The position numbers and the translations under genes are program-made. A stretch of DNA of 64,000 nucleotides from a virus. Location of the stretch: positions 62,001 through 126,000 of the IMG/VR virus record IMGVR_UViG_3300037487_001316; one strand, 5' to 3'. This document shows positions 1-64,000 of this stretch, piece by piece; position 1 is the first letter of the stretch; each line of letters starts with the position of its first letter. Under the pieces are notes generated by a model, which saw nothing but the letters and a program-made list of their open reading frames with translations, was not told the origin of the DNA and made no database searches.

Positions 1-1
1 G

Positions 2-1318
2 TGGGATGGCAAGATGTCATTTTGTGATATAGGTGGAAGATCCTATGTTAATCTATTAGATAAACTATTACCTATTGTTCAACAATATGGTTATGAAGTT
101 GAAATAGATGACCAACGTATATCCGGTGAGAATTTTGAATTTGAATTGGTTGAAGAAGATAGCTATAGTCATATATGTTGGCCTAAAGGGCATCCATATG
201 CAGGTGATCCCATCTTAATCAAGGAACATCAACTAGAAGTAATAAACTCCTATCTTGAGAACATAACAGGTATCAATATTGCCCCAACAGGCTCAGGAAA
301 GACCCTAATTACGGCGATTCTTAGCCACAAAGTTCAACCTTATGGTCGCAGCATAGTGATTGTACCCACTAAGGATTTAGTTACACAAACCGAAGATGAT
401 TATATTAATATGGGATTAGATGTGGGTGTATTCTTCGGCGACAGGAAAGAGTATAGAAAAACTCACACAATATGCACATGGCAAAGCTTAGAAAGCCTAG
501 CAAAGAAATCAAAAGAACACGATTTAGAGATCGATATAAATGCTTTCTTCGAGGGAGTGGTCTGCGTTATCGTGGACGAGGTACACAAAGCAAAGGCAGA
601 TGTATTGAGACGGCTATTATCGACTTATTTGTGCAACGCACCAATTAGATGGGGTCTAACTGGAACAATGCCCGAAGAAGAGGCAGATAAAGTTGGTGTA
701 GTTGCCTGTATAGGTCCGTTATTGGGCAAAATTAATACAAAAGAATTGCAAGACCTAGGTATACTTGCACAGCTACATGTAAACATCTGGCAGATGCAGG
801 ATTTAGGTGAAGCAGCATTTACAAATTACCAGGCAGAACTAAAATGGTTAACAACTAGCCAAGCTAGATTAAAATTTCTTGCCAAAGAGATTATTACTAT
901 GTCTGACAGTGGTAACACACTTATATTGGTTGATCGTGTTCAGACTGGAGAAATGTTACAATCACTTATACCAGATTCGATATTCGTTTCCGGTAAGATG
1001 AAGTCAAAGGCTCGTAAAGAAGAATATAAAGAAGTTCAGGAAGTCGACGGGAAGGTTATTATAGCTACATATGGTGTGGCGTCTACAGGCATTAACATTG
1101 TCCGTATTTTTAATCTTGTCTTATTTGAAGCAGGCAAAAGTTTTGTTCGTGTAATTCAAAGTATCGGTAGAGGTATTAGAGTTGCACCAGATAAAGATTT
1201 TGTTAATGTATATGATGTATGTTCCAACTGTAAATTCTCTAAACGACATTTGACAAAAAGAAAGAAGTTTTATACTGAGGCAGAATACCCGTTTAGCGTT
1301 AAGAAGGTGAACTATTAA
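2..1318 (+). CDS. uvsW: UvsW-like DNA/RNA helicase, 5'-truncated by window edge
   Basis: Superfamily 2 helicase resembling T4 UvsW, which unwinds R-loops and branched DNA during the switch to recombination-dependent replication. Seen: Walker A APTGSGKT near base 280-305, motif II VDEVHKA near base 570, motif III-like LTGTMP, and motif VI IQSIGRGIRVAP near the C-terminus. The reading frame is open to the window edge (WDGK precedes the first internal Met at base 14), so the N-terminal DNA-binding region starts outside the window. T4 UvsW is a little longer than the roughly 438 residues seen here, consistent with only the start missing. The stop codon overlaps the next ATG by one base, so the two genes are probably co-transcribed and translationally coupled. 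Confidence 0.9.
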   Translation, partial: WDGKMSFCDIGGRSYVNLLDKLLPIVQQYGYEVEIDDQRISGENFEFELVEEDSYSHICWPKGHPYAGDPILIKEHQLEVINSYLENITGINIAPTGSGKTLITAILSHKVQPYGRSIVIVPTKDLVTQTEDDYINMGLDVGVFFGDRKEYRKTHTICTWQSLESLAKKSKEHDLEIDINAFFEGVVCVIVDEVHKAKADVLRRLLSTYLCNAPIRWGLTGTMPEEEADKVGVVACIGPLLGKINTKELQDLGILAQLHVNIWQMQDLGEAAFTNYQAELKWLTTSQARLKFLAKEIITMSDSGNTLILVDRVQTGEMLQSLIPDSIFVSGKMKSKARKEEYKEVQEVDGKVIIATYGVASTGINIVRIFNLVLFEAGKSFVRVIQSIGRGIRVAPDKDFVNVYDVCSNCKFSKRHLTKRKKFYTEAEYPFSVKKVNY

Positions 1319-1686
1319 TGATAATCAATACACAACTAGATATAGCACATATTGAATTAATAAAGATTTTTATTAAGGCAAATGATTTAGTAGGTATAGT
1401 ACTTAGAGAATACCCTATAGAAGTTAGGGGAAGATTTCATATGTGTTTACAGTTGGAATCAACATTCGAAGATACATCTATTGCTCTTACTTTTATGGGT
1501 GTTATACATTGTGGTGTACTGAATATGCTAGATGACTATCTTATGAAATGCGGAGTAACACCTGACTCATTAAAACCTAAATCTATTCATAGACAATTAC
1601 AAGAAGAACGCGAAGCTAAATTCAATGAAGAATTTATGACACACTTATTGGAGATTAAAGAACAACATGAACATTCTAACAAATGA
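1318..1686 (+). CDS. Conserved hypothetical protein downstream of uvsW
   Basis: A 122-residue soluble protein with no recognised domain. Its start shares one base with the uvsW stop and its end overlaps the next gene by 20 bases, which supports a real co-transcribed gene. The N-terminal half is hydrophobic/beta-rich and the last 30 residues are highly charged and probably helical (QLQEEREAKFNEEF). No function assigned. Confidence 0.75.
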   Translation: MIINTQLDIAHIELIKIFIKANDLVGIVLREYPIEVRGRFHMCLQLESTFEDTSIALTFMGVIHCGVLNMLDDYLMKCGVTPDSLKPKSIHRQLQEEREAKFNEEFMTHLLEIKEQHEHSNK

Positions 1687-2170
1687 TAATCGGGCATATA
1701 ATCTCGACAAGATTCCTAACGAAATAGAGGATATTAGATATTGTGTATTAGATTATTCAGATCCGAAAAATCCTGATTACTTTTTTATACCACTTATCTT
1801 TTTAGAAAGCTTTTATGCTCCGGCGGTGGTATTGCGTATCGGGGAATTTACAGTACAAATGCCGCTTGATTGGTCTATACTGGTATGTGATTCGGATTAT
1901 AGTGACCTAGAGTTGATGCCGTTAACAAGTTTAAATGATCGTGGGTTTCACACAATGGTATATAATCCATTAAGGCATATGGTACCGAGACCACAAGAAG
2001 TAAGTATTACAAATGTGTATGCTGAAGTAAAATGGTTCTTTCCTAAATTAAAGAATGGTAATATTTTAGTTGTACCTGTTGAAGATACACCGTACCCTAA
2101 TTGTGTATTATTTGTTAAAGAGATTAGTAAATTGCCGGATGTTATAGATATTGGAGCACTCTTTGAGTAA
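1667..2170 (+). CDS. Conserved hypothetical protein of T4-like phages
   Basis: A 167-residue protein with no membrane segment. I recognise the general pattern (FIPLIFLESF, QMPLDWSILVCD, MPLTSLNDRGFHTMVYNPL, YAEVKWFFPKLKNG) from T4-like aquatic phages, where it sits close to uvsW and the clamp-loader genes, but its role is unknown to me. Starts inside the 3' end of the preceding gene (20-base overlap) and overlaps the following TTG-started gene by 8 bases, so it belongs to the uvsW operon. Confidence 0.8.
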   Translation: MNILTNDNRAYNLDKIPNEIEDIRYCVLDYSDPKNPDYFFIPLIFLESFYAPAVVLRIGEFTVQMPLDWSILVCDSDYSDLELMPLTSLNDRGFHTMVYNPLRHMVPRPQEVSITNVYAEVKWFFPKLKNGNILVVPVEDTPYPNCVLFVKEISKLPDVIDIGALFE

Positions 2171-2753
2171 TGAAGTAAGTGATTGGCTAAGTGGGTTCTT
2201 TGAGATGAATCCAGATGCTTTACCTGCCGAAGAAGAGGTAAAGACAAAGGCATACAAGAATGATTTATTTAAGGATATCTTGCCTGCACTTGACCGCCGC
2301 GACATAAAATACTATAGTACTCTAAATGCCGAACAGCAAAAAGATGTATCGATATGGACTTTAACTAGATGGATGAGTTCTACAGCAAGCGGAGCAGCAG
2401 ATCAACTGTATACTGTAAATAAAATTGTCAATGATAGTTCTAATATATTCAGTTCTAAGAAAACTGAAAACTTTTTAGAAACTAATAGACATAAGGAATT
2501 GCAGTGGATGCTTCTTGCTATTTCGGGAACAGGTAAAAGAGAAAAACACGAATGGCCAGGTGCACCAAAGGGTGTAAAGAAAAGTCCGCTCATAGAAGCA
2601 CTTATTAAACATTATCCGTTACTTAAGGACGATGATATAGAATTGCTACTTAAATTAAATACACAACAAGATTTAGAGTTCTTCTTTAAAGAAAACGGAT
2701 ATGATGATAAATCAATCAAAGAATTATTCAAAGGCGAAGCTAAGGGGAAATAA
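2163..2753 (+). CDS. 62: Probable clamp-loader small subunit (gp62-like), divergent
   Basis: About 196 residues, close to the length of T4 gp62 (187). Known: gp62 joins four gp44 subunits to load the sliding clamp gp45. Seen: a central segment RHKELQWMLLAISGTGKR resembles the gp62 pattern of a hydrophobic helix followed by a KR-rich turn, and the C-terminus (IEALIKHYPLLKDDDIELLL followed by a helix ending in KELFKG) matches the helical tail of phage gp62. Chosen start is TTG at 2163, with GGAG seven bases upstream; TTG at 2151 lies inside that Shine-Dalgarno sequence. gp44 is at 60864, at the other end of the window, so if this is gp62 the pair is not adjacent as in T4. The assignment is by pattern only and could be wrong. 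Confidence 0.5.
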   Translation: MSNEVSDWLSGFFEMNPDALPAEEEVKTKAYKNDLFKDILPALDRRDIKYYSTLNAEQQKDVSIWTLTRWMSSTASGAADQLYTVNKIVNDSSNIFSSKKTENFLETNRHKELQWMLLAISGTGKREKHEWPGAPKGVKKSPLIEALIKHYPLLKDDDIELLLKLNTQQDLEFFFKENGYDDKSIKELFKGEAKGK

Positions 2754-2755
2754 CC

Positions 2756-3454
2756 TTGTTGGCTAAAAAAGCAATGGACCAAAAATTCGAATGTCGATTT
2801 TGTGGAACAAAATTTCGTAGAGAAAATACATTAACTACCCATATGTGTGTAAAGAAACAACGCCATATGGATATAAACACTGCTGGTTCGCGTTTTGGAT
2901 TTAGGGCATTTCAAAAGTTCTATGAACTCACGATGCAGTCTAAGAAGCCAAAATCTATCGATGAGTTTATTAACAGTCCGTATTATATAGATTTTGCTAA
3001 ATTTGGAAATCATCTAGCATTATTAAAGCCCGTTTATATTGACAAATATATAGATTTTGTTATCATGAATAGCATAAAGCTAAAAGATTGGACAAAAGAC
3101 TTTGTATATGATTATTATATTGAGGATCTAGTAAAGAAGGAACCAGCGGGTAGCGCAACAGAACGAACAATAACAGAGATAATAGATTGGTGTAATAAAA
3201 ATAATACCCCCTTTGGGGATTTCTTTGTTACTATCTCAGTAAACGAAGCTGCACACCTTATTAAGACAGGTAGAATAAGTCCGTGGGTATTATATCTAGC
3301 CGAGTCGGGTGAAAAATTAATGACACGGTTCAATGAAGATCACGCTAAGATAATAGGTTCTATTATAGAGCCGGGTGTATGGATGAAGAAGTTTAAGAAT
3401 TCTGAAGAGGATGTTGATTATATAAAAAACGTATTGACGCAGGCCGGCCTATGA
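2756..3454 (+). CDS. C2H2 zinc-finger-type conserved phage protein
   Basis: A 232-residue protein opening with a classical-looking C2H2 finger: FECRFCGTKF with Cys-X2-Cys, then H and C residues in TTHMCVKKQRH (Cys-X2-Cys-X12-His-X3-5-Cys/His spacing), followed by a mainly helical body without recognised domain. Starts with TTG (2756 or the in-frame TTG at 2759); ATG at 2774 would remove only six residues and keep the finger. The stop overlaps the next ATG by four bases. A nucleic-acid-binding or regulatory role beside replication genes is plausible but inferred. Confidence 0.8.
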   Translation: MLAKKAMDQKFECRFCGTKFRRENTLTTHMCVKKQRHMDINTAGSRFGFRAFQKFYELTMQSKKPKSIDEFINSPYYIDFAKFGNHLALLKPVYIDKYIDFVIMNSIKLKDWTKDFVYDYYIEDLVKKEPAGSATERTITEIIDWCNKNNTPFGDFFVTISVNEAAHLIKTGRISPWVLYLAESGEKLMTRFNEDHAKIIGSIIEPGVWMKKFKNSEEDVDYIKNVLTQAGL

Positions 3455-3717
3455 GAGAAATACAATTAAATCAGTGGAATATAACAAAACTCCAATTTAT
3501 GGAGTGGATAGCAGAGACAGAGGCAGAAGTTTATGCTGTAATCTTCCTTGATACAAAACCTGTGGATAGAGCACCGAGATACAGTTTCGGCAATGATGAA
3601 GATTTCTTAGCATTTAAATTAAAATTTACAGAATATAAACCTGAAATGGTAGGATATAAAGGTAAGACAACGATAGATACCTCTTCTTACTATTGCCCAT
3701 ACATTCCTCCCAAATGA
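3451..3717 (+). CDS. Small protein of the DAxxF-xL family, copy 1
   Basis: An 88-residue protein with ATGA overlap to the gene before it. Begins MREIQL, nearly the same as the next gene (MKEIQL), and contains SFGNDEDFLAFKLKF, the motif (acidic stretch, hydrophobic-F-x-L) shared by several small proteins at 51-57 kb in this window. Probably a compact alpha/beta domain. Function unknown; see the finding on the paralogous family. Confidence 0.75.
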   Translation: MREIQLNQWNITKLQFMEWIAETEAEVYAVIFLDTKPVDRAPRYSFGNDEDFLAFKLKFTEYKPEMVGYKGKTTIDTSSYYCPYIPPK

Positions 3718-3932
3718 AAGAAATTCAATTACCGTCGGGTGTTAGTTATCTTAAAGATTTAATGGTTATTCTAAAAGAACAAGGTGTTGAACATACTTAT
3801 TTTTCCGGTAAGAATGTTATTGCTTTTGTCAATGACGAAGATGCATCGATGTTTATGTTGCAACACGGCGGCAATATGAAATCTGCGTTAGAAGAATTCA
3901 GAAAACAATTTAGTAGGATATATGTGCAGTGA
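3714..3932 (+). CDS. Small protein of the DAxxF-xL family, copy 2
   Basis: A 72-residue protein whose ATG overlaps the preceding stop by four bases; an upstream in-frame ATG at 3693 is less likely because it lies deep inside the previous gene. Contains VNDEDASMFMLQH, a variant of the family motif, and shares the MKEIQL start with its left neighbour, so the two look like a tandem duplication that has diverged. Function unknown. Confidence 0.75.
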   Translation: MKEIQLPSGVSYLKDLMVILKEQGVEHTYFSGKNVIAFVNDEDASMFMLQHGGNMKSALEEFRKQFSRIYVQ

Positions 3933-4519
3933 AGAAAGTAACAACTGACGTAGATATTGACGTGTTTGGTAGAGATAATATCTTAAAAGGTATTGAATGC
4001 ATCTTTGGACGGATAGATCGTGCAGATAATAAATTTGAAAAACATCCCTCGGGTGTTTATTTTCAGAATATTCCGAGAGATCCGACAACAAACATATCCA
4101 CGATAGATCACCGAATTGCAACCGATTACGGTTATTTTAAGATTGATTTCCTTAATGTTAATATGTATGAAGCTGTCAGGGATGAAGCACATTTGCTCGA
4201 CTTGTTGAATAAGGAACCACCGTGGGATTTCTTTGAATACGAGGAAATTACAGATCAGTTATTTCACATTAAGGGGTATAGTCATCTATTACAGAAATAT
4301 AAACCTCGGTGTGCAGAAGATTTAGCTATGATACTTGCTATGATACGTCCTGCTAAGGCCTACTTGCAAGGAACTGAATGGGATAAGGTTAGGACTGAAA
4401 TATGGGATAAGAGTTTAGATAGGACTGCTTATCATTTTAAGCGTAGCCATTCGATTGCTTACGCTCTTGCTGTGATAATAAATCTAAATTTATTGATTGA
4501 GAAAATGTCGAAAGATTAA
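3929..4519 (+). CDS. DnaE-like mini palm/thumb protein (catalytic-Asp half)
   Basis: 196 residues from a GTG start that overlaps the previous stop. Seen, in order, landmarks of the bacterial DNA polymerase III alpha palm: DVDID (residues 7-11, aligning with the PDFDVDF motif that carries two catalytic Asp), KHPSGV (39-43), YFKIDFL (69-75, aligning with the KFDFLGL third-Asp motif), LFHIKGYSHLLQKYKP (111-126, like VFQLESRGMKDLIKRLQP), EDLAMILAMIRP (130-141) and FKRSHSIAYAL (170-180, like FNKSHSAAYAL). All three metal-binding Asp candidates (D9, D11, D73) are present. Known DnaE proteins are about 1,100 residues; fingers, PHP, beta-binding and OB parts are absent. The segment normally just before PDFDID (GRGS motif) is encoded separately at 57805. 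Polymerase activity cannot be assumed; a regulatory decoy or a split enzyme are both possible. Confidence 0.75.
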   Translation: MKKVTTDVDIDVFGRDNILKGIECIFGRIDRADNKFEKHPSGVYFQNIPRDPTTNISTIDHRIATDYGYFKIDFLNVNMYEAVRDEAHLLDLLNKEPPWDFFEYEEITDQLFHIKGYSHLLQKYKPRCAEDLAMILAMIRPAKAYLQGTEWDKVRTEIWDKSLDRTAYHFKRSHSIAYALAVIINLNLLIEKMSKD

Positions 4520-4887
4520 TCAGCACGTCTAAGAAGTTGTATCTGACGTTTCTTGATGCGTTTCTTCATTATATTATTTAAACTTGTTAGTGACCCGAAC
4601 ATAATTTCTACGTCCTTATTCACTATAGTCTTCATGCAATAACGGAACGGTTGCATTTGTCCCTGTAAGAAAATGTTAATCGGCAGTAATCTATTACTCT
4701 CCGACCACCATACATCACCTAACTCTAGGAACAATAATTTTTCTTCTTTAGAACGTATTACTTCATAATCATAGAAGCTGATAATTTTGTCATCAGAATT
4801 TTGAATGATGCCAATATACTCCTGCGTTTGGCATCGCAGGCCGCTAATAAAAGGGAATTTATCTTTAATTTCTTCAAAATTTATCAT
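4516..4887 (-). CDS. Conserved hypothetical late protein
   Basis: A 123-residue minus-strand protein convergent with the DnaE-like gene (stops overlap). The pattern IIQNSDDKIISFYDYEVIR, WWSESNRLLPINIFL, MFGSLTSLNNIMKKRIKKR is one I associate with T4-like aquatic phages, function unknown. The C-terminal 20 residues are strongly basic (KKRIKKRQIQLLRR), suggesting contact with nucleic acid or with acidic proteins. A perfect T4-type late box TATAAATA lies six bases upstream of the ATG, so the predicted mRNA would have almost no leader. Confidence 0.8.
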   Translation of the reverse strand: MINFEEIKDKFPFISGLRCQTQEYIGIIQNSDDKIISFYDYEVIRSKEEKLLFLELGDVWWSESNRLLPINIFLQGQMQPFRYCMKTIVNKDVEIMFGSLTSLNNIMKKRIKKRQIQLLRRAD

Positions 4888-4893
4888 ACGACT

Positions 4894-4901
4894 TATTTAT
4901 A
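4894..4901 (-). promoter_or_regulatory. Late promoter box TATAAATA
   Basis: On the minus strand, TATAAATA, identical to the T4 late -10 consensus. It ends six bases before the ATG of the minus-strand gene at 4887, so transcription would begin at or next to the start codon. Divergent from the late box at 4942. Confidence 0.6.
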
Positions 4902-4941
4902 CATTTTAGAATCAAAGGAAACATTTTTTGATGTTCTTCTT

Positions 4942-4949
4942 GATAAATA
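4942..4949 (+). promoter_or_regulatory. Late promoter box GATAAATA
   Basis: GATAAATA 21 bases before the ATG at 4971. Matches the NATAAATA late box known from T4-like cyanophages. Together with the minus-strand box at 4894 it forms a divergent late promoter pair. Confidence 0.6.
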
Positions 4950-4970
4950 TACAAAAGACAAGGCAGCTTG

Positions 4971-5525
4971 ATGAAATTATCAGAATTTATAACCGAGAAA
5001 ATTAAATATAGTGCAACAACACATGATAAAAATCAGCACGATTATGTTCTAGGTAATGAATTAGAGAAGACAGCAGCATTTGGTAAGAAAACTATTGTAG
5101 TGAGTAATATATCGGATTTAGATAAGTTAGATCAACTTCGGACGGAATCTAAGGCAACAGCATTATATTTTTATATGACACAGGCCCTGAATAAATCTAA
5201 GAATCCAGAAAAAACATTCAAAGAATACAAGAAAGCTGTAAAACACTTTTTAGATAAGAAAGTGTTATGCACATTAGATATACCTGTTGAGTTTGCAGAT
5301 AAAATATCAGATCTATCTAAATCGGATTATTTTATTGCTAATATAGTAATTAAACTGCCTAATATAAAGTCGCTTAATTCTAAGGCAGCTATTAAATTAC
5401 AAGGTGATAACTTTGGTGATAGTAATGGTGGCGTCTGGGTCACAAATCTTAAAAATATAATGGTAAAATCTAATTTTACTCCTTGGAGTAAATATAACAA
5501 AGATCACGGAGTAGACTTAGAATAA
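4971..5525 (+). CDS. Probable internal virion protein with capsid-targeting-like N-terminus
   Basis: 184 residues from ATG 4971 (preceded by AAGG; the in-frame TTG at 4968 is less likely). The N-terminus MKLSEFITEK closely resembles the T4 capsid targeting sequence MKTYQEFIAEA, which sends internal proteins into the prohead and is cut by protease gp21 after (L/I)xE; here I-T-E at residues 7-9 fits. The rest is lysine-rich, with no domain I recognise. A late box lies 21 bases upstream. Packaging into the head is an inference from the N-terminal peptide and late expression. The stop overlaps the next ATG. Confidence 0.65.
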   Translation: MKLSEFITEKIKYSATTHDKNQHDYVLGNELEKTAAFGKKTIVVSNISDLDKLDQLRTESKATALYFYMTQALNKSKNPEKTFKEYKKAVKHFLDKKVLCTLDIPVEFADKISDLSKSDYFIANIVIKLPNIKSLNSKAAIKLQGDNFGDSNGGVWVTNLKNIMVKSNFTPWSKYNKDHGVDLE

Positions 5526-6394
5526 TGGATATTACTTTTCACAAACTATATCTTTATGATCATGTTAGGCAGCTACTAGCGTATGATAATGTATTCTGCC
5601 CATTAAAGGATAACGGCCCAATGAATAAGAACCCAATACTGGCACATAAAGGAATTGATAATAAAATTATATTTAGAGCTCTAGGCCCTGATAGAATTCC
5701 TGTTGATATTTCGTGTAATCAACAAGTCTATGCAAGAATTATTGATGTAATAAACAATACAGTTGCATTAGAAAAATTATGTAGATTAGGTCCTGCCAAG
5801 GGTCTTATTACATTAGAACTCGATAGTGGCGACATCGTAGATATTGCTCCGGGATTATATCAAATGGTTCTTATTAGAACAGAAGACTTTGTTTCTAATA
5901 TCCCCGGCTATTATATAGAGAAACCATTATACAGTGATATGAATGATAATATCTCTATGGAGATACAAATTACAGAACAAGCGTTTAAGGCACCACTACC
6001 AAGTATTACATTATTACCCGAAGATTGGACACCCGATATTTTAGCACCTACTACTGGCGCACCTCGTCCGTGTTTTTATACAGGACGCATTCCGGGTGGA
6101 CGAGTATTGAATCATAAAGAATCGGTTCAATCATTCTCGACCTATACTGAAAATTTTACAGGTGTGTTAGAGATCTGGGGAACACTAGAAGAGACACCAA
6201 GTCCGTATCTAAATGATGTAAGATGGTTTAAGATTTATCCATCAAGTATGTCAGTAGATATCGAGTATGTCGGATATACAGGAACACAGGCGTGGACGTT
6301 CAGCGCAAACTTTATGTGGTTGAAGTTTAGATACTTTCCGAGTACAGGAGTATTAGACCACGGTCTTATGTCAAAGTTGATTGTTCGAACATAG
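5525..6394 (+). CDS. Probable virion structural protein
   Basis: A 289-residue beta-rich protein. The N-terminal half (to about residue 130) has an Ig-like or baseplate-protein-like strand pattern (GLITLELDSGDIVDIAPGLYQMVLI), followed by a Pro/Thr/Gly linker around residues 160-185 and a second aromatic beta domain (GVLEIWGTLEE, VRWFKIYPSS, WTFSANFMWLKFRY). No transmembrane segment. Translated from the same late transcript as the gene before it (one-base overlap). Consistent with a tail, baseplate or neck component; exact role unknown. Confidence 0.7.
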   Translation: MDITFHKLYLYDHVRQLLAYDNVFCPLKDNGPMNKNPILAHKGIDNKIIFRALGPDRIPVDISCNQQVYARIIDVINNTVALEKLCRLGPAKGLITLELDSGDIVDIAPGLYQMVLIRTEDFVSNIPGYYIEKPLYSDMNDNISMEIQITEQAFKAPLPSITLLPEDWTPDILAPTTGAPRPCFYTGRIPGGRVLNHKESVQSFSTYTENFTGVLEIWGTLEETPSPYLNDVRWFKIYPSSMSVDIEYVGYTGTQAWTFSANFMWLKFRYFPSTGVLDHGLMSKLIVRT

Positions 6395-6423
6395 TTGATT
6401 TTCGCAGAAGAATCTGCTATACT
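6395..6423 (+). promoter_or_regulatory. Early sigma70-like promoter before primase
   Basis: TTGATT, 17-base spacer, TATACT with an extended TGC just upstream. The -10 box ends six bases before the primase ATG at 6430 and no Shine-Dalgarno sequence is present, so the predicted start of transcription is the A of the ATG. Confidence 0.65.
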
Positions 6424-6429
6424 TGTTCA

Positions 6430-7491
6430 ATGATCATAGATTCTTTGAAAGATGCGATTCTCGCCAACATAGGACCACTCAAGCAGGCTCCAAAAGGTTG
6501 GAATAAAAGAAATTGTCCCTTATGCCACACGCAAGGCCACGGGCACGATACTCGCCATCGGTTTGGAATACAATTCAATCCACAATCTATAGCAATGAAT
6601 TGCTTTAACTGTGGATTTTCTGCTGGTTATACAGACGGAAAAGAATTATCTAAATCGTTTAAATTCTTCTTAAGTCAATTACATATTGATCACAAATTTA
6701 TTGAACAGATAGAATTTGATATATTCAAACAAAAGAATCAAATTCAAAATGTGAGGGAAGGCGACGAAGATAAGGTTGAGGATAAGGAAAGTAAATACCG
6801 GTCATTATTTCAAAAATGGCATCCTATGGAGTTGCCCGATGATTCGTTCCCCATTATGGAATGGCTCGAAAATGGATTAGCTGATCCTGATTTTCTTCGT
6901 GTGGTAGATTATGCCGTAGATCGGAAGTTATATGATTTAGGCGAATTTTACTGGTCTCCTGTAACATCACATAACATGAATCAGCGAATGATCATCCCTT
7001 ACTATTATAAAGGAAATATAGTAGGTTTTACAGCAAGACTATGCTACGATGTGCCTGACAAAACTATACCAAAATATTATCAGCAAAGTCCAACTGACTT
7101 TGTCTATAACTTGGACCACCAGCAGGGTTGGTCGCGTAAATACGCAATAGTTACAGAAGGCGTATTGGATGCTTATGTGGTAGATGGTATAAGCATATTG
7201 GGCGAGATAGGACAGAGCAAAATAGACATAGTAAATAGATTACAGAAAGATGTCATAGTATGCCCGGACCGAGATAAGAAAGGTTGGGACTTAGTTAATG
7301 TAGCTATAGAAAATGAATGGGCAGTTGCTTTCCCTAAGTGGGATGCTGATATTAAAGATGCAGCAAAGGCAGCAGAGAAATATGGTAGATTATTAACCAC
7401 ACATTCTATTATTTCATCAGCTGTATCGGGCAAAGAAAAAATACAACTAAAATGGCAGATCGAACAGAATGAGCGCCAAAGGAGAATATGA
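6430..7491 (+). CDS. 61: DNA primase (gp61-like)
   Basis: 353 residues. Makes RNA primers for lagging-strand synthesis as part of the gp41-gp61 primosome. Seen: a zinc ribbon CPLC at residues 29-32 and CFNC at 58-61; a TOPRIM domain with the catalytic Glu in VTEGVLDAY near residue 242 and the DxD in CPDRDKKG near residues 278-284. T4 gp61 is 342 residues, a good length match. Overlaps the helicase gene by four bases (ATGA), as expected for partners. Preceded directly by an early promoter with no room for a leader. Confidence 0.92.
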   Translation: MIIDSLKDAILANIGPLKQAPKGWNKRNCPLCHTQGHGHDTRHRFGIQFNPQSIAMNCFNCGFSAGYTDGKELSKSFKFFLSQLHIDHKFIEQIEFDIFKQKNQIQNVREGDEDKVEDKESKYRSLFQKWHPMELPDDSFPIMEWLENGLADPDFLRVVDYAVDRKLYDLGEFYWSPVTSHNMNQRMIIPYYYKGNIVGFTARLCYDVPDKTIPKYYQQSPTDFVYNLDHQQGWSRKYAIVTEGVLDAYVVDGISILGEIGQSKIDIVNRLQKDVIVCPDRDKKGWDLVNVAIENEWAVAFPKWDADIKDAAKAAEKYGRLLTTHSIISSAVSGKEKIQLKWQIEQNERQRRI

Positions 7492-8930
7492 ACGATAGTA
7501 ACGCAAGCGAAATTAACGACTATAGCAAAGATATTGAGGATTTATTCATTAGCTTTATGATGAGTAACAAGGATTTGTTTGTTCGTTGTAAAGGTATTAT
7601 AAAATCCAACTACTTTGATGATAGGCAGAATCGGGATACGGTTGCATTCATTGAAGGGTATAGCACAGATTTTTCTAAGATACCTTCACTAGAACAAATT
7701 AAAGCAATTACAAAAAAAGACATACTCATTATGGAGACCGATGCCGTTGTGCATGATGGCTGGTTCTTAAGAGAGTTTGAAAAGTTCTGCCAACATAAAG
7801 CATTACGTGATGCGATTTTAGCATCGCCAGAAAGATTGGATGAAGGTAGATATGGAGAGGTATTAGCTGATATTAAGGCAGCAGTTGAAATCGCTCTAGT
7901 TAAGGATTTAGGTCTCGATTACTATGCTGACCCGAAGGCACGATTAGAATCAATGAGAGATAATAAAGGCCAGATATCTACAGGATGGAAATCAATTGAT
8001 TATAAGTTATTCGGTGGATTAAATAGAGGCGAATTAACTATTTTTGCAGGACAATCTGGTGCAGGTAAATCACTATTCTTACAGAATCTTGCAGTAAATT
8101 GGGCCATGGCTGGACTTAATGTAGTCTATCTTTCGCTTGAATTAAGTGAGAAACTGTGTTCGCAGCGTATTGATGCAATGCACACAGGGTATGAAACAAA
8201 AGATGTTATGCGTAATATCGATGATGTGCATATGAAAATACGTGCATCACAACAGAAGAGCCAGGGCTCGATGCGTATTAAACAAATGCCAAATGGTTGC
8301 ACCACGAATGATATTAGGGCATTTATCAAAGAGTATGAAATACATAGCGGCAAGACAGTAGATGCTATTCTGGTAGATTACCTAGATCTTATGTCACCAC
8401 TTAGTAAGAAGATTTCTGCAGAGAATCTGTTCGTTAAGGACAAATATGTGACAGAAGAATTGCGTAATCTAGCAGTGGAATTAAATATGGTAACAGTATC
8501 AGCTTCGCAGTTGAATCGTGGTTCATATGAAGAGATTGAATATGATCCAAGCCATATTGCGGGTGGTATTTCTAAAGTTAATACGGCAGATAATGTTGTA
8601 GGTATTTTTACAAGTGCTGCAATGAAGGAAAGTGGGAGATATCAAATCCAATTCATTAAGACACGTTCGAGTTCTGGCGTAGGATCTAAGGTAGATTTAG
8701 CATTCAACAATAAGAGTCTTAGAATATCCGATCTAGAAGAAGGAGAGGATAATGCAATCATGGCTACCTCAAAAGGTGTTATGGAAGAACTTAAGAAACG
8801 AAGTGTTATAAGATCGGGTGAAAAGATAGATCCTAAGTCCGGCGAGATTACCAAATTTACACAAAATGATTCAAAAGTGAACCCATTAGAGGGTGCAGCA
8901 GCAGTTCGGGCTTTCATCAAGAAAAGGTAA
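7488..8930 (+). CDS. 41: Replicative DNA helicase (gp41-like, DnaB family)
   Basis: 480 residues, the length of T4 gp41 (475). Hexameric 5'-3' helicase that drives the replication fork and binds primase. Seen: N-terminal helical domain, then a RecA-like core with Walker A GQSGAGKS near residues 188-195, the DnaB-type segment VVYLSLELSEKLCSQRIDAM, Walker B ILVDYLDLM, and a downstream SASQLNRGSYEE followed by an arginine-finger-like QFIKTRSSSG. Co-transcribed with primase (four-base overlap). Confidence 0.95.
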   Translation: MNDSNASEINDYSKDIEDLFISFMMSNKDLFVRCKGIIKSNYFDDRQNRDTVAFIEGYSTDFSKIPSLEQIKAITKKDILIMETDAVVHDGWFLREFEKFCQHKALRDAILASPERLDEGRYGEVLADIKAAVEIALVKDLGLDYYADPKARLESMRDNKGQISTGWKSIDYKLFGGLNRGELTIFAGQSGAGKSLFLQNLAVNWAMAGLNVVYLSLELSEKLCSQRIDAMHTGYETKDVMRNIDDVHMKIRASQQKSQGSMRIKQMPNGCTTNDIRAFIKEYEIHSGKTVDAILVDYLDLMSPLSKKISAENLFVKDKYVTEELRNLAVELNMVTVSASQLNRGSYEEIEYDPSHIAGGISKVNTADNVVGIFTSAAMKESGRYQIQFIKTRSSSGVGSKVDLAFNNKSLRISDLEEGEDNAIMATSKGVMEELKKRSVIRSGEKIDPKSGEITKFTQNDSKVNPLEGAAAVRAFIKKR

Positions 8931-8935
8931 AAGCT

Positions 8936-8943
8936 GATAAATA
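8936..8943 (+). promoter_or_regulatory. Late promoter box GATAAATA
   Basis: GATAAATA just after the helicase stop codon and 25 bases before the TTG start at 8969; marks the switch from the early replication operon to the late virion block. Confidence 0.6.
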
Positions 8944-8968
8944 GTTGAAAGTAATTGGGAGCCTTAAA

Positions 8969-9247
8969 TTGTCTATTAATCGCAGAAGCAGATCTATCTT
9001 AGAAGAAATTAGTTCTTATGTGCCGCAGAAGAGCAAGGAAGAGCTAATTGAGGCACGAGCACAGCATATAATAGTTTCGGCTATAAATTTGTTAGAATCC
9101 ATTGACGAATCATTCTCCCCTGAGGATGCAGAGGCATTAAAGAAACGTTTTGTCTCTAGCATTCGCGGTGCTGATCCTAATCGCTTTACTAGAATGGTAA
9201 AACGTATTAAGACTGGTAGCGAAGAGGATGAAGATTCTAATGGCTGA
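8969..9247 (+). CDS. Small conserved late protein, possibly prohead-associated
   Basis: 92 residues from TTG 8969 (MSINRRSRSILEEI), chosen because GGGAG lies eight bases upstream; an in-frame TTG at 8945 directly abuts the late promoter box and has no ribosome site. The pattern NRRSRSILEEI, SKEELIEARAQHIIVSAINL, DPNRFTRMVKRI is familiar from T4-like aquatic phages beside gp41. Helical and charged, no domain recognised. Its late promoter and the structural gene that follows suggest a virion or assembly role. Confidence 0.75.
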   Translation: MSINRRSRSILEEISSYVPQKSKEELIEARAQHIIVSAINLLESIDESFSPEDAEALKKRFVSSIRGADPNRFTRMVKRIKTGSEEDEDSNG

Positions 9248-10736
9248 TACAAAACGTCTTACTAGAGATTGGATTCAATTTTTAAAGAGCAACCAGATTG
9301 TTGCTTTAAATTCGGATCCTACTACAGGTAAACTTGCCTATAAGAAAAAGGTAACGGCTGATGATTTATCTCGTTTCTTAGAAACTAAGACTGACTTCGA
9401 CGAAGAGACAATTAATAACGCAATTCAAACGGTGCTTTCTAAGAAAGGCACACCTAGATTACCGGATAAGACAGATGAGCCAAAGCCGGGCAAGGCCCCA
9501 ACACCAAATCCACCGGCACCCGGTACACCACCTAAGTCCGGTGAACCTCCAACACCTGGCACACCTCAATCAAAGAAATATAATACAGATGATGCCACAG
9601 ATGTAGAAGTAAAATCACCCCGTCCGGGTTTACCTGCTCCACAGCCTAAAGAAGATCCTGCAAAAACTGCAAATAAACAGGAAATGATGCAGTTAACCAA
9701 AGGTCAAGGCCTTACAAGAAACGATGATGGCACTTTAGGGGTAACTATAGATGATCCCGAAGATCCTTCAGGTAATACCAGTCTAAATTTAACATATGAT
9801 GACAATTACAACATTGTAGGTAAGAAGAAATATAGAAATGTGCCCGATGAGGATACACCTACTACATCTCACCGTCAACACACAGGTGGTAAACTGGCCG
9901 GCCAGCAAAGTCAGACAAGAAACGCAATCAATAAACGTAATGCAAGAACAAAGCCGGGTGATCAAATGCAGCTGGTTGAAGAATTTACAGATAAACCAAT
10001 TGAGTTAGAAGAGAAGGATGTAGAAGATGTATTTGCATTACTATATCCTACAGAAGCCCCCGAAGATAAAAAACAGGCCGATCTTGATAAACTAAAGGAC
10101 TTGGTTAAGACAAAAATGTCAGCTAGTCAGCGTAAAGAGCTATGGAGGGCATTAAACGAATCTGTATTATTTGAAGAATATGTAGATAAGGATGATGTTA
10201 GGGAACTGTTCAAATACGCGACAAAATTAAAAGGCAATAAGATCGATATTGAGGATCTCCGCCTAGCATGGAAAAAGGCAGGGTATCCCAGCGATACCAA
10301 CGATATTGCTGCTATATTACAGAGAGCTGGTTTTGGTAATAATGAAATAGATCGCGTATTTAATGAAGTATTGGGCGAATATAAAGACGAAGGTGATGAC
10401 GAAGAATATGTAGATGATGAAGAAGATACACCGCCCAGTCCGGCTATTATTAAGATAGCCGAATATGTAAAGAAGAATGGCATTAAAGACGAATTAGTTG
10501 CGTTCTTACAAAAGGAATTCGGCAAAGAATTAAGCGAACCAGAAGAACCTGCACCCGAACCTAAGAAAAGTATGTTTGATCGTGCCAAAGAATTTGGTAA
10601 GAAAATGTTCAGTAGAAAAGCAACAACAGAAGAAGTGAGACAAATTTTTACAAATATACTCAAAGAAGAAAGAACTATGCTGTCAGCTCGTATTAAAGAA
10701 CAAGAGCAGAGATTATTAGGTAGAAGTAGAAAGTAG
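9240..10736 (+). CDS. Proline-rich, acidic probable virion/prohead protein
   Basis: About 498 residues from ATG 9240 (an in-frame ATG at 9228 is also possible). Residues 1-75 are a helical N-terminal domain; about 75-150 are Pro/Gly/Thr-rich low complexity; a central linker follows; then EF-like helical pairs (RKELWRALNESVLFEEYV, DIEDLRLAWKKAGYPSD), a strongly acidic stretch (DEGDDEEYVDDEEDT) and a C-terminal basic coiled-coil-like helix (KEERTMLSARIKEQEQRLL). Such alternation is common in head-core or tail proteins of large T4-like phages. Overlaps the previous gene by eight bases. Confidence 0.7.
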   Translation: MADTKRLTRDWIQFLKSNQIVALNSDPTTGKLAYKKKVTADDLSRFLETKTDFDEETINNAIQTVLSKKGTPRLPDKTDEPKPGKAPTPNPPAPGTPPKSGEPPTPGTPQSKKYNTDDATDVEVKSPRPGLPAPQPKEDPAKTANKQEMMQLTKGQGLTRNDDGTLGVTIDDPEDPSGNTSLNLTYDDNYNIVGKKKYRNVPDEDTPTTSHRQHTGGKLAGQQSQTRNAINKRNARTKPGDQMQLVEEFTDKPIELEEKDVEDVFALLYPTEAPEDKKQADLDKLKDLVKTKMSASQRKELWRALNESVLFEEYVDKDDVRELFKYATKLKGNKIDIEDLRLAWKKAGYPSDTNDIAAILQRAGFGNNEIDRVFNEVLGEYKDEGDDEEYVDDEEDTPPSPAIIKIAEYVKKNGIKDELVAFLQKEFGKELSEPEEPAPEPKKSMFDRAKEFGKKMFSRKATTEEVRQIFTNILKEERTMLSARIKEQEQRLLGRSRK

Positions 10737-10741
10737 TATTA

Positions 10742-10749
10742 GATAAATA
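10742..10749 (+). promoter_or_regulatory. Late promoter box GATAAATA with no leader
   Basis: GATAAATA ending six bases before the ATG at 10756. With T4 late geometry the transcript would begin at the start codon itself. Confidence 0.6.
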
Positions 10750-10755
10750 TAGAAT

Positions 10756-10977
10756 ATGAGATTAGATGAAATTGTAACATTAAATGATGTGCTGAAAGCA
10801 AATCAGTATATTAAACTTCTACGAAGTTTAAAAGCACACGCTAAAAATGATATTAACATAACTCGTATTAAGAACCGCGTAATTCATTCGTGGAAAAAAG
10901 GAATGAAACATCGTAAGCATTATGATGATCTTCTATCACAAATTAACTTAAATCTTAATAAGTTAATCGAAGATTGA
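10756..10977 (+). CDS. Small basic late protein
   Basis: 73 residues, rich in Lys/Arg/His (VIHSWKKGMKHRKHYDD), all-helical appearance. No known domain. Own late box immediately upstream, so probably a virion or assembly protein that binds DNA or acidic partners; this is inference. The short leader leaves no Shine-Dalgarno site. Confidence 0.65.
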   Translation: MRLDEIVTLNDVLKANQYIKLLRSLKAHAKNDINITRIKNRVIHSWKKGMKHRKHYDDLLSQINLNLNKLIED

Positions 10978-10996
10978 ACGTTATTTTCGCCTAGAT

Positions 10997-11004
10997 GATA
11001 AATA
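10997..11004 (+). promoter_or_regulatory. Late promoter box GATAAATA
   Basis: GATAAATA 47 bases before the ATG at 11052; the leader includes an excellent ribosome site (AAGGAG), consistent with strong late expression. Confidence 0.6.
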
Positions 11005-11051
11005 AGTTTATGAATAGGATTATCCTATCAAAAAATTAAGGAGTTATTATT

Positions 11052-11645
11052 ATGACACAAAAAATTAACGGCGCCGCATACTCTGGTATCTGGGTAGAAA
11101 AACAAGTAGCCTTCATCAAGCTTACATTCAACCACAGTTTGTTGGCTATTCCTGCCGCTAGTATGTTTTTAACTGGTACAGCAACAGCAACAACAACAAC
11201 ATCCGAAGGTGACACTTCTTTTGGTGTAGTTGAGTCTGCAGTAGTGCAAGCTTTGAAGAACTTAGAATTGAAGGCAACAGTATTGGGTATTTCTGCTCTA
11301 AGCGCAGCAGGTACAGTTGTTGACGTGATGGTTGGATGTTCGGAAGGTTACTTCTCGGACAACGTTGGTGTTATTTCTACTGGTAATACAGTGGTTGGCG
11401 CTAAGGCAATTATCACAACAGCAGGCGGCAATACAGTGCTTGGACAACTTGTTGATGTTAGCGATTCGTATTTAACATTTAGCATGTCATTTGCAGCATT
11501 CGATGGTACAATGCCAGTTGCTACATTAGCTCATGGTGATCTAGAAACAGGCGTAGGTTCTACACCAGGTTCTACAGCTACACCAAACGGTGCCCCAATC
11601 GGCTCTGCAAACAGCTATCAGCCAGTCGCACTTATTACAGCTTAA
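11052..11645 (+). CDS. Probable abundant virion surface/decoration protein
   Basis: 197 residues, Ala/Thr/Val/Gly-rich and beta-structured, no charge clusters. Begins MTQKINGAA, nearly the same as MVQRIHGAA of the gene at 13569, so the two probably share an N-terminal attachment segment. Internal stretch ESAVVQALKNLELKATVLG resembles QSQKNFEVFLMSIGLRA in the other. Evidence for high expression: its own late box, strong AAGGAG site 7 bases before ATG, and a strong terminator immediately after. Decoration, tail-tube or fibre roles are all possible. Confidence 0.65.
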   Translation: MTQKINGAAYSGIWVEKQVAFIKLTFNHSLLAIPAASMFLTGTATATTTTSEGDTSFGVVESAVVQALKNLELKATVLGISALSAAGTVVDVMVGCSEGYFSDNVGVISTGNTVVGAKAIITTAGGNTVLGQLVDVSDSYLTFSMSFAAFDGTMPVATLAHGDLETGVGSTPGSTATPNGAPIGSANSYQPVALITA

Positions 11646-11665
11646 TTGTTGTATTAAAAAAGAAG

Positions 11666-11690
11666 AGCAGCTTTCGAGCTGCTTTTTTTT
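11666..11690 (+). terminator. Rho-independent terminator
   Basis: Seven-base-pair stem AGCAGCT/AGCTGCT with TTCG tetraloop and a run of seven T, 20 bases after the stop of the decoration-like gene. Confidence 0.9.
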
Positions 11691-11709
11691 GACATAAATT
11701 TCTAAACTT

Positions 11710-11717
11710 GATAAATA
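11710..11717 (+). promoter_or_regulatory. Late promoter box GATAAATA
   Basis: GATAAATA 22 bases before the ATG at 11740, directly after a terminator; opens the tail-fibre transcript. Confidence 0.6.
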
Positions 11718-11739
11718 ATGTAAATGATAAGGAACAGTA

Positions 11740-12075
11740 ATGTCTACACCCCCACCAGTGCCGCTAGGATATACAAGCTGGAATGTTTACATCGAAGAAC
11801 AAGCAGATGAATCGCCAGACCAGAGTATAGAAGCTCGTAGGCTTATTAAGCGTAATATTAAACTTGAGCAGATCGCTCAAGAAATACGTCAGGCCGGTGG
11901 TGATACAAGCAGCCCTAGTTATCGACCTTATAACATATATGAAACACCAGGCACATTTAGCCCAGCAGAAGGGCATCCTTGGTTGTTGACACCTACCTAT
12001 CCACAGGCTCATATTACTGATCAATTAGGTAATAATTTAATCACTGAGTCTGGTGATATATTAATTACGGAGTAA
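11740..12075 (+). CDS. Small virion/tail-fibre-associated protein
   Basis: 111 residues; Pro-rich N-terminus, central charged helix (EARRLIKRNIKLEQIAQEIRQ) and a C-terminus of short repeats (DQLGNNLITESGDILITE) of a type found at the ends of phage fibre proteins. Lies three bases upstream of the fibre gene in one late transcript, so it may be a fibre hinge or chaperone. Inference from position. Confidence 0.65.
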   Translation: MSTPPPVPLGYTSWNVYIEEQADESPDQSIEARRLIKRNIKLEQIAQEIRQAGGDTSSPSYRPYNIYETPGTFSPAEGHPWLLTPTYPQAHITDQLGNNLITESGDILITE

Positions 12076-12078
12076 GAT

Positions 12079-13506
12079 ATGCCAGATGTAAAAATTTCAG
12101 AATTACCACCATTAGCAATATTGACAGCAGGTTCTTTATTGCCTGTTGTCAATGCAGGTGATACCTATAATGTGACAGGAACAGTGCTTAATGATTTTAT
12201 ATTAGGCGATCTTGTTGTAATAGATGATCAGATAACACTTAACGGTGTTTCAGTGAATGTAGGTATCACAGATATTATATATGCTGATTTATATGCTCTA
12301 TGGTCAGGTGGCACATTGCAGGCAGGCAGATTTTATAGGATTACTGATTTTAGATCAATATATGATCAGCCAGATTATTCTGCTCCATATACACCAAAGG
12401 CGCCAGCAGATATAACCAACCCGGTTAGACCAGTTGAACCATTAGTGGTATTAGCTACAAGCACCTCGTCGTTGGGAAATCAGGCTTGGTCTGCTCAATA
12501 TCCCGAAGATTACATTCAATATAACATTGCGTTTACTCAAACTGAATACAAAGGTACACCTGCAAAAGGTCGTATTGTTTTGCGAGTCGATGATGCCTAT
12601 AATCAAGGACCATATGATATTCGCAACGTTGTATTTAGACGGTATCAGGATGCAGGCGGTTTTTATACAATCGTATACGATAATGCGACTGTACCTAAAA
12701 CAGATATTCCGACATTCGGTGCAGAGTGTGAAAATATTAGAATGGCGCAGCATGATTCAGATGAAGTTGGTATAGATGATCCTCCTTTCTATGCTACAAA
12801 CAATATTTTTGGTGATTATTGCGAATCAACCACTACGTTAGGTGACTTTTATAATAATACAATTGGTACATTTGATCCGGTAGGCGCATATGGTGGAGCA
12901 TGGATGTACGGTGTATCATTTGGTCATAATTGCCACGATAATAGAATTGGCGATGCCTTTACTAATAATATGATAGCCAACGAGTTTAGTAATAATGTTA
13001 TTGGCAATGATTTCAATAATAATACCATCGGAAACGGTTTTTCAAACAATATCATCGGAAATTCCTTTATGTGTAATACTGTTGGTGGTGCACCATCCGG
13101 GAATGGTTTCTTTTCTAATACAATAGGTGATGGATGCATGTATAACAACGTTGGTGCAGACTTTACCAACCCGGGTATTACTATAGGTGCCAATTTCTCA
13201 AATAACATGATTGGCCCACATTTCCGCAACAATGTAGCAATTGGGGTAGATTTCACCAACAATAATATCAGTGGCTTCTTCGAAGGTAATACTGTTGGAG
13301 CAGGTTTCACAATGAACGAAATAAAGTGTGCCGTTAGCGGAAAAGATCTTAACACAGTTCCTATTAGCTTCTTAGGTATTACTGTAGAATATATTATGAC
13401 AGGGAACGGATCTACATTGCCTCCAACGATTGGGCAAATATATGCTGGATATTTCAACGACAGTGCCGTACCAGGCCCGTTCGGTTGGATATACACTGGC
13501 GTATAA
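12079..13506 (+). CDS. Tail fibre/spike with beta-solenoid repeats
   Basis: 475 residues. N-terminus MPDVKISELPP is a typical fibre attachment opening. Residues about 60-230 form a beta domain with the YPEDYIQYNIA segment. From about residue 240 to 420 runs a regular repeat of roughly 9-10 residues with the pattern N-x-F-x-N-N-x-I-G (for example FSNNVIGNDFNNNTIGNGF), with Asn ladders and inward-facing Phe/Ile as in right-handed beta-solenoids or pentapeptide-like helices. The last 60 residues are a non-repetitive cap (GNGSTLPPTIGQIYAGYF). Likely receptor-binding or glycan-contacting. GGAG ribosome site just before the ATG. Confidence 0.8.
   Translation: MPDVKISELPPLAILTAGSLLPVVNAGDTYNVTGTVLNDFILGDLVVIDDQITLNGVSVNVGITDIIYADLYALWSGGTLQAGRFYRITDFRSIYDQPDYSAPYTPKAPADITNPVRPVEPLVVLATSTSSLGNQAWSAQYPEDYIQYNIAFTQTEYKGTPAKGRIVLRVDDAYNQGPYDIRNVVFRRYQDAGGFYTIVYDNATVPKTDIPTFGAECENIRMAQHDSDEVGIDDPPFYATNNIFGDYCESTTTLGDFYNNTIGTFDPVGAYGGAWMYGVSFGHNCHDNRIGDAFTNNMIANEFSNNVIGNDFNNNTIGNGFSNNIIGNSFMCNTVGGAPSGNGFFSNTIGDGCMYNNVGADFTNPGITIGANFSNNMIGPHFRNNVAIGVDFTNNNISGFFEGNTVGAGFTMNEIKCAVSGKDLNTVPISFLGITVEYIMTGNGSTLPPTIGQIYAGYFNDSAVPGPFGWIYTGV
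12920..13310 (+). repeat. Coding repeat of the fibre solenoid
   Basis: About 14 degenerate 27-30-base units encoding N-x-F-x-N-N-x-I-G turns; the DNA repeats are visible as recurring AATAATA-x-TTGG segments. Could recombine to change fibre length. Confidence 0.65.
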
Positions 13507-13525
13507 GATCCACCAGATTGGATCT
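13506..13525 (+). terminator. Weak hairpin after fibre gene
   Basis: Seven-base-pair stem AGATCCA/TGGATCT, loop of six, starting in the stop codon of the fibre gene; no clear T-run, so termination would be weak. Confidence 0.4.
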
Positions 13526-13543
13526 GTAATATAATAAAACCCT

Positions 13544-13551
13544 GCTAAATA
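13544..13551 (+). promoter_or_regulatory. Late promoter-like box GCTAAATA
   Basis: GCTAAATA, one base different from NATAAATA, 17 bases before the ATG at 13569. The same variant precedes the genes at 19495 and 26490. Confidence 0.4.
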
Positions 13552-13568
13552 ACAGATAAGGATAAGAA

Positions 13569-14069
13569 ATGGTACAAAGAATACACGGCGCAGCAACAGC
13601 AATGCAGAATCTTACAGCGGATCTAGCATTCTATGTCTGCTATGCGTCTTCTCCAGGGGCATTTACAAATCCTAATCCTAATCCACCACCTGCCGAAGAA
13701 TTAGCACGATTAGTTAATATTCAAGTTACAGGTAGTCCTTTAGATCAGAGCCAAAAGAATTTCGAAGTATTTTTAATGAGTATTGGTTTAAGAGCTATGC
13801 CAGTTGTTTTATCAGATCCAGCGGCAGTATTACAATTAGCAGATTATACATTAGAACTCTCCGGTGAAGGTTTTATTTGGAAATTTGCGGTTGAGAGAGG
13901 TGTTCAATTCTTTAATTTTACACCATATGGAACACCCGGCCCAGTCGGCCTATTAGTAGATGACCTTAACGGGGTTATTTTACCTAGTGGTGTTAGAATT
14001 ACTACAGTCACAGGTAGTCCAAGCGGTTGGGCTAAGAATGTTGCTTTCGCAAGGATGGATACAATATGA
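13569..14069 (+). CDS. Virion structural protein related to the product at 11052
   Basis: 166 residues, beta-rich. Starts MVQRIHGAATAMQNLTADL; contains QSQKNFEVFLMSIGLRAMPVVL, a segment resembling structural proteins of T4-like cyanophages. Shares its N-terminal signature with the decoration-like protein at 11052. Ends with an ATGA overlap into the next late gene. Probable capsid- or tail-surface component. Confidence 0.7.
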   Translation: MVQRIHGAATAMQNLTADLAFYVCYASSPGAFTNPNPNPPPAEELARLVNIQVTGSPLDQSQKNFEVFLMSIGLRAMPVVLSDPAAVLQLADYTLELSGEGFIWKFAVERGVQFFNFTPYGTPGPVGLLVDDLNGVILPSGVRITTVTGSPSGWAKNVAFARMDTI

Positions 14070-14719
14070 TTAAGAATGATAGAGTTATTAGTTCACTTAT
14101 ACACGGTGACGCAGTTGAAAAACTTATTAAAGAAAATAACATTGACATTACAGAAGCACGAGCAATGATTTCAGAAATGTCATTCAAAGATTATTGTTCT
14201 TTAGATGAAGCGAGTGCTGATATTCTACCTCCATCGGGTAAACCATTATCGCCTACAGGCCCGGGTGGTGCACCTCCTGCTGCCACTACACCAGGACAAC
14301 AAAGTCAGCCAGCTGCAACTGCTCCAACACCAGTAAAACCAGCCGCCGATCCGCGTGGTGTTCAAGTTAAGAATCCGCAGACAGGCAAAATGGAGTGGAT
14401 GAAACCTTCTGTTGACCAGAATGGAAAACCTGTAGTCGAAGATAAAGAATTAGCAAGAATGAAACAATTAGCAGGAATATCCGAAGACGGTAGTGGAGGC
14501 GCATCTTGTGCGGGTGGTATAGCAATCGCGCCAACATCGCTCGGAATGAAGAAGCGTAATTCAGTTGAAGAAAGTCCTTCATTAGAACATCCTGTTGCAG
14601 GCCGTAAAACTATACAAGGTGCTACAGCAGAAAAGAAACCAAGCGGTAAATTGTCTGCTAACCTTGCGGCCCGTAATATACCTACAGCGAGTAGAATAAA
14701 TAACGGCTTTAAGAAATAA
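14066..14719 (+). CDS. Proline/alanine-rich late protein, probable head-core component
   Basis: 217 residues: helical N-terminus (about 1-45, ending MSFKDYCSLDEAS), a Pro/Ala/Gly linker (about 50-95), the motif ELARMKQLAGISED near residue 135, then a basic C-terminus. RMKQLAGI-type motifs recur in late proteins of aquatic T4-like phages. Part of a tight late operon. No enzymatic motif. Confidence 0.6.
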   Translation: MIKNDRVISSLIHGDAVEKLIKENNIDITEARAMISEMSFKDYCSLDEASADILPPSGKPLSPTGPGGAPPAATTPGQQSQPAATAPTPVKPAADPRGVQVKNPQTGKMEWMKPSVDQNGKPVVEDKELARMKQLAGISEDGSGGASCAGGIAIAPTSLGMKKRNSVEESPSLEHPVAGRKTIQGATAEKKPSGKLSANLAARNIPTASRINNGFKK

Positions 14720-14720
14720 T

Positions 14721-15170
14721 ATGGATAAATCTGCCTTACTTGATAAATTAGACAGGGCAACTTCTCGTGGTGCCCAACTTGCTATTAGTAATGGATATCC
14801 TATTCCACTATCTAAGAAATCTACCTTAATAGGTAATACTTTCGTAGAGAAAAATCCAAACGGTCTTTATAACATATTAACACCTAATAGAACACCTATA
14901 TATGAAAATATATCTGTATTTGATATAGCGGTAATTATTGCTCAGAGATATAATACGGGTGAATTAGGCACTATAAAAAAAGTATTATTGTTAGAAGAAA
15001 GATTTACAAAGTATCATTATGATATGATACATTATTTGAATTGCTTAAAAGGTGCCAGGAAGAAGCACGACATAGAGCGTATGGCAATTTTAGAAGACAA
15101 ATTTCAAGTAGCCGAAACTCTTGCCAAAAGTGCAAGGGATAGTATCTCTATTTTCAAGAGAGTAAAATAG
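14721..15170 (+). CDS. Conserved late protein, helical C-terminus
   Basis: 149 residues. N-terminal beta/loop part (GLYNILTPNRTPIYENIS), then long helices FDIAVIIAQRYN, KKVLLLEERFTKYHYDMIHYL and KKHDIERMAILEDKF, probably a coiled-coil hairpin. Pattern familiar from T4-like aquatic phages near head genes; function unknown. One base after the previous stop. Confidence 0.7.
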   Translation: MDKSALLDKLDRATSRGAQLAISNGYPIPLSKKSTLIGNTFVEKNPNGLYNILTPNRTPIYENISVFDIAVIIAQRYNTGELGTIKKVLLLEERFTKYHYDMIHYLNCLKGARKKHDIERMAILEDKFQVAETLAKSARDSISIFKRVK

Positions 15171-15180
15171 TAACTAGAAT

Positions 15181-15188
15181 GATAAATA
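15181..15188 (+). promoter_or_regulatory. Late promoter box GATAAATA
   Basis: GATAAATA 31 bases before the ATG at 15220. Confidence 0.6.
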
Positions 15189-15219
15189 CTAGAAATAACA
15201 CTTAACAGGAACGGTTTAT

Positions 15220-16482
15220 ATGCTTTTACACGATATTGGTAAATCACCAGATGCCACATTTAGAAGGATAAATCAACACCTTGAAACTAATTACGGGTTT
15301 AAAATCTCTGAAGATGTTAGTGATAAAGACTTAGTTGCTATCATGGAACAGATTGAAGAAGAAATTACTGATTTGAAAGTTAAGGGAGATGATGCTAGAG
15401 GTTCTTCGGAAATTTCGAAGAGATTGCTAGTTTTAGAAGGTATTAGAAATCTTAGAGAATTTGCTATCACACAATTCAAGTCGCCAAAACTTGACAGCGT
15501 GGTTAATAACTTAGTTGATTATGTAGTTGATACATTTGAAATAACAGGTAAAGATTCGATAGATTATGAACGGGCGGTAGAAAGAGCAATGGATGAATAT
15601 CGCTCGAGTAGATATCGTTTCCCGGATGATTTTATTGAGCAACGTGTTAGACAAGAATCTATGGCACGTATTCAATCAGAATCGGCATTATCTGATCCAC
15701 ACGGTATGTCAGTAGAAGCCCCATCCCCGATGATGATGGAAGAAACCGATAGCGAAGTAGCTGAAGAAGATAGTGAAATGAGTGGCACAGAATTAAGTGA
15801 AGACGACGAAGAACAAGTATCAATGATCCGTGATAAGAACGGTAATATGGTACCGGACCCATTTGCTGCACAAGCAGCCGCAAGAAGAAAAGGAACAGCA
15901 ATGAAAGAACATGCAAATTTAGTAAAGAACCTACGCCGCCTTCTAGAAACAGAAGTTAGTCAGGCCGAAGTTATGATGGCAGCTAAGGGCTTTGCTCAAG
16001 AGTTGCAAGAAATGGTAGAAAAGATCGGTCGTTTACAAAATGAAGATCTTCCACCTGTAACAGATCAAATGCGCGAGACATACGGTATGGAATCAGCTTC
16101 TGCTTTCCAGACACAGATTTATGGAGCATTACAGAGTGTTATGGATGCACTTTATACCGCTAAGAGTCAAGTTGATGATGCAGTGGGTAATATGGCTGCT
16201 ACCGGCCAAGTTAGTGCCGAAACTGATATGGATAAAGATATCGGAATGGACGATGGCATGGGCGACATGGGTGATGAAATGCCGATGGATGATGAATTTG
16301 CAGATGATGATTTAGATAACATTGGTGCAGATTTAGAAGCTGAACCAGAAGACGAATTCGGCGGCGAAGAAGCACTCGGCCGTTCTAAGAAAATGGAATC
16401 TGTTGCAACATTGCAACGTAAAATTACAGAAATGAAGAAGCTTGTTGCTAAAGCAAAGAAGCTTAAAGAAGCCAAGAAGTAA
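15220..16482 (+). CDS. Conserved virion structural protein
   Basis: 420 residues. N-terminal helical region, acidic linker around residues 165-205, then a highly patterned helical core (MMAAKGFAQELQEMVEKIGR, QNEDLPPVTDQMRETYG, GALQSVMDALYTAKSQVDDA) that I recognise as typical of T4-like cyanophage structural proteins. Next comes a Met/Asp-rich acidic segment (about 335-385) and a lysine-rich C-terminal coiled coil (KKLVAKAKKLKEAKK). The alternation of acidic and basic ends is reminiscent of scaffold/core proteins. Confidence 0.8.
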   Translation: MLLHDIGKSPDATFRRINQHLETNYGFKISEDVSDKDLVAIMEQIEEEITDLKVKGDDARGSSEISKRLLVLEGIRNLREFAITQFKSPKLDSVVNNLVDYVVDTFEITGKDSIDYERAVERAMDEYRSSRYRFPDDFIEQRVRQESMARIQSESALSDPHGMSVEAPSPMMMEETDSEVAEEDSEMSGTELSEDDEEQVSMIRDKNGNMVPDPFAAQAAARRKGTAMKEHANLVKNLRRLLETEVSQAEVMMAAKGFAQELQEMVEKIGRLQNEDLPPVTDQMRETYGMESASAFQTQIYGALQSVMDALYTAKSQVDDAVGNMAATGQVSAETDMDKDIGMDDGMGDMGDEMPMDDEFADDDLDNIGADLEAEPEDEFGGEEALGRSKKMESVATLQRKITEMKKLVAKAKKLKEAKK

Positions 16483-16486
16483 TTGA

Positions 16487-16807
16487 ATGAGAGCAAGAGA
16501 AATACTCCAGGAAGATTATAATCAGAGTCTGGAATCAGATCTTACTAATCTTCTAATAGGTGCCAAAGGTTCTGGGTCACAAGAAATCAATACACGAGAT
16601 CTTGTAACACAACTTCGTGGCATGGGTTATGCGGTTGACGAAAATAGTCTAATGCTTTTGCTAAGTCGTAATCCAGCAGTTCTTAATGCTACCCCGACAC
16701 TAGTTCGTATGACTGGTGCCGAAGGGGCAGAGCAAGGTGGTGGTGATCCTGCACAAGATACAGCCGCTCGTGTCGGCGATATGGCGCAGAAGGCCACAAA
16801 GATCTAA
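16487..16807 (+). CDS. Small late protein with capsid-targeting-like N-terminus
   Basis: 106 residues. The N-terminus MRAREILQED has the length and (L)-x-E end of a T4-type capsid targeting peptide, with a gp21-like cut predicted after L-Q-E. The middle contains a small helical domain (DLVTQLRGMGYAVDENSLMLLL) and the end is Ala/Gly/Gln-rich. Four bases after the preceding structural gene. Internal head protein by inference. Confidence 0.6.
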   Translation: MRAREILQEDYNQSLESDLTNLLIGAKGSGSQEINTRDLVTQLRGMGYAVDENSLMLLLSRNPAVLNATPTLVRMTGAEGAEQGGGDPAQDTAARVGDMAQKATKI

Positions 16808-16819
16808 TAAGGTAACAAA

Positions 16820-17986
16820 ATGTCCTGTGATTCAACTACTGGTTTTCCAACATCTGCTCAAATGGAGCAACTTGCTACAAATAACTCAGTAGTATGGGAA
16901 GAAATTTGTAAGATTCAGCAGGCCGTTCTTGCTGCATCTAGCCAGTGTCAACCAGGCGGTGGACAGATGTGTACCACTTTAGGCGGCACAACACCGATGA
17001 CCTTTGTTGCAGGTGTTACTTCAGTAACAGTTGTAGACGGCGGAGCAGAATATTATCAAGATTTCCCGGCAGTTGTATTTGTTCCACCAGTTGGAATTAT
17101 ACCTGCAGCAGATGCATCTGCTACTGTGACAACCAACGGTGGAAATATTTTATCTATTGACATGGTAAGTGGTGGCTCAGGCTACCAGCCGGTGGCAGCA
17201 ACAATGGCAGTAAGTTCGTTGACTGGTGCCGCAGCAGATTTGCGTCCTTTGGTTAATGCTGCCGGTCAGATAGTTGGTATAAATGTTGTTAGTGGTGGAT
17301 TCGGTTATACAATAGCTGATTCTATAACAGCCACTCGTGCTGTATTACCTAATTCGGGTTATACCGATGCTATATTTGTTATTACATCGGTTAGTATTAC
17401 CGGTGAGATTATTGGAATAGTTATATTGAATCCAGGCTCAGGTTATCAACCTAGTGTTACAGAAGTGCAAATTGTATCTTCGTTAAATCCTTCATTACCA
17501 TATCCATTGGGTGGCGGATTTATTGGTACAGTAATGACGGATATAACAGGTGTAATTACTCAAGTTATTATTACTAATATAGGTGCAGGTTATGCGGTTT
17601 TCCCGCCATATCTTGTAATTACTGATCCAGGTACAGGTGCTACAACCTCTGTAACACTTAACGCAGATTCTGTTTCTGCTATTGCTGTAACATCTCCAGG
17701 AACACAATATACATCTTCTGCTATAGGCAATGTATTTAATCCTATCACAGCAACGCTGCCAAATCCACCAGTCGCGCCGGCTATAGTTACTATAAATGTG
17801 GCGAATAATACATATGGTACTGATCCTCTGCTATATTGGCAGGTCTGGGCAGGACTAGCAACAAATAAAGCGATACAAATGCAACTTAATACGGTATTGT
17901 CTTACTTCGCCGGTCTTGGATATACAATTATACTCCAAACAAATCCAAATACAGGTTCTACCCTACAGTGGAAAATCTGCTGGTAA
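16820..17986 (+). CDS. Repetitive beta-sandwich virion protein
   Basis: 388 residues. Repeated units of about 45-60 residues of the form GxIxxIxVxxxGxGYxxxP (MVSGGSGYQP, NVVSGGFGYTI, LNPGSGYQPS, TNIGAGYAVFPP, SPGTQYTSS), a pattern common in phage fibre and adhesin-like proteins. Cys pairs near residues 43-51 and at the C-terminus (WKICW) may cap the fold. No charged core. The last gene of its late transcript. Probable head fibre, decoration or tail adhesion protein. Confidence 0.7.
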   Translation: MSCDSTTGFPTSAQMEQLATNNSVVWEEICKIQQAVLAASSQCQPGGGQMCTTLGGTTPMTFVAGVTSVTVVDGGAEYYQDFPAVVFVPPVGIIPAADASATVTTNGGNILSIDMVSGGSGYQPVAATMAVSSLTGAAADLRPLVNAAGQIVGINVVSGGFGYTIADSITATRAVLPNSGYTDAIFVITSVSITGEIIGIVILNPGSGYQPSVTEVQIVSSLNPSLPYPLGGGFIGTVMTDITGVITQVIITNIGAGYAVFPPYLVITDPGTGATTSVTLNADSVSAIAVTSPGTQYTSSAIGNVFNPITATLPNPPVAPAIVTINVANNTYGTDPLLYWQVWAGLATNKAIQMQLNTVLSYFAGLGYTIILQTNPNTGSTLQWKICW

Positions 17987-17990
17987 AGCG

Positions 17991-18020
17991 TTGACTTTGT
18001 GATACTCTTTGTGTTACAAT
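17991..18020 (+). promoter_or_regulatory. Early sigma70-like promoter
   Basis: TTGACT, 18-base spacer, TACAAT, upstream of the GIY-YIG gene and the nuclease gene after it. A late box follows at 18046, so this locus may be expressed at both times. Confidence 0.55.
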
Positions 18021-18045
18021 TTTATAACGAATAAATTTTAGTCTT

Positions 18046-18053
18046 GATAAATA
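18046..18053 (+). promoter_or_regulatory. Late promoter box GATAAATA
   Basis: GATAAATA 21 bases before the homing endonuclease ATG at 18075. Late promoters in front of free-standing homing endonucleases are also known in T4. Confidence 0.6.
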
Positions 18054-18074
18054 ACATAGTAACGGAGATTTGCT

Positions 18075-18824
18075 ATGTATTATGTTTATGAATTAAAGTA
18101 TCCCGCATCAAATATTACTTTTTATGTGGGTAAGGGTAAAGGACGTAGGGCCTCTTACCATACGATGAGAAATAAGAAAGGTTGTTGGACAGATAATAGG
18201 TACAAAGATAATGTTATTAGACAAATTCTTAATACGGGCGTCGACCCCTTGATAGAATATGTATTTTATACGGAAGAAGAAAATATAGCATATAACTTCG
18301 AGGAAATGTTGATAAAAAAATATGGAAGACGGTTATTTGACGAAAAAGGAATATTAACAAATATATGTGAATCGAGTAGGCCACCGCATTCTGTATATAG
18401 CACAGAGCGTAAGGAAAAATATAGAAAACGAATGGTTGGGAATACACTTGCATTAGGAAGAATACAGACAACAGAAGAAAAAGCACAGCGTGGTAATACA
18501 TTGGCGGAGTCTTATAAGACAGGCAAGAGGCAGGTTACTGACAAGATGAGAGAAGCATCAAGAATTACTCATACAGGAAAGATAGTTAGCGAAGAAACAC
18601 GAAAGAAACAATCTATAATAGCAAAGAATAGACCGCCATTGTCTAAAGAGAGTATAGAAAAAAGTAAAAAAACAAAGATAGAAAGGGGTGTATTGCCGCC
18701 AAATAGGAAGAAGATTACTATTGACGGTATTACCTATAATTCGATAAGAGAGGCAGCAGTAAGTTTAGTTATCACCGAATATAAAGCAAAGAATTTATCA
18801 GATGAATATAGTAAAAAAATATAA
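18075..18824 (+). CDS. GIY-YIG homing endonuclease (Seg-like)
   Basis: 249 residues. Seen: GIY-YIG core (MYYVYELKY ... FYVGKGKGRR, with the downstream catalytic Glu region NFEEMLIKKYGRR), then NUMOD3-type DNA-binding helices (SEETRKKQSIIAKNRPPLS) and a NUMOD1-like module (ITIDGITYNSIREAAVSL). Known: such free-standing enzymes cut related phage genomes and spread by repair. Inserted at the start of the PD-(D/E)XK nuclease gene, overlapping it by 23 bases. A close paralogue is at 58365. Confidence 0.9.
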   Translation: MYYVYELKYPASNITFYVGKGKGRRASYHTMRNKKGCWTDNRYKDNVIRQILNTGVDPLIEYVFYTEEENIAYNFEEMLIKKYGRRLFDEKGILTNICESSRPPHSVYSTERKEKYRKRMVGNTLALGRIQTTEEKAQRGNTLAESYKTGKRQVTDKMREASRITHTGKIVSEETRKKQSIIAKNRPPLSKESIEKSKKTKIERGVLPPNRKKITIDGITYNSIREAAVSLVITEYKAKNLSDEYSKKI

Positions 18825-19467
18825 TTACAAACCTATGACTAGACAGGAAGAGAATGGGTTAAGGAAATATAATACACCGGATGGTAAGAGATTAGTATCT
18901 GTCACAACAATCCTAAGCAAAACACAAGATATGACCCACTTATTAGAGTGGCGTGCTAATGTGGGTGAAAAAGAAGCCACAAGAATTACAACAGAAGCAA
19001 GCGGCCTAGGCTCTGGCATGCACAATAATATAGAAAATTATATATTAGATAAACCTATGTCTGGATCTTTTATGGCGAAGACATTGGCAAATTTAATAAT
19101 TAAGAAAGGTTTATCTAAAGTAAGTGAGGTATGGGGAACAGAAATTTCTTTGTATTCAACAGAATTATATGCCGGAACAACAGATCTTATAGGATTGCAT
19201 GATGGTATACCGTCTATTATGGATTATAAGAATAGTCTGAAGGAAAAGAAAAAGGAATGGATTGAGGGGTATTTTATGCAATTATGTGCTTATGCCCTTT
19301 CTCATAATGAAATGTTTGGCACAGATATTCATCGTGGTGTCATAATGATTGCTACAAGAGAGGCTAAATATCAGGAATTTATAATTGAAGGCGCCGAGTT
19401 TACTCACTACGAAACCCTATGGGCAAATAAGGTATGTGATTATTATAAACGCTTCTATATCAGCTAA
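18802..19467 (+). CDS. PD-(D/E)XK exonuclease-like protein
   Basis: 221 residues. Seen: GTTDLIG near residue 135 followed by MDYKNSLK near residue 152, the D...DxK core of RecB/Cas4-like nucleases, then a helix with YFMQLCAYALSH (the Q-x3-Y type motif of this superfamily). Lacks the cysteine cluster of Cas4. Likely acts in recombination or DNA degradation. Start uncertain: ATG 18802 overlaps the homing endonuclease; ATG 18835 is an alternative. No good ribosome site is visible for either. Confidence 0.75.
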   Translation: MNIVKKYNYKPMTRQEENGLRKYNTPDGKRLVSVTTILSKTQDMTHLLEWRANVGEKEATRITTEASGLGSGMHNNIENYILDKPMSGSFMAKTLANLIIKKGLSKVSEVWGTEISLYSTELYAGTTDLIGLHDGIPSIMDYKNSLKEKKKEWIEGYFMQLCAYALSHNEMFGTDIHRGVIMIATREAKYQEFIIEGAEFTHYETLWANKVCDYYKRFYIS

Positions 19468-19470
19468 ATA
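19463..19470 (+). promoter_or_regulatory. Late promoter-like box GCTAAATA
   Basis: GCTAAATA overlapping the previous stop codon region and 24 bases before the ATG at 19495. Confidence 0.4.
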
Positions 19471-19494
19471 CATCACAGAAGAGGATTTATAAGA

Positions 19495-20112
19495 ATGGCA
19501 TCACCAGTAGTAGTTTCAAGAATTCAAAATAGACGCGGTACACAAGATCAATTTAATGCATTATATCCTCTCGGATATACAGGTACAGGTGGATGTGATA
19601 TATTATTATACCCTGATATTTTATTACCAGGTGAATTAGCTCTATGTACTGATTCTCGTAGGATATTTTTAGGTAATGAAAATGGTGAATATGTAGAAAT
19701 TCCCATTGTCTTAGGCGATGGCATTTTTTTACATCCATTAAGGCTTACCTTAATCCCTGCAGCATCCTTTACACAGATACCTGAACTCGATTATCTATCT
19801 ACTCCGTTTTTTACATTATTATATGATTTAACTGATGATACCTTAATGGAAGATTGGAATACAGTTGGTACAAATTTCTCTAAGAACGGTGAATTGAAAA
19901 TTACAGCAATTAATAATGAACCAACTGATGCAAGTCTGACTGATACAGGTACAGAGATAAATTTAACTCCATTATATGATATAAGTTTTAAGGCTGTATA
20001 TAATAATGACCCTTTACCAAATAGCCCACATATCGAAATTTGGTATACACATAATTTTCCTACGAATCTAACATTCAGCACAAGTACAATTAGCTGGATA
20101 TCATTCTCTTAA
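19495..20112 (+). CDS. Virion protein with Mtd/fibre-type N-terminus
   Basis: 205 residues. The first 80 residues fit the short beta domain used to attach fibres and tropism proteins (RIQNRRGTQDQFNALYP, LLPGELALCTDSRRIFLGN). The rest is a beta-rich domain of unknown fold. Preceded by a late-like box and AGAGG. Probably part of the tail or fibre apparatus. Confidence 0.7.
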   Translation: MASPVVVSRIQNRRGTQDQFNALYPLGYTGTGGCDILLYPDILLPGELALCTDSRRIFLGNENGEYVEIPIVLGDGIFLHPLRLTLIPAASFTQIPELDYLSTPFFTLLYDLTDDTLMEDWNTVGTNFSKNGELKITAINNEPTDASLTDTGTEINLTPLYDISFKAVYNNDPLPNSPHIEIWYTHNFPTNLTFSTSTISWISFS

Positions 20113-20121
20113 TATAAACAT

Positions 20122-20559
20122 ATGAGTTGGAATACAATTCCTAATGACGAGCGGCTCCACCTCTGGAAAAAATTAAGAGATGATGTTCGCCTACTTCCTT
20201 TGACAGAACAATTAACTGAGATTGCTAAATTCTGTTCTAAAATGCCATTTGGCTCCCGAACCCTAGACTATTATAGTCCCGAAGATTGGCCCACACCGTG
20301 GGAAATATTATTCCACGGTTCTTTCTGCACAAGCTCTATTAGTCTGCTAATATTTTATACATTAACACTTCAAAACCCCTCTACAGACGTAGAATTACAG
20401 CTAGTCGAGGATGATGACGGGCTGTATTTATTGCCGATTATAAATGACCAGTTTGTCTTGAATTATGAGCTGGGCGCGGTAAATAATTACTCAGAAATTC
20501 AAAATAACTTTAAAGTATTACAAAAATATACCAAAGAAGAGATTAAAAATATAACTTAA
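20122..20559 (+). CDS. Conserved phage protein of unknown function
   Basis: 145 residues, ending about 12 bases before a hairpin. The middle (PFGSRTLDYYSPEDWPTPWEILF, SSISLLIFYTL) followed by LVEDDDGLYLLPIINDQFVLNYELG is a pattern I know from aquatic T4-like phages. The Cys-Thr-Ser after FHGSF and the later acidic/aromatic residues would fit a papain/transglutaminase-like fold, but this is speculative. Confidence 0.75.
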   Translation: MSWNTIPNDERLHLWKKLRDDVRLLPLTEQLTEIAKFCSKMPFGSRTLDYYSPEDWPTPWEILFHGSFCTSSISLLIFYTLTLQNPSTDVELQLVEDDDGLYLLPIINDQFVLNYELGAVNNYSEIQNNFKVLQKYTKEEIKNIT

Positions 20560-20570
20560 GAAGATTACAT

Positions 20571-20600
20571 TAACGGCCCGTTCATGGGTCGTTATACATT
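20571..20600 (+). terminator. Hairpin terminator before RNR gene
   Basis: Nine-base-pair stem TAACGGCCC/GGGTCGTTA (one G-T pair), loop of six, then a weak T-containing tail. It covers the in-frame ATG at 20584, which argues for the RNR start at 20614. Confidence 0.5.
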
Positions 20601-20613
20601 TCCCGGAGAAAAA

Positions 20614-22503
20614 ATGCTATACGAAACCTACATCGCTAAATCCAGATATGCCCGCTACATTGATGCTAAGAAGCGTCGAGAGAATTGGGATGAAACTGTT
20701 GAGCGTTATTTTGATTTTTTAGAAAATCATTTACAACAGAAACATAATTACGAATTATCTGAATCGATGAGAGCAGAATTGCAGAGTGCCGTTACAAATT
20801 TCGAAGTTATGCCTTCTATGCGAGCATTAATGACTGCAGGTAGGGCATTAGAACGTGATAATACAGCTGGTTATAATTGTTCTTATTTGCCAATTGATGA
20901 TCCGAAAGCGTTTGATGAAGCAATGTTTATTTTATTGTGTGGCACCGGAGTAGGTTTTAGTGTAGAAAGACAATATATAGCAAAATTACCCGAAGTACCT
21001 GAAAAGATTTTCGATAGTGAATCAACAATTGTTGTATCTGATAGTAAAGAGGGTTGGGCTAAATCGCTGCGCCAGGTTATTGCAATGTTATATTCCGGTG
21101 AAGCACCGAGATGGGACGTAAGCAAGGTTCGTGCAGCAGGCGCTAGACTAAAGACCTTCGGCGGAAGAGCATCGGGCCCTGAACCTTTGGTAGAATTATT
21201 TAAATTTGTGGTAAAAGTATTTAAGAATGCTCAAGGCCGTAAATTAAACAGTATCGAATGTCACGATATTATGTGTAAGGTGGGCGAAGTGGTTGTAGTT
21301 GGTGGAGTTCGTCGTTCCGCTATGATCTCTTTGTCCAACCTTTCTGATGATCGTATGCGTAATGCTAAGACAGGTTCGTGGTGGGAGACACAAGGACAAC
21401 GTGCTTTGGCTAATAATAGTGCATGCCACACAGAAAGACCCGACGTTGGTATCTTTATGAAAGAATGGTCTTCACTTTATGAGTCAAAATCAGGTGAACG
21501 CGGTATCTTTAATAGAGAAGCAGCCAAAAATATTGTTAAGATGAATGGTCGTCGTAGTCCTGACTTTGAATTCGGTACTAATCCTTGTGCAGAAATTATT
21601 TTACGTCCTTATCAATTCTGTAATTTGACTGAAATAATTGTTCGTGCAACAGATACATTAGAAGATTTGCTAAGAAAAGCTCGTATTGCAACAATAATGG
21701 GCACATTTCAGTCAACAATGACACATTTTCCGTATTTACGTAAGATATGGAGAGATAATACAGAGCAAGAACGCTTACTTGGTGTGTCAATGACAGGTAT
21801 TCTTGATAATCACTTACTTAATAACCCCACTGACGACGGATTACCTGCTCGTCTCGAGGCATTAAAGACTCTTACTATAGATACAAATGCAGAATTAGCG
21901 GCTATTTTAGGTATTCCAGCTTCTGCAGCAATTACAGCGGTAAAACCATCCGGTACGGTATCTCAGTTAACAGATACAGCAAGCGGTATTCATCCACGCC
22001 ATGCTGCTTATTACTATAGACGTATCCGTGGTGATATTAAAGATCCACTTACTAAGGCTATGATGGCAGCAGGTGTACCACACGATCCCGATGTTATGAA
22101 ACCCGGTAGCACCATGGTGTTTACCTTCCCAAAGAAGGCACCAGAAGGTGCAGTTCTCCGTTCTCAACTTGATGCTATCAAGCATTTGAATCTATGGCTT
22201 GTTTATCAGCAACATTATTGTGAGCATAAACCATCTGTAACCATCTCGGTAAGTGAAAGAGAATGGCCAGCAGTTGGTGCATTTGTATGGGATCACTTTG
22301 ACGAGATGTCCGGTGTATCATTCTTGCCATACGACGGCGGCAATTATAAGCAAGCACCTTACGAAGATTGCACACAGGCAGAATTTGAAGCATTATCGGC
22401 TAAGATGCCAAAGAGCATTGATTGGGATGCCATAGTTGAGATGGAAGATAATGTGGAAGGCACACAGATGTTAGCTTGTACAGCTGGTGGCTGCGAAATT
22501 TAA
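20614..22503 (+). CDS. nrdJ: Adenosylcobalamin-dependent (class II) ribonucleotide reductase
   Basis: 629 residues from ATG 20614, which has GGAGA at the right distance; the in-frame ATG 20584 lies in a hairpin. Converts ribonucleotides to deoxyribonucleotides using vitamin B12. Seen: NCSYLPID near the N-terminus, the GTGVGFSVER segment, the active-site block NPCAEI then FCNLTE, the phosphate-binding AVKPSGTVSQLTDTASGIHPRHA, and a C-terminal redox pair CTAGGC, as in monomeric RtpR-type enzymes. Oxygen-independent, so useful in any host that makes or imports B12. No cobalamin riboswitch fits upstream. Confidence 0.93.
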   Translation: MLYETYIAKSRYARYIDAKKRRENWDETVERYFDFLENHLQQKHNYELSESMRAELQSAVTNFEVMPSMRALMTAGRALERDNTAGYNCSYLPIDDPKAFDEAMFILLCGTGVGFSVERQYIAKLPEVPEKIFDSESTIVVSDSKEGWAKSLRQVIAMLYSGEAPRWDVSKVRAAGARLKTFGGRASGPEPLVELFKFVVKVFKNAQGRKLNSIECHDIMCKVGEVVVVGGVRRSAMISLSNLSDDRMRNAKTGSWWETQGQRALANNSACHTERPDVGIFMKEWSSLYESKSGERGIFNREAAKNIVKMNGRRSPDFEFGTNPCAEIILRPYQFCNLTEIIVRATDTLEDLLRKARIATIMGTFQSTMTHFPYLRKIWRDNTEQERLLGVSMTGILDNHLLNNPTDDGLPARLEALKTLTIDTNAELAAILGIPASAAITAVKPSGTVSQLTDTASGIHPRHAAYYYRRIRGDIKDPLTKAMMAAGVPHDPDVMKPGSTMVFTFPKKAPEGAVLRSQLDAIKHLNLWLVYQQHYCEHKPSVTISVSEREWPAVGAFVWDHFDEMSGVSFLPYDGGNYKQAPYEDCTQAEFEALSAKMPKSIDWDAIVEMEDNVEGTQMLACTAGGCEI

Positions 22504-22513
22504 TTTTGAGTAT

Positions 22514-22542
22514 TTGTGTTCCTAATACTGTATGTGTATAAT
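22514..22542 (+). promoter_or_regulatory. Early sigma70-like promoter
   Basis: TTGTGT, 17-base spacer, perfect TATAAT, 30 bases before the ATG at 22572. Confidence 0.6.
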
Positions 22543-22571
22543 TACTAAAAACGTTAATAACAAGGATTAAA

Positions 22572-22883
22572 ATGTTAACACAAAAACAGAAAGACACACC
22601 GTATATAGGCGTATTTAAATTATCCACAGGAGAAGAGGTTATAGCTAGTGTTGTTGAAGAAACATCAGCAGGATATGTAATTAAAAATCCATTATGTATG
22701 GTACCTACACAAAAAGGTTATCAATTTGCACCATTATTGATGATGGCTGATCCAAGTAAACCTGTTACATTAAATGGGTCATTGGTTGTAGCAACTACAC
22801 AACCTGTCACAGAATTAGAGGGCCAGTATGAGAGTCTTACAACTGGAATTGCCCTACCGCAGAAGAGCTCAATCATAACTTAA
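22572..22883 (+). CDS. Sm-like fold conserved phage protein
   Basis: 103 residues. YIGVFKLSTGEEVIASVVEE followed by GYVIKNPLCMV has the strand-turn-strand pattern of Sm/Lsm-like barrels (a G-E-E turn then a bent strand). Found widely in T4-like aquatic phages by pattern. RNA binding is possible but not shown. Has its own early promoter and an AAGGA site. Confidence 0.65.
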   Translation: MLTQKQKDTPYIGVFKLSTGEEVIASVVEETSAGYVIKNPLCMVPTQKGYQFAPLLMMADPSKPVTLNGSLVVATTQPVTELEGQYESLTTGIALPQKSSIIT

Positions 22884-22897
22884 CACACAAGGAATAT

Positions 22898-23095
22898 ATG
22901 TCAACACGAACTGCTCCAAAGACTCCATACGAAATTAGACTTGATCTACTCGAACTTGCTCGCGATATATTACAATCTCAGCATGATGCCAAAGCTGTGC
23001 TGACAGCCGGAAAAACTGCTCCTACTACAGAAGAAGTTATTACCGAAGCTGAAAAGATGAATGCATTTATCTCCAAGGCAAGCCAATCTCATTAA
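22898..23095 (+). CDS. Small conserved early protein
   Basis: 65 residues, helical: PYEIRLDLLELARDIL then a Thr-rich linker and EVITEAEKMNAFISKA. A similar short protein follows the Sm-like gene in related phages as I recall them. Preceded by AAGGA. Function unknown. Confidence 0.7.
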   Translation: MSTRTAPKTPYEIRLDLLELARDILQSQHDAKAVLTAGKTAPTTEEVITEAEKMNAFISKASQSH

Positions 23096-23097
23096 AC

Positions 23098-23126
23098 TTG
23101 ACAATCCGGTGTTGATACAATAAAAT
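23098..23126 (+). promoter_or_regulatory. Early sigma70-like promoter with embedded palindrome
   Basis: TTGACA, 17-base spacer, TAAAAT. A long inverted repeat (23106-23139) covers the spacer, the -10 box and the transcription start, so a repressor bound there would block the promoter. Confidence 0.65.
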
Positions 23127-23139
23127 GTGTCAACACCGG
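23106..23139. repeat. Ten-base-pair inverted repeat over promoter (operator-like)
   Basis: Arms CCGGTGTTGA (23106-23115) and TCAACACCGG (23130-23139) are perfect complements around a 14-base AT-rich centre that contains the -10 box. No T-run follows, so it is not a normal terminator. Confidence 0.6.
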
Positions 23140-23147
23140 ATTCTCTT

Positions 23148-23927
23148 ATGTATAAACGTATCAGTAAAACACTAAAAAGATTTAAATCTTGGATGAAATT
23201 TGATCCGCCGGGATCAATGACATCAAAAGGTTGGCGCCTTTTTGACGAAGAATTTAAAGAAAAGGCACCAATTCGACATTGGTTTAAAACAAGTTTTAAG
23301 AGAGCAGTTATATATCCGGTTATGTGGAAATATAAGGATATCAAATATTGGATTCTATATAGAACAACTCGTCAATACCATAAATTAGATTCAGGATTGA
23401 AGCCGGGATACTACGAAATTGATACTTTAATGTTAAATGTTAATTTTAACATGTTAAAAGATTTTGTTGAAGTAGAACAAGCAATACACACATATTGGTG
23501 GTCAGAGGATAGTAAGGCTGCTAGTTGGTGCGAGAAGCATATGCCTTTTTATTTTAAGTTCTACCCGTTTAGACGACCCGACTTAGGTATAAAGCACCTC
23601 GATTGGGCCGCTACCTTAGATGATCCAAAGTTACCTCCACACGAACGAAGTGATAGACAGGCAGCAGATGCAAGGGAAATTAAAATTCTATATAAATGGT
23701 GGGTAGAAGAAAGACCTGCTCGTAAAGAAATAGAACATACCCCTTATGACGATCAAGGAATGGGTTCTCTAGGTTGTTTTGATGATGACTTTGATAGGGA
23801 GGCCGAAGACTTCAAAACTCATATTGCATCTATGGAGCAAGGTAATAAACAAGAAGAAAATTGGCGTGAAGAAGACACAGCAATGTTGATTAGACTCATT
23901 AAAATTCGTCAAAGCCTATGGACCTAA
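23148..23927 (+). CDS. Conserved phage protein, early
   Basis: 259 residues from ATG 23148; the in-frame GTG at 23127 lies next to the -10 box and cannot be the start. Basic aromatic N-terminal half (RFKSWMKF, HWFKTSFKRAVIYPVMWKYKDIKYWILYR) with possible membrane-interfacial character, then an acidic C-terminal half (DDDFDREAEDF). No domain recognised. Predicted leader about 15 bases, without a Shine-Dalgarno site. Confidence 0.7.
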   Translation: MYKRISKTLKRFKSWMKFDPPGSMTSKGWRLFDEEFKEKAPIRHWFKTSFKRAVIYPVMWKYKDIKYWILYRTTRQYHKLDSGLKPGYYEIDTLMLNVNFNMLKDFVEVEQAIHTYWWSEDSKAASWCEKHMPFYFKFYPFRRPDLGIKHLDWAATLDDPKLPPHERSDRQAADAREIKILYKWWVEERPARKEIEHTPYDDQGMGSLGCFDDDFDREAEDFKTHIASMEQGNKQEENWREEDTAMLIRLIKIRQSLWT

Positions 23928-24295
23928 ATATCCCGCCTGATCTCGAACACGAGATGGAACATGATGCTATAGTAATTTCTTACCTTGAAAATATAGATAT
24001 AGCAAGACAATTTTATGCCGCATTATGTAATATGCGATGGAAGAAAGAAGACAATCGCCCCGAAGATCAACAAATTATAGATAAGTTGAAAGGTGTAGAT
24101 TCAACTGTCTGGTCAGTTAGTTGGAGAGGTTCGGGTGGAATCATTGCGGACATTCGTAATAAACACTATAATACAGCAGAAGACTATATGAGTTTTTATT
24201 GTAGCGGAAATGAAGGGTTTGTTTCCGACTTGGTTAATGAGTGTTTTAAACGAATGGGGTGGAAACAATTTCCATGGGACGATGACTTTCTCTAA
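23918..24295 (+). CDS. Conserved phage protein of unknown function
   Basis: 125 residues, acidic, with VWSVSWRGSGGIIADIRNKHYN in the middle and GNEGFVSDLVNECFKRMGW near the end. Overlaps neighbours on both sides (10 and 14 bases), so it is part of the phosphatase operon. No function assigned. Confidence 0.7.
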   Translation: MDLNIPPDLEHEMEHDAIVISYLENIDIARQFYAALCNMRWKKEDNRPEDQQIIDKLKGVDSTVWSVSWRGSGGIIADIRNKHYNTAEDYMSFYCSGNEGFVSDLVNECFKRMGWKQFPWDDDFL

Positions 24296-25064
24296 TTTAG
24301 CAAATCATGTAAGGAATAAATTTGATGGGATGCTGGTATTCGGTGATGTTCATGCCGATTACGAATCCTTTAAGCGTGCCTATGAGTATGCAATCGCCCA
24401 TAATTATTTTCTTATGTCAATCGGGGACTTAGTAGATCGCGGTTCGGGCCCATATCAGGTTGTATCTCGTATGGCCGAATTAGCTGAGGTTGGTAAAGCA
24501 GGACTCACTATCGGGAACCACGATGATAAATTCAATCGTTTCTATAAAGGTGCTAAAGTAAGCTTCTCAGTGGATGCTAAGAATACATTAGCTAATGTAG
24601 GAGCAGAAAAACAGTACGATTTTCTGAAAATGTATTCAACTCTTGTTGAAAGGCCTATGTTTTCTTCAATGTTTCATACATTCGATGACATTACATTAGT
24701 TCATGCTGCGAGTCATGCAAGTATGTGGGATTCTACTATAAAGTTTGGCAGTGAAGCACGTTCACGAGCCTTATATGGTGAAGTAAATGGAAAAATGAAT
24801 GAGAGAGGTTTTCCTATGCGATTCTATAATTGGATAGAGGATATTCCTATGGGTAAGACCGTTGTGGTAGGACACGATTGCTCACCGATCTTCAATGTAG
24901 ATATAACAGAACCCATGGTAAAAACAAATAGCAAAGGTGGCCGCGCAGTTTTTATCGATACTGGTTGTGGTAAACGTGGAATCTTAAGCGGCGTAGTCGT
25001 TACTCACGATAAAAAACATTTTAAGATCGGTGATTTTGTTAAATTTAACGAAAACGCAGAATAA
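24282..25064 (+). CDS. PPP-family metallophosphoesterase
   Basis: 260 residues from ATG 24282; a longer frame from 24210 would run over most of the end of the previous gene. Calcineurin-like phosphoesterase with the metal-binding motifs GDVHAD (residues 21-26), GDLVDRG (about 48-54), GNHDD (about 75-79), a His around 140 (LVHAAS) and VVGHD near residue 205, followed by FIDTGCGKRGILSGVV. Closest by pattern to the lambda protein phosphatase / PrpE / Pnkp phosphatase branch. Substrate may be phosphoprotein, Ap4A or a 2',3'-cyclic or terminal phosphate. Confidence 0.88.
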   Translation: MTFSNLANHVRNKFDGMLVFGDVHADYESFKRAYEYAIAHNYFLMSIGDLVDRGSGPYQVVSRMAELAEVGKAGLTIGNHDDKFNRFYKGAKVSFSVDAKNTLANVGAEKQYDFLKMYSTLVERPMFSSMFHTFDDITLVHAASHASMWDSTIKFGSEARSRALYGEVNGKMNERGFPMRFYNWIEDIPMGKTVVVGHDCSPIFNVDITEPMVKTNSKGGRAVFIDTGCGKRGILSGVVVTHDKKHFKIGDFVKFNENAE

Positions 25065-25065
25065 T

Positions 25066-25094
25066 TTGACATCTATGCTGTCGAAGTGTATTAT
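25066..25094 (+). promoter_or_regulatory. Early sigma70-like promoter
   Basis: TTGACA, 17-base spacer, TATTAT, followed by a leader of about 50 bases to the KTSC gene with GGAG before the ATG. Confidence 0.7.
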
Positions 25095-25147
25095 TACAAC
25101 TGTTGCAGCTATTAGGGCAGTAACAAATTTTTAACCCGGAGAAATTT

Positions 25148-25399
25148 ATGACAACAAACACAAAGAAATTGGTAAAGATTGACAAGACCGTTACGTTTAT
25201 TGCTGTACCTAACAGTAGCCTTATCGTGTCTTATGCCCGCGCAGCTGGCGATTTGGCACTGAAGCTGAAGAATGGTTCTACATACATCTACAAGGGTGTT
25301 GATGAAAAGACATTCAAGGGTTTTGTTGATGCCGCATCCAAGGGCAAGTATTTTGGTGCCAGCATCCGTAACAAGTTCGTTGCTGAACAGGCTGAGTAA
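25148..25399 (+). CDS. KTSC-domain protein
   Basis: 83 residues matching the small KTSC domain named after the lysyl-tRNA synthetase C-terminus: SLIVSYARAAGDLALKLKNG, TYIYKGVDEKTFKGFVDA and SKGKYFGASIRNKF. Found in phages and bacteria; function unknown. More GC-rich codons than its neighbours. Flanked by its own early promoter and a strong terminator, so it is an independent, probably strongly expressed unit. Confidence 0.85.
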   Translation: MTTNTKKLVKIDKTVTFIAVPNSSLIVSYARAAGDLALKLKNGSTYIYKGVDEKTFKGFVDAASKGKYFGASIRNKFVAEQAE

Positions 25400-25408
25400 T
25401 TATTTAAT

Positions 25409-25438
25409 GGATTGTATAGGAAACTATACAATCCTTTT
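25409..25438 (+). terminator. Rho-independent terminator
   Basis: Eleven-base-pair perfect stem GGATTGTATAG/CTATACAATCC with a GAAA tetraloop, then TTTT. It contains the in-frame TTG at 25412, which rules out that start for the next gene. Confidence 0.9.
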
Positions 25439-25441
25439 ATA

Positions 25442-25873
25442 ATGAACAAAGGCATAATTGGCGTAACAGCCGGCAGTTTCGACTTAACACACGCCGGACA
25501 TTTTCTAATGTTTGAAGAATGTAAAGGTAATTGTGATTATCTAATTGTATTACTTCAAACCAATCCCCACACCGATCGACCAGATAAAAATATTCCTGTA
25601 CAAAGTACACATGAACGGTATCTACAGGTTCGTGCTTGCAAATACATCGATGAGGTTGTGGTTTACGAGACAGAACAAGATCTGTATAATTTACTTTGCT
25701 CAATCAAGTTTGATAAACGATTTATTGGATCAGATTGGCAAGGGAAACCATTTACCGGGCATGATATTACCGGTATGATGGAGAAGGTAGTTTTTAATTC
25801 TAGAAATCATGGATTCTCAACTAGCAGTTTACGAAAAAGAGTATATGAAGCAGAAAATAGCAAACTTATCTAA
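25442..25873 (+). CDS. Cytidylyltransferase-like nucleotidyltransferase
   Basis: 143 residues from ATG 25442, directly after the terminator. Nucleotidyltransferase fold: VTAGSFDLTHAGHFLMFEE (HxGH motif), then DYLIVLLQTNP, and a C-terminal SSLRKRVY (the TSxIxxR-like motif of glycerol-3-phosphate cytidylyltransferases and related enzymes). Also IGSDWQGKPFTG. Could activate a sugar or alcohol phosphate with CTP, or be a pantetheine/NMN-type relative; GCT/HldE-like is the best match. Confidence 0.8.
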   Translation: MNKGIIGVTAGSFDLTHAGHFLMFEECKGNCDYLIVLLQTNPHTDRPDKNIPVQSTHERYLQVRACKYIDEVVVYETEQDLYNLLCSIKFDKRFIGSDWQGKPFTGHDITGMMEKVVFNSRNHGFSTSSLRKRVYEAENSKLI

Positions 25874-26117
25874 GTGGAACATTAGCATTGAGTATGGTCC
25901 AGTTGCAGCAGATGTTCATCACATCGTGGTTGATGCTGCAAACTCAGAAGAGGCTTTAATTAAGGCCGAAAAATGGGCCAAAGATAACAATGTAAAGAGT
26001 CCTATGTTTAGCGAACCGTATGAAGATTCATACGACGACTTCTTAGAATGGACACCCGAAGAGGAAGAAGAGTTTCTACTTATAGTTAGTAAATCGACTA
26101 ATATTGACGAAAGTTAA
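25845..26117 (+). CDS. Small acidic hypothetical protein
   Basis: 90 residues from ATG 25845 (AAAGAG nearby) or 102 from ATG 25809, overlapping the previous gene. ISIEYGPVAADVHHIVVDAANSEEALIKAEKWAKDNN looks like a small alpha/beta fold, then an acidic tail (EEEEEFLL). Unknown function. Confidence 0.6.
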   Translation: MKQKIANLSKWNISIEYGPVAADVHHIVVDAANSEEALIKAEKWAKDNNVKSPMFSEPYEDSYDDFLEWTPEEEEEFLLIVSKSTNIDES

Positions 26118-26119
26118 TT

Positions 26120-26398
26120 ATGGAATTTTTACGTTTTATTAAGTGGCAATGGAATCGTATAAACAGAGATGATAAAGCATTCTATATATTATTGTTAATA
26201 GCTGTTGCATCGATCGGGTATACCTGGTATATTGGTTCCACATTTATAACAATATTATTGACTGCCTTTGGTATATTTATACTCGGGGTAGCAATATGGT
26301 ATCTATTTATTGCAACAGAAAAACAGTGGAATCTGTATAAGAAGATAAAAGAACAAGAAGTCGAAGAGATTGTTCGTAAACTACGTGGCACCTATTGA
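26120..26398 (+). CDS. Small membrane protein
   Basis: 92 residues with two hydrophobic helices (about 22-38 YILLLIAVASIGYTWYI and 42-65 FITILLTAFGIFILGVAIWYLFI) and a basic, charged C-terminal helix. No lysis-protein signature such as a SAR or holin label can be proven; a holin-like or membrane-remodelling role is possible. Confidence 0.65.
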   Translation: MEFLRFIKWQWNRINRDDKAFYILLLIAVASIGYTWYIGSTFITILLTAFGIFILGVAIWYLFIATEKQWNLYKKIKEQEVEEIVRKLRGTY

Positions 26399-26424
26399 CC
26401 TAAACAGTGCCTTTAATTTATAAT
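26395..26424 (+). promoter_or_regulatory. Early sigma70-like promoter with inverted repeat
   Basis: TTGACC, 18-base spacer, TATAAT. An inverted repeat GCCTTTA/TAAAGGC (26409-26430) spans the -10 box, similar in placement to the palindrome at 23106. Confidence 0.6.
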
Positions 26425-26428
26425 AAAG

Positions 26429-26436
26429 GCTAAATA
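26429..26436 (+). promoter_or_regulatory. Late promoter-like box GCTAAATA
   Basis: GCTAAATA 53 bases before the NMN adenylyltransferase ATG; weaker than the GATAAATA boxes. Confidence 0.3.
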
Positions 26437-26489
26437 ACAATAGTAGAGATAGACTTTACTATATCATTAAACAACATAGGATTTATGTT

Positions 26490-27518
26490 ATGACAAAACA
26501 GTATCATACACTTGTATTCATCGGCCGCTTTCAACCGGTCCACAACGCTCATACAGAAATTATCCGTAGAGCAAGCAAACTCTCCAAACAAATTATTATC
26601 ATTGTCGGTAGTGCCAATCAACCACGGACTTATAAGAATCCGTGGACAAGCAAAGACCGCCAAAACATGCTCGAAAATGTTCTGAACTATATAGTTCCGG
26701 AAACCGAATGTGCAGTTCGCATAGAGCATAATGTAGACACAATTTATAACGATACAGCATGGGCTGGTCGCATTCAGTCTATTGTGGCAAAACATACACA
26801 GCCCGGTGATAAAATTGGTGTGATTGGTCACAAGAAAGATAGCACTTGTTTCTATCTTGATATGTTTCCGCAATGGGAACAAGTAGAAGTTCCGTTATTG
26901 GAGCCACTCAATGCTACAAATATCCGTGATCTTTACTTTCGTCGAGATGCTAATATGCACTTTATTCAGGGTGTTGTACCACAACCTGTATTTAGATTGC
27001 TCGAAGGTTGGAAAGATACACCTGAATACGAACAAATTATTCGAGAACGAGAATTTGTTGAAATGTATAAGAAACAATATTCAAGTTTACCATATGCGCC
27101 TGTTTTTGTAACAACAGATGCAGTGGTAATATGCTCCGGGCATATACTAATGATTCGTCGTAAGAGTGAACCCGGTAAGGGGTTGTGGGCATTGCCTGGT
27201 GGGTTTTTAAATGCACAGACTGACCGAAGCATACAAGATGCTATGATTAGGGAATTGCGAGAAGAGACCGGGATTAAAGTACCATCCCCTGTACTGATCG
27301 GTAATATTAATAAAGTCAGGGTGTTTGATGCCATTGATCGAAGTACTCGCGGCCGCACAATAACCCATGTATTTAAAATAGATCTTCCCGACGGAGTATT
27401 ACCGAAAGTGAGGGGAATAGACGACGCTGATAAGGCTCGGTTTATGCCGTTAAGCGAATTGGATTCTGCCGTATGTTTTGAAGATCATTTTGAAATTATT
27501 TCTTCCTTGATTGCATAA
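26490..27518 (+). CDS. nadM: Bifunctional NMN adenylyltransferase / Nudix hydrolase
   Basis: 342 residues. N-terminal nucleotidyltransferase (residues 1-170): VFIGRFQPVHNAHTEII with HxxH, IIIVGSANQPR, and NATNIRDLYF near residue 140. C-terminal Nudix domain (about 205-342): GGFLNAQTDRSIQDAM followed by RELREETGI. Known: makes NAD+ from NMN and ATP; the Nudix half may clear ADP-ribose or damaged nucleotides. Paired with the NMN-forming enzyme at 27737, giving a complete nicotinamide to NAD+ route. Confidence 0.93.
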   Translation: MTKQYHTLVFIGRFQPVHNAHTEIIRRASKLSKQIIIIVGSANQPRTYKNPWTSKDRQNMLENVLNYIVPETECAVRIEHNVDTIYNDTAWAGRIQSIVAKHTQPGDKIGVIGHKKDSTCFYLDMFPQWEQVEVPLLEPLNATNIRDLYFRRDANMHFIQGVVPQPVFRLLEGWKDTPEYEQIIREREFVEMYKKQYSSLPYAPVFVTTDAVVICSGHILMIRRKSEPGKGLWALPGGFLNAQTDRSIQDAMIRELREETGIKVPSPVLIGNINKVRVFDAIDRSTRGRTITHVFKIDLPDGVLPKVRGIDDADKARFMPLSELDSAVCFEDHFEIISSLIA

Positions 27519-27661
27519 TCTATTTACCGTATAAGACGGTAGAGGAATCACTTAAACTGGCAGGCTACGATGTGTTGGTTTTTGTTCCTTCGATGGACGA
27601 GGAACAAGGATTAGTTACGTGCGGGAATTTGGTATTGTCCAAAAAAATTGACTTAAAATAG
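27519..27661 (+). other. Intergenic stretch with possible small ORF remnant
   Basis: Frame 27515-27661 is open and reads like protein (EESLKLAGYDVLVFVPSM, LVTCGNLVLSKKIDLK) up to a TAG, but has no ATG/GTG/TTG start with a ribosome site at its beginning. Contains a small hairpin (TACCGT/ACGGTA, about 27528-27544). May be a decayed gene or an unusual start. Confidence 0.3.
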
Positions 27662-27676
27662 TAATTCTGCTACAAT
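27648..27676 (+). promoter_or_regulatory. Early sigma70-like promoter
   Basis: TTGACT, 17-base spacer, TACAAT with TGC just upstream; leader of about 54 bases containing a small hairpin (CCCGAC/GTTGGG). Confidence 0.7.
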
Positions 27677-27736
27677 AAGTCATAGTAAGAAAAGTCCCGA
27701 CGATAGAGTTGGGCATTTAAATAAAGGAACTTTATT

Positions 27737-29179
27737 ATGAAACTCTCTAAAAACATTATTTTAAATTCTGACTCGTACAAATACAGTCAGTTCAATCAAT
27801 ACCCTAAAAATACCGAATATGTGTATTCTTACATTGAATCGCGTGGCGGTCAGTGGAACAAAACAGTCTTTTTCGGACTGCAGGCATTTATTAAGGAGTA
27901 TTTGACTACTCCAATCACAAAGGAAGATATTGATGTTGCGGAAGCCATTATCACTGCTCACGGTGAACCGTTTTATCGGGAAGGGTGGGAATATATTCTT
28001 ACGGCGCACGAAGGTCGTCTTCCAGTCGTCATTAAAGCGGCCCCAGAAGGTTGTCTCATACCAACTAAGAACGTATTAGCCACAATTGAAAACACTGACC
28101 GCAACTGCGGCTGGCTGACATCGTTTCTTGAGACTGCAATTCTTCGCGCAATTTGGTATCCGACTACTGTAGCAACAAATAGTTACGAATCGAAGAAAAT
28201 TATCCTCAACGCATTGGAGAAAACAGGTGACCCCACTCTTATTGATTTTAAGTTACATGATTTTGGTGCTCGTGGCGTATCGAGCATGGAAAGTGCTGGT
28301 CTCGGGGGAGCAGCTCACCTCATTAACTTCATGGGTACTGACAATATTAGTGCTCTACTCTACGCTCGCGAGTATTATGGTACTGATATGGCAGGATTCT
28401 CCATTCCGGCCATGGAGCATAGTACAGTAACCAGCTGGGGACGCGAAGGAGAAGTAGACTCATACAGGAACATGCTGAAAACACACGGTAAGGCGGGTTC
28501 TCCGATTGCGTTTGTGTCTGACTCATACGACATTTACAATGCCTGCAAGATGTGGGGCACTGAACTGAAACAAGATGTGCTGGATTCCGGTGCAGTCGTT
28601 GTCATTCGTCCTGACTCAGGTGAGCCAAGCGAAGTAGTTACCAAGTGTCTCTACATTCTGGAAAAGTACTACGGTTCTGTGAAGAACGCTAAGGGCTTCC
28701 GAGTGCTGAACAATGTGCGTGTCATTCAAGGTGACGGCATCGATCACGCCACAATTCGCTCAATTCTGTTTGTCATGGAACTTGCAGGCTTCTCTGCTGA
28801 CAACGTGGCATTTGGTCAAGGTGGTGCGCTGCTTCAACAAGTCAACCGTGACACACTACAGTTTGCTATGAAGTGTTCTGCGATCGGTGTTCGTGAGTAT
28901 GTAGAGTTTAGCGATGATCCAACATTTGTCACCCCGTCTCGGGTAGAATGGCGTGATGTGTTCAAGGATCCGATCACTGATCACGGCAAGGTCTCCAAGA
29001 AGGGTCGCGTAACTCTTTGGAACAGCGGTGGCGAGTATGTATCTGCTGTGGATCAACCACGCGGTTGGGCTGACAAGAGTTTCGGACCATGGGTTGAGGC
29101 TCTCTCGGAAGTTTATCGTGACGGTGTGTTGGTGAAAGAAATCACCTTTGAAGAAGTCCGTGCAAACGCTCGGAGGTAA
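27737..29179 (+). CDS. nadV: Nicotinamide phosphoribosyltransferase
   Basis: 480 residues, full length for the NAMPT/NadV family. Converts nicotinamide and PRPP to NMN. Seen: DSYKYSQFNQYP, YSYIESRGG, FHDFGARG-like LHDFGARGVSSMESAGLGG, FSIPAMEHSTVTSWG, VSDSYDIYNACK, VVIRPDSGEP and FGQGGALLQQVNRDT, all family landmarks. Codons and GC are clearly richer than in neighbouring genes (near 50% GC by eye), suggesting a separate origin. Promoter immediately upstream, AAGGA site. Works with the adenylyltransferase at 26490. Confidence 0.95.
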   Translation: MKLSKNIILNSDSYKYSQFNQYPKNTEYVYSYIESRGGQWNKTVFFGLQAFIKEYLTTPITKEDIDVAEAIITAHGEPFYREGWEYILTAHEGRLPVVIKAAPEGCLIPTKNVLATIENTDRNCGWLTSFLETAILRAIWYPTTVATNSYESKKIILNALEKTGDPTLIDFKLHDFGARGVSSMESAGLGGAAHLINFMGTDNISALLYAREYYGTDMAGFSIPAMEHSTVTSWGREGEVDSYRNMLKTHGKAGSPIAFVSDSYDIYNACKMWGTELKQDVLDSGAVVVIRPDSGEPSEVVTKCLYILEKYYGSVKNAKGFRVLNNVRVIQGDGIDHATIRSILFVMELAGFSADNVAFGQGGALLQQVNRDTLQFAMKCSAIGVREYVEFSDDPTFVTPSRVEWRDVFKDPITDHGKVSKKGRVTLWNSGGEYVSAVDQPRGWADKSFGPWVEALSEVYRDGVLVKEITFEEVRANARR

Positions 29180-29180
29180 C

Positions 29181-29477
29181 ATGAACATCTACACCGTCCG
29201 AAACAATCTGAAAAACACAATCGTTGGCAAGGAGGAACACCTTGCCAAACTCATACCTAATGCCCAAGAGGCAGTGACACCATTTGTTGCCGATCGTATT
29301 GCTATAAAAACAGCAATCCAATACCTTTCAGTCAACATTGGCGAACTCAGGCGTATCCTTCGGGATGTGGAACAATGCTGTAAGAAGGCTACCGATCAAT
29401 CCTGGGAGGCTAACCCAGATCGTATGGGCGGTGCCTCCACAGCAGACGAAATTAATGAATCTAGAGCCTGGAGGTAA
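29181..29477 (+). CDS. Small hypothetical protein downstream of nadV
   Basis: 98 residues from ATG 29181, preceded by GGAGG. Helical (AIKTAIQYLSVNIGELRRILRDVEQCCKK), ending NPDRMGGASTADEINESRAWR. GC-rich like nadV and one base after it, so the two probably arrived together. No domain recognised. Confidence 0.7.
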   Translation: MNIYTVRNNLKNTIVGKEEHLAKLIPNAQEAVTPFVADRIAIKTAIQYLSVNIGELRRILRDVEQCCKKATDQSWEANPDRMGGASTADEINESRAWR

Positions 29478-29484
29478 TTATGTC

Positions 29485-29501
29485 GAGCCGGGCTCTTTTT
29501 T
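29485..29501 (+). terminator. Short hairpin terminator
   Basis: GAGC/GCTC stem with three-base loop followed by six T, between the convergent nadV operon and the minus-strand late gene. Confidence 0.5.
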
Positions 29502-32361
29502 ATTCGTCTCTTGATGTAGCTACAGTTAGACCAGCTGTACCTAACTTCATTACATCGCCCTTTCCTAATACGGTGCTTTGATAAATTAATGGAAATATCA
29601 TTATATCATTGTCACCCTCATTAGGTCCTAATACATAACGACCATTTGGTCTTAATCCTGCAGCATTTGCTTCAGCAGCACTTAAAGATATGCAAGGCAG
29701 CTTAGTGGCACCCTCAGTCTGTCTTTCTTTCTGTGTTCTAATATGGCTTGTCTTTAGTCCCGATGACTGTTCAAGTGATATCATTAATGTTGGTCTATTT
29801 TCATCATTACTGATATTCGCATAAAATTGTTTACCGAATTCTTTAGCAAAATCTACATTAAAATCGATAGTGACTGATTTTTTAGATTGAGTATCTGTTC
29901 CACCACCGGAATTGATCCACTCCTGGGCATCACTTACGGCATCTTTATTACTCAGTGATACTCCTCTGTGCTTTTCTTCACCCCTTCTATCTAACACCAT
30001 CCATTCTGTCTTGCCACCATCTGTTGATGGGCGATATCTAATTGTCCAACCATGAAAATCTATATTTACGGGTTTGGCCTTTGGTTTAGCTGCCTGTGCA
30101 TCTGTGTGTTGTTTTCCTAATATATCAGCGAATTGATTCATATCGACTGCTTCCAAGAATTTACTTAATCTACTTTCATACGTTTCAGCTAGACCAGCCG
30201 CCTGCGCTTGCTGATCTAGTTGAGCTTTCTTTCTGACCAACTCCTTTTTCATGACAGGACTCTTAGAAGTATGCGGATCCATTTGTATACGTTGTAATTC
30301 TTTACGGCGAGAGAAATAAGCATCTTTACTTAATGCTGGTGCGGCATCTTCTACTTTTACAGTAGATCCTCTCCACTTATCAGTGACATCATTTAGTACA
30401 TCTTGATAATTTACATCGTTAGATGGAGCACAACGATTGATGCCACCCATACCACCTTCATTTACATCACCAATCATAGTTGCATAGTCATCCATTGTGA
30501 GTGTTCTGCCTTCCTGGCTTAACTCGATTAACTTCTCGGCTGCATTGTGCAAATCTAAGTCGGTTTTTGCGTCTTCTTTGGCGTATTCCATGATCCGAAT
30601 CAATAAAGGTACATCTACTGTTACTGTATCGGCAGGATTATTGATTTCTTCGCCTTCCGCCACACCTTTTCTGCCCATCTCACCTTGACGCATACTGTAG
30701 TCAGTATAATCATCTTCGGAGCCTTGGTCAAATGAACCATCTAAACTAGCATCATTAAACGAAGTCGACCATGCATCTTGATATATAGAATCTTCTGGAT
30801 CGTATCCTAAATGTTTAGCAACACGGGCGCCCATCTGTTGGATTGTCTCTGCATCCTTGCCTTGGTCGTATAGCTTGATCAATACACCGGCAATCTTATC
30901 CTTCATTTGTTCGTATTTGATATAGCCGGGAGTAGAGCCTTCCGCCACACCTTGACCCATTGTCTGAACCATACCTGGCTCGAATTTACGTAGATTGATT
31001 CTGCGTGCTTCTAACCATTTTTGTATATCAGGACGATTAAAATTGAAAATCTTACATTCTGCATCAGCATATTGTTGTTGTAAGTCTCCTAACTGCTCTT
31101 TATCTTTAATTCTGGCATAAACTTTCTGTCCATTAGATAATTTAGCATAGAACAGTATATCCTTTCCAGCGTAACCATATGACTTATCTTTAAGTTTACC
31201 TAATGCACGTGGTAAATCTTGTTGTGTGACTCTTTTGGCCTTATCATAATCTGTTCGAGCTAATTCTTTTGCCTTATCTATTCTTGCCGGTACATATCTT
31301 TTCACAGTTTCGCGATCTAATTCATTAATTTGCTCTTCGTCCACATCTTGTTTTTCTGTTGCTGCCTTCTGTGCTGCCCTTCTTTTATCACTTTCACCTT
31401 GATGAAGTGTTGCTTGGTGAATTTTATGATAAAGTTCATCACCTTTCTTATAATCGCCAGCGTCATCCGCAGCAGTTTTTTGTTTACCTATCGCAGCCTT
31501 ATATTTGGTTATAATGTTGTCCATCTCATTTACTTCGGTAGATTCTTTCATCTGACCTAATAACTCTTGTGCTTTTTCTACACTAATTAGAAATCTACCA
31601 AAACGCTGTGGATCGGCAGCTTTCTCTAGATATTCTTTACTATAACCCGATGAAGGCTTTTCTGCAGACGCAGGCGCAGATGTTTGTTGTTTACCGTTTT
31701 CTCTATCCTGTAATTCTGCCTTGGCATTATCAACACTTACCATAAACCGCCCGAAACGATTAGGATCTGCTGCTTTTTGCAAATATTCGGTACTATAACT
31801 ACTGAGATCCTGCCGATTTTGTTGTTGTTGAACACGTTGATTTAATGTAACTTGATCTTGTGGCTGAAACCCTTGCTCTGGATTAAGAGATACGCCGCCA
31901 GCATGTGCGCCACCCGAGCCTAGCGATCCCAATGCCACGGCACCAGCCGCCACCGCATTTTTCCACCCTGCTTCTGTGATCTCATCATCTCCATCTGCAA
32001 GTTTTTCCACAACAGTAACATTATTAGTTGATGTTTTCATTAGTCTGCCATCAGCTAGACGGAAAAATACCACATTCTGATCAATTCTTTCAACTTTACC
32101 TTCCATGTCTGTCTTATTAGTTCGGATATTATCACCTGGTCTGGGAGTATCAGACATATCTTCGTTGGCTGTGGCACGTTCATCACGTTGTCTTTGTTCC
32201 GAACGATCTTGCTCTCTATGCCATTCATCATTACCGGAGTTTTTTCTGGGTGTAGAAGGAAGAGCCTTTAAATGCTTTCTTGATTGTAGATAATCAGTGA
32301 CTCTTTTAGTAATTTCAGGTCCCGATGGAATATCGGCTTCATTAACTTGTGATAACTTCAT
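29500..32361 (-). CDS. Large mosaic late protein with repeats and protease-like sites
   Basis: 953 residues on the minus strand with a late box 22 bases upstream. N-terminus MKLSQVNEA resembles a capsid targeting peptide (cut after V-N-E). Further (V/I/L)-x-E sites separate modules: ITE at 128-130, VNE at 277-279, INE at 345-347, GVAEG at 471-475 and again at 566-570, VNE at 633-635, LAE at 724-726. Residues 131-155 are hydrophobic (NAVAAGAVALGSLGSGG). Two copies of a 32-residue repeat (about 187-218 and 237-269: YLQKAADPNRFGRFMVSV / YLEKAADPQRFGRFLISV). The rest is helical, charged, Gln-rich. No enzymatic motif. Likely an internal head protein processed during maturation, or a long tail component. 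Confidence 0.7.
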   Translation of the reverse strand: MKLSQVNEADIPSGPEITKRVTDYLQSRKHLKALPSTPRKNSGNDEWHREQDRSEQRQRDERATANEDMSDTPRPGDNIRTNKTDMEGKVERIDQNVVFFRLADGRLMKTSTNNVTVVEKLADGDDEITEAGWKNAVAAGAVALGSLGSGGAHAGGVSLNPEQGFQPQDQVTLNQRVQQQQNRQDLSSYSTEYLQKAADPNRFGRFMVSVDNAKAELQDRENGKQQTSAPASAEKPSSGYSKEYLEKAADPQRFGRFLISVEKAQELLGQMKESTEVNEMDNIITKYKAAIGKQKTAADDAGDYKKGDELYHKIHQATLHQGESDKRRAAQKAATEKQDVDEEQINELDRETVKRYVPARIDKAKELARTDYDKAKRVTQQDLPRALGKLKDKSYGYAGKDILFYAKLSNGQKVYARIKDKEQLGDLQQQYADAECKIFNFNRPDIQKWLEARRINLRKFEPGMVQTMGQGVAEGSTPGYIKYEQMKDKIAGVLIKLYDQGKDAETIQQMGARVAKHLGYDPEDSIYQDAWSTSFNDASLDGSFDQGSEDDYTDYSMRQGEMGRKGVAEGEEINNPADTVTVDVPLLIRIMEYAKEDAKTDLDLHNAAEKLIELSQEGRTLTMDDYATMIGDVNEGGMGGINRCAPSNDVNYQDVLNDVTDKWRGSTVKVEDAAPALSKDAYFSRRKELQRIQMDPHTSKSPVMKKELVRKKAQLDQQAQAAGLAETYESRLSKFLEAVDMNQFADILGKQHTDAQAAKPKAKPVNIDFHGWTIRYRPSTDGGKTEWMVLDRRGEEKHRGVSLSNKDAVSDAQEWINSGGGTDTQSKKSVTIDFNVDFAKEFGKQFYANISNDENRPTLMISLEQSSGLKTSHIRTQKERQTEGATKLPCISLSAAEANAAGLRPNGRYVLGPNEGDNDIMIFPLIYQSTVLGKGDVMKLGTAGLTVATSRDE

Positions 32362-32383
32362 AAGAAATCCTTTTCGTTTAAGC

Positions 32384-32391
32384 TATTTATC
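32384..32391 (-). promoter_or_regulatory. Late promoter box GATAAATA (minus strand)
   Basis: GATAAATA on the minus strand, 22 bases before the ATG of the 953-residue protein; supports its late expression. Confidence 0.6.
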
Positions 32392-32397
32392 CATAAT

Positions 32398-32426
32398 TTG
32401 ATCTTTCAGTTCACATTGTGTATAAT
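32398..32426 (+). promoter_or_regulatory. Early sigma70-like promoter before cell-wall hydrolase
   Basis: TTGATC, 17-base spacer, TATAAT. The 60-base leader contains a hairpin (GGACTA/TAGTCC, 32439-32455) whose loop region also reads ACTAAATA, a possible weak late box. Confidence 0.65.
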
Positions 32427-32492
32427 GACTTATCCCTAGGACTAAATACTAGTCCCTTGTATATCCAAGAAGGGAATTTAGGAGAAAGAAAG

Positions 32493-33035
32493 ATGATAAC
32501 AGCAAAAATTCTCCTTGCATATCTTTTGAGCACAGCCAACTTCGTCGGAATCGACGTTGACACATCAAAGATTGATCCAGAACAAGCGTATTGCTTGGCT
32601 GAGAACATCTATTATGAGGCCAGAAATGAAGATATTCGAGGTCAATTTGCAGTTGCTTCTGTTACCCTAAATCGTGCAAATGATGCACGATTTCCAAATA
32701 CTGTATGTGGTGTGGTTAAATATACTGCTGTATCTCGTATCAGTAAAAAACTTGTCTGCGCGTTTTCCTGGTATTGCGAAAATGACAAGAAGGGTAGAGA
32801 AATACCTGTAAGAAATAAAGACGGAACCGTTAATCAACGAGTAGTTGATCAATTTCAGGTTGCTAGTATTGTAGCGATTACAGCACTTGGCGGAACTGTC
32901 GAAGACAACACAAATGGGGCAACCCATTTTCACAACCCATACACGAGTCAGCCGGCATGGCGTAATGAGTTAAAGAGAACCATAAGATTAGGTAATCACG
33001 ATTTTTATAAGATGCCACCACAGAAAGTAGATTAA
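32493..33035 (+). CDS. SleB-like cell-wall hydrolase (possible lysin)
   Basis: 180 residues from ATG 32493 (AGGAG eight bases upstream); the in-frame GTG at 32418 lies in the promoter. The N-terminus ITAKILLAYLLSTANFVG looks like a signal sequence. Hydrolase_2/SleB pattern: CLAENIYYEARNED (catalytic Glu), GQFAVASVTLNRA, CAFSWYC, GATHFHNPY, RTIRLGNHDFYK. Known: such domains cut peptidoglycan glycan strands. Candidate endolysin or virion-entry enzyme. Ends six bases before a strong terminator. Confidence 0.88.
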   Translation: MITAKILLAYLLSTANFVGIDVDTSKIDPEQAYCLAENIYYEARNEDIRGQFAVASVTLNRANDARFPNTVCGVVKYTAVSRISKKLVCAFSWYCENDKKGREIPVRNKDGTVNQRVVDQFQVASIVAITALGGTVEDNTNGATHFHNPYTSQPAWRNELKRTIRLGNHDFYKMPPQKVD

Positions 33036-33040
33036 ATAGC

Positions 33041-33062
33041 CGGGGCTTCGGCCCCGTTTTTA
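33041..33062 (+). terminator. Rho-independent terminator
   Basis: CGGGGC/GCCCCG stem with TTCG tetraloop and five T; closes the hydrolase unit. Confidence 0.92.
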
Positions 33063-33063
33063 T

Positions 33064-33345
33064 ATGGGATATATACCACCACAACCACCTAACTGGAGAT
33101 GCGACCCGGGTCTTGTATCTATATACGAATATAAGAGAAAGTTTGCATTATTACCGGTTAAATGTGATGATGGAACAAAAGTATGGTTTAAATTCTATTA
33201 CAAGAAATACGAAATCTGGTCACATGGTAGATTTGGAGTCAAAGGATCTCTCAATTTTGATGAAAATGATTATTTACATACCGACTTTATTGGATGTCTA
33301 ACAGAAGCTGATTATATAGTCTGCCGACTTGTTGAAGGATTTTGA
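33064..33345 (+). CDS. Small hypothetical protein after terminator
   Basis: 93 residues with aromatic beta strands (KVWFKFYYKKYEIWSHGRFGVKG). ATG directly follows the T-run of a terminator, so it depends on read-through or an unseen promoter. No ribosome site. Unknown function; the start may be elsewhere. Confidence 0.5.
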   Translation: MGYIPPQPPNWRCDPGLVSIYEYKRKFALLPVKCDDGTKVWFKFYYKKYEIWSHGRFGVKGSLNFDENDYLHTDFIGCLTEADYIVCRLVEGF

Positions 33346-33370
33346 CTTTCGTTAGATTTTCGTGTACACT
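33342..33370 (+). promoter_or_regulatory. Early sigma70-like promoter
   Basis: TTGACT, 17-base spacer, TACACT. Leader about 13 bases with AGGAG before the thyX ATG. Confidence 0.7.
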
Positions 33371-33389
33371 TTGCATATCAGGAGAAGAT

Positions 33390-34076
33390 ATGCAAGATAA
33401 TATTATAAAAGTTTTAGATCATGGCCATGTAAGATTGGTCGAAAGCATGGGTAGCGACTTATCCATTGTGCGTAATGCCAGAGTATCGTATGATGCAGAC
33501 TGGCGTGCAGGTGACGACGATGGCAAAGATGCCAAATTGCTCCATTACCTATTAAAAAATAAACATACAAGCCCGTTTGAATCCTGTGTTTTTACATTTG
33601 ACGTAAAAGCACCTATCTTTGTATTTAGACAGTGGCATAGACATCGTACTTGGAGTTTCAATGAGATTTCTGCTCGTTATGCAGAGCTGCCAGAAGAGTT
33701 TTATGTCCCGGCGTTAGATCAAATCACCACTCAATCGGCATCAAATAAGCAGATGCGTACAGATGAGCAGCACCCGGATGCCGCTGGCGTAGCCGAAATT
33801 ATCAAATCAGCGAGTGAAGCTTCGTTTAATCACTACCATAAGCTAATATTAAATGGTTGTCCGCGTGAGTTGGCACGATCAGTATTACCGGTCGGGACAT
33901 ATAGTCATATGTTTGCTACCTGCGACTTACATAACCTATTCCACTTCCTTAAACTTCGGCTACATTCACATGCTCAATATGAAATTAGAGTATATGCGGA
34001 AGCAATGCTCAAATTAATCGAACCTATCGTCCCGATTTCCACAGCCGCTTTCAGAGAACACATATTAGGGGCATAA
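33390..34076 (+). CDS. thyX: FAD-dependent thymidylate synthase
   Basis: 228 residues from ATG 33390 (AGGAG upstream; the in-frame upstream ATG at 33342 lies in the promoter). Makes dTMP from dUMP using FAD and methylene-folate. Seen: the ThyX signature RHRTWSFNEISARY, the N-terminal RNARVSYDADW and the C-terminal LRLHSHAQYEIRVYAEAM. Feeds dNTP synthesis together with the class II RNR and dCMP deaminase. Confidence 0.95.
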   Translation: MQDNIIKVLDHGHVRLVESMGSDLSIVRNARVSYDADWRAGDDDGKDAKLLHYLLKNKHTSPFESCVFTFDVKAPIFVFRQWHRHRTWSFNEISARYAELPEEFYVPALDQITTQSASNKQMRTDEQHPDAAGVAEIIKSASEASFNHYHKLILNGCPRELARSVLPVGTYSHMFATCDLHNLFHFLKLRLHSHAQYEIRVYAEAMLKLIEPIVPISTAAFREHILGA

Positions 34077-34077
34077 T

Positions 34078-34407
34078 ATGATTTATTTAACCGCGGAAGA
34101 GACAGAAAAGATTGCATTATTAGATAAGATATTCCGGGTATTATCTGCAGACGATATTAAGCAGCTTTTTGGTTGTGATCTAGTTGTCGGTAAGCTTAAA
34201 GGGGTAGAAACAAAGGGCCCAGGGCGTTTATCAGAGGTATTAACTGAATTACAAGTCTTGCAGAATATGGTAGCATCGTTACAAATAGAAAGTACAAGTT
34301 TAAAGAATGATTTTCAGTCTCTAATACGGTGTTTAAATAAAGGCATGGGCGATTCTACTGCTTCCAGTGATTTCTACACTCTAAAAAGCAAGCACGGTGT
34401 CTATTAA
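34078..34407 (+). CDS. Small coiled-coil hypothetical protein
   Basis: 109 residues; a long central coiled coil (LSEVLTELQVLQNMVASLQIESTSLKNDFQSLI). One base after thyX, so co-transcribed. No known domain. Confidence 0.65.
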   Translation: MIYLTAEETEKIALLDKIFRVLSADDIKQLFGCDLVVGKLKGVETKGPGRLSEVLTELQVLQNMVASLQIESTSLKNDFQSLIRCLNKGMGDSTASSDFYTLKSKHGVY

Positions 34408-34409
34408 TT

Positions 34410-34417
34410 GATAAATA
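34410..34417 (+). promoter_or_regulatory. Late promoter box GATAAATA
   Basis: GATAAATA 58 bases before the folE ATG; the leader carries AAGGA. Confidence 0.5.
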
Positions 34418-34475
34418 ACTGTGCTACACAAAGGTAGCAAAAATCAAAAACATACCATCACAAAGGAAGGTACAT

Positions 34476-35156
34476 ATGTCATACAATAAAACAAAATGCG
34501 ATCCCATTCTGGGTCAACAAGTACACGAACATCTGATTAAAATGGGCGTCGAAACGCCAACGTTTCAAACATCGCTAGATCGTAAAGATAAAATAGTCGA
34601 AATTGAAAAATCATTTGCACATATCATGCAGGTGTTAGGTCTAGATCTCGACGATGATTCCCTGATCGAAACACCGAAGCGTGTTGCCAAGATGTATGTG
34701 AACGAAATCTTTTGGGGGCTTGATTATGAGGCGTTCCCAAAATGCACTACAGTAGATAATAAGATGAAATACGACGAAATGGTCGTTGAAAGGGACGTAA
34801 ATGTACAATCTAACTGCGAACATCACTTTGTTGTTATTGATGGTCTTGCAACGGTCGCTTATATTCCTAAGCAAAAGGTACTGGGCCTTAGTAAAATTAA
34901 TCGGATCGTTGAATACTTTAGTAAGAGGCCGCAAATCCAAGAGCGACTGACTGAACAGGTCTTTCATGCTCTTCAATATATCTTAGAAACAGATAATATT
35001 GGTGTAGTTATTCATGCTCAACACTTTTGCGTTAAGAGTCGTGGCGTTGAAGACTCTGGTTCCAGTACTGTAACAAGTAAACTGGGAGGAGTCTTCAAGT
35101 CTGACCCAAATGTTAGAACCGAGTTTATGAGATTAGTATCGATAACCAAGGATTGA
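34476..35156 (+). CDS. folE: GTP cyclohydrolase I
   Basis: 226 residues. Opens GTP to dihydroneopterin triphosphate, the first step of folate, pterin and 7-deazaguanine synthesis. Seen: the zinc/active-site blocks NCEHHFVVIDG and HFCVKSRGV, plus LGLSKINRIVEYFSKRPQIQERL, all diagnostic. With QueD nearby the most likely product use is the 7-deazaguanine (preQ) route, but folate support for ThyX is also possible. Confidence 0.95.
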   Translation: MSYNKTKCDPILGQQVHEHLIKMGVETPTFQTSLDRKDKIVEIEKSFAHIMQVLGLDLDDDSLIETPKRVAKMYVNEIFWGLDYEAFPKCTTVDNKMKYDEMVVERDVNVQSNCEHHFVVIDGLATVAYIPKQKVLGLSKINRIVEYFSKRPQIQERLTEQVFHALQYILETDNIGVVIHAQHFCVKSRGVEDSGSSTVTSKLGGVFKSDPNVRTEFMRLVSITKD

Positions 35157-35157
35157 T

Positions 35158-35505
35158 ATGTCTAAGAAACGAATGTTTGACAAATTACGGCAAATACCTG
35201 TCGGAGAGATGTTAGAAAAATTACACGAAATTAGAAAACCGTCTCCTGCCATATGGTTGGGAGAAATCACGAAATCGCGAGATGATTATTATACAGATGT
35301 ACAATTTCATTTCGAACGAGTTAAGTTATTAGAGAAGCATGGCTGGAAATACGAAGAATTTCTTTTAGAATTAGAAAAGAAAAGCATACTAGACCTGATT
35401 AGAGAATTTAATGATAATATACAATTCCCTGCAGAATTAGTTGACCGGGCAAAACGATTTTTTCCTAATGCAAAATTTATACAGGCAAGCATTGAGCTTG
35501 AATAA
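35158..35505 (+). CDS. Small hypothetical protein between folE and queD
   Basis: 115 residues, charged, helical (FERVKLLEKHGWKYEEFLLELEKKSILDLIREF). One base after folE and two before queD, so transcribed with both. No domain recognised; a role tied to pterin or deazaguanine metabolism is only a guess from position. Confidence 0.65.
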   Translation: MSKKRMFDKLRQIPVGEMLEKLHEIRKPSPAIWLGEITKSRDDYYTDVQFHFERVKLLEKHGWKYEEFLLELEKKSILDLIREFNDNIQFPAELVDRAKRFFPNAKFIQASIELE

Positions 35506-35507
35506 TC

Positions 35508-35984
35508 ATGACAAAATATATAAGTACAAAAACATATAATCAACTAGGTCCAGTAGCATATCGTCAGTGGAGGTCAGATTCTCATTGTAATCTTATCCAC
35601 GGATATGCCTTATCATTTCATCTCGAGTTTGAAGCCGATACATTAGATGCCCGTAATTGGGTGTTTGACTTTGGCGGATTAAAACCTCTTAAGGGTGTTC
35701 TTGAAGATTGGTTTGATCATACATTACTTGTTGCAGAAGATGACCCAATGAAAGCTGAATTATTACACTTAGGTGAGTTAAAATTGGCAAAAATTACTGT
35801 GGTTGAGAAAGCAGGGTGCGAAGGTATTGCTGATTTCATATATGAATATATCAACACAATCTTTTTACCTAATTGCGGATCAGCAGAAGCAGAACGAGTA
35901 TGGTGCTGTAAAGTAGAAGTAAGAGAAACAGATGCAAATATGGCATTACGCCAAGGTCATCGCGAAGATAACGAATACCAATAA
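35508..35984 (+). CDS. queD: 6-carboxytetrahydropterin synthase (QueD/PTPS family)
   Basis: 158 residues. Converts dihydroneopterin triphosphate toward the 7-deazaguanine precursor. Seen: SHCNLIHGYALSFHLEFEA (zinc His and Cys region), NWVFDFGGLKPLKGVLEDWFDHTLLV, and the C-terminal CCKVEVRETDANMA with the substrate Glu. QueE and QueC are not in this window. Known phages use this route to modify DNA or tRNA. Confidence 0.88.
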   Translation: MTKYISTKTYNQLGPVAYRQWRSDSHCNLIHGYALSFHLEFEADTLDARNWVFDFGGLKPLKGVLEDWFDHTLLVAEDDPMKAELLHLGELKLAKITVVEKAGCEGIADFIYEYINTIFLPNCGSAEAERVWCCKVEVRETDANMALRQGHREDNEYQ

Positions 35985-36012
35985 CAGAAATTATATCAGG
36001 GGCTGATTTGAC

Positions 36013-36020
36013 GATAAATA
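36013..36020 (+). promoter_or_regulatory. Late promoter box GATAAATA with no leader
   Basis: GATAAATA ending four bases before the ATG at 36025; the mRNA should be leaderless. Confidence 0.55.
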
Positions 36021-36024
36021 TTAC

Positions 36025-37419
36025 ATGACTTTTGCACTATTAACTCTCTTATCAGCCTTATCTTTGGCTGCTGTAGCTGATTGGTTCTCTATAATCGGTT
36101 TTATGGCAATTTACGCCGCTTCTCCACTACATGCCCTTATTATGGGCATAGTATTGGCATTAGCAAAATTAGTTACTACCAGTTGGCTTTACAGAAATTG
36201 GAAATTCATTAATTGGCGGCTTAAATTTCCACTAATAGGATTTATATTAGCTCTTATGATTGCCACTAGTATAGGTACTTTCGGCTTTTTGAGCAAAGCC
36301 CATCTAGAGCAAACTGGTGGTACAATAGATAATGGTGCTAAAGTAGAGAGATTAGAGCAACAAATAGCAAGAGAAAAATCAGTAATTGCAGATGATGAAA
36401 AAGTTATCACACAATTGGATGCAACAATTAATTCTTATATTGGAAAAGATAGAACAGATAAATCTTTGGCAGTTAGAAAAAGTCAGGCACCGCAGCGTAA
36501 ACAATTAAGAGATGATATTGATGCCTCACAGAAGCGTATTGATACATTCAGTGATGAAAAATTGAAATTACAATCAGAAGTTAGAAAGCAACAGTTGGAT
36601 GTAGGTCCTATTAGGTATATTGCGGAATTATTTTACGGTGTGGCAGCTGATGCCGGAAAGAATATAGAAGCAGCGGTGCGGATATTCACTCTTCTTATTG
36701 TATCGACACTTGATCCACTTGCTGTTATACTATTAGTAGCTGCAAACCATACATTGTTAAGATTACGAGATGAGAAAAAGAAGTACGATTCGGAAGAGAT
36801 TGACGGGGTACCTAAGTCAGGGAGTATTGTGGCCGATGTCCCGATCAAAGTGGTTAAGGAAGCTGCACAAGATATCAAATCTCCCGCCAAAACCTCTACG
36901 AATACCGAGATACGAAAGGTGATCAATGAGGAAGAAGATACAGTATTGGAGAACATCCAACTCAACAGATCCGTTGATGCGCCTTTACCCGTCATACGTC
37001 AACCTAGTTATTCGAGAGTTAGCAGCGGGGAGGACACTAATCGTATTCCCACATCAATCGCCACCGAGATATTGGATGAGATACAGGAAGAACCTGTAAA
37101 TACAACTATACAAGAATCGGCACCTCATTTTATCCCACAAAAACTTAATGAAGAAGAGAAAAATATACAGGCAACGGATGAAAGTGAGTATATCAGGGAA
37201 GACATCCTGGCCGTTCATACCGATACCCAGACCGATGTCACCCCACATACAGAGGCCGAGAAAACTGAAGAAATATTCGAAGCACGACCGGGTATTATTA
37301 AAGAACTGGCGCAAAATGATACCACATCGGTGGCCGAGCCTGTCGCGCCCGGTACCAAGAATAGGTATCCGACAGCCTTAAGTTGGTTAGCAGAATTTAA
37401 AAGGACACAAAATGGATAA
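36025..37419 (+). CDS. Membrane protein with coiled coil and long acidic tail
   Basis: 464 residues. Three or four N-terminal transmembrane helices (about 1-95: MTFALLTLLSALSLAAVADWF, ALIMGIVLALAKLVTTSWLY, FPLIGFILALMIATSIGTF) then a coiled coil (about 105-190: VERLEQQIAREKSVIADDEKV), one more hydrophobic helix near 225-245 (FTLLIVSTLDPLAVILLVAAN), and a disordered acidic C-terminal 200 residues. The pattern LAKLVTTSWLYRNWK and GFLSKAHLEQ is widespread in T4-like aquatic phages. Function unknown; it sits directly before clpX and overlaps it by eight bases. Confidence 0.8.
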   Translation: MTFALLTLLSALSLAAVADWFSIIGFMAIYAASPLHALIMGIVLALAKLVTTSWLYRNWKFINWRLKFPLIGFILALMIATSIGTFGFLSKAHLEQTGGTIDNGAKVERLEQQIAREKSVIADDEKVITQLDATINSYIGKDRTDKSLAVRKSQAPQRKQLRDDIDASQKRIDTFSDEKLKLQSEVRKQQLDVGPIRYIAELFYGVAADAGKNIEAAVRIFTLLIVSTLDPLAVILLVAANHTLLRLRDEKKKYDSEEIDGVPKSGSIVADVPIKVVKEAAQDIKSPAKTSTNTEIRKVINEEEDTVLENIQLNRSVDAPLPVIRQPSYSRVSSGEDTNRIPTSIATEILDEIQEEPVNTTIQESAPHFIPQKLNEEEKNIQATDESEYIREDILAVHTDTQTDVTPHTEAEKTEEIFEARPGIIKELAQNDTTSVAEPVAPGTKNRYPTALSWLAEFKRTQNG

Positions 37420-38647
37420 AACTGAAGAAACTAATGTTAAGAAGCTTATTAATTGTTCCTATTGTGGGAAAAGTAGACATCAAGTAGAACAAATGGTTGA
37501 AGGTCCGGAATTTGGTGGCAAAAATATTTATATATGTAATGAATGTGTAGATGTTACATATAATATTCTACATACTGAAGAAGTAGATGTTAGCATAAAG
37601 AAAAAGAAAGAAAAAATTCCAACTCCTGAACAAATTAAGGAGTTTTTAGATACATATGTCATTGGACAAGATGGTGCTAAGGTAGCAATTTCTGTTGCGG
37701 TCTATAATCACTATAAACGAATCAATAATAAGACTAAAACCGAAATTGAAAAATCTAATCTATTAATGATAGGTGAAAGTGGCTGTGGTAAGACACTTAC
37801 AGTAAAGACCATTGCGAAACTGTTTGACATACCTTATGTAATTGCTGATGCTACAACACTAACCGAAGCTGGATATGTTGGTGAAGATGTAGAAAATTTA
37901 ATTAGACGGTTGGTACAAAATGCTGATGACGATCTAGAGAAAGCCCGCCTCGGTATTATTTTTATTGATGAAATTGATAAGAAGAGTCGTAGAAGTGAGT
38001 CTGCTTCTGTTAGTAGAGATGTTTCAGGCGAAGGTGTACAACAAGCATTATTGAAACTTATTGAAGGCACTATTGTAAAGATAGACGATGGGTATGATGA
38101 TCCTGTTGATTTTGATACAAAGGATATTCTATTTGTTTGCAGCGGCGCATTTGTGGGATTAGATGAAGTTATCAGAAAAAATCGGTCAAAGACAAGCATC
38201 GGTATAGGTGCAAACCTAAACATGAAGTCTTCTTTCTCAAATGTAGTGAAAGATATACAACCAGACGATCTTATTAAATACGGTCTTATTCCAGAGTTCG
38301 TTGGCCGTTGCCCTGTCACAGTTGTATTTGATGATCTTACTGCGGATATGATGATTAGAATATTAAAAGAACCGAAAAATAGTATTGTAGAACAATTTAA
38401 GGCATTATTTAAGTATGAAGGCGTCACTTTAGACTTCGATGATAAATACCTACATAACGTTGCAGAAAGTTGTTTAAAACAGAAAATTGGAGCAAGAGGT
38501 TTGCGTTCAATTATGGAGAAAGATCTCCAGGCTACTCAATTTATTCTGCCCAGATTAGCAAAGGATGGTGTTAACAAGATTTTTGTTGATGCTAGTGGAA
38601 CAATTAAACATGTATACAAGGCAAAGAAACGAGCAAACAATGAGTAA
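37412..38647 (+). CDS. clpX: ATP-dependent unfoldase ClpX
   Basis: 411 residues, near the length of bacterial ClpX (about 424). Unfolds tagged proteins and feeds them to ClpP. Seen: N-terminal zinc-binding domain with CSYC (residues 15-18) and CNEC (42-45), Walker A GESGCGKT (about 121-128), pore loop AGYVGED, Walker B IIFIDEIDK, and the C-terminal sensor region KIGARGLRSIMEKDL. The IGF loop region that docks to ClpP appears poorly conserved (SFSNVVKDIQPDDL around residues 270-283), so partner choice is uncertain. ClpP is encoded at 49661. Confidence 0.93.
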   Translation: MDKTEETNVKKLINCSYCGKSRHQVEQMVEGPEFGGKNIYICNECVDVTYNILHTEEVDVSIKKKKEKIPTPEQIKEFLDTYVIGQDGAKVAISVAVYNHYKRINNKTKTEIEKSNLLMIGESGCGKTLTVKTIAKLFDIPYVIADATTLTEAGYVGEDVENLIRRLVQNADDDLEKARLGIIFIDEIDKKSRRSESASVSRDVSGEGVQQALLKLIEGTIVKIDDGYDDPVDFDTKDILFVCSGAFVGLDEVIRKNRSKTSIGIGANLNMKSSFSNVVKDIQPDDLIKYGLIPEFVGRCPVTVVFDDLTADMMIRILKEPKNSIVEQFKALFKYEGVTLDFDDKYLHNVAESCLKQKIGARGLRSIMEKDLQATQFILPRLAKDGVNKIFVDASGTIKHVYKAKKRANNE

Positions 38648-38900
38648 ACAATACAGAGATAGTAGAAAACATAGGGGTATGACAGTGGAAGTACGCAATG
38701 ATGACTTCGGTCGGGCATTACGCACATTTAGCAAGAAGATCCAAGACTCTGGATTACTTCAAATTGTTAAAGAAAAAATGGCCTATGAGAAACCGGCTGT
38801 ATTAAGACAACGTCTGAAAAAACAAGCTCGTAAACGCTGGGAAAGAACTGTTGAGGAAATGATCACTAATGGTCATTGGCATAAAGATAAAAAGTACTAA
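38640..38900 (+). CDS. rpsU: Ribosomal protein bS21 homologue
   Basis: 86 residues from ATG 38640, overlapping the clpX stop. Seen: MTVEVRNDDFGRALRTF then KIQDSGLLQIVKEKMAYEKPAVLRQRLKKQARKRW, matching bS21 (short acidic-start helix, E-K-P segment, basic tail). Known: bS21 is needed for initiation at the anti-Shine-Dalgarno end of 16S rRNA, and several large phages carry it, likely to direct host ribosomes to phage messages. Slightly extended N- and C-termini compared with bacterial bS21 (about 70 residues). Followed by a strong terminator. Confidence 0.88.
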   Translation: MSKQYRDSRKHRGMTVEVRNDDFGRALRTFSKKIQDSGLLQIVKEKMAYEKPAVLRQRLKKQARKRWERTVEEMITNGHWHKDKKY

Positions 38901-38916
38901 TCTAAACTAAAGTTTC

Positions 38917-38946
38917 AAGTAAAGGCCTTTAAAGGCCTTTACTTTT
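38917..38946 (+). terminator. Palindromic terminator
   Basis: Perfect palindrome GTAAAGGCC...GGCCTTTAC (38919-38942) followed by TTTT; ends the clpX-bS21 unit. Confidence 0.85.
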
Positions 38947-38949
38947 GGA

Positions 38950-38957
38950 GATAAATA
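38950..38957 (+). promoter_or_regulatory. Late promoter box GATAAATA
   Basis: GATAAATA 22 bases before the metacaspase ATG at 38980, immediately after a terminator. Confidence 0.6.
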
Positions 38958-38979
38958 TGTGATATTGGAGATATTACAT

Positions 38980-39918
38980 ATGAAAAAACGTGCCTTACTT
39001 GTCGGAATTAACTATGTTGGAACAGACCACGAATTACATGGTTGCATAAATGATTCTAATAACATAAAAACATTCCTTTCAACTCGCGGTTTTACTGAAG
39101 TTAAGCAAATACTAGAAGAAAATGCAACAACTGACCGCATAAAGGCAGGACTCAGCTGGCTAGTTGCCGATACACAACCCGGTGACGTCATTGTTTTCCA
39201 TTATAGCGGTCATGGTTCTCAGTTACCTAGTGCAGATGAAGCAGATGGCTTTGAAGAAATTATATGTCCCGTGGATTTAGATTGGGCAACAAAGATTATA
39301 ACAGATAAAGATTTACGAAATATATTCAATACAGTTCCAAATGGTGTTAATACAACTGTAATACTCGATTGTTGCCATTCGGGTACAATGTTAAATCAAA
39401 CCGAAAGTTTAAATGGTACAAAAGCTATACCTAAAGCACCTAGAAAGGTTAAAGGAGCACGTTATTTAAAGCCGCCAACTAAGATTAAGGCAAAACTTAA
39501 AGATCGTTCATTGGTAAATTGGAGTACATCAAAAGATGTTAATGCAACTGCACTACTTATAGCAGGTTGTCACGCAAATCAGACTTCAGCTGATGCTAAT
39601 ATTGGTGGTATTGCTCAAGGTGCTGCCACTGCTGCTTTATTACAAGCAGTAAGTAAACATCCTGCAATCACTTATAGAGAATTAGTAACAATTATGATAG
39701 GTTTTATGGTATCTAACAAGTTTACACAGGTACCTGAACTAGATGGTTCGGCTGCATTATATGATAAGGTTTTTATCGAACCGTTTACTTTTAATAAACC
39801 TCTTACACCACCAGATAGCACACAAGTTAAGAAATCGAATATTTTACTTATTATTAGTTCTATAGTAACATATATTACATCATTATTGTCGGGTAGTAGA
39901 ACCAACAAAGATAAATAA
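38980..39918 (+). CDS. Metacaspase (caspase-like protease) with C-terminal membrane segment
   Basis: 312 residues from ATG 38980 (GGAG nine bases upstream; the in-frame GTG at 38959 lies in the late box region). Clan CD peptidase: KRALLVGINYVG (strand 1), FHYSGHGSQ with catalytic His about residue 78, and ILDCCHSGT with catalytic Cys about residue 132; LLIAGCHANQTSAD follows as in type I metacaspases. Residues about 287-304 (NILLIISSIVTYITSLL) form one hydrophobic helix with a short basic tail, a tail-anchor-like end. Late promoter. Known metacaspases cut after Arg/Lys. A role in host killing, lysis or virion processing is inferred. Confidence 0.9.
   Translation: MKKRALLVGINYVGTDHELHGCINDSNNIKTFLSTRGFTEVKQILEENATTDRIKAGLSWLVADTQPGDVIVFHYSGHGSQLPSADEADGFEEIICPVDLDWATKIITDKDLRNIFNTVPNGVNTTVILDCCHSGTMLNQTESLNGTKAIPKAPRKVKGARYLKPPTKIKAKLKDRSLVNWSTSKDVNATALLIAGCHANQTSADANIGGIAQGAATAALLQAVSKHPAITYRELVTIMIGFMVSNKFTQVPELDGSAALYDKVFIEPFTFNKPLTPPDSTQVKKSNILLIISSIVTYITSLLSGSRTNKDK
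39910..39917 (+). promoter_or_regulatory. Possible late box GATAAATA in metacaspase stop region
   Basis: GATAAATA formed by the last codons (Asp-Lys-stop) 96 bases before hsp20; could be a coincidence of coding. Confidence 0.3.
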
Positions 39919-39921
39919 TTA

Positions 39922-39949
39922 TGTAAAGTGCCCATGGTGGGGCTTTACA
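39922..39949 (+). terminator. Hairpin after metacaspase gene
   Basis: TGTAAAG/CTTTACA stem extended inward by GCCC/GGGG with a bulge; no T-run, so weak. Confidence 0.4.
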
Positions 39950-40013
39950 AATTAGCGGTATGATACCGCAACGTGTTTTGATATAGCACGATAAACTTGC
40001 TTAAGGAGTAATT

Positions 40014-40424
40014 ATGTCACACAACGATTTCACACGATTATTTAATCAACTCGAAGCTATGAGTATTGGTTTCGCACCAGTATTCAGGGATTTCCAAGTA
40101 CAAACAAACAACTATCCACCACATAATATTGTCAGTGTCACCGATAATGAATTCTATCTCGAACTTGCGGTAGCCGGTTTTAAGAAGGATGAAGTTAAGA
40201 TGGAAGAGCATCAGGGTTTGTTGACTATTACTGGTGATAAGGCTGCTGGCCCAGATTCAACCTACCAATATCGCGGTATTGCTGGTCGTTCATTCTCAAA
40301 GAGCTTCCGTATTGCCGAATATTTTGAAGTAAGCAATGCAGCTTTAGAGGATGGTATTCTAACAGTACATTTTACAAAGAATGTGCCGGATGAAGCGAAG
40401 CCTAAATTGATAATGATAAAATAA
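40014..40424 (+). CDS. Small heat-shock protein, Hsp20 family
   Basis: 136 residues. ATP-independent chaperone that holds unfolding proteins. Seen: PPHNIVSVTDNEFYLELAVAGF, GLLTITGDK, RGIAGRSFSKSFRI, ALEDGILTVHF, the alpha-crystallin strand pattern, IbpA/IbpB-like in length. Strong AAGGAG ribosome site. Ends in a bidirectional terminator. A T4-like phage Hsp20 is known in cyanophages. Confidence 0.93.
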   Translation: MSHNDFTRLFNQLEAMSIGFAPVFRDFQVQTNNYPPHNIVSVTDNEFYLELAVAGFKKDEVKMEEHQGLLTITGDKAAGPDSTYQYRGIAGRSFSKSFRIAEYFEVSNAALEDGILTVHFTKNVPDEAKPKLIMIK

Positions 40425-40454
40425 TAAATTAACGGGGCTTGCCCCGTTAATTTA
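40425..40454. terminator. Bidirectional terminator
   Basis: Near-perfect stem TAAATTAACGGGG/CCCCGTTAATTTA with a CTTG loop, between the convergent hsp20 and GIY-YIG genes; A/T runs on both sides. Confidence 0.85.
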
Positions 40455-40456
40455 TA

Positions 40457-41095
40457 CTACTGTTTTTCTTTAGGATAATGTTTACCTGTTCGAGATGCAC
40501 TTATCTTTGCTTTGGTTTCCTCAGACATACGCTTACCTGTGTGCGTCATTCTCATCTTTTCTTTAGTAGCATCCGAAGCCTGTTTACCAGTATGGACAAT
40601 CTTCATTCTTTCTAATGTTATATCTGATACAGTAGTTCCTTTTCTAGCAGATGATCTTCCTGTTTGAGCCTTACTTAATTTTGCTTTAGTGATACCCGAA
40701 TGATGTTTTCCTGCCATAGTAGCAGGCTGTGCAGCCCGTGCAATTCGTATTTTCTCTTTCGTTTCTTCCGAATGAATTGTACCTGCCCTAGACCATATTC
40801 CGTTTAGATTGCAATATTGGTTAAGACACTTTTCATCGTTTATATTTTTAGAAATTAGTTCTTGTTCGTAAATATAGCAGTTTTCCTTATTAGAATCTTT
40901 CAATAGTATATTACAATCAAACGAATCTGCACCGTATTGTTTTATGAGTGATTTAATTTTCTTAGATGAAGTGAAATATTTAATCCAGAGATCCTCTTCG
41001 GGGGTTCTTCTGTGGGTAATATTCCCACATCTGAATCCATAATAGTATTCGCCTGTAATTTTATGTGTAATTAAATAAGTGTATGCTAAATACAT
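40457..41095 (-). CDS. GIY-YIG-type homing endonuclease with NUMOD3 repeats
   Basis: 212 residues, minus strand. N-terminal degenerate GIY-YIG (YTYLITHKITGEYYYGFR; the Glu region YIYEQELISKNIN) and five NUMOD3-like DNA-binding units (SEETKEKIRIARA, HSGITKAKLSKAQTG, SDATKEKMRMTHTG, SEETKAKISASRTG). Late box 60 bases upstream on the same strand. Free-standing selfish gene between hsp20 and clpS. Confidence 0.85.
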   Translation of the reverse strand: MYLAYTYLITHKITGEYYYGFRCGNITHRRTPEEDLWIKYFTSSKKIKSLIKQYGADSFDCNILLKDSNKENCYIYEQELISKNINDEKCLNQYCNLNGIWSRAGTIHSEETKEKIRIARAAQPATMAGKHHSGITKAKLSKAQTGRSSARKGTTVSDITLERMKIVHTGKQASDATKEKMRMTHTGKRMSEETKAKISASRTGKHYPKEKQ

Positions 41096-41155
41096 CGCTG
41101 ATGCTCCTTAAAAGCGTTAGAGTAGTTGGATGACGTCAACATCGCGAACTACACT

Positions 41156-41163
41156 TATTTATC
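41156..41163 (-). promoter_or_regulatory. Late promoter box GATAAATA (minus strand)
   Basis: GATAAATA on the minus strand, 60 bases before the homing endonuclease start at 41095. Confidence 0.5.
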
Positions 41164-41188
41164 ATTTTTCACGCCATCAAGTAAACAA

Positions 41189-41217
41189 TTGACTTAGGGC
41201 CTTAGGTGTGTAATAAT
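41189..41217 (+). promoter_or_regulatory. Weak sigma70-like promoter before clpS
   Basis: TTGACT, 17-base spacer, AATAAT (TAATAA and TAATAC are alternatives one to two bases away), 29 bases before the clpS ATG. Confidence 0.45.
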
Positions 41218-41245
41218 ACATATTACATATCCAGGGATTTAGATT

Positions 41246-41551
41246 ATGCCAGAAATTGAAGTCATTGAGAAGATAGATGAAACCATCAAAGTACAAATTC
41301 CAAAGATGTACAAGGTGTTGCTTCATAACGACGACAAAACCACATTTGATTTTGTAATTGCTGTATTAATGCGTATTTTTCATAAGACTGCTGAAGATGC
41401 TATTATTATAACAAAGGCAATTCACGAAACCGGCCAAGGTATCGCGGGTGCTCCTTATACACGAGAGGTGGCAGAAGAAAAAACACTCGAGACGGTAAGT
41501 TTCGCCAGAGCAAATAATTTTCCGTTAACTCCTACCTTTGAAGAATTATAA
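41246..41551 (+). CDS. clpS: Clp protease adaptor ClpS
   Basis: 101 residues. ClpS binds N-degron substrates and hands them to ClpA or ClpC. Seen: MYKVLLHNDDKTTFDFVIAVL (the N-degron pocket Asn-Asp-Asp), MRIFHKTAEDAIIITKAIHETGQGIAG and the C-terminal VSFARANNFPLTPTFEE, a clear family match. No ClpA/ClpC is present in the window, so it would act with the host AAA partner or with a gene outside the window. Only a weak promoter candidate upstream. Confidence 0.93.
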   Translation: MPEIEVIEKIDETIKVQIPKMYKVLLHNDDKTTFDFVIAVLMRIFHKTAEDAIIITKAIHETGQGIAGAPYTREVAEEKTLETVSFARANNFPLTPTFEEL

Positions 41552-41552
41552 C

Positions 41553-41560
41553 CATAAATA
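41553..41560 (+). promoter_or_regulatory. Late promoter box CATAAATA
   Basis: CATAAATA just after the clpS stop and 21 bases before the ATG at 41582; fits the NATAAATA consensus. Confidence 0.5.
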
Positions 41561-41581
41561 TCTCGTAAGTGCGAGAAATAA

Positions 41582-42619
41582 ATGTCAGAAAATCTAATAC
41601 CAGTTAAAGCCTTTTTAGGGAAATATTATTCGGAACTATTATATTCGGCCGCACAGGACAAATATAAAGAAACAGGTCTGGATTCATTTTTTGAACAAAG
41701 ATTTTATATCCAAAATAACAAAGTACAGATGATAGTTGATCCTGCTGTTAGCGGGTTGAATATTCTAGTATTTGGTAATGAAATTCACATTAGCAAAGAG
41801 CTATTTGATCATCCTAATGTTGTTGTTAGCAATTCTCTCGAGAATAACCAGATTACTAATCCGAGGAGTCTCTATAATCCCGAGACTTTTTCAACTATGG
41901 CATACTTAGTATGCCAAAATCATACCACATTACAGATAGTGGGTGAGATAGACGAACCTATCTATGTGAAATACAAATCCGATTATGAAACTTTCTATAG
42001 TTCAGTGCTTGTTTTTAATATTTCTAATGAAGTAGAAGTAGAAATAGTTGAAGAAATCGAAAGTCTTAGTGCGTTAAATGTTGTTACCAACTATGTATTG
42101 AGCCCGGATGCTAAACTCAACCTGACTACTTTTTACCAAAATCATATATCGGCGTTATCATTCTGCTATAGGAATGTCATTACACAAGATAATTCATCCT
42201 TTAATCATGTCTTATTTGGTAAAGGGTCATCCAATGTCATTGATGAAAATAAAATACATGCTTCGAGCAAATCAAAGACAGAGTTGCTCGGTATTGTAAA
42301 TTCGGATGGTAAAGATTTTCATTCTATCTTATATGTAGAACCAGCCGCACAAGATTATAATATTGCTGTAAATTATAGGGATATTATATATGGTAAAGCA
42401 AAGGTAACTTACCTTCCTGTTATAATGGGTCAAGTTCCTGAGGGTGATACAGCAACTATTGAAGTTTCAAATATCACGCTCGAAGAGATTCCAAATGATA
42501 GGGTAGAAGAAGAAGTAAAGCAATTTGTGGCTGATATAGTTGGCCGCGCTACACTAGGAAGAATGATCGGGGTAAAGAGATTTTATGACAATAAGACTAA
42601 GTTTCTTAACTTTCAATAA
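41582..42619 (+). CDS. SufD/SufB-like beta-helix protein, probable Fe-S assembly
   Basis: 345 residues. Beta-helical appearance through most of its length. The order of elements fits SufD: PIYVKYKSDYETFYSSVLVFNIS, VEIVEEIES, NVVTNYVLSPDAKLNLTTFYQN, a tract of repeated strands (SSNVIDENKIHASSKSKTELLGIVNSD) and a C-terminal block NYRDIIYGKAKVTYLPVI. The highly conserved SufB/D His and Cys are not obvious, so activity is uncertain. Together with the A-type carrier at 50254 it would make a partial SUF-type Fe-S set. Alternative: a phage structural beta-helix. Confidence 0.45.
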   Translation: MSENLIPVKAFLGKYYSELLYSAAQDKYKETGLDSFFEQRFYIQNNKVQMIVDPAVSGLNILVFGNEIHISKELFDHPNVVVSNSLENNQITNPRSLYNPETFSTMAYLVCQNHTTLQIVGEIDEPIYVKYKSDYETFYSSVLVFNISNEVEVEIVEEIESLSALNVVTNYVLSPDAKLNLTTFYQNHISALSFCYRNVITQDNSSFNHVLFGKGSSNVIDENKIHASSKSKTELLGIVNSDGKDFHSILYVEPAAQDYNIAVNYRDIIYGKAKVTYLPVIMGQVPEGDTATIEVSNITLEEIPNDRVEEEVKQFVADIVGRATLGRMIGVKRFYDNKTKFLNFQ

Positions 42620-42622
42620 ATA
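42615..42622 (+). promoter_or_regulatory. Late promoter box AATAAATA
   Basis: AATAAATA overlapping the previous stop and 36 bases before the ATG at 42659. Confidence 0.4.
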
Positions 42623-42658
42623 TACTAGTGCCTTTAAATAATTACATTGGAGAATAAT

Positions 42659-42985
42659 ATGTACAAAATAACAGATATACAAACATTAGGTACAGAATAT
42701 ACCGTTGCAGACCCTGCAGGTAATATTATTACAACCATACAGATAATACCTTTTACTGATTTATTATCAGCTACTATGGGTCCTTATACAGAGGAAATGG
42801 GGGATTATACGGCATATTTAGAAAAATGTGTTGCTGTATTATCGGGTTTTGAAGAAATTGACCCATATAAGGTTCTTTGGTATGCCACATCCGAGGATGA
42901 AGTAGTATTATCTGAAGTTATAGAATACGCAATCAAGAATGACTATGATAAGATTATTCTAGAACACCTAGAAGAATTAGAATAA
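42659..42985 (+). CDS. Small acidic hypothetical protein
   Basis: 108 residues from ATG 42659 (TTGGAG upstream; the in-frame TTG at 42647 is inside that site). N-terminal beta strands (TEYTVADPAGNIITTIQII) then acidic helices (YDKIILEHLEELE). No domain recognised. Confidence 0.6.
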   Translation: MYKITDIQTLGTEYTVADPAGNIITTIQIIPFTDLLSATMGPYTEEMGDYTAYLEKCVAVLSGFEEIDPYKVLWYATSEDEVVLSEVIEYAIKNDYDKIILEHLEELE

Positions 42986-42988
42986 TAC

Positions 42989-43174
42989 ATGGAAGAAAAA
43001 TATCAACAGATATGTACATGGGTAGGTGAGGGAGAAGGTTGCCGACATCCTACAATTTATGGAAAATCATATTGCGAGAAGCATCAAGATAGAATGTACC
43101 TCACATTATTACCGGAAATGGCGACATATATAATAGAAAAAGAGCTAGAATCTAGTAAGCAAGATACTAATTAA
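42989..43174 (+). CDS. Small Cys/His protein, possible zinc ribbon
   Basis: 61 residues. Four candidate metal ligands: Cys in QICTWVGEGEGC, and Cys plus His in KSYCEKHQDR (Cys-x8-Cys-x10-Cys-x2-His). Probably a zinc-stabilised fold. Last gene before a terminator. Function unknown. Confidence 0.6.
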   Translation: MEEKYQQICTWVGEGEGCRHPTIYGKSYCEKHQDRMYLTLLPEMATYIIEKELESSKQDTN

Positions 43175-43210
43175 CAATAAAAATAATACAGATGCTTTAA
43201 AAAGCTCCTT

Positions 43211-43230
43211 AGGCACCCCGGTGCCTTTTT
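43211..43230 (+). terminator. Rho-independent terminator
   Basis: AGGCAC/GTGCCT stem with CCCG loop and a T-run, before the next late promoter. Confidence 0.8.
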
Positions 43231-43256
43231 TAATGGCCTCAAACCCTGACATCCAT

Positions 43257-43264
43257 GATAAATA
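43257..43264 (+). promoter_or_regulatory. Late promoter box GATAAATA
   Basis: GATAAATA 27 bases before the ATG at 43292; the leader contains AAGGAG. Confidence 0.65.
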
Positions 43265-43291
43265 AGTACATTGAGTATAAAGGAGCCAGCA

Positions 43292-46198
43292 ATGGATCAA
43301 CGAGACGAATTTTCAAAATGGATGTCAGCGGTAGAGGAGGCCTTATCGAACGAAGGTAAAGAACTCGCAGAAGATGTACCAGCTGTCAACGAATGCGGAT
43401 GCGGAAGTTGGGATTGTGCCACTTGCTTTCCTGCACAGGATGAAATGCCCGGTATGAATGGTGCATTAGATGGGATGGGTGGACATAATCCAGATTCAGC
43501 TATTGTTATTGGTGGTGTAGATGTTGCCGAGCCTGGCGAAGAGGATATTTGCCCTACATGCGGCCACGATCATGCCGAACACGAACACGGTGATGAATTT
43601 GCCGCCAGCATCGATGACGGAATGAATGATATTCAGTCAGATGATTTTAGCGGTTTTGAAGAAGCTGGTATGTTTGACGAAGACGACGAAGAGTTAGACG
43701 CATTTAAAGCAGGCGGCGGCCAAATTCAGACAGGCAAATATCACGAACCTCGCAAATTAGAAAATCCGGGTTTCGGTAGCAGACATATAGGCAGTATAAC
43801 AGGACAAGGATCAAGAGGCCAGCAGCGCGGCGCAGGCGCTAATGTAAGCACCAAGGACCGTAATGTTCTACCTGTTGTCGGTAGTGGAAAGAATACTGTT
43901 GATGAAGAAGATATGGATTTCGAACAAGAAGAAAAACCACGTTCTGGCAAGGGTGTTAAACTAGGCGACATTGTAACCAAGACAGAATTTAAGAAAACAG
44001 GCGGAGAAAATTCGCCCATGACATATGGTGATGATAACTTAGATGAAGAACCAACTGGAATGGAAGTAAGTCAGCCCTTATTTGGTGAAGAAGATCCTAA
44101 TGCTGATGATGCAATGGACATGATTTCGTCAATTAAGTATATGCAAGATATGGGTTTAAGTAAGGCATCACAATCTTACGATGAAAACAGACTAGCCAGC
44201 TTGAATATCGATCAGCTTAGAAAGTTCCATGACGAAGTTATGGGCGGTGTAACCAGTACTACATCTCAGGGTGGTCGATCAGTTAATACACCAACTGGAA
44301 CAACTCATACAAATGCAGTTAAGGCTGATATGGGCATGGAGGAAGAAACAGATCCTGCGAAGCCTACTAGAACAAAAACCAAGAGCCATTTAGATGATTT
44401 AGATGATGTTCTTAATCCGAAACCTAGTCAACCATTAGCTAATTTTGGTGGAGACGAAGAAGGTGGAGAAATTGCCCCGGAAAAACCTATGTCTTTACCG
44501 GTAGCATCTAGAGATGCTACACAGAGTAGACTTCGCAATATGAATCCGTCCGATACAATGCGTGACTACATGAATCGTATCAATCCAGATATGGGTGCAA
44601 CTGAGCCTGATTTACCAGATACTCCGCAAAATGAATTAGTTGTTAGAACAGCAAGAGATGTTCCATCGGTTATAAGTAATGCTATGCAAGCATCAGGTAT
44701 GCAAACACCGGAATGGCACAATGTTAATAACTTACCGGGTTTCCAAGATAGGAATGTTCGTGGTATGGGTCGACAGGTATTTGGTATGTTTACAACCACG
44801 CCGGTAGAACAAATACAAACAATGGCTAATGTAGAGGGCCAAGGCCCGAATACAGATGCAGAAATGCGAGCTGTAGCAGGTTGGTTAAGAGATAATGCCG
44901 ATGACTTGGGTGCAGTAGATTTAAGTCACGGGCAGGCTATTCCAGGTTATAGACCAGATGTTAAAGAATATAGAGCAAATGGAGTAAGATTCCATGTTGT
45001 AAGAGATCCGATGGGACAATACATATATGCTTATCCAGATCAAGACGCAAGATTAGGAGGCCCTCCACGCGGTGGACAAGGCCGCGTAGGTAACGGCGGA
45101 AATATGCCAAGATTAGGCGAATCTACAAGGGAAGAAGACATGCAATTAAACTTGAGACCAACATTGTTTGAGCAACTAAAATGGGACGAAGAAATCAAAG
45201 CGATTTTAAAAGAATCTATCATAGAAGAAGATGATTTAGATGAAAGTTCTTTAAGTAAATTAATTGGCGACCAAAAAGGCGGCCAGAAACTTGTACAATG
45301 GTTACATAGAAAACATAAATTAGGCAATTTAGCAGATTTACAACCACAACCGTTCAACGAAAGAATGTTGTGGAAAGAATTTAAGCGTAATCCTGATAAC
45401 TTTGTTGTGGTTGCTGCTACAGATGGTGTAGCTGGTATTAAACCATACGAGAAGATGATTAGAGATAGAATGGAAGCAGCTAGAAAGAAAGGCAGAGAAT
45501 ATGATCCAGGCGGAGATAGTACGCTTCAATATCAGATTATTGCTTTTACCGGTGATGGACAACAAGTTGATCCAGCATTACTACAGCCTGCTCCGGTGCC
45601 AGGCGAGGAAAGAGAAACTGATCCTACGGTAATGAAAGCGAGAATGGGTAAAATTAGTGGAAAAGACACGCAAAACCCTGATAATGTTTTCAATCTATTA
45701 GCAGATCAAATTGGCGCATTAAGAACCGTATATTTTGCTGGTGGCGCAGTTGAAAGAGATAAGATGAAAGGCCGTGCTGACATGAAGAAGACAACGGATG
45801 TTAGCGAAGCAGATGCAGTGAAACAAATATTCAAGAGAGTTCGCCCTGTATTAAAGACATTAGCTAATCAAGCATTGAGCCAAATTAATAATAGAGCTAA
45901 ACGATATATTGACGGCGGTAATTTTGAAGCTGCAACAAAGATTTCGCAGAGCGGTAATAAGTTAAAACAGTTTCTTGCTACTATTGACACTTCGGGAGAT
46001 GTTAATCTTGATTCGAATTGGGGTAGTCAGACAAGAGACTTCACAAATCAAATTACAAAAGCTGTGCAAGCTGCATCTGGTTCACGTCCTGGAACACCAG
46101 AGTATAAGGATTTCTTAACTAGAGCTGCTAGTGGTAGTTCAATGGAATTAAAGCCTGTATTAGATGCATTAAGAGATAATTTAGTAGCATTAACATAA
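43292..46198 (+). CDS. Large virion protein with Cys/His-rich N-terminus
   Basis: 968 residues from ATG 43292 (AAGGAG upstream; the in-frame TTG at 43271 would sit before the ribosome site). Residues about 35-50 (NECGCGSWDCATC) and about 85-105 (CPTCGHDHAEHEHG) are two possible metal sites. Residues 100-430 are acidic, glycine-rich and largely disordered. C-terminal 350 residues are helical and more ordered (FVVVAATDGVAGIKPYEKMIRDRMEAARK, then IGALRTVYFAGGAVERDKM). Starts with MDQRDEFSKW and a V-E-E-A, compatible with an internal-protein leader. Late promoter; it opens a three-gene virion operon. Probable internal or tail virion protein. Confidence 0.75.
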   Translation: MDQRDEFSKWMSAVEEALSNEGKELAEDVPAVNECGCGSWDCATCFPAQDEMPGMNGALDGMGGHNPDSAIVIGGVDVAEPGEEDICPTCGHDHAEHEHGDEFAASIDDGMNDIQSDDFSGFEEAGMFDEDDEELDAFKAGGGQIQTGKYHEPRKLENPGFGSRHIGSITGQGSRGQQRGAGANVSTKDRNVLPVVGSGKNTVDEEDMDFEQEEKPRSGKGVKLGDIVTKTEFKKTGGENSPMTYGDDNLDEEPTGMEVSQPLFGEEDPNADDAMDMISSIKYMQDMGLSKASQSYDENRLASLNIDQLRKFHDEVMGGVTSTTSQGGRSVNTPTGTTHTNAVKADMGMEEETDPAKPTRTKTKSHLDDLDDVLNPKPSQPLANFGGDEEGGEIAPEKPMSLPVASRDATQSRLRNMNPSDTMRDYMNRINPDMGATEPDLPDTPQNELVVRTARDVPSVISNAMQASGMQTPEWHNVNNLPGFQDRNVRGMGRQVFGMFTTTPVEQIQTMANVEGQGPNTDAEMRAVAGWLRDNADDLGAVDLSHGQAIPGYRPDVKEYRANGVRFHVVRDPMGQYIYAYPDQDARLGGPPRGGQGRVGNGGNMPRLGESTREEDMQLNLRPTLFEQLKWDEEIKAILKESIIEEDDLDESSLSKLIGDQKGGQKLVQWLHRKHKLGNLADLQPQPFNERMLWKEFKRNPDNFVVVAATDGVAGIKPYEKMIRDRMEAARKKGREYDPGGDSTLQYQIIAFTGDGQQVDPALLQPAPVPGEERETDPTVMKARMGKISGKDTQNPDNVFNLLADQIGALRTVYFAGGAVERDKMKGRADMKKTTDVSEADAVKQIFKRVRPVLKTLANQALSQINNRAKRYIDGGNFEAATKISQSGNKLKQFLATIDTSGDVNLDSNWGSQTRDFTNQITKAVQAASGSRPGTPEYKDFLTRAASGSSMELKPVLDALRDNLVALT

Positions 46199-47850
46199 TG
46201 AGTTATCTTAAGTCTCTTATTGAAGCCATTCTTAACGAAGCTGTTGCCTTAACAAAAGGTAGCCAGCGAGTATTAAATGACAAAAATTTAGTACTTAATC
46301 TTGCGGATGCTATCAGAGATGATTCACGTTCACACCCAGCAGCATTTCCTCCGGGGTTCAATAGAACATCTCAAAAGGCACCAGATCAACAGTTAGCAGA
46401 ATGGTTCCTTGAAAATATTGATAAGATTGAGCGAGAAGGGTATGATGGTATTATTTATTCAAGAGATGGTGTTAATAGTGAATGGATAGCAAGACGTTAC
46501 ATCGCAGGCAGTCATAATTGGGAAGATTTAACAGGCGTTATGAATATGAATCTATGCGATTGGTATTTGTTGAAGAATCGCAATATGTTAGATCCAAATC
46601 ACAAGGATTTACCGAAGTTTAATAGTGTTCGCGATATCGGCTATTATATGACTACTCACTATAAAGATAAGTTAGAGAAACTTAGAGATGCATCCAAGAA
46701 TGCTGCCAGAAATAAAATGGCTAAAAGTGTTAAACTTATTGACAATGACGATTATAGAGTTTACACAACATTAAATAGAGCCGCCGGATGTGCATTGGGA
46801 TTAGGAACACAATGGTGTACAGCTAATTCAGCCAGTGGTATGCATTACCATAGTTATAGTAATAGAGCTATGTTGTTTCAGCTATTTCCTTATGTGAAAG
46901 AAAAAGATAAGGAAGGTAAACTTACTAATGTGAAAGACGAAGACGGTAAAAAGGAATTAGATCAGAATGAAAAATATCAATTTGATGCGGGTGGCCCCAA
47001 TTTCATGGATGTTACAGATCGGCCAGCGAGTGCTAAAGTCGTTTCAGAAAAATTTCCGTTTCTCTTTACCGATTTAGCTTCTGCATTGAAAGAGAAGAAG
47101 CTACAGATGGAAAAAGCCTTTGCTGATCTATCGCAGGACCCGACATTACAGGCTGATGACTTTAAAATTAAGACATACGAAATAGATGACGAAATAGAAA
47201 AACTGCATAAATTTGTAGATAGAGGATATTTTACAGATCAAGTTCGTAAGAAAGAAAAACCTGCAGATGAATTACCTGTTGAGCAATTACCGCAGATACA
47301 GGTTGAAGAAGAAGATCCATTAGACACAGGTGCAGATTTAGGATCAATGGGCGGCGGTGCTGGCCCAACTGGAGGTGGACAATATCCACCGGGCACAGCA
47401 CCAACAATGCCGGAATCATTTAATCATAAAGGAAAAGAGATCATGGAAAATGTAGATAAAGATGTAGCAGCAATGCTTGGTAATTTAAAGAAGTATGACA
47501 AATTAGTCGAATCGTGCGCTCCGGTGCTAATGGCTCGTCCAAAGCCTTATGTGGCTGAAGAGAAAAAGGTTGAAGACAATGTAGAAGAATCCGAAGAAGA
47601 AAAATTAGAAGAGGAAGAAGATAAGAAAAAAAATAAAAATCCGTGGGAAGATCTCGGAAAAGATAAAGAAGAAGAGGAAGCAACGCCGGGCACCGAAACT
47701 ACTACTCATAAAGGTGGTAAAGTAACTAAGACAAAAACGGGTCTAGTTCATAAGAAAGTAGATGAATCCGCCGATATTGCAGATCCGGAAATTCTTGAAT
47801 GGATGAGTCGTTTCTCTAAACTCGGTAATATGAAAGGCTACGGTCGTTAA
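46198..47850 (+). CDS. Large virion-associated protein with WCTA motif
   Basis: 550 residues; start overlaps the previous stop. N-terminus MSYLKSLIEAILNEAV contains L-N-E-A, a possible gp21-type site. A distinct central domain (about residues 80-230) has NWEDLTGVMNMNLCDWYLL, DDYRVYTTLNRAAGCALGLG and the short block TQWCTANSASG, then SNRAMLFQLFPY. I have the impression that WCTA-type blocks occur in other phage proteins of unknown function. The C-terminal 200 residues are acidic, Pro/Lys-rich with repeated EEE runs and a last helix (EILEWMSRFSKLGNM). Probably packaged with or attached to the head. Confidence 0.7.
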   Translation: MSYLKSLIEAILNEAVALTKGSQRVLNDKNLVLNLADAIRDDSRSHPAAFPPGFNRTSQKAPDQQLAEWFLENIDKIEREGYDGIIYSRDGVNSEWIARRYIAGSHNWEDLTGVMNMNLCDWYLLKNRNMLDPNHKDLPKFNSVRDIGYYMTTHYKDKLEKLRDASKNAARNKMAKSVKLIDNDDYRVYTTLNRAAGCALGLGTQWCTANSASGMHYHSYSNRAMLFQLFPYVKEKDKEGKLTNVKDEDGKKELDQNEKYQFDAGGPNFMDVTDRPASAKVVSEKFPFLFTDLASALKEKKLQMEKAFADLSQDPTLQADDFKIKTYEIDDEIEKLHKFVDRGYFTDQVRKKEKPADELPVEQLPQIQVEEEDPLDTGADLGSMGGGAGPTGGGQYPPGTAPTMPESFNHKGKEIMENVDKDVAAMLGNLKKYDKLVESCAPVLMARPKPYVAEEKKVEDNVEESEEEKLEEEEDKKKNKNPWEDLGKDKEEEEATPGTETTTHKGGKVTKTKTGLVHKKVDESADIADPEILEWMSRFSKLGNMKGYGR

Positions 47851-47851
47851 T

Positions 47852-48115
47852 ATGAACTTAGATGAATTTTCGAGAGGTAAGAAAAAGCCGATACCCGAAG
47901 CAACAGGCGATGCCAAGTTTGATAATATGCTCGGAAAAATTGCTGGCAATACGGAACCGCAAGGATTTGATGGTGCCAGAGCAGAAAGAGTTAAAGCTAG
48001 TGCAGAAAATCCGTCAGATGAAACCATTGATGCGTTAAATGAGATGATGTTCAATATGCATAAATCTATGCAGACCGCGAATGCATTATTACAGAAATTA
48101 ACACGCGGTAGATAA
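47852..48115 (+). CDS. Small late protein after the large virion genes
   Basis: 87 residues. N-terminus MNLDEFSRGKKKPIPEATG has a basic patch then I-P-E-A, a plausible leader cut site; the C-terminal helix NEMMFNMHKSMQTANALLQKL is coiled-coil-like. One base after its upstream neighbour. No known domain; may be a small internal protein. Confidence 0.6.
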   Translation: MNLDEFSRGKKKPIPEATGDAKFDNMLGKIAGNTEPQGFDGARAERVKASAENPSDETIDALNEMMFNMHKSMQTANALLQKLTRGR

Positions 48116-48130
48116 TATCTATTTCTCCAC

Positions 48131-48158
48131 ATAATGGCACTGCGGTGCCATTATTCTT
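48131..48158 (+). terminator. Hairpin terminator
   Basis: Perfect ten-base-pair stem ATAATGGCAC/GTGCCATTAT, loop TGCG; short T-poor tail. Confidence 0.6.
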
Positions 48159-48168
48159 GGCTGAATGT

Positions 48169-48197
48169 TTGACTTTCGTGTAAGTAAGCATTATACT
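48169..48197 (+). promoter_or_regulatory. Early sigma70-like promoter
   Basis: TTGACT, 17-base spacer, TATACT; 22 bases before the exonuclease ATG, leader carries GGAG. Confidence 0.7.
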
Positions 48198-48219
48198 TAA
48201 GTTTAACGGAGAAGATTGA

Positions 48220-48996
48220 ATGTCACATAAAGAAGAATTTTTACAGAGTTGTCTTATTTTAGATACAGAGACCACTGGAAAAGATTACAAGACCGCTGAA
48301 ATTATTGAAGCAGGATTTGTTATCCGCGAAGATAATAATTGGACAATCTTCCAAGAATTACATAAACCAATTGATGGTCCAATTCCGGCTATGGTAGAAT
48401 CTATTTGTTATATTACAAATAAGATGGTAGAAGATAAATCAACCTTCATAGATTCGAGCGATACATTCCGTTCGGTAATAGACGGATACTCAAATGGCTA
48501 TCTTGTAGCCCACAATCACTTTTATGATATGCGAGTATTAGAAAGACACAGTATCAATACAGAAAATCATACCTGGTTATGCACCTGGCGTATGTCAAAG
48601 AAATTATTCAACGGAATGGAAGGTATCGAAAATACAAATCTACCTTATTTGCGTTTTGCACTAGGTTTAGATGTCCCAATTGAATTACATTGCCATAGAG
48701 CAGGTAACGATTCCTTTATTACAGGGAAATTGTTAGAAGCATTAATTGATCTAATGGAATCCATCGGTTTACTTAATTTAGAAGAGCCATATGGTCCACA
48801 AATTATAAAATGGTTGGCTGAACCTGTAATATATGATAGATTCCCGTTTGGTAAACACAAAGGTGAATTATTAACTGATATTCCGCATAGCTACTGGCAA
48901 TGGGCAATGAAGAATACAGATTGGTTCAACGAAGAAGCAGATAATTTCGATCCCGATTTAGCCGCAAGTATTCACAAGGCATTAGGAATCGAATAA
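48220..48996 (+). CDS. DEDD-type 3'-5' exonuclease (ExoX/RNase T-like)
   Basis: 258 residues. ExoI LDTETTG (about residues 15-21), ExoII VAHNHFYDMRVL near residue 90, ExoIII HRAGNDSFITG (the DEDDh His-x4-Asp) near residue 160, so all four acidic metal ligands are present. A C-terminal domain RFPFGKHKGELLTDIPHSYWQWAMKN is the short module found after exonuclease domains such as ExoX. Likely acts on DNA ends in replication or recombination. Own early promoter. Confidence 0.88.
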   Translation: MSHKEEFLQSCLILDTETTGKDYKTAEIIEAGFVIREDNNWTIFQELHKPIDGPIPAMVESICYITNKMVEDKSTFIDSSDTFRSVIDGYSNGYLVAHNHFYDMRVLERHSINTENHTWLCTWRMSKKLFNGMEGIENTNLPYLRFALGLDVPIELHCHRAGNDSFITGKLLEALIDLMESIGLLNLEEPYGPQIIKWLAEPVIYDRFPFGKHKGELLTDIPHSYWQWAMKNTDWFNEEADNFDPDLAASIHKALGIE

Positions 48997-49057
48997 GACT
49001 TACAATTTAGTCGATGCATAAGGCATTAAAAATTGAAAATAAACTAAAGGAAAATAT

Positions 49058-49243
49058 ATGTCAACATTACAATCGATCAGAGATGCTGTAGCAGCATTGG
49101 AAGTAGATGATGCAAAGTTTGTGGCTGGTAATGCCGCAGCAGGCACTCGTGCTCGTAAGGCATTGGGTGACTTAGCTAAGTTAGCTAAGGCTCGTCGTGC
49201 AGAAATTACTACTGAAAAGAACGCACGAAAAGAAGCAAAATAA
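49058..49243 (+). CDS. Histone H1/Hc1-like DNA-binding protein
   Basis: 61 residues: FVAGNAAAGTRARKALGDLAKLAKARRAEITTEK. The block F-x-x-G-N-x-A-A-G-T-R-x-R-K, followed by a lysine-rich helix, matches Hc1-type histone-like proteins of bacteria. Known members compact DNA. Strong AAGGA ribosome site, no clear promoter. Could package phage DNA or condense the host nucleoid. Confidence 0.75.
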   Translation: MSTLQSIRDAVAALEVDDAKFVAGNAAAGTRARKALGDLAKLAKARRAEITTEKNARKEAK

Positions 49244-49633
49244 TTATTGCCCGTTATTGTTTCGGGCACCGTCCATGGTCTGCGATGCAAGCATCCTATT
49301 AGGGTTTGTTTCGTAGTCTTGGACATTATGATTATACGGCAATCCTGCAGCGGCAAGAGCATGTTGTAATCCTCTGTAACCAGGGGATTGAAGTTTGCTT
49401 TCCTTCGGTGCATTAGTGTATGCTGGCTGTGGCTTGTCTACCGGCTTTGTAAAAATAGGTACTATGTCCTCGTTGAACCACTTTTTAAAGTATTCATCGT
49501 AGTATTTAGAATTCTTTTCTTGATACTTAACGACTTCGGGGTTATAGAACTTTTCATAATCGTGCCCTGCTTCTTTATAGAAGCGAGCAACAACATCGGT
49601 GGGTGATTCTAACAAAATATCTTTTATCTTCAT
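49244..49633 (-). CDS. Late protein with capsid-targeting-like N-terminus
   Basis: 129 residues from the ATG whose complement is at 49631-49633. N-terminus [10 protein letters not shown] has the T4 internal-protein leader form with L-L-E at residues 7-9. A late box on the same strand ends five bases before the ATG, giving a leaderless transcript. The middle is aromatic and acidic ([23 protein letters not shown]), the end Asn/Gly-rich ([17 protein letters not shown]). Convergent with the Hc1-like gene (stops adjacent). Internal head protein by inference. Confidence 0.6.
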
Positions 49634-49638
49634 ATCAT

Positions 49639-49646
49639 TATTTATC
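49639..49646 (-). promoter_or_regulatory. Late promoter box GATAAATA (minus strand), no leader
   Basis: GATAAATA on the minus strand ending five bases before the ATG of the gene at 49633. The motif overlaps a possible upstream in-frame ATG (ATGATAAATAATGAT), so coincidence cannot be excluded. Confidence 0.45.
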
Positions 49647-49660
49647 ATAGGAAAACAAAA

Positions 49661-50257
49661 ATGCAAAATGCTTTGATCCCAATGGTCGTAGAACAGACCG
49701 CTCGCGGCGAACGCTCTTACGATCTTTATTCTCGTTTAATGAAGGAACGAGTAGTTTTCTTTACTGGAGAAGTAGAGACTCATATGTGTAATATTATCGT
49801 TGCACAACTTCTATTTTTGGAAGCAGAGAATCCAGAACAGCCGATAAATATGTATGTAAACTCTCCAGGTGGCAGTGTTTATGATGGTTTAGCAGTGTAT
49901 GATGTTATGCAATATATCAAATGCCCGGTAGCAACTTATGTTACAGGAATGGCAGCTAGTATGGGCAGTTTTATCGCCCAAGCAGGTGCACCAGGCATGC
50001 GTTATTTATTGCCCCGCGCCATTACAATGATTCATCAACCGTCTTCGGGAACTAGAGGTAAAGTTTCCGATATGGAAATTGATTTAATTGAGAGTCTTCG
50101 TATTAAGAAAGAAATGACCGAACTTTATGTAAAGCACAATTCTAGAGGCACTACATACGAACGATTTGCAGAACTTATGGATAGAGACAAATGGTTGACA
50201 GCGCCGCAGGCTTTAGAGCTTGGTCTAGCAGATCATATTGTTGAAAAGAGAGTATGA
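49661..50257 (+). CDS. clpP: ATP-dependent Clp protease proteolytic subunit
   Basis: 198 residues, the length of bacterial ClpP. Seen: the catalytic triad Ser100 in GMAASMGSF, His125 in MIHQPSSG and Asp174 in LMDRDKWL, at the same spacing as in E. coli ClpP (97/122/171); [16 protein letters not shown] is the oxyanion region. The protein begins [19 protein letters not shown] as mature ClpP does. Degrades proteins fed by ClpX. Overlaps the Fe-S carrier gene by four bases. Confidence 0.95.
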
Positions 50258-50574
50258 TAAAGATTTCTGATAAAGCAAGAAAAAGAATGATAGGAGTATT
50301 AAATGATGAAAAATCTCCTATCTTACGATTTGGCCTGCAAGGCGGCGGTTGCAACGGGTTCAGTTATTTCTTCTCGGTAGAAACAAGCCAAGAAGAAGAT
50401 GATTTTGAATATGCACTAGATGATACTCATAAACTCGTTGTAGATGCAGCAAGTAATATGTATCTTGATGATGCCGAAATTGATTTCAAGAAAGATCTTA
50501 TGGGTGAATCCTTTGTCTTTAATAATCCAAATGTAAAGAATACCTGCGGATGTGGGAGTAGTGTCGCCTTTTGA
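50254..50574 (+). CDS. A-type iron-sulfur carrier (IscA/ErpA/HesB family)
   Basis: 106 residues. Three conserved cysteines: Cys33 in [10 protein letters not shown] and Cys98/Cys100 in NTCGCGSS, with the preceding [11 protein letters not shown]. Delivers Fe-S clusters to enzymes. HesB-like genes are known in T4-like cyanophages. Coupled to clpP by ATGA overlap, a gene order that suggests shared expression and not necessarily shared function. Confidence 0.93.
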
Positions 50575-50603
50575 TAAGTATGTTATACTACAAAGGATAA
50601 CAT

Positions 50604-51329
50604 ATGGGCGTACCATCAAAGGCTCTTTTAGGCGTGGAAGGAATTAGAGCTGTATACGAGTACGGACTAGGTTGGCTATTAAATATGCCTCTACAATTTA
50701 TTTCACCAAAAGGGGACGGACACCCTGTAATAGTCCTACCAGGCCTAGGAACAGCAGATGGTTCTACTCATTATATTCGCGGTTTCTTACATGATTTAGG
50801 TTATGATACACATCCGTGGGGATTAGGGAGAAATCTCGGCCCGCGTCATGGTATAGATAAACTACTTAATCAACTTATTGAACGCATACAGGTAATCTCC
50901 GACCAAGCCAGCGGCCAACAAGTTAGTATAATCGGTTGGAGTCTGGGTGGCATCTATGGAAGAGAAATTGCTAAGACAATACCCGATATTGTTAGGCAGG
51001 TAATTACTTTAGGTACCCCATTTAAGGGCGGTGATAGAACAAATGCTGCCTATCTATATGAATTATTGAGTAAAGATCACAGCCATAGAGATCCGGAAAT
51101 AATTAAAAAGATTTCTACCCCGCCGTCTGTACCATTTACATCAATCTATAGTAAAACAGATGGTGTAGTTCATTGGGAATGTTCTATCGAGGATGAGGGT
51201 CCTATAAGCGAGAACATTGAGATCCCGGGCGCAAGTCATTTAGGATTAGGACATAACCCTATGGCAATGTATGTTATAGCAAACAGATTAACACAGAAGA
51301 AAGAATCATGGATGCCTTATAAAGAATAA
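50604..51329 (+). CDS. Lipase/esterase-like alpha/beta hydrolase
   Basis: 241 residues. Nucleophile elbow GWSLGG with Ser113; candidate Asp186 in SKTDGVVHW; His in GASHLGLGHNP (212 or 217). VIVLPGLGTADGSTHYIRGFL is the oxyanion-hole region and HPWGLGRNLGPRHG resembles bacterial lipase-like proteins. No signal peptide, so it probably acts in the cytoplasm or on membranes from inside. Possible substrate: membrane lipids or stored polyester. AAGGA ribosome site; weak upstream promoter. Confidence 0.85.
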   Translation: MGVPSKALLGVEGIRAVYEYGLGWLLNMPLQFISPKGDGHPVIVLPGLGTADGSTHYIRGFLHDLGYDTHPWGLGRNLGPRHGIDKLLNQLIERIQVISDQASGQQVSIIGWSLGGIYGREIAKTIPDIVRQVITLGTPFKGGDRTNAAYLYELLSKDHSHRDPEIIKKISTPPSVPFTSIYSKTDGVVHWECSIEDEGPISENIEIPGASHLGLGHNPMAMYVIANRLTQKKESWMPYKE

Positions 51330-51348
51330 GGATAATTTACAACCAATC

Positions 51349-51376
51349 AAGCCGGCCTAGTGCCGGCTTTTGTTTT
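51349..51376 (+). terminator. Rho-independent terminator
   Basis: Eight-base-pair stem AAGCCGGC/GCCGGCTT with CTAGT loop and T-rich tail after the hydrolase gene. Confidence 0.88.
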
Positions 51377-51386
51377 GCTGTCAAAG

Positions 51387-51415
51387 TTGACAAAGTGTGA
51401 GTAAAATGCTACACT
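51387..51415 (+). promoter_or_regulatory. Early sigma70-like promoter
   Basis: TTGACA, 17-base spacer with TGC before TACACT; 25 bases before ATG 51441, leader carries AGGAG. Heads the small-protein cluster. Confidence 0.75.
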
Positions 51416-51440
51416 CGTATAACTTAGTACAGGAGAATAT

Positions 51441-51680
51441 ATGGATAAAAATAAGTATGTACCGATGAATGAGTTGATTCGGGATAAAGATACTACATGG
51501 ACTTTCACTCATTTAAATATTCCGTATTTTGAAATTGCTAAGAGGGGCATTGTTGTATGGTGTGTTAAAAATTTAGAAGGCCGTTGGACTATGTTGGGCG
51601 GTAATAAATTTGGGTTCGAAGACGGTACCGATGCAACAATGTTTAAGATTCAATTCGGCCTTGGTGCTGAAATAACATAG
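51441..51680 (+). CDS. Small protein of the DAxxF-xL family, copy 3
   Basis: 79 residues. MNELIRDKDTTWTFTHLNIPYFEIAKRG then FEDGTDATMFKIQFGLG, the shared C-terminal motif (acidic-DA-x-x-F-K-I-Q-F). First gene of the cluster's early transcript. Unknown function. Confidence 0.7.
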   Translation: MDKNKYVPMNELIRDKDTTWTFTHLNIPYFEIAKRGIVVWCVKNLEGRWTMLGGNKFGFEDGTDATMFKIQFGLGAEIT

Positions 51681-51688
51681 AATATATT

Positions 51689-52006
51689 ATGTCCTCAAAT
51701 CAATCAAACAGTGTTGATATCTATACGCTTGAAAGTTTACTTAGATCGTATGCTGTTCTAACCAATATTAAGGTAGAACAAGATATGCATAATGTTACGG
51801 TAAACTACATGAATCATGCATTTCCGGGCCGCACTCGATCTATAAAGATGGATTTAAATTTTTATTCTAAGGATTCATTATTACAATTCACAGAAGATCT
51901 AAATCGCTTAGAAGAACTAAAGGAAGATACTCGTATTATACGGAACAATCCAACAGTTAAGCGAGCCTACGAAGAATATCAACTTTTATTAAAACTATCA
52001 AAATAA
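51689..52006 (+). CDS. Small conserved hypothetical protein
   Basis: 105 residues: N-terminal helix (TLESLLRSYAVLTNI), beta strands (VTVNYMNHAFPGRTRSIKMDLNF) and C-terminal helices (LNRLEELKEDTRII ... YEEYQLLLKLSK). No domain recognised. Transcribed with the neighbours. Confidence 0.65.
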   Translation: MSSNQSNSVDIYTLESLLRSYAVLTNIKVEQDMHNVTVNYMNHAFPGRTRSIKMDLNFYSKDSLLQFTEDLNRLEELKEDTRIIRNNPTVKRAYEEYQLLLKLSK

Positions 52007-52009
52007 TTA

Positions 52010-53182
52010 ATGCTAAATATTGCCAAAACTATATATGCTGCTTGGGACATAACCGCAGCAAATCAAAAATACGAATTACCTGAAGCAGAAGTTATACCAT
52101 TAGGTGAATCGGCAAACGAAAAAAAGAAACTTGCTAAAGTAACACAAAAATATCCTAATATAGCAGAGCATGATAATATTCCTTTGCCCGGATTCACACT
52201 TCATAAGACTGATCGCAGAAATTGGGGTTCAATTGATCAAACTTGGCTAGTAATTGATCCTAGGGGATTCTTAGTCAGAATTAGTTCTAAGAATCTCGAG
52301 GACATATTACATGTAACAGGTATCACGGAAGGGCTGATTCAGCAGAAGTGTGTTTGGGCAAGAGATAATACCGAAACTAAAATGATACTTGTACCAGTGA
52401 GTGCTAAGAACTATACTGAGGCTGTAGAAAATACTGAAATTTTTGAGAATAAGGTAGATATGAAGGATGTACAGATTGGTGATACTGTATTACTTCAAAA
52501 TACATTAACGGGAACATATATGGGTGTAGCATCACTATATGGCCCGTTAAATGATTATTCCAGAACACCTGATTATGCACCACAATCATTCTTGCGTAGG
52601 CAGATTATCGAAGTTGCTCCGGGACAATATTTTTATCAAACTGATTTAAAAATTCTTAAGGTAGTTAAAAAAGCAGATGTTGTTATAACACGAGAAGAAG
52701 CAGTCAGTAAGATGAATAACCAAATTTCTATGGCAAATTCATATTTTAGCAGTTTACCGCAGATGACAGGTAATTACTACGGTACAAGCGGGATGATTAG
52801 ATTAGTATCAACGAGTGCGGTCCCTAAGGTGTCAATGACTTTTGAGGAAATTGATGAGGTAGAAGCAACTAATCTTTATAATCAATCTTATATGACAACA
52901 GATTTCGGGGCTTTATTATTAGAAAATTCAAAAGGTGAAAGATTTGTAATTGACTTTCCATATAGTTTTTCGTCGAGCGCCAGCGCATTATCTAGTATCA
53001 ACAGTTTTAAGATTTCTAAATTATTATCTTGTTCATTAGATAAGACAGAAAAGATTTCGTTGTATGATAAGAAAAGATCGACATTTGGTTATAGTAAGAA
53101 TTTAGAACCAACCCATGGATTAGATAAGTTTACAAAATATTACAAAATAGTAAAACACGTTAAGAATGACACATATATTTAA
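52010..53182 (+). CDS. Conserved hypothetical protein, 390 residues
   Basis: Beta-rich with a charged linker near residue 35. Notable segments: LPGFTLHKTDRRNWGSIDQTWLVIDPRGFLVRIS, VQIGDTVLLQNTLTGTYMGVASLYG and a C-terminal Lys/Tyr-rich end. No enzymatic motif, no membrane segment. The largest gene in the small-protein cluster; role unknown. Confidence 0.7.
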   Translation: MLNIAKTIYAAWDITAANQKYELPEAEVIPLGESANEKKKLAKVTQKYPNIAEHDNIPLPGFTLHKTDRRNWGSIDQTWLVIDPRGFLVRISSKNLEDILHVTGITEGLIQQKCVWARDNTETKMILVPVSAKNYTEAVENTEIFENKVDMKDVQIGDTVLLQNTLTGTYMGVASLYGPLNDYSRTPDYAPQSFLRRQIIEVAPGQYFYQTDLKILKVVKKADVVITREEAVSKMNNQISMANSYFSSLPQMTGNYYGTSGMIRLVSTSAVPKVSMTFEEIDEVEATNLYNQSYMTTDFGALLLENSKGERFVIDFPYSFSSSASALSSINSFKISKLLSCSLDKTEKISLYDKKRSTFGYSKNLEPTHGLDKFTKYYKIVKHVKNDTYI

Positions 53183-53191
53183 GGAAAAGAA

Positions 53192-53644
53192 ATGACAAAA
53201 AAAATTGATTTAAACAGATACACTAAATTTGTAGAAGGTGTAACAAGTACAGCAAGTAATGATCTAACAACCTTTATGGATTCGTTAGATAGGGTTGATG
53301 CAAATTTCGAAGTGTTTGATGGAGGGGCAACTGCTAAACATGGACCAGATGTTAATGTACCATTGCTTATTACAGCAGCAATGGGTATGTCTGGCGAGAC
53401 AGGTGAGTTTTCTGAAATCGTAAAGAAAATTCTATTTCATGGTAAAAATCTTGATACAGATACACATAAGCATTTACAGAAGGAATTAGGTGATATAATT
53501 TGGTATTGGACAAATGCCTGCAGAGCGTTAGGTGTGGACCCAGATCAAGTCATTGCTGATAATGTATCTAAATTGGAATCACGCTACCCGGGCGGTAAGT
53601 TTGATGCATTCTATAGTGAAAATAGGAAAGACGGTGACATCTGA
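53192..53644 (+). CDS. mazG: MazG-like nucleotide pyrophosphohydrolase
   Basis: 150 residues. GMSGETGEFSEIVKKILFHGK followed by HLQKELGDIIWYWTNACRALG carries the E-x-x-E and E-x-x-D metal ligands of the MazG/all-alpha NTP pyrophosphatases, then DNVSKLESRYPGGKFDAFYS. Known phage MazG proteins hydrolyse dGTP/dCTP or (p)ppGpp-related substrates. Strong AAGGAAAAG site. Confidence 0.9.
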   Translation: MTKKIDLNRYTKFVEGVTSTASNDLTTFMDSLDRVDANFEVFDGGATAKHGPDVNVPLLITAAMGMSGETGEFSEIVKKILFHGKNLDTDTHKHLQKELGDIIWYWTNACRALGVDPDQVIADNVSKLESRYPGGKFDAFYSENRKDGDI

Positions 53645-54002
53645 TTTAAATGACTTTCGAAAGATAATGCTGCCTATGATCCGGCGGATTATCCCATCTA
53701 TTGTTGCAGCTGAAATAATTGGGGTTCAGCCTATGGCTCCTTTTACTGATTATAAATATTTATTATTTAAGGATTATCTTGAGGTAGTAAGTAACATGAT
53801 ATCAGTACATACAGCCATCCGTCCATTTATGAGAGAGAATCAACTTGAGCCAAACCATCACTATAGACCGTGGTTAGAAGAGCATATTGGAGTGCAAGGT
53901 TTAGATTGGAATTGGGATATTCATAGTGTAAATGGTAACTTATTGGCAATAGATTTCGCAAATCAAGAAATGGCAACATTATTTGAGCTAACATGGCCAT
54001 AA
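53634..54002 (+). CDS. Small protein with major-capsid-like segment and family motif (copy 4)
   Basis: 122 residues from GTG 53634 (AGGAAAG upstream, overlaps the mazG end). Residues about 12-30 (IRRIIPSIVAAEIIGVQPM) closely resemble a segment of the T4 gp23 capsid protein family (xRRVxPxLIAxEIVGVQPM). Continues as a helical/beta domain and ends in IDFANQEMATLFELTWP, the small-family C-terminal motif. So the protein joins a capsid-like motif to the DAxxF-xL domain. Function unknown. Confidence 0.65.
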   Translation: MTSDLNDFRKIMLPMIRRIIPSIVAAEIIGVQPMAPFTDYKYLLFKDYLEVVSNMISVHTAIRPFMRENQLEPNHHYRPWLEEHIGVQGLDWNWDIHSVNGNLLAIDFANQEMATLFELTWP

Positions 54003-54003
54003 A

Positions 54004-54210
54004 ATGAAAATCTATATATGCGATGCACTCGACGAAAAGATAAACGATATGATTGACTATTGTCATGAGAATAGTTTATCATTAGAAAAATTTGAAAATT
54101 TAGATGTAAGCGATGTGTCGGGTAGTTGGGATATGATAGCCACATTTGAATTCACAAACGAAGACGATGCGTTGGTATTTAAACTAAGATGGAGTAATAA
54201 TGGGAATTAA
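54004..54210 (+). CDS. Small protein of the DAxxF-xL family, copy 5
   Basis: 68 residues. Contains the clearest version of the shared C-terminal motif: FTNEDDALVFKLRW. N-terminal half is a helix pair (LDEKINDMIDYCHENSLSLEKF). One base after its upstream neighbour; overlaps the next gene by 11 bases. Confidence 0.7.
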   Translation: MKIYICDALDEKINDMIDYCHENSLSLEKFENLDVSDVSGSWDMIATFEFTNEDDALVFKLRWSNNGN

Positions 54211-54502
54211 ACAAAGATTTAAACACGCAATTTACAACCTTATAAATTGGGCAAGATCAGATAATGTCGTAATGGAGCAGGCAACAGCCATCGGGCATAG
54301 TAAAAGTCAGGGACATTTATCTGATAGAAATCAAGGTATGAACTTCACTGTGTATAGTGCTATCGGTGGGAAAGTAATTCAAATTCACACCTATGATCCA
54401 ACAACAGATAGAAGCCGTTCAACATTATATATTGTTACAGATAAGGAAGATATGGGAGAAGAACTTGGCCAGATTATTACCCGCGAAAGTTTAACACGAT
54501 AA
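54200..54502 (+). CDS. Conserved small hypothetical protein
   Basis: 100 residues: basic N-terminus (GIKQRFKHAIYNLINWARSD) and a beta-rich half (MNFTVYSAIGGKVIQIHTYDPTTDRS). A pattern I have seen in uncultured aquatic phages. Overlaps neighbours on both sides. Function unknown. Confidence 0.7.
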   Translation: MGIKQRFKHAIYNLINWARSDNVVMEQATAIGHSKSQGHLSDRNQGMNFTVYSAIGGKVIQIHTYDPTTDRSRSTLYIVTDKEDMGEELGQIITRESLTR

Positions 54503-54990
54503 TGGATGTTCTAAATAAAAAATGGGCAAGTCGTTTATTAAAAATGGCAAGAGATGTAGCAACCTGGTCCAAAGATGAATCTACCAAAGTTGGCGCAGTT
54601 ATTACCACACTAGATGGATCTCCTGTTTCGTGGGGATTTAATGGTATGGCCAAAGGTATAGATGATACAGTGCCTGAGCGCAAAGAAAGACCACTTAAAT
54701 ATAAATGGATGTGCCATGCAGAACGCAATGCAATGGATTTATCTCCTCAGGGAGATTTAACTGATTGTGTTATGTTTGTTACATTTTCTCCTTGTTCAAA
54801 TTGTGCTCAATCGATCATTCAGCGTGGCATCAGAACAGTTGTGATTGATGCAAACTATACAGCAGATAAGTCTCCCGAAAGATGGCAGGAAGATATGTTT
54901 ATTGCATTAGAGATGATGAAAGAAGCTGGTGTAAATGTATTAGGTGCTTATCCGGATGCGCCAGTTGACAAGAATACAGACATAGTGTAA
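54502..54990 (+). CDS. cd: dCMP deaminase
   Basis: 162 residues. Converts dCMP to dUMP, the substrate of ThyX. Seen: zinc site CHAERNA (His, Glu) and the PCSNCAQSII pair of cysteines, with the N-terminal WSKDESTKVGAVIT typical of T4-type dCMP deaminases. Overlaps the previous stop by one base. Confidence 0.93.
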   Translation: MDVLNKKWASRLLKMARDVATWSKDESTKVGAVITTLDGSPVSWGFNGMAKGIDDTVPERKERPLKYKWMCHAERNAMDLSPQGDLTDCVMFVTFSPCSNCAQSIIQRGIRTVVIDANYTADKSPERWQEDMFIALEMMKEAGVNVLGAYPDAPVDKNTDIV

Positions 54991-54993
54991 AAT
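54965..54993 (+). promoter_or_regulatory. Early sigma70-like promoter inside the dCMP deaminase 3' end
   Basis: TTGACA, 17-base spacer, TAAAAT, starting inside the last codons of the deaminase; 35 bases before ATG 55028. Confidence 0.6.
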
Positions 54994-55027
54994 ATATACT
55001 CAACAACCTACTTTTAGAAAGTGTAAT

Positions 55028-55291
55028 ATGATCAAAGTAATTTCCAAGGAACCTGTGAACCTTAAGGAAAAAAATGCAGCTCATACCTTCCGTGTTACGA
55101 TCCGCGATCGTGAACATTTCTACAAACTTGTTAATTGGCTGAATACCAATGTCGGCAAAGGCGAAGACAAGTGGACTATGGAAGGTCGTGTTCTGAAAAC
55201 CTTAAAGGGCGGCAAGACTGTTAGTCCAAAGATTTATATCTTTAATAGTGAATTCGATACATCTTCTTCACTATATCTTAGCCTATTGTAA
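55028..55291 (+). CDS. Conserved small hypothetical protein
   Basis: 87 residues. REHFYKLVNWLNTNVGKGEDKW then GRVLKTLKGGKTVSPKIYIFN; looks like a small alpha/beta protein. More GC-rich than its neighbours. Own early promoter; probably well expressed. Function unknown. Confidence 0.7.
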   Translation: MIKVISKEPVNLKEKNAAHTFRVTIRDREHFYKLVNWLNTNVGKGEDKWTMEGRVLKTLKGGKTVSPKIYIFNSEFDTSSSLYLSLL

Positions 55292-55563
55292 TGGCGAGTT
55301 ATCCCTTCAATACTATTTCTACTACAACAGGTGAAAAAGTTCATCTTAAATTTATTGAATCTTTCAGAGAGATAAAATCTGAAGAGGACGAGATTATAGA
55401 TAAACTTAAAGGCGATATAGGGGTTATTATACGCACTGTATCTGGTGCAGAATATATACTATCAATGAATAGTATAAAAATGGTAGTAGGAGATAAGGTA
55501 ACATATAATGAGGCATTTAATGCCCTGTCCGAAAGATGGTCTACGATTCACATTATGAGATAA
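55291..55563 (+). CDS. Small hypothetical protein
   Basis: 90 residues, beta-rich (TTTGEKVHLKFIESF, GVIIRTVSGAEYILSMNSIKMVV), one-base overlap with the previous gene. No domain recognised. Confidence 0.65.
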   Translation: MASYPFNTISTTTGEKVHLKFIESFREIKSEEDEIIDKLKGDIGVIIRTVSGAEYILSMNSIKMVVGDKVTYNEAFNALSERWSTIHIMR

Positions 55564-55576
55564 CCAGGAGAAGTAA

Positions 55577-55819
55577 ATGAAGCAACAAGGAAGATGCATT
55601 GTCGGTGACCCGGTAAGAATCGATAGCTATACTTCTGATTGGATGTCTGTAAGATTACACCCCGGTGTATTCTATCGCAGGCACGAAGAATTCCAGAAGG
55701 GGTTTAAAACTGTAAAAGGTTTATATGCTGAAATCGACATGGGCCAGTTTGTTGTTATTCGTTTCTCAGAAAAGGCTGATATGACAGCGTTCCATAAGAG
55801 ACATCACGAGTATGTATGA
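55577..55819 (+). CDS. Small protein of the DAxxF-xL family, copy 6
   Basis: 80 residues. Ends GQFVVIRFSEKADMTAFHKRHHEYV, a divergent form of the motif. AGGAG site before the ATG. Overlaps the next gene by four bases. Confidence 0.65.
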   Translation: MKQQGRCIVGDPVRIDSYTSDWMSVRLHPGVFYRRHEEFQKGFKTVKGLYAEIDMGQFVVIRFSEKADMTAFHKRHHEYV

Positions 55820-56238
55820 TTACGAAATTGTTACATACTCGTACTAAGATATTTTTCTCTAATCCCTATGTTATTAGAATAGAATATAAGGATAATCAGT
55901 CTGAGTCCGATATCAGGGCCGATTACAGAAAGATTACACGAAATGCCTATAAGTTAATAACGGGCACATGGGGATATTCTGAATTAGAACATGAATTTAT
56001 TACCCCAAGATCGCCAAATCCTGCATTATTAGCAGGTAGTAATGGTACTTCAATGAATCAAGTTCTTTGGGCATTATCGGATGATTCGATTTTTGTATAT
56101 CGTGGATATTTCTGTTTTAAAGATGAGCTTGATGCATTACAGTTTAGACTTACCATAGATACGCGAGCAATTCAAGTAAAAATGTGGCCCACCTTATGGT
56201 TCACTATCCATGAGATTGTAGAAATAGATGAATCTTGA
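55816..56238 (+). CDS. Small protein of the DAxxF-xL family, copy 7
   Basis: 140 residues. C-terminal FVYRGYFCFKDELDALQFRLTID followed by VKMWPTLWFTIHEIV. The N-terminal half has its own fold with Arg/Lys-rich helices and MNQVLWALSDDS. Overlaps both neighbours. Confidence 0.65.
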   Translation: MITKLLHTRTKIFFSNPYVIRIEYKDNQSESDIRADYRKITRNAYKLITGTWGYSELEHEFITPRSPNPALLAGSNGTSMNQVLWALSDDSIFVYRGYFCFKDELDALQFRLTIDTRAIQVKMWPTLWFTIHEIVEIDES

Positions 56239-56821
56239 TTTATATACAGAGGAATTTAGGAACTTCAAATACCTGAAGTGCCCATCTGCGTATATTAATT
56301 ATTATAAGAAAGTTTCACATCAGATAAATTCAGTTCAGTCCGGAACTGAAGCTAACGATCCTAATTTTGTTTGGCCTTGCCGTCTCGAATTTATAGAACA
56401 ATTATTAGATTTACAAGATAGTATTGTTTATCTTGTAGAAGCAGGTATGCTTTATAATCAAAAAGATAGACAGATATATGACTATGAGGCTGCAAGATTA
56501 TGTGAGATTATAAATCCCATAATTTATCAAGGCAGTATGTTATCACCCGAAACGGGAAGAATAGCAACATTAGAGGATATACCTATTATAGAAGATAAGA
56601 ACAGAAATAAAGAATATATTCTATGTCCGGGAAAATATTATACTGATATGAAAGATTTTCAGGCATTTTCATTAGATCAAAACCCGTTAATACCTACTAA
56701 CCTTATAACATATAATGCTATGTTTTATGATAAAGAAGTGGCCGAAAAGTATCAACTTGCAGTTACTATATTTCTCAGAAAGAATATTGGGGCCTTATCA
56801 GCAATAACGACATTGTTTTAA
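56228..56821 (+). CDS. Hypothetical protein, 197 residues
   Basis: Helical and aromatic N-terminal half (FRNFKYLKCPSAYINYYKKVSHQ), C-terminal NAMFYDKEVAEKYQLAVTIFLRKN loosely related to the small-family motif (acidic-V-A-x-x-Y-x-L). No enzymatic motif. Last gene before a late box at 56828. Confidence 0.6.
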   Translation: MNLDLYTEEFRNFKYLKCPSAYINYYKKVSHQINSVQSGTEANDPNFVWPCRLEFIEQLLDLQDSIVYLVEAGMLYNQKDRQIYDYEAARLCEIINPIIYQGSMLSPETGRIATLEDIPIIEDKNRNKEYILCPGKYYTDMKDFQAFSLDQNPLIPTNLITYNAMFYDKEVAEKYQLAVTIFLRKNIGALSAITTLF

Positions 56822-56827
56822 TGCTTA

Positions 56828-56835
56828 CATAAATA
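56828..56835 (+). promoter_or_regulatory. Late promoter box CATAAATA
   Basis: CATAAATA 20 bases before ATG 56856; an AAGGA site follows. Confidence 0.5.
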
Positions 56836-56855
56836 TATAGAATTAAGGACACATA

Positions 56856-57104
56856 ATGCACCCTTTTCTAGATGTAAGTAAATTAACTGATGAAGAAATT
56901 ATCGAAAGGTTGGGTAAAGCCTATACTTATATGAATGCACAGGTAGCATTAGGTCATAACCCGACTGTATTTAGTATCAAAGAAGTAATCCAATCTCTAG
57001 AAGACGAGAGGCGAGATAGACAGCAGCGTAATATGGATGAAGAATTTAAGAAAAAATACCCTGATACAAATAAGCCTCTTGAATTAGGAAAATTGGAAGA
57101 TTAA
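56856..57104 (+). CDS. Small conserved T4-like phage protein
   Basis: 82 residues: HPFLDVSKLTDEEIIERLGKAYTYMN, then VFSIKEVIQSLEDERRDRQQR. I recognise the pattern from T4-like aquatic phages but not its function. Helical; late promoter upstream. Confidence 0.75.
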   Translation: MHPFLDVSKLTDEEIIERLGKAYTYMNAQVALGHNPTVFSIKEVIQSLEDERRDRQQRNMDEEFKKKYPDTNKPLELGKLED

Positions 57105-57112
57105 GGATTGTT

Positions 57113-57826
57113 ATGATAAAAAAGGGTAGACATCTTATTAAAAGTCATATGACATTGGAATATGATTTTACAGGAATTAGAATTCAAGATGGTTCTTTAA
57201 CTCCCGTTGATTGGAAATTAATGGTGAATCTTGTTGCTACTGGTAAGAAAGGAAAATCAAAAGAAGATATTGAATATGATGCGGGAACTACATTTCAGAA
57301 AATCTATTTTTGGTTAGATACGAATTTACCAAATATTGTTGTGGTTGATGTTGCAAATGAGGATGATTTGTATATTGCGAATCTATCAACAAATATAATG
57401 ATGTATTGCCCGGATAGTCCGAGTGATGATTTATTAATACAGTTACTACATTCTAAAATATCTTCGTTAGCAGGCTCAGATTTAATTGTTGGTGAAATAC
57501 AATTAAAAGGCAGTGATACATCATTAAGGTATACATATGATTGTCCTGATACAGGGTATCTATTACCGATGAGCACTGCTGAATACTATATAGAAGGTAC
57601 AACAAGAGATAAAGATCCTTGGTGGACTAGAGATGACGGGTTTTGTTTCGAATTTGTCAGACCTACTGATAATAAACAAACAGATGAAGAATTGTTTAGT
57701 GACATTATTGATCCAATGGATGAATTTCAGCGTATTATTGCTGAAGTATCGGATATGCATATGGGGATAATGAGAGAACCAGCTAGAATAGTACAGGTAG
57801 AAAAATGGAAACCAAAGACGGTGTAG
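57113..57826 (+). CDS. Conserved hypothetical protein, 237 residues
   Basis: Begins with KKGRHLIKSHMTLEYDF; beta-rich with many acidic loops (PDSPSDDLLIQLL, DELFSDIIDPMDEF). Possible weak family motif at IVVVDVANEDDLYIANL. No domain recognised. Eight bases after the previous gene. Confidence 0.7.
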   Translation: MIKKGRHLIKSHMTLEYDFTGIRIQDGSLTPVDWKLMVNLVATGKKGKSKEDIEYDAGTTFQKIYFWLDTNLPNIVVVDVANEDDLYIANLSTNIMMYCPDSPSDDLLIQLLHSKISSLAGSDLIVGEIQLKGSDTSLRYTYDCPDTGYLLPMSTAEYYIEGTTRDKDPWWTRDDGFCFEFVRPTDNKQTDEELFSDIIDPMDEFQRIIAEVSDMHMGIMREPARIVQVEKWKPKTV

Positions 57827-58338
57827 CAGTGAATATGTATGGTCAAGCCATACTATCTAGTAACAATCTAAGAGATCTTTTACTACAAGGTAAGAATATA
57901 AGTCACCTGAATGTTATACAGGATGAAGAAATAGATTTATTTCAGGAATATCAATCTACTCTATTACCAGAAGTAATTACATTTTTAGATGCGCCAGAAG
58001 AAAAGTTAACATTTGATGAATTTCACCAGGTATGTGCAGACGAATGGGTGTTTCCTGTAGTCTATCAACAAATAGATGTTCATACTTGGTTGCTTGATAA
58101 ATGTAAGACGCAAGAAGAAATTGATCGTGTAAATGAAGAATATATCCTCTATGAAGAGCGTGATTTAGTTATGCTATTAAGGCTTTTTATATTTCTTGTT
58201 GATTATATGAGGAAGAACAAATTCATATGGGGTGTAGGTCGCGGATCCAGCGTTTCTTCCTACTGTTTATATTTGATAGGCGTTCATCGTGTGAATAGCT
58301 TACTCTATCAGCTCGATATTCACGATTATTTAAAGTAA
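57805..58338 (+). CDS. DnaE-like mini palm protein (GRGS half)
   Basis: 177 residues. The C-terminal half matches the start of the bacterial Pol III alpha palm: YEERDLVMLLRLFIFLVDYM, then WGVGRGSSVSSYCLYLIGVHRVN (residues 142-164) and LLYQLDIHDYLK, the part that in DnaE precedes the PDFDID catalytic motif (consensus GRGSAAGSLVAYLLGI then LLFERFLN). It ends where the catalytic Asp part would begin; that part is encoded at 3929. The N-terminal 110 residues are not similar to the PHP domain as far as I can see. Overlaps the previous gene by 22 bases. Confidence 0.7.
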   Translation: METKDGVAVNMYGQAILSSNNLRDLLLQGKNISHLNVIQDEEIDLFQEYQSTLLPEVITFLDAPEEKLTFDEFHQVCADEWVFPVVYQQIDVHTWLLDKCKTQEEIDRVNEEYILYEERDLVMLLRLFIFLVDYMRKNKFIWGVGRGSSVSSYCLYLIGVHRVNSLLYQLDIHDYLK

Positions 58339-58351
58339 TCGGTGTTCACCG

Positions 58352-58359
58352 GATAAATA
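58352..58359 (+). promoter_or_regulatory. Late promoter box GATAAATA with no leader
   Basis: GATAAATA ending five bases before the homing endonuclease ATG at 58365; leaderless transcript predicted. Confidence 0.55.
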
Positions 58360-58364
58360 CTATT

Positions 58365-59114
58365 ATGATTTATTATGTTTATATTCTGCGAGATCCAAGG
58401 AAAGAGAATGAACCATTCTATGTTGGTAAAGGTAAGGACAAGAGAGCCAAATCTCATACAAACAGTAATAATGATGATAATCCATTTAAGACAAATGTTA
58501 TTAACAAAATTAAGGCTGCAGGGTTGGAACCTATTATAGAGTACCATAGTGAAAATCTTACAGAGGGTATTGCATTTATACAAGAAATCTCGTTAATAAA
58601 AAAATATGGCCGCCGCGATTTAGGTCTTGGTCCGTTGACAAATCTTACAGATGGCGGCGAAGGGTCATCTGGTCATATAAGATCAGAGGAAGCACAGGAA
58701 AAGTGGTACAAAAGTAGGAAAGCCAGTGGATACAAACACTCAATTGATGTAATAGATAAGATAGCAAAATCGAACACAGGTAAGAGCAGATCGGAAGAAA
58801 CAAAACGCAAATTATCGGAATCTCACATAGGTAAGATTCAAACAGCAGACTCTAATCAAAAACGATCAATCGCATTGAAGGGAAGAACTATTCCCGAAGA
58901 ACAAAAATTATTTTTAAGCGAGAGCAGAATGGGAGAAAATAACCCTATGTTTGGAAAGGAGTCACCGATGAAAGGTAAGACTCACAGTGAAGAATCGAAG
59001 AATAAGATAAAAGAAGCGAGATCAAGACAGATTATAACAGAAGAGACAAAGAGAAAAATGTCTGAAGCACATAAACTCAGACATCAACTAAGAAAAGAAA
59101 AGGAAGTAATATGA
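58365..59114 (+). CDS. GIY-YIG homing endonuclease (Seg-like)
   Basis: 249 residues. MIYYVYILRDP and FYVGKGKDKRAKSH form the catalytic core; the Glu is in IQEISLIKKYGRRDLG. Followed by NUMOD3-like units (SEETKRKLSESHIG, NPMFGKESPMKGKTHSEES, TEETKRKMSEAH). Close relative of the enzyme at 18075 in length and order. Inserted next to the DnaE-like gene. Confidence 0.9.
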   Translation: MIYYVYILRDPRKENEPFYVGKGKDKRAKSHTNSNNDDNPFKTNVINKIKAAGLEPIIEYHSENLTEGIAFIQEISLIKKYGRRDLGLGPLTNLTDGGEGSSGHIRSEEAQEKWYKSRKASGYKHSIDVIDKIAKSNTGKSRSEETKRKLSESHIGKIQTADSNQKRSIALKGRTIPEEQKLFLSESRMGENNPMFGKESPMKGKTHSEESKNKIKEARSRQIITEETKRKMSEAHKLRHQLRKEKEVI

Positions 59115-59290
59115 ACTCACGACAATATGCAAAAATGATGAAAGAGGCGTGTGACGAAACATTGACTAATGCAGGTATTCTCGAGTATAATACCGTATGT
59201 CTTAGTGCAGATCGAACTGAATACGAAGTCACATTTAAAGATGGATCTGTCAGGATTATCGAAAGCGGGTTTGAATACTTCGAAGATTAA
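59111..59290 (+). CDS. Small hypothetical protein (59 residues)
   Basis: ATG 59111 (AGGAAG upstream), overlapping the homing endonuclease stop by four bases. Reads MNSRQYAKMMKEACDE, then EYEVTFKDGSVRIIESGFEY; the second half looks like a small beta hairpin. No known domain. Supported by overlap, ribosome site and codon pattern. Confidence 0.6.
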   Translation: MNSRQYAKMMKEACDETLTNAGILEYNTVCLSADRTEYEVTFKDGSVRIIESGFEYFED

Positions 59291-59312
59291 ATTAAAATAA
59301 GGAAAAGAAAAT

Positions 59313-59675
59313 ATGAGTCGACATGTAACATACCGCGGAACCACAATAGATATGGAATCTTTGAGCCGCGAAAATGAAAAAGTTCCGGCAATCGGAAATA
59401 TGAAGGTTAATGCTAAGGGTGACCAGATTAATCGCGGAGTGGTAACGAAGACAGCAGATCAAATTGCGAGAGAAAATCACCGCGTTCAATCTGTTATTGT
59501 TAATACAGGATTAAAAGGTAAACAACCTGTTGCACCAGACGTTTCGGTGGAGCCACCGAAGCCTGCAAAAACTAAAGCACCGGTACCACCGAAAGCACCG
59601 GCAAAAACTCTACCTAAGGAAACAGAATTACCATCAGGTGATATTATTGTCGAAGGGGATTCTAGTGCAAATTAA
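59313..59675 (+). CDS. Conserved phage protein with Pro-rich tail
   Basis: 120 residues: SRHVTYRGTTIDMESLSREN, then VNAKGDQINRGV and a Pro/Lys-rich end (PPKPAKTKAPVPPK). The N-terminal pattern is familiar from T4-like phages. GGAAAAG site. Its end overlaps the gp31-like gene by 11 bases. Confidence 0.7.
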   Translation: MSRHVTYRGTTIDMESLSRENEKVPAIGNMKVNAKGDQINRGVVTKTADQIARENHRVQSVIVNTGLKGKQPVAPDVSVEPPKPAKTKAPVPPKAPAKTLPKETELPSGDIIVEGDSSAN

Positions 59676-60009
59676 AGCATTAAAAGGTAAGGTACTTGTT
59701 ACAGATTTAGAACGTGGTTCTAGACTTATCAATGGAATTATTATTCCCGACGATAACGGTAAGAGCGAAGGCATCCGACCACGTTGGGGAAGAGTATATT
59801 CTGTAGGTGAAGATGTGACAGAAATTACTCCAGGACAATGGATTCTTATCGAAAATGGCCGTTGGACTAGAATGTTGAAGGTTAAAGAGGATGATGGATC
59901 TCATACTCAGGTATGGGGTGTAGAATGGCCCAAATCTGTTATGCTTGTATCAGACGAAGATCCAGAGATGAATATATTTTCGGTATTTACAACTTCACAC
60001 GCATTTTAA
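59665..60009 (+). CDS. 31: Co-chaperonin, GroES/gp31-like
   Basis: 114 residues from GTG 59665, preceded by AGGGGA. Mobile-loop protein that caps host GroEL so the phage capsid protein can fold (T4 gp31). Seen: KALKGKVLVTDLERGSRLINGIIIPDD (GroES-type barrel with mobile loop), then RPRWGRVYSVGEDV and GQWILIENGRWTRMLKV. A longer in-frame open region upstream (from 59530) lies inside the previous gene in another frame and is not used. Confidence 0.85.
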   Translation: MQIKALKGKVLVTDLERGSRLINGIIIPDDNGKSEGIRPRWGRVYSVGEDVTEITPGQWILIENGRWTRMLKVKEDDGSHTQVWGVEWPKSVMLVSDEDPEMNIFSVFTTSHAF

Positions 60010-60053
60010 GAAAGATTTATGGATCGAAATAATATGTTATTTTAGTCCATAGT

Positions 60054-60061
60054 GATAAATA
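60054..60061 (+). promoter_or_regulatory. Late promoter box GATAAATA
   Basis: GATAAATA 21 bases before ATG 60083 of the homing endonuclease; the leader has GGGGG. Confidence 0.55.
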
Positions 60062-60082
60062 CCTCTATAGCTGGGGGTAATT

Positions 60083-60883
60083 ATGAGCGCAGGCGGATGG
60101 AATAAAGGCATTAAGAATTCCACAGGTGTTGGCTTCAAAGGCAAACACCATTCTGAGGAATCTATAGAGAAATTAAAAAGCAGGCCTAAGGAAATTTATA
60201 AGAAACCACAGGCGTTTGATTATACAGGACAAGAGTTGTGTAATTATGGTTGTGGACAAGTAGCTAAATATCGGTTTAAGGGTGGTAAGTTATGTTGTTC
60301 GATATCGCATAACTCTTGTCCAAAGAAAAGATCAAACTTTAGTGACTTAGATGCCACAGAAAGATGTCGTAAATCATTGGCTGTGAGATTAGAATCTGGC
60401 GCAACAAAACGTGGTAGCGAAAAGGCACAAAAAACTATGAGAGAGAACGAAACATATAAACTTATAGGAGAAAAGAATAAATTAGCCTGGGAAAAAAATC
60501 CTTGGAATAATTTAGGACCACGCGGAGAATGGAAGATGTATAAAGACACAAATACCCCATATCAATCTACATATGAATATTGTTTCTTAGAGGACTTGGA
60601 AAATAAGAATGGGATCAAATGGATAATCGATAATGTTAGACGCGGCCCGTCAGTCTGGTATATAGATCCAAAGACATTAACAAAACGGTTGTATATAAGT
60701 GATTACATAATGTATAATACAATTTATGAGATAAAGAGTTCATATACGTGGAATCGAAAAGGTAAGGATTTAGATCTAGAAAATCTAAATAGAGCCAAAT
60801 TAGATGAGTGTGTAACTCGGGGATATAAGGTTATATTGGTTTTAGATAAAAAGGATATAGAATATGCGCCAACTTTGGAGTGA
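60083..60883 (+). CDS. Vsr/PD-(D/E)XK-type homing endonuclease, NUMOD3 and zinc finger
   Basis: 266 residues. N-terminal NUMOD3-like piece (GFKGKHHSEESIEKL), a Cys-rich finger (CNYGCGQ ... CCSISHNSC, residues about 52-80), then a C-terminal nuclease domain like Vsr: STYEYCFLEDLEN, ISDYIMYNTIYEIKS (D then E-x-K) and RGYKVILVLDKKDIEY. Sits directly before gp44 and overlaps it by 20 bases, so it probably targets the clamp-loader gene. Such Vsr-fold homing endonucleases are known in phages. Confidence 0.8.
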   Translation: MSAGGWNKGIKNSTGVGFKGKHHSEESIEKLKSRPKEIYKKPQAFDYTGQELCNYGCGQVAKYRFKGGKLCCSISHNSCPKKRSNFSDLDATERCRKSLAVRLESGATKRGSEKAQKTMRENETYKLIGEKNKLAWEKNPWNNLGPRGEWKMYKDTNTPYQSTYEYCFLEDLENKNGIKWIIDNVRRGPSVWYIDPKTLTKRLYISDYIMYNTIYEIKSSYTWNRKGKDLDLENLNRAKLDECVTRGYKVILVLDKKDIEYAPTLE

Positions 60884-61802
60884 GAAATATCGCCCCAGAC
60901 ATATTAAAGATTATGTCTTTAAAGATGAGAAACAGAAAAAGCAAATAGCTAAATGGATAGAAGGCGGCGCCTTACCACACATGCTATTATCGGGTTCGCC
61001 CGGAACTGGTAAATCTACACTTGTTAAAGTATTACTAAACGAGTTGAATGTAGACCCATTTGATGTGTTAGAAGTCAACGCTTCTAAAGACAACGGTGTA
61101 GATTTTATTAGAGAGAAAATTACTAATTTTTCTGAAACAATGGGTGTAGGAGAAATAAAATATATTTTCTTAGATGAGGCCGATGGCTTATCTCCGCCAG
61201 CGCAGGGTGTATTAAGGGGCACGTTAGAAAAATATGCCGCATCCGTGAGATTCCTTCTTACATGCAATTATCCGCATAAGATTATCGATGCAATTAAATC
61301 CCGTTGTGAAATAGGTCGTATGCATATTGAAAAATTAGATACAAGCGAATTTTACATGAGATTAGTTGATGTTTTAGATAGGGAAAGTGTTGATATCGAT
61401 CCCGATGCGTTAGAGGCTATAGTGCAGAAGACATATCCTGACTTACGCCGTGGTATTAGCATGATTCAAGCTAATTCCTTTAATGGAAAACTAAATTCTC
61501 CAGATGCTGATAGTGAAGTTGTATCTGATTATAAAATAGATATGATTACACTGTTTAAAGCAGGTAGATATACAGAAGCTCGAAAACTAATATGTGAAAA
61601 AGTTGGAAGAGAAGAATACGAAGATATCTACACTTTCATGTATCAGAATTTAGATGTATGGGGCGAAAGCGATGAAAAACAGAATAAGTGTATCCTTACT
61701 ATTAGAGATGGCTTGGTAAAACATACGATGTGTGCAGATGTAGAAATAAATCTTTCTGCTACACTTGTCGAACTTGAAATGGTTGCTAAAGGACTAATAT
61801 GA
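60864..61802 (+). CDS. 44: Sliding-clamp loader large subunit (gp44-like AAA+)
   Basis: 312 residues (T4 gp44 is 319). Seen: LWSEKYRPRHIKDYVF (RFC-type start), Walker A LSGSPGTGKST, Walker B YIFLDEADGL, sensor I LLTCNYPHKI and the SRC motif SRCEIG. Loads the processivity clamp in the phage replisome. The homing endonuclease overlaps its 5' end. Confidence 0.95.
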   Translation: MRQLWSEKYRPRHIKDYVFKDEKQKKQIAKWIEGGALPHMLLSGSPGTGKSTLVKVLLNELNVDPFDVLEVNASKDNGVDFIREKITNFSETMGVGEIKYIFLDEADGLSPPAQGVLRGTLEKYAASVRFLLTCNYPHKIIDAIKSRCEIGRMHIEKLDTSEFYMRLVDVLDRESVDIDPDALEAIVQKTYPDLRRGISMIQANSFNGKLNSPDADSEVVSDYKIDMITLFKAGRYTEARKLICEKVGREEYEDIYTFMYQNLDVWGESDEKQNKCILTIRDGLVKHTMCADVEINLSATLVELEMVAKGLI

Positions 61803-62155
61803 GTAAAGAAAAGATTTTTATTGTGTTATCGCATAAACATAGCTTGAAGAAGGGTTCGCAGACTGAATGGGAACTTACTGAAACAGTTGAGTTTGTAAAT
61901 CAACTAAGAAACAGACATATAAGTATGTCAGTTGCGATAGGAGACTATCTTAACAGAAAGATGCAGAGTGGCTCGCGTCACGGTATAGTGGACTACTCTA
62001 AGTTCGAAGATTACATTAGAACAAAGTATGGAAAACAATTAGCAGAACTCGATGCTGCATATAGAACTCAGCAGGTTGTAGAAGAACCAGGACAAGAGGT
62101 ATTTTCGGATTCGTTTGGTAATATCCGCGCCCGCACAGTATTTGATCCTGCATAA
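61799..62155 (+). CDS. Conserved T4-like phage protein downstream of gp44
   Basis: 118 residues: FIVLSHKHSLKKGSQTEWELTETVEFVNQLRNRH, then VDYSKFEDYIRTKYGKQLAELDAAYR. Not the gp62 clamp-loader partner by pattern. Overlaps gp44 by four bases. I recognise it only as a conserved phage protein. Confidence 0.75.
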   Translation: MSKEKIFIVLSHKHSLKKGSQTEWELTETVEFVNQLRNRHISMSVAIGDYLNRKMQSGSRHGIVDYSKFEDYIRTKYGKQLAELDAAYRTQQVVEEPGQEVFSDSFGNIRARTVFDPA

Positions 62156-62158
62156 ATT

Positions 62159-62335
62159 ATGAGTGATATTATTAGTGCCATACACGATGATATGGAAGAA
62201 TATGAATATCTTTGTGAAAAATATAATGAACAACCTCAACATAAGCAAGACAATTGGGGTAACAAATTATTAGACTGCTATGGAGAACATGCGAAAGAAT
62301 TACTCAACTGTAATAGGAAAGAATGGATAAAATAA
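62159..62335 (+). CDS. Small acidic hypothetical protein (58 residues)
   Basis: ATG 62159 to TAA 62335. MSDIISAIHDDMEEYEYLCEK with two further Cys (LLDCYGEHAKELLNCN). Fills a gap otherwise without gene and overlaps the next ATG, so it is likely real. No domain recognised. Confidence 0.6.
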   Translation: MSDIISAIHDDMEEYEYLCEKYNEQPQHKQDNWGNKLLDCYGEHAKELLNCNRKEWIK

Positions 62336-62919
62336 TTTTAACAGATGCCGATGGATGCTTAGTTGATTGGAATGCTGGCTTCAACAAGTTTATGGATAAG
62401 CGCGGTATGCCACAATTGCCTAATACAGACGACAAGTATCTACTTTCTCTTAGACACGGAATTTCTTCATCACTTGCTACAGAACTTGTTACAGAATTTA
62501 ACGAAGGCCCGTGTATTGAAAATCTAGAACCCTTTGCAGATGCGGTTAAATATGTTAAGAAGCTTGCCGACAAAGGATTCAGATTTATTGTTGTCACAAG
62601 TATTAGTGATGCACCGCAAGCAAAAGTCTTTAGAACAAGAAACTTAACTGCTATTTTTGGTGATGTATTTGATGAAATCAACTGTATTGAAATGGGCGCA
62701 AGTAAGGCTCATATTTTAAAGAATTGGCAAGATACAGGTTATTTCTGGATCGAAGATCATATGCGGCAGGCCGAAGCTGGTTATGAAGCTGGACTACGCA
62801 CAGCATTGATTAGCCATCCGTATAATTCGCACTATAAAACAGATCTATTCCCTACGGTTAGCTATAAGTCTCCATGGGAAGAAATATATAACATGGTATG
62901 TAAGGAATATAATCTGTAA
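62323..62919 (+). CDS. HAD-superfamily phosphatase
   Basis: 198 residues. Motif I LTDADGCLVDW (catalytic Asp-x-Asp), motif II VVTSISDA, motif III Lys region GASKAHIL, motif IV FWIEDHMRQAE. Resembles phage nucleotidase/5'-phosphatase-type HAD proteins. Candidate roles: 5'-nucleotidase or polynucleotide phosphatase. Overlaps both neighbours. Confidence 0.85.
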   Translation: MDKIILTDADGCLVDWNAGFNKFMDKRGMPQLPNTDDKYLLSLRHGISSSLATELVTEFNEGPCIENLEPFADAVKYVKKLADKGFRFIVVTSISDAPQAKVFRTRNLTAIFGDVFDEINCIEMGASKAHILKNWQDTGYFWIEDHMRQAEAGYEAGLRTALISHPYNSHYKTDLFPTVSYKSPWEEIYNMVCKEYNL

Positions 62920-63644
62920 TGCTTATAAATGTATTTTCTTCTCATAGAACAGGGTCTACCTGGTGGGCACATTATCTTAGGAGTAAGAACCCCGGTAGCA
63001 CTTTATATAACGAGACATTCAATCATCTTAGATACTATGCTAAGAATGAAGATGAAAATGTTAGACAAGAAGATGAATTTGAGCAGGGATATTTCTGGAA
63101 GGCGCCTGATGAAACTTGTAGAGAGATTATAAGTAATTATAGGGAATTAACACCAAAGGATAGTAATAGATTTAATAAATGGTTGAAGTTCTTAGAATTA
63201 TCCCCTAATGTGAATATATGTCATACTCATCTTTCTCCTTTACAAGATAATAAGTATCTTACAGAATTGTGTAAGATGGGTGATAAGAATTATTATGTGT
63301 ATAGAGAAAATTTATTAGAACAGTTAGCATCATTCATGATATTAGAACATACAAATGAATATACAGCATTCACTAAAGATAGATCTAATATTACTGAAAA
63401 ATTTACATATCCTATTATTGATATGAAATCAGTAGAATGGAAGATACAGGAAATATTACATGCCGATGAATTCATAGAAAATAAATTATTTAATTATGAA
63501 AGAATTAAATACGAATCTATGCCATTTAACGAAACAATAGAGGGAATGCCATTAAAACAAAATGTATCAGCATTCGATAGATTGTGTATGATAGATCAGA
63601 TATTATTAAAACAAATTTATGGGAGAACAAAAAATGTCAAATAA
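62919..63644 (+). CDS. Sulfotransferase-like protein
   Basis: 241 residues. The N-terminal VFSSHRTGSTWWAHYL is the 5'-phosphosulfate-binding loop of PAPS-dependent sulfotransferases, and YYVYRENLLEQLASFMI resembles the R-x7-S region that binds the 3'-phosphate (YVYR-N/D-x-x-E/D-x). No signal peptide or membrane segment. The next gene is APS-kinase-like, which would make PAPS, so a sulfation pathway is plausible. Substrate unknown. Confidence 0.75.
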   Translation: MLINVFSSHRTGSTWWAHYLRSKNPGSTLYNETFNHLRYYAKNEDENVRQEDEFEQGYFWKAPDETCREIISNYRELTPKDSNRFNKWLKFLELSPNVNICHTHLSPLQDNKYLTELCKMGDKNYYVYRENLLEQLASFMILEHTNEYTAFTKDRSNITEKFTYPIIDMKSVEWKIQEILHADEFIENKLFNYERIKYESMPFNETIEGMPLKQNVSAFDRLCMIDQILLKQIYGRTKNVK

Positions 63645-64000
63645 AATTCTTATTATGGGATTACCAGGATCTGGTAAAACATTCCTAGCAACAGCACTGA
63701 AAAAATATCTAGAAGAAAACGGTACGGCAAACAACATGTCGTTATCTCGTGCTATGACAACCGAGTTTCAGCTTGGCGATTATAAAGTAACTGTAGATTG
63801 GTTCAATGCAGATGAAATTCGCAAACGTTTTAATGACTGGGATTTTTCCCATGATGGCAGAATTCGCCAATCTTTGCGTATGGCAGAATTCGCTTTAAAG
63901 TCGTCAGGGGATTTTGTTATTGCAGATTTCGTTGCACCTTTGGTTGAGATGCGAAATAATTTTAAGGCAGATTGGACAATATGGATGGATACTATTGATC
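63634..64000 (+). CDS. Adenylylsulfate-kinase-like P-loop kinase, 3'-truncated by window
   Basis: At least 122 residues, cut by the window end; ATG 63634 has GGGAG upstream and overlaps the previous gene. Walker A IMGLPGSGKTFLA; WFNADEIRKRFNDWDFSHDGR and FVIADFVAPLVEMRNNF match APS kinase (CysC) family landmarks, including cyanophage relatives. Would make PAPS, the donor for the adjacent sulfotransferase. Confidence 0.85.
   Translation, partial: MSNKILIMGLPGSGKTFLATALKKYLEENGTANNMSLSRAMTTEFQLGDYKVTVDWFNADEIRKRFNDWDFSHDGRIRQSLRMAEFALKSSGDFVIADFVAPLVEMRNNFKADWTIWMDTID

What the first reader, a model, noticed from the sequence alone, without database searches (positions are those of the whole stretch)
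38980..39918. Late-expressed phage metacaspase with a C-terminal membrane anchor
The His/Cys dyad (SGHG, DCCHSG) is intact, a GATAAATA late box and good ribosome site precede it, and the C-terminus has a single hydrophobic helix. Metacaspases are typical of bacterial and algal cell death; a membrane-anchored copy in a T4-like phage, between bS21 and Hsp20, could trigger or time host death or lysis, or process virion proteins.
Basis: partly seen in the sequence, partly recalled or inferred. Interest (0 to 1): 0.82.

Follow-up and report, generated by a model that had tools for sequence, protein, structure and literature searches.

The report
Membrane-anchored metacaspase of giant phages
A very large bacteria-killing virus carries an intact gene for a caspase-like protein-cutting enzyme, fastened to the cell membrane by its tail and probably made late in infection; such enzymes are best known from cell death in plants, algae, fungi and bacteria and had hardly been noticed in phages, and here it looks like an optional tool for controlling the host rather than a standard lysis or virion gene.

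Summary
ORF 38980-39918 is a complete p20-p10 metacaspase: Peptidase_C14 E 6.5e-33, AlphaFold2 pLDDT 84.7, best solved match Arabidopsis MCA9. The His78/Cys132 dyad and the acidic S1 pocket are conserved, and dN/dS is about 0.06-0.23. A GATAAATA box lies 29-32 nt before the start in all seven clade members checked. The C-terminal helix is a real tail anchor: strong in every relative (Kyte-Doolittle 2.9-3.2), weakest in the window copy (1.83), absent from other phage metacaspases and from the 80 nearest cellular ones. The record is a fragment of a jumbo, T4-type phage lineage. The block QueD-TM-ClpX-bS21-[slot]-Hsp20-ClpS-SufBD is shared by about 28 contigs, but only 11 have the metacaspase in the slot. 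Others have it empty or filled with envelope genes, and none of 14 such records has a C14 gene anywhere. That argues against virion maturation or an obligatory lysis role. I favour a membrane-displayed Arg/Lys-specific protease acting on host proteins late in infection; its substrate is unknown. Among 50,697 GenBank phages one unannotated homologue was found. Giant viruses of protists and some cyanobacteria have related proteins: a new variant of a known kind.

The parts
38980..39918 (+). Metacaspase, 312 aa: p20 (about 1-140), Lys/Arg-rich p20-p10 linker (about 140-190), p10 (about 190-268), short linker, C-terminal helix
   Evidence: Pfam PF00656 E 6.5e-33; AlphaFold2 pLDDT 84.7, pTM 0.80; Foldseek to metacaspases
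39205..39216 (+). SGHG, residues 76-79; catalytic His78
   Evidence: sequence; invariant His in 29 phage homologues; maps to TbMCA2 H158
39367..39384 (+). DCCHSG, residues 130-135; catalytic Cys132
   Evidence: sequence; invariant in 29 phage homologues; maps to TbMCA2 C213
39043..39054 (+). CIND, residues 22-25; with Ser76 and Asp130 the acidic S1 pocket for Arg/Lys at P1
   Evidence: alignment to T. brucei MCA2 C92/D95/S156/D211
39841..39897 (+). C-terminal tail-anchor helix, residues 288-306 (AF2 helix 281-305)
   Evidence: hydropathy and comparison with clade; AF2 helix
38950..38957 (+). GATAAATA late-promoter-like box
   Evidence: enrichment and conservation at -29 to -32 in 7 clade members
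38967..38970 (+). GGAG ribosome-binding site, 9 nt from ATG
   Evidence: sequence
38914..38947 (+). Hairpin then TTTT after bS21, probable intrinsic terminator separating bS21 from the metacaspase unit
   Evidence: -17.8 kcal/mol, z -3.96; not called by the consensus scan
39916..39954 (+). Hairpin after the metacaspase stop codon
   Evidence: -14.1 kcal/mol, z -3.0
37412..38647 (+). ClpX (zinc finger + AAA+), conserved core of the block
   Evidence: PF06689, PF07724; PDB ClpX E 2e-120, IGF loop reads IGI
38640..38900 (+). bS21, left border of the variable slot
   Evidence: PF01165 E 1e-13
40014..40424 (+). Hsp20, right border of the variable slot
   Evidence: PF00011 E 4.5e-14
41246..41551 (+). 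ClpS adaptor with intact NDD..T and His residues of the N-degron pocket
   Evidence: PF02617 E 2.1e-24; alignment to solved ClpS
41582..42619 (+). SufBD-core-like protein, conserved core of the block
   Evidence: PF01458 E 1.3e-6; 28 viral loci
49661..50257 (+). ClpP with catalytic Ser/His/Asp motifs
   Evidence: PF00574 E 4e-68; sequence

Best explanation
The gene encodes an active, Arg/Lys-specific metacaspase made late in infection and held in the host inner membrane by a C-terminal tail anchor, with the catalytic domain facing the cytoplasm. It is an accessory host-takeover protease: optional cargo in a variable slot, between bS21 and Hsp20-ClpS, of the proteostasis block of a lineage of jumbo T4-type phages. 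Most likely it nicks host proteins at or near the membrane (envelope regulators or membrane-bound defence proteins). SHOWN: family membership, intact active site, purifying selection, conserved tail anchor, conserved late-type box, accessory distribution. INFERRED: proteolytic activity, P1 specificity, topology, late expression. GUESSED: the substrates and the benefit to the phage.
For: Family and fold. Dyad and S1 pocket conserved. dN/dS 0.06 for the closest pair and about 0.09-0.23 for the others that could be computed, many of them near saturation. Tail anchor in every clade member with a C-terminus, absent from other phage metacaspases and the 80 nearest cellular ones. In most relatives the charges near the helix are Lys on its N-terminal side and the chain ends within 0-1 residue after it, which by the positive-inside rule puts the enzyme in the cytoplasm. 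Late-type box. The clade is all-viral with 100/100 support. Accessory slot: 11 contigs with and about 17 without the gene in the same block; no C14 hit anywhere in 14 sister records up to 369 kb. The slot otherwise carries L,D-transpeptidase, exported proteins, GT2, polysaccharide deacetylase, GH16 or an EAL phosphodiesterase, i.e. mostly envelope or surface functions.
Against: No substrate, activity or expression data. The anchor of the window copy itself is marginal, so this copy may be membrane-peripheral. The TbMCA2 Ca2+ ligands are only half kept in this copy (E92 and D109 kept; K110 and N139 in place of D190 and D220), so activation could differ. The envelope theme of the slot is guilt by association, and the window itself has none of those genes beside the metacaspase.
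Confidence: 0.5

Rival explanations
1. Lysis or cell-death effector: late accumulation at the membrane lets the metacaspase cut membrane or envelope proteins, hastening or timing lysis alongside the endolysin (32418-33035).
For: Late-type box, membrane anchor, metacaspase association with cell death (PMC3501461, PMC9415839); relatives carry a cell-wall enzyme (YkuD L,D-transpeptidase) directly upstream.
Against: Relatives without the gene must lyse too. The endolysin is 6 kb away in another unit. A metacaspase does not cut peptidoglycan. Killing before virions are complete would be costly.
Confidence: 0.15
2. Feeder of the N-degron route: metacaspase cuts expose new N-termini which the phage ClpS hands to a Clp protease, so nicked host proteins are destroyed completely.
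For: The phage encodes ClpS with an intact N-degron pocket, ClpX and catalytic ClpP, all within 13 kb; both large records with the tail-anchored enzyme have ClpS and ClpP.
Against: ClpS, ClpX and ClpP are just as present in sister phages without metacaspase, so there is no special linkage. ClpS classically serves ClpA or ClpC, not ClpX.
Confidence: 0.15
3. Counter-defence or superinfection exclusion: it destroys a membrane-bound abortive-infection effector or an entry factor for competing phages.
For: Accessory, patchy, slot-bound distribution typical of defence and counter-defence genes; membrane location; bacterial orthocaspase MaOC1 degrades an antitoxin (PMC7935541), so such enzymes can act on small regulatory proteins.
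Against: No target identified. A late promoter would be late for counter-defence. This is a sub-case of the favoured reading rather than a clear alternative.
Confidence: 0.15
4. Virion maturation protease acting on head or tail proteins.
For: Late-type promoter box; T4-type phages use maturation proteases.
Against: Missing from many close relatives with the same block. T4-type phages have their own prohead protease (established knowledge). A tail anchor is unexpected for an assembly protease.
Confidence: 0.04
5. Decaying or inactive copy: in this phage the gene is losing function, as the weak anchor and lack of the neighbouring cassette suggest.
For: Anchor weakest in the clade; Ca2+ ligands half lost; cassette absent.
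Against: Dyad, S1 pocket, p10, promoter box and ribosome site all intact; no frame damage; purifying selection in the clade.
Confidence: 0.08

Closest known systems
Type I metacaspases / prokaryotic metacaspases or orthocaspases (MEROPS C14B), e.g. T. brucei MCA2, yeast Mca1, MaOC1 of Microcystis
   Same: p20-p10 fold, His/Cys dyad, acidic S1 pocket residues, Lys/Arg-rich linker
   Different: no N-terminal prodomain; phage-encoded; tail-anchored; Ca2+ ligands only partly kept in this copy
Cyanobacterial metacaspases with a C-terminal transmembrane helix (seven species; PMC3501461)
   Same: same layout: metacaspase domain predicted intracellular, then one C-terminal helix
   Different: cellular; sequence relationship to the phage clade not tested here; none of the 80 nearest cellular homologues retrieved has such a helix
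Metacaspases of giant viruses of protists (Fadolivirus, medusaviruses, Clandestinovirus)
   Same: virus-encoded metacaspase fold, best BFVD matches (E 1e-21 to 1e-13)
   Different: eukaryotic hosts; no shared gene context; tail anchors not examined there
Other phage metacaspases found here (L014, L018-L051)
   Same: C14 domain with dyad in large phage or phage-like contigs
   Different: no C-terminal anchor; a separate group (L044-L050) has N-terminal hydrophobic or amphipathic stretches and L051 a lipoprotein-like signal; no shared gene block seen in those tested
Jumbo-phage proteostasis genes (ClpP, ClpS, ClpX, Hsp20 near bS21; PMC7824862, PMC9723584)
   Same: the surrounding block is of this known kind
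   Different: 'caspase' does not occur in PMC7824862; no caspase-like protease was seen in the passages read of PMC9723584

Membership tests
Metacaspase (Peptidase_C14 / C14B) | Caspase-fold domain above curated family cut-off | tested here: met
   114.8 bits against cut-off 21.4; Foldseek to metacaspases E down to 5.6e-24
Metacaspase (Peptidase_C14 / C14B) | His/Cys catalytic dyad | tested here: met
   H78 and C132, invariant in 29 homologues
Metacaspase (Peptidase_C14 / C14B) | Acidic S1 pocket for Arg/Lys (not Asp) at P1 | tested here: met
   C22, D25, S76, D130 align to TbMCA2 C92, D95, S156, D211; specificity itself not assayed
Metacaspase (Peptidase_C14 / C14B) | Ca2+-binding site (TbMCA2 D173, D189, D190, D220) | tested here: inconclusive
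   E92 and D109 kept; K110 and N139 replace the other two; several relatives keep all four acids
Metacaspase (Peptidase_C14 / C14B) | Peptidase activity and autoprocessing | not testable with these tools
   needs purified protein
Type I metacaspase | N-terminal Pro/Gln-rich prodomain | tested here: not met
   protein starts at the first beta strand (residues 3-9); so type I-like in p20-p10 order only
Type II metacaspase | Long (over 100 aa) linker between p20 and p10 | tested here: not met
   linker about 50 aa (residues 140-190), although MCA9 is the best structural match
Tail-anchored membrane protein | Single hydrophobic helix at the very C-terminus, no signal peptide, catalytic domain N-terminal | tested here: met
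   all clade members with a C-terminus; marginal hydrophobicity in the window copy
Tail-anchored membrane protein | Insertion into the inner membrane | not testable with these tools
   needs fractionation or a topology reporter
T4-type phage gene | Record shows T4-type structural genes | tested here: inconclusive
   TerL in the record; T4 portal found in the 385-kb relative, not in this fragment; Gp23 match only partial
Core phage gene (lysis or virion) | Present in all close relatives | tested here: not met
   11 contigs with, about 17 without; 14 of 14 sister records without any C14 match

The most novel reading that the evidence does not exclude
A virus-borne, membrane-tethered two-step destruction route: the phage metacaspase nicks host membrane-proximal proteins after Arg/Lys late in infection, and the phage's own ClpS with ClpX/ClpP removes the fragments through their new N-termini. 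This would be the first caspase-family effector known to be wielded by a bacteriophage against its host.
Probability: 0.13. Interest if true: 0.9.

Novelty: new variant of a known kind. Interest (0 to 1): 0.66.

Why it matters
Caspase-family proteases in bacteria are usually discussed as the host's own death or anti-phage machinery. A lineage of giant phages that keeps one under purifying selection, behind its own late-type promoter and fixed in the membrane, suggests that phages use the same enzyme class against the host. The natural set of phages with and without the gene at one locus, plus strong-anchor and weak-anchor versions, makes a direct test possible. It also shows that C14 proteases in phages are far commoner in metagenomes (about 40 loci here, in several unrelated groups) than in GenBank phages, where one unannotated hit was found.

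Tried and rejected
(1) Contamination or host fragment: rejected, the same gene at the same place in 10 other viral contigs, and phage genes all round. (2) Chance hydrophobic stretch: rejected by conservation in the clade, though the window copy alone would be borderline (4th highest of 74 ORFs in the window). (3) Close cellular source: a genome scan with the clade-specific alignment found none; a broader scan gave at best 42% identity, mainly from uncultured deltaproteobacterial and acidobacterial genomes, none tail-anchored. (4) Special linkage of metacaspase to ClpS/ClpP: rejected, those genes are core also in phages without it. (5) First structure model from 7 sequences was poor (pLDDT 61.8); replaced by the 29-sequence model. 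(8) Backbone tree: gain and loss pattern unresolved, about 4 changes needed, weak support. (9) Literature searches for a phage-encoded metacaspase gave none in the held open-access library; subscription papers and preprints were not searchable.

Full report
WHAT IS THERE. The ORF at 38980-39918 encodes 312 residues and is a Peptidase_C14 protein (Pfam E 6.5e-33, residues 2-255). By sequence its nearest solved relatives are type I metacaspases of fungi and trypanosomes and plant metacaspases. A model built from 29 phage homologues has mean pLDDT 84.7 and pTM 0.80; its best PDB matches are Arabidopsis metacaspase 9 (E 5.6e-24, TM 0.70), metacaspase 4, TbMCA2, Geobacter GSU0716 and yeast Mca1. 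In the alignment to TbMCA2, H78 and C132 take the places of H158 and C213, and C22, D25, S76 and D130 those of the Arg/Lys pocket C92, D95, S156 and D211 (residue roles of TbMCA2 from established knowledge). The dyad is invariant in 29 phage homologues. Two of the four TbMCA2 Ca2+ ligands are replaced in this copy (K110, N139) while several relatives keep all four, so Ca2+ dependence is open.

EXPRESSION SIGNALS. GATAAATA stands at 38950-38957. The octamer is enriched in the window (19 against 7.2 +/- 2.4). Sixteen of 19 are in non-coding DNA and 14 within 70 bp upstream of a same-strand start. It is kept at -29 to -32 from the metacaspase start in all seven clade members with upstream DNA, although the flanking DNA differs. 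The likeness to T4/cyanophage late promoters is from general knowledge; late timing is inferred, not measured. A stable hairpin followed by T's lies between bS21 and the box (-17.8 kcal/mol, z -4.0) and another hairpin follows the stop codon (-14.1, z -3.0). The gene therefore looks like a separate transcription unit. The consensus terminator scan did not call these two.

THE ANCHOR. Every clade member with a C-terminus ends in a hydrophobic helix (L002, L003, L004, L007, L008, L015, L016, L017, L161/L141). It has Kyte-Doolittle means of 2.9-3.2, ends within one residue of the chain end, and is preceded in most by a short proline-rich linker and a juxtamembrane Lys. The window copy has the weakest helix (1.83; Hessa sum +1.15) and a 6-residue charged tail. 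None of the other phage metacaspases has a C-terminal helix, nor have the 80 nearest cellular homologues. In prokaryotes at large the layout is known: a 2012 survey found it in seven cyanobacteria (PMC3501461). By the positive-inside rule the relatives' enzyme faces the cytoplasm (inference).

THE PHAGE. The window is 62001-126000 of a 134-kb virus record which has a TerL outside the window. Its relative G001/L017 is 385 kb with the same block, a T4-type portal (E 6.4e-105), TerL, ClpS and ClpP. The tail-anchored clade is entirely viral with 100/100 support and groups with other viral-contig metacaspases (L018, L019, L022-L024). Viral and cellular metacaspases interleave elsewhere in the tree, so phages probably acquired such genes several times. 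In 50,697 GenBank phage records only one unannotated uncultured phage has a detectable homologue (none for the L044 type). BFVD matches with E <= 0.001 are mainly giant viruses of eukaryotes, none from a phage.

ACCESSORY, NOT CORE. Scans with the SufBD-like and ClpX proteins brought in sister contigs. The order QueD - membrane protein - ClpX - bS21 - [slot] - Hsp20 - ClpS - SufBD - p42.6 is shared by about 28 contigs, sometimes with Hsp20 missing. Eleven contigs, some near-identical, hold the metacaspase in the slot; about 17 do not. The latter include L136 and L172, whose ClpX is 90-91% identical to the window's and in which bS21 is followed directly by Hsp20. No C14 gene is found anywhere in 14 such records of 19-369 kb; most are fragments. 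In other relatives the slot holds exported proteins (some collagen-like) and a YkuD L,D-transpeptidase, a GT2 glycosyltransferase, polysaccharide deacetylase and GH16 protein, or an EAL phosphodiesterase. The slot thus carries mainly envelope and surface functions. The gain/loss history is unresolved (about four changes, weak support). Selection on the metacaspase is purifying: omega 0.06 for the closest pair, about 0.09-0.23 for the other computable pairs, many of them near saturation.

HOW IT PROBABLY WORKS. A gene that close relatives do without is unlikely to be the maturation protease or an indispensable lysis trigger. A late, membrane-tethered Arg/Lys protease in a slot of host- and envelope-directed genes most likely acts on host proteins at the membrane. 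Substrates could be envelope regulators, defence effectors or entry factors; nothing here decides among them. The complete phage ClpX-ClpP-ClpS set, with an intact ClpS pocket and a ClpX whose IGF loop reads IGI, makes an N-degron hand-over conceivable. That set is equally present in phages without metacaspase, so the gene context does not specifically support it.

NOVELTY. Metacaspases, virus-encoded metacaspases (of eukaryotic viruses) and C-terminally anchored bacterial metacaspases are all known. Phage proteostasis blocks with bS21, Hsp20 and Clp genes are known too (PMC9723584, PMC7824862). A tail-anchored metacaspase clade of jumbo phages at a defined accessory locus was not found in the held literature. 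I rate it a new variant of a known kind.

Noticed in passing
window 49661-50257 with 37412-38647 and 41246-41551: The phage carries catalytic ClpP, ClpX and ClpS together; ClpP is found in 9 of 14 sister records and two records carry a second ClpP-like match.
   Followed up: partly
L148 2740-6508, L153 2409-6092, L154, L156, L176 3450-7278: In relatives the slot carries a poly-N-acetylglucosamine-like cassette: GT2 synthase, exported polysaccharide deacetylase, L,D-transpeptidase-like protein, GH16 protein. It looks like phage-made surface polysaccharide.
   Followed up: partly
L169 8497-10077 (-): A phage-borne CSS-EAL c-di-GMP phosphodiesterase (EAL E 1.1e-56) sits in the same slot on the opposite strand.
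   Followed up: no
L005 3881-5544, L003 135-1759, L006 3864-5553: Exported Gly-rich, collagen-like (GDKGDKG) and second signal-peptide proteins with a conserved C-terminal domain of unknown function precede the metacaspase in most clade members.
   Followed up: no
L044-L050, L051: A second group of viral-contig metacaspases has an N-terminal hydrophobic or amphipathic stretch, and L051 a lipoprotein-like signal, hinting at independent routes to membrane attachment.
   Followed up: no
G012 268758-270095, G014 408162-409499: Portal genes of two metacaspase-bearing giant phages contain one in-frame TAG, suggesting stop-codon reassignment.
   Followed up: no
L017 6976-7000: The metacaspase of the 385-kb relative has a one-base difference that breaks the frame near codon 9; real mutation or sequencing error.
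   Followed up: no
window 41582-42619: A SufBD-core-like protein of a phage, conserved in 28 viral loci; no other Suf gene seen among the annotated neighbours.
   Followed up: no
window 26490-29179 and 33342-35984: NAD salvage pair (cytidyltransferase/NUDIX and nicotinamide phosphoribosyl transferase) and ThyX, GTP cyclohydrolase, QueD genes.
   Followed up: no
window 29500-32361 (-): A 953-aa minus-strand ORF with its own GATAAATA box and no family match, where GC and AT skew flip; possibly a tail fibre.
   Followed up: no
L147 5367-6083: The slot of a 369-kb relative holds an exported protein ending in a weak PEP-CTERM match, a sorting signal that would point to a PEP-CTERM host.
   Followed up: no
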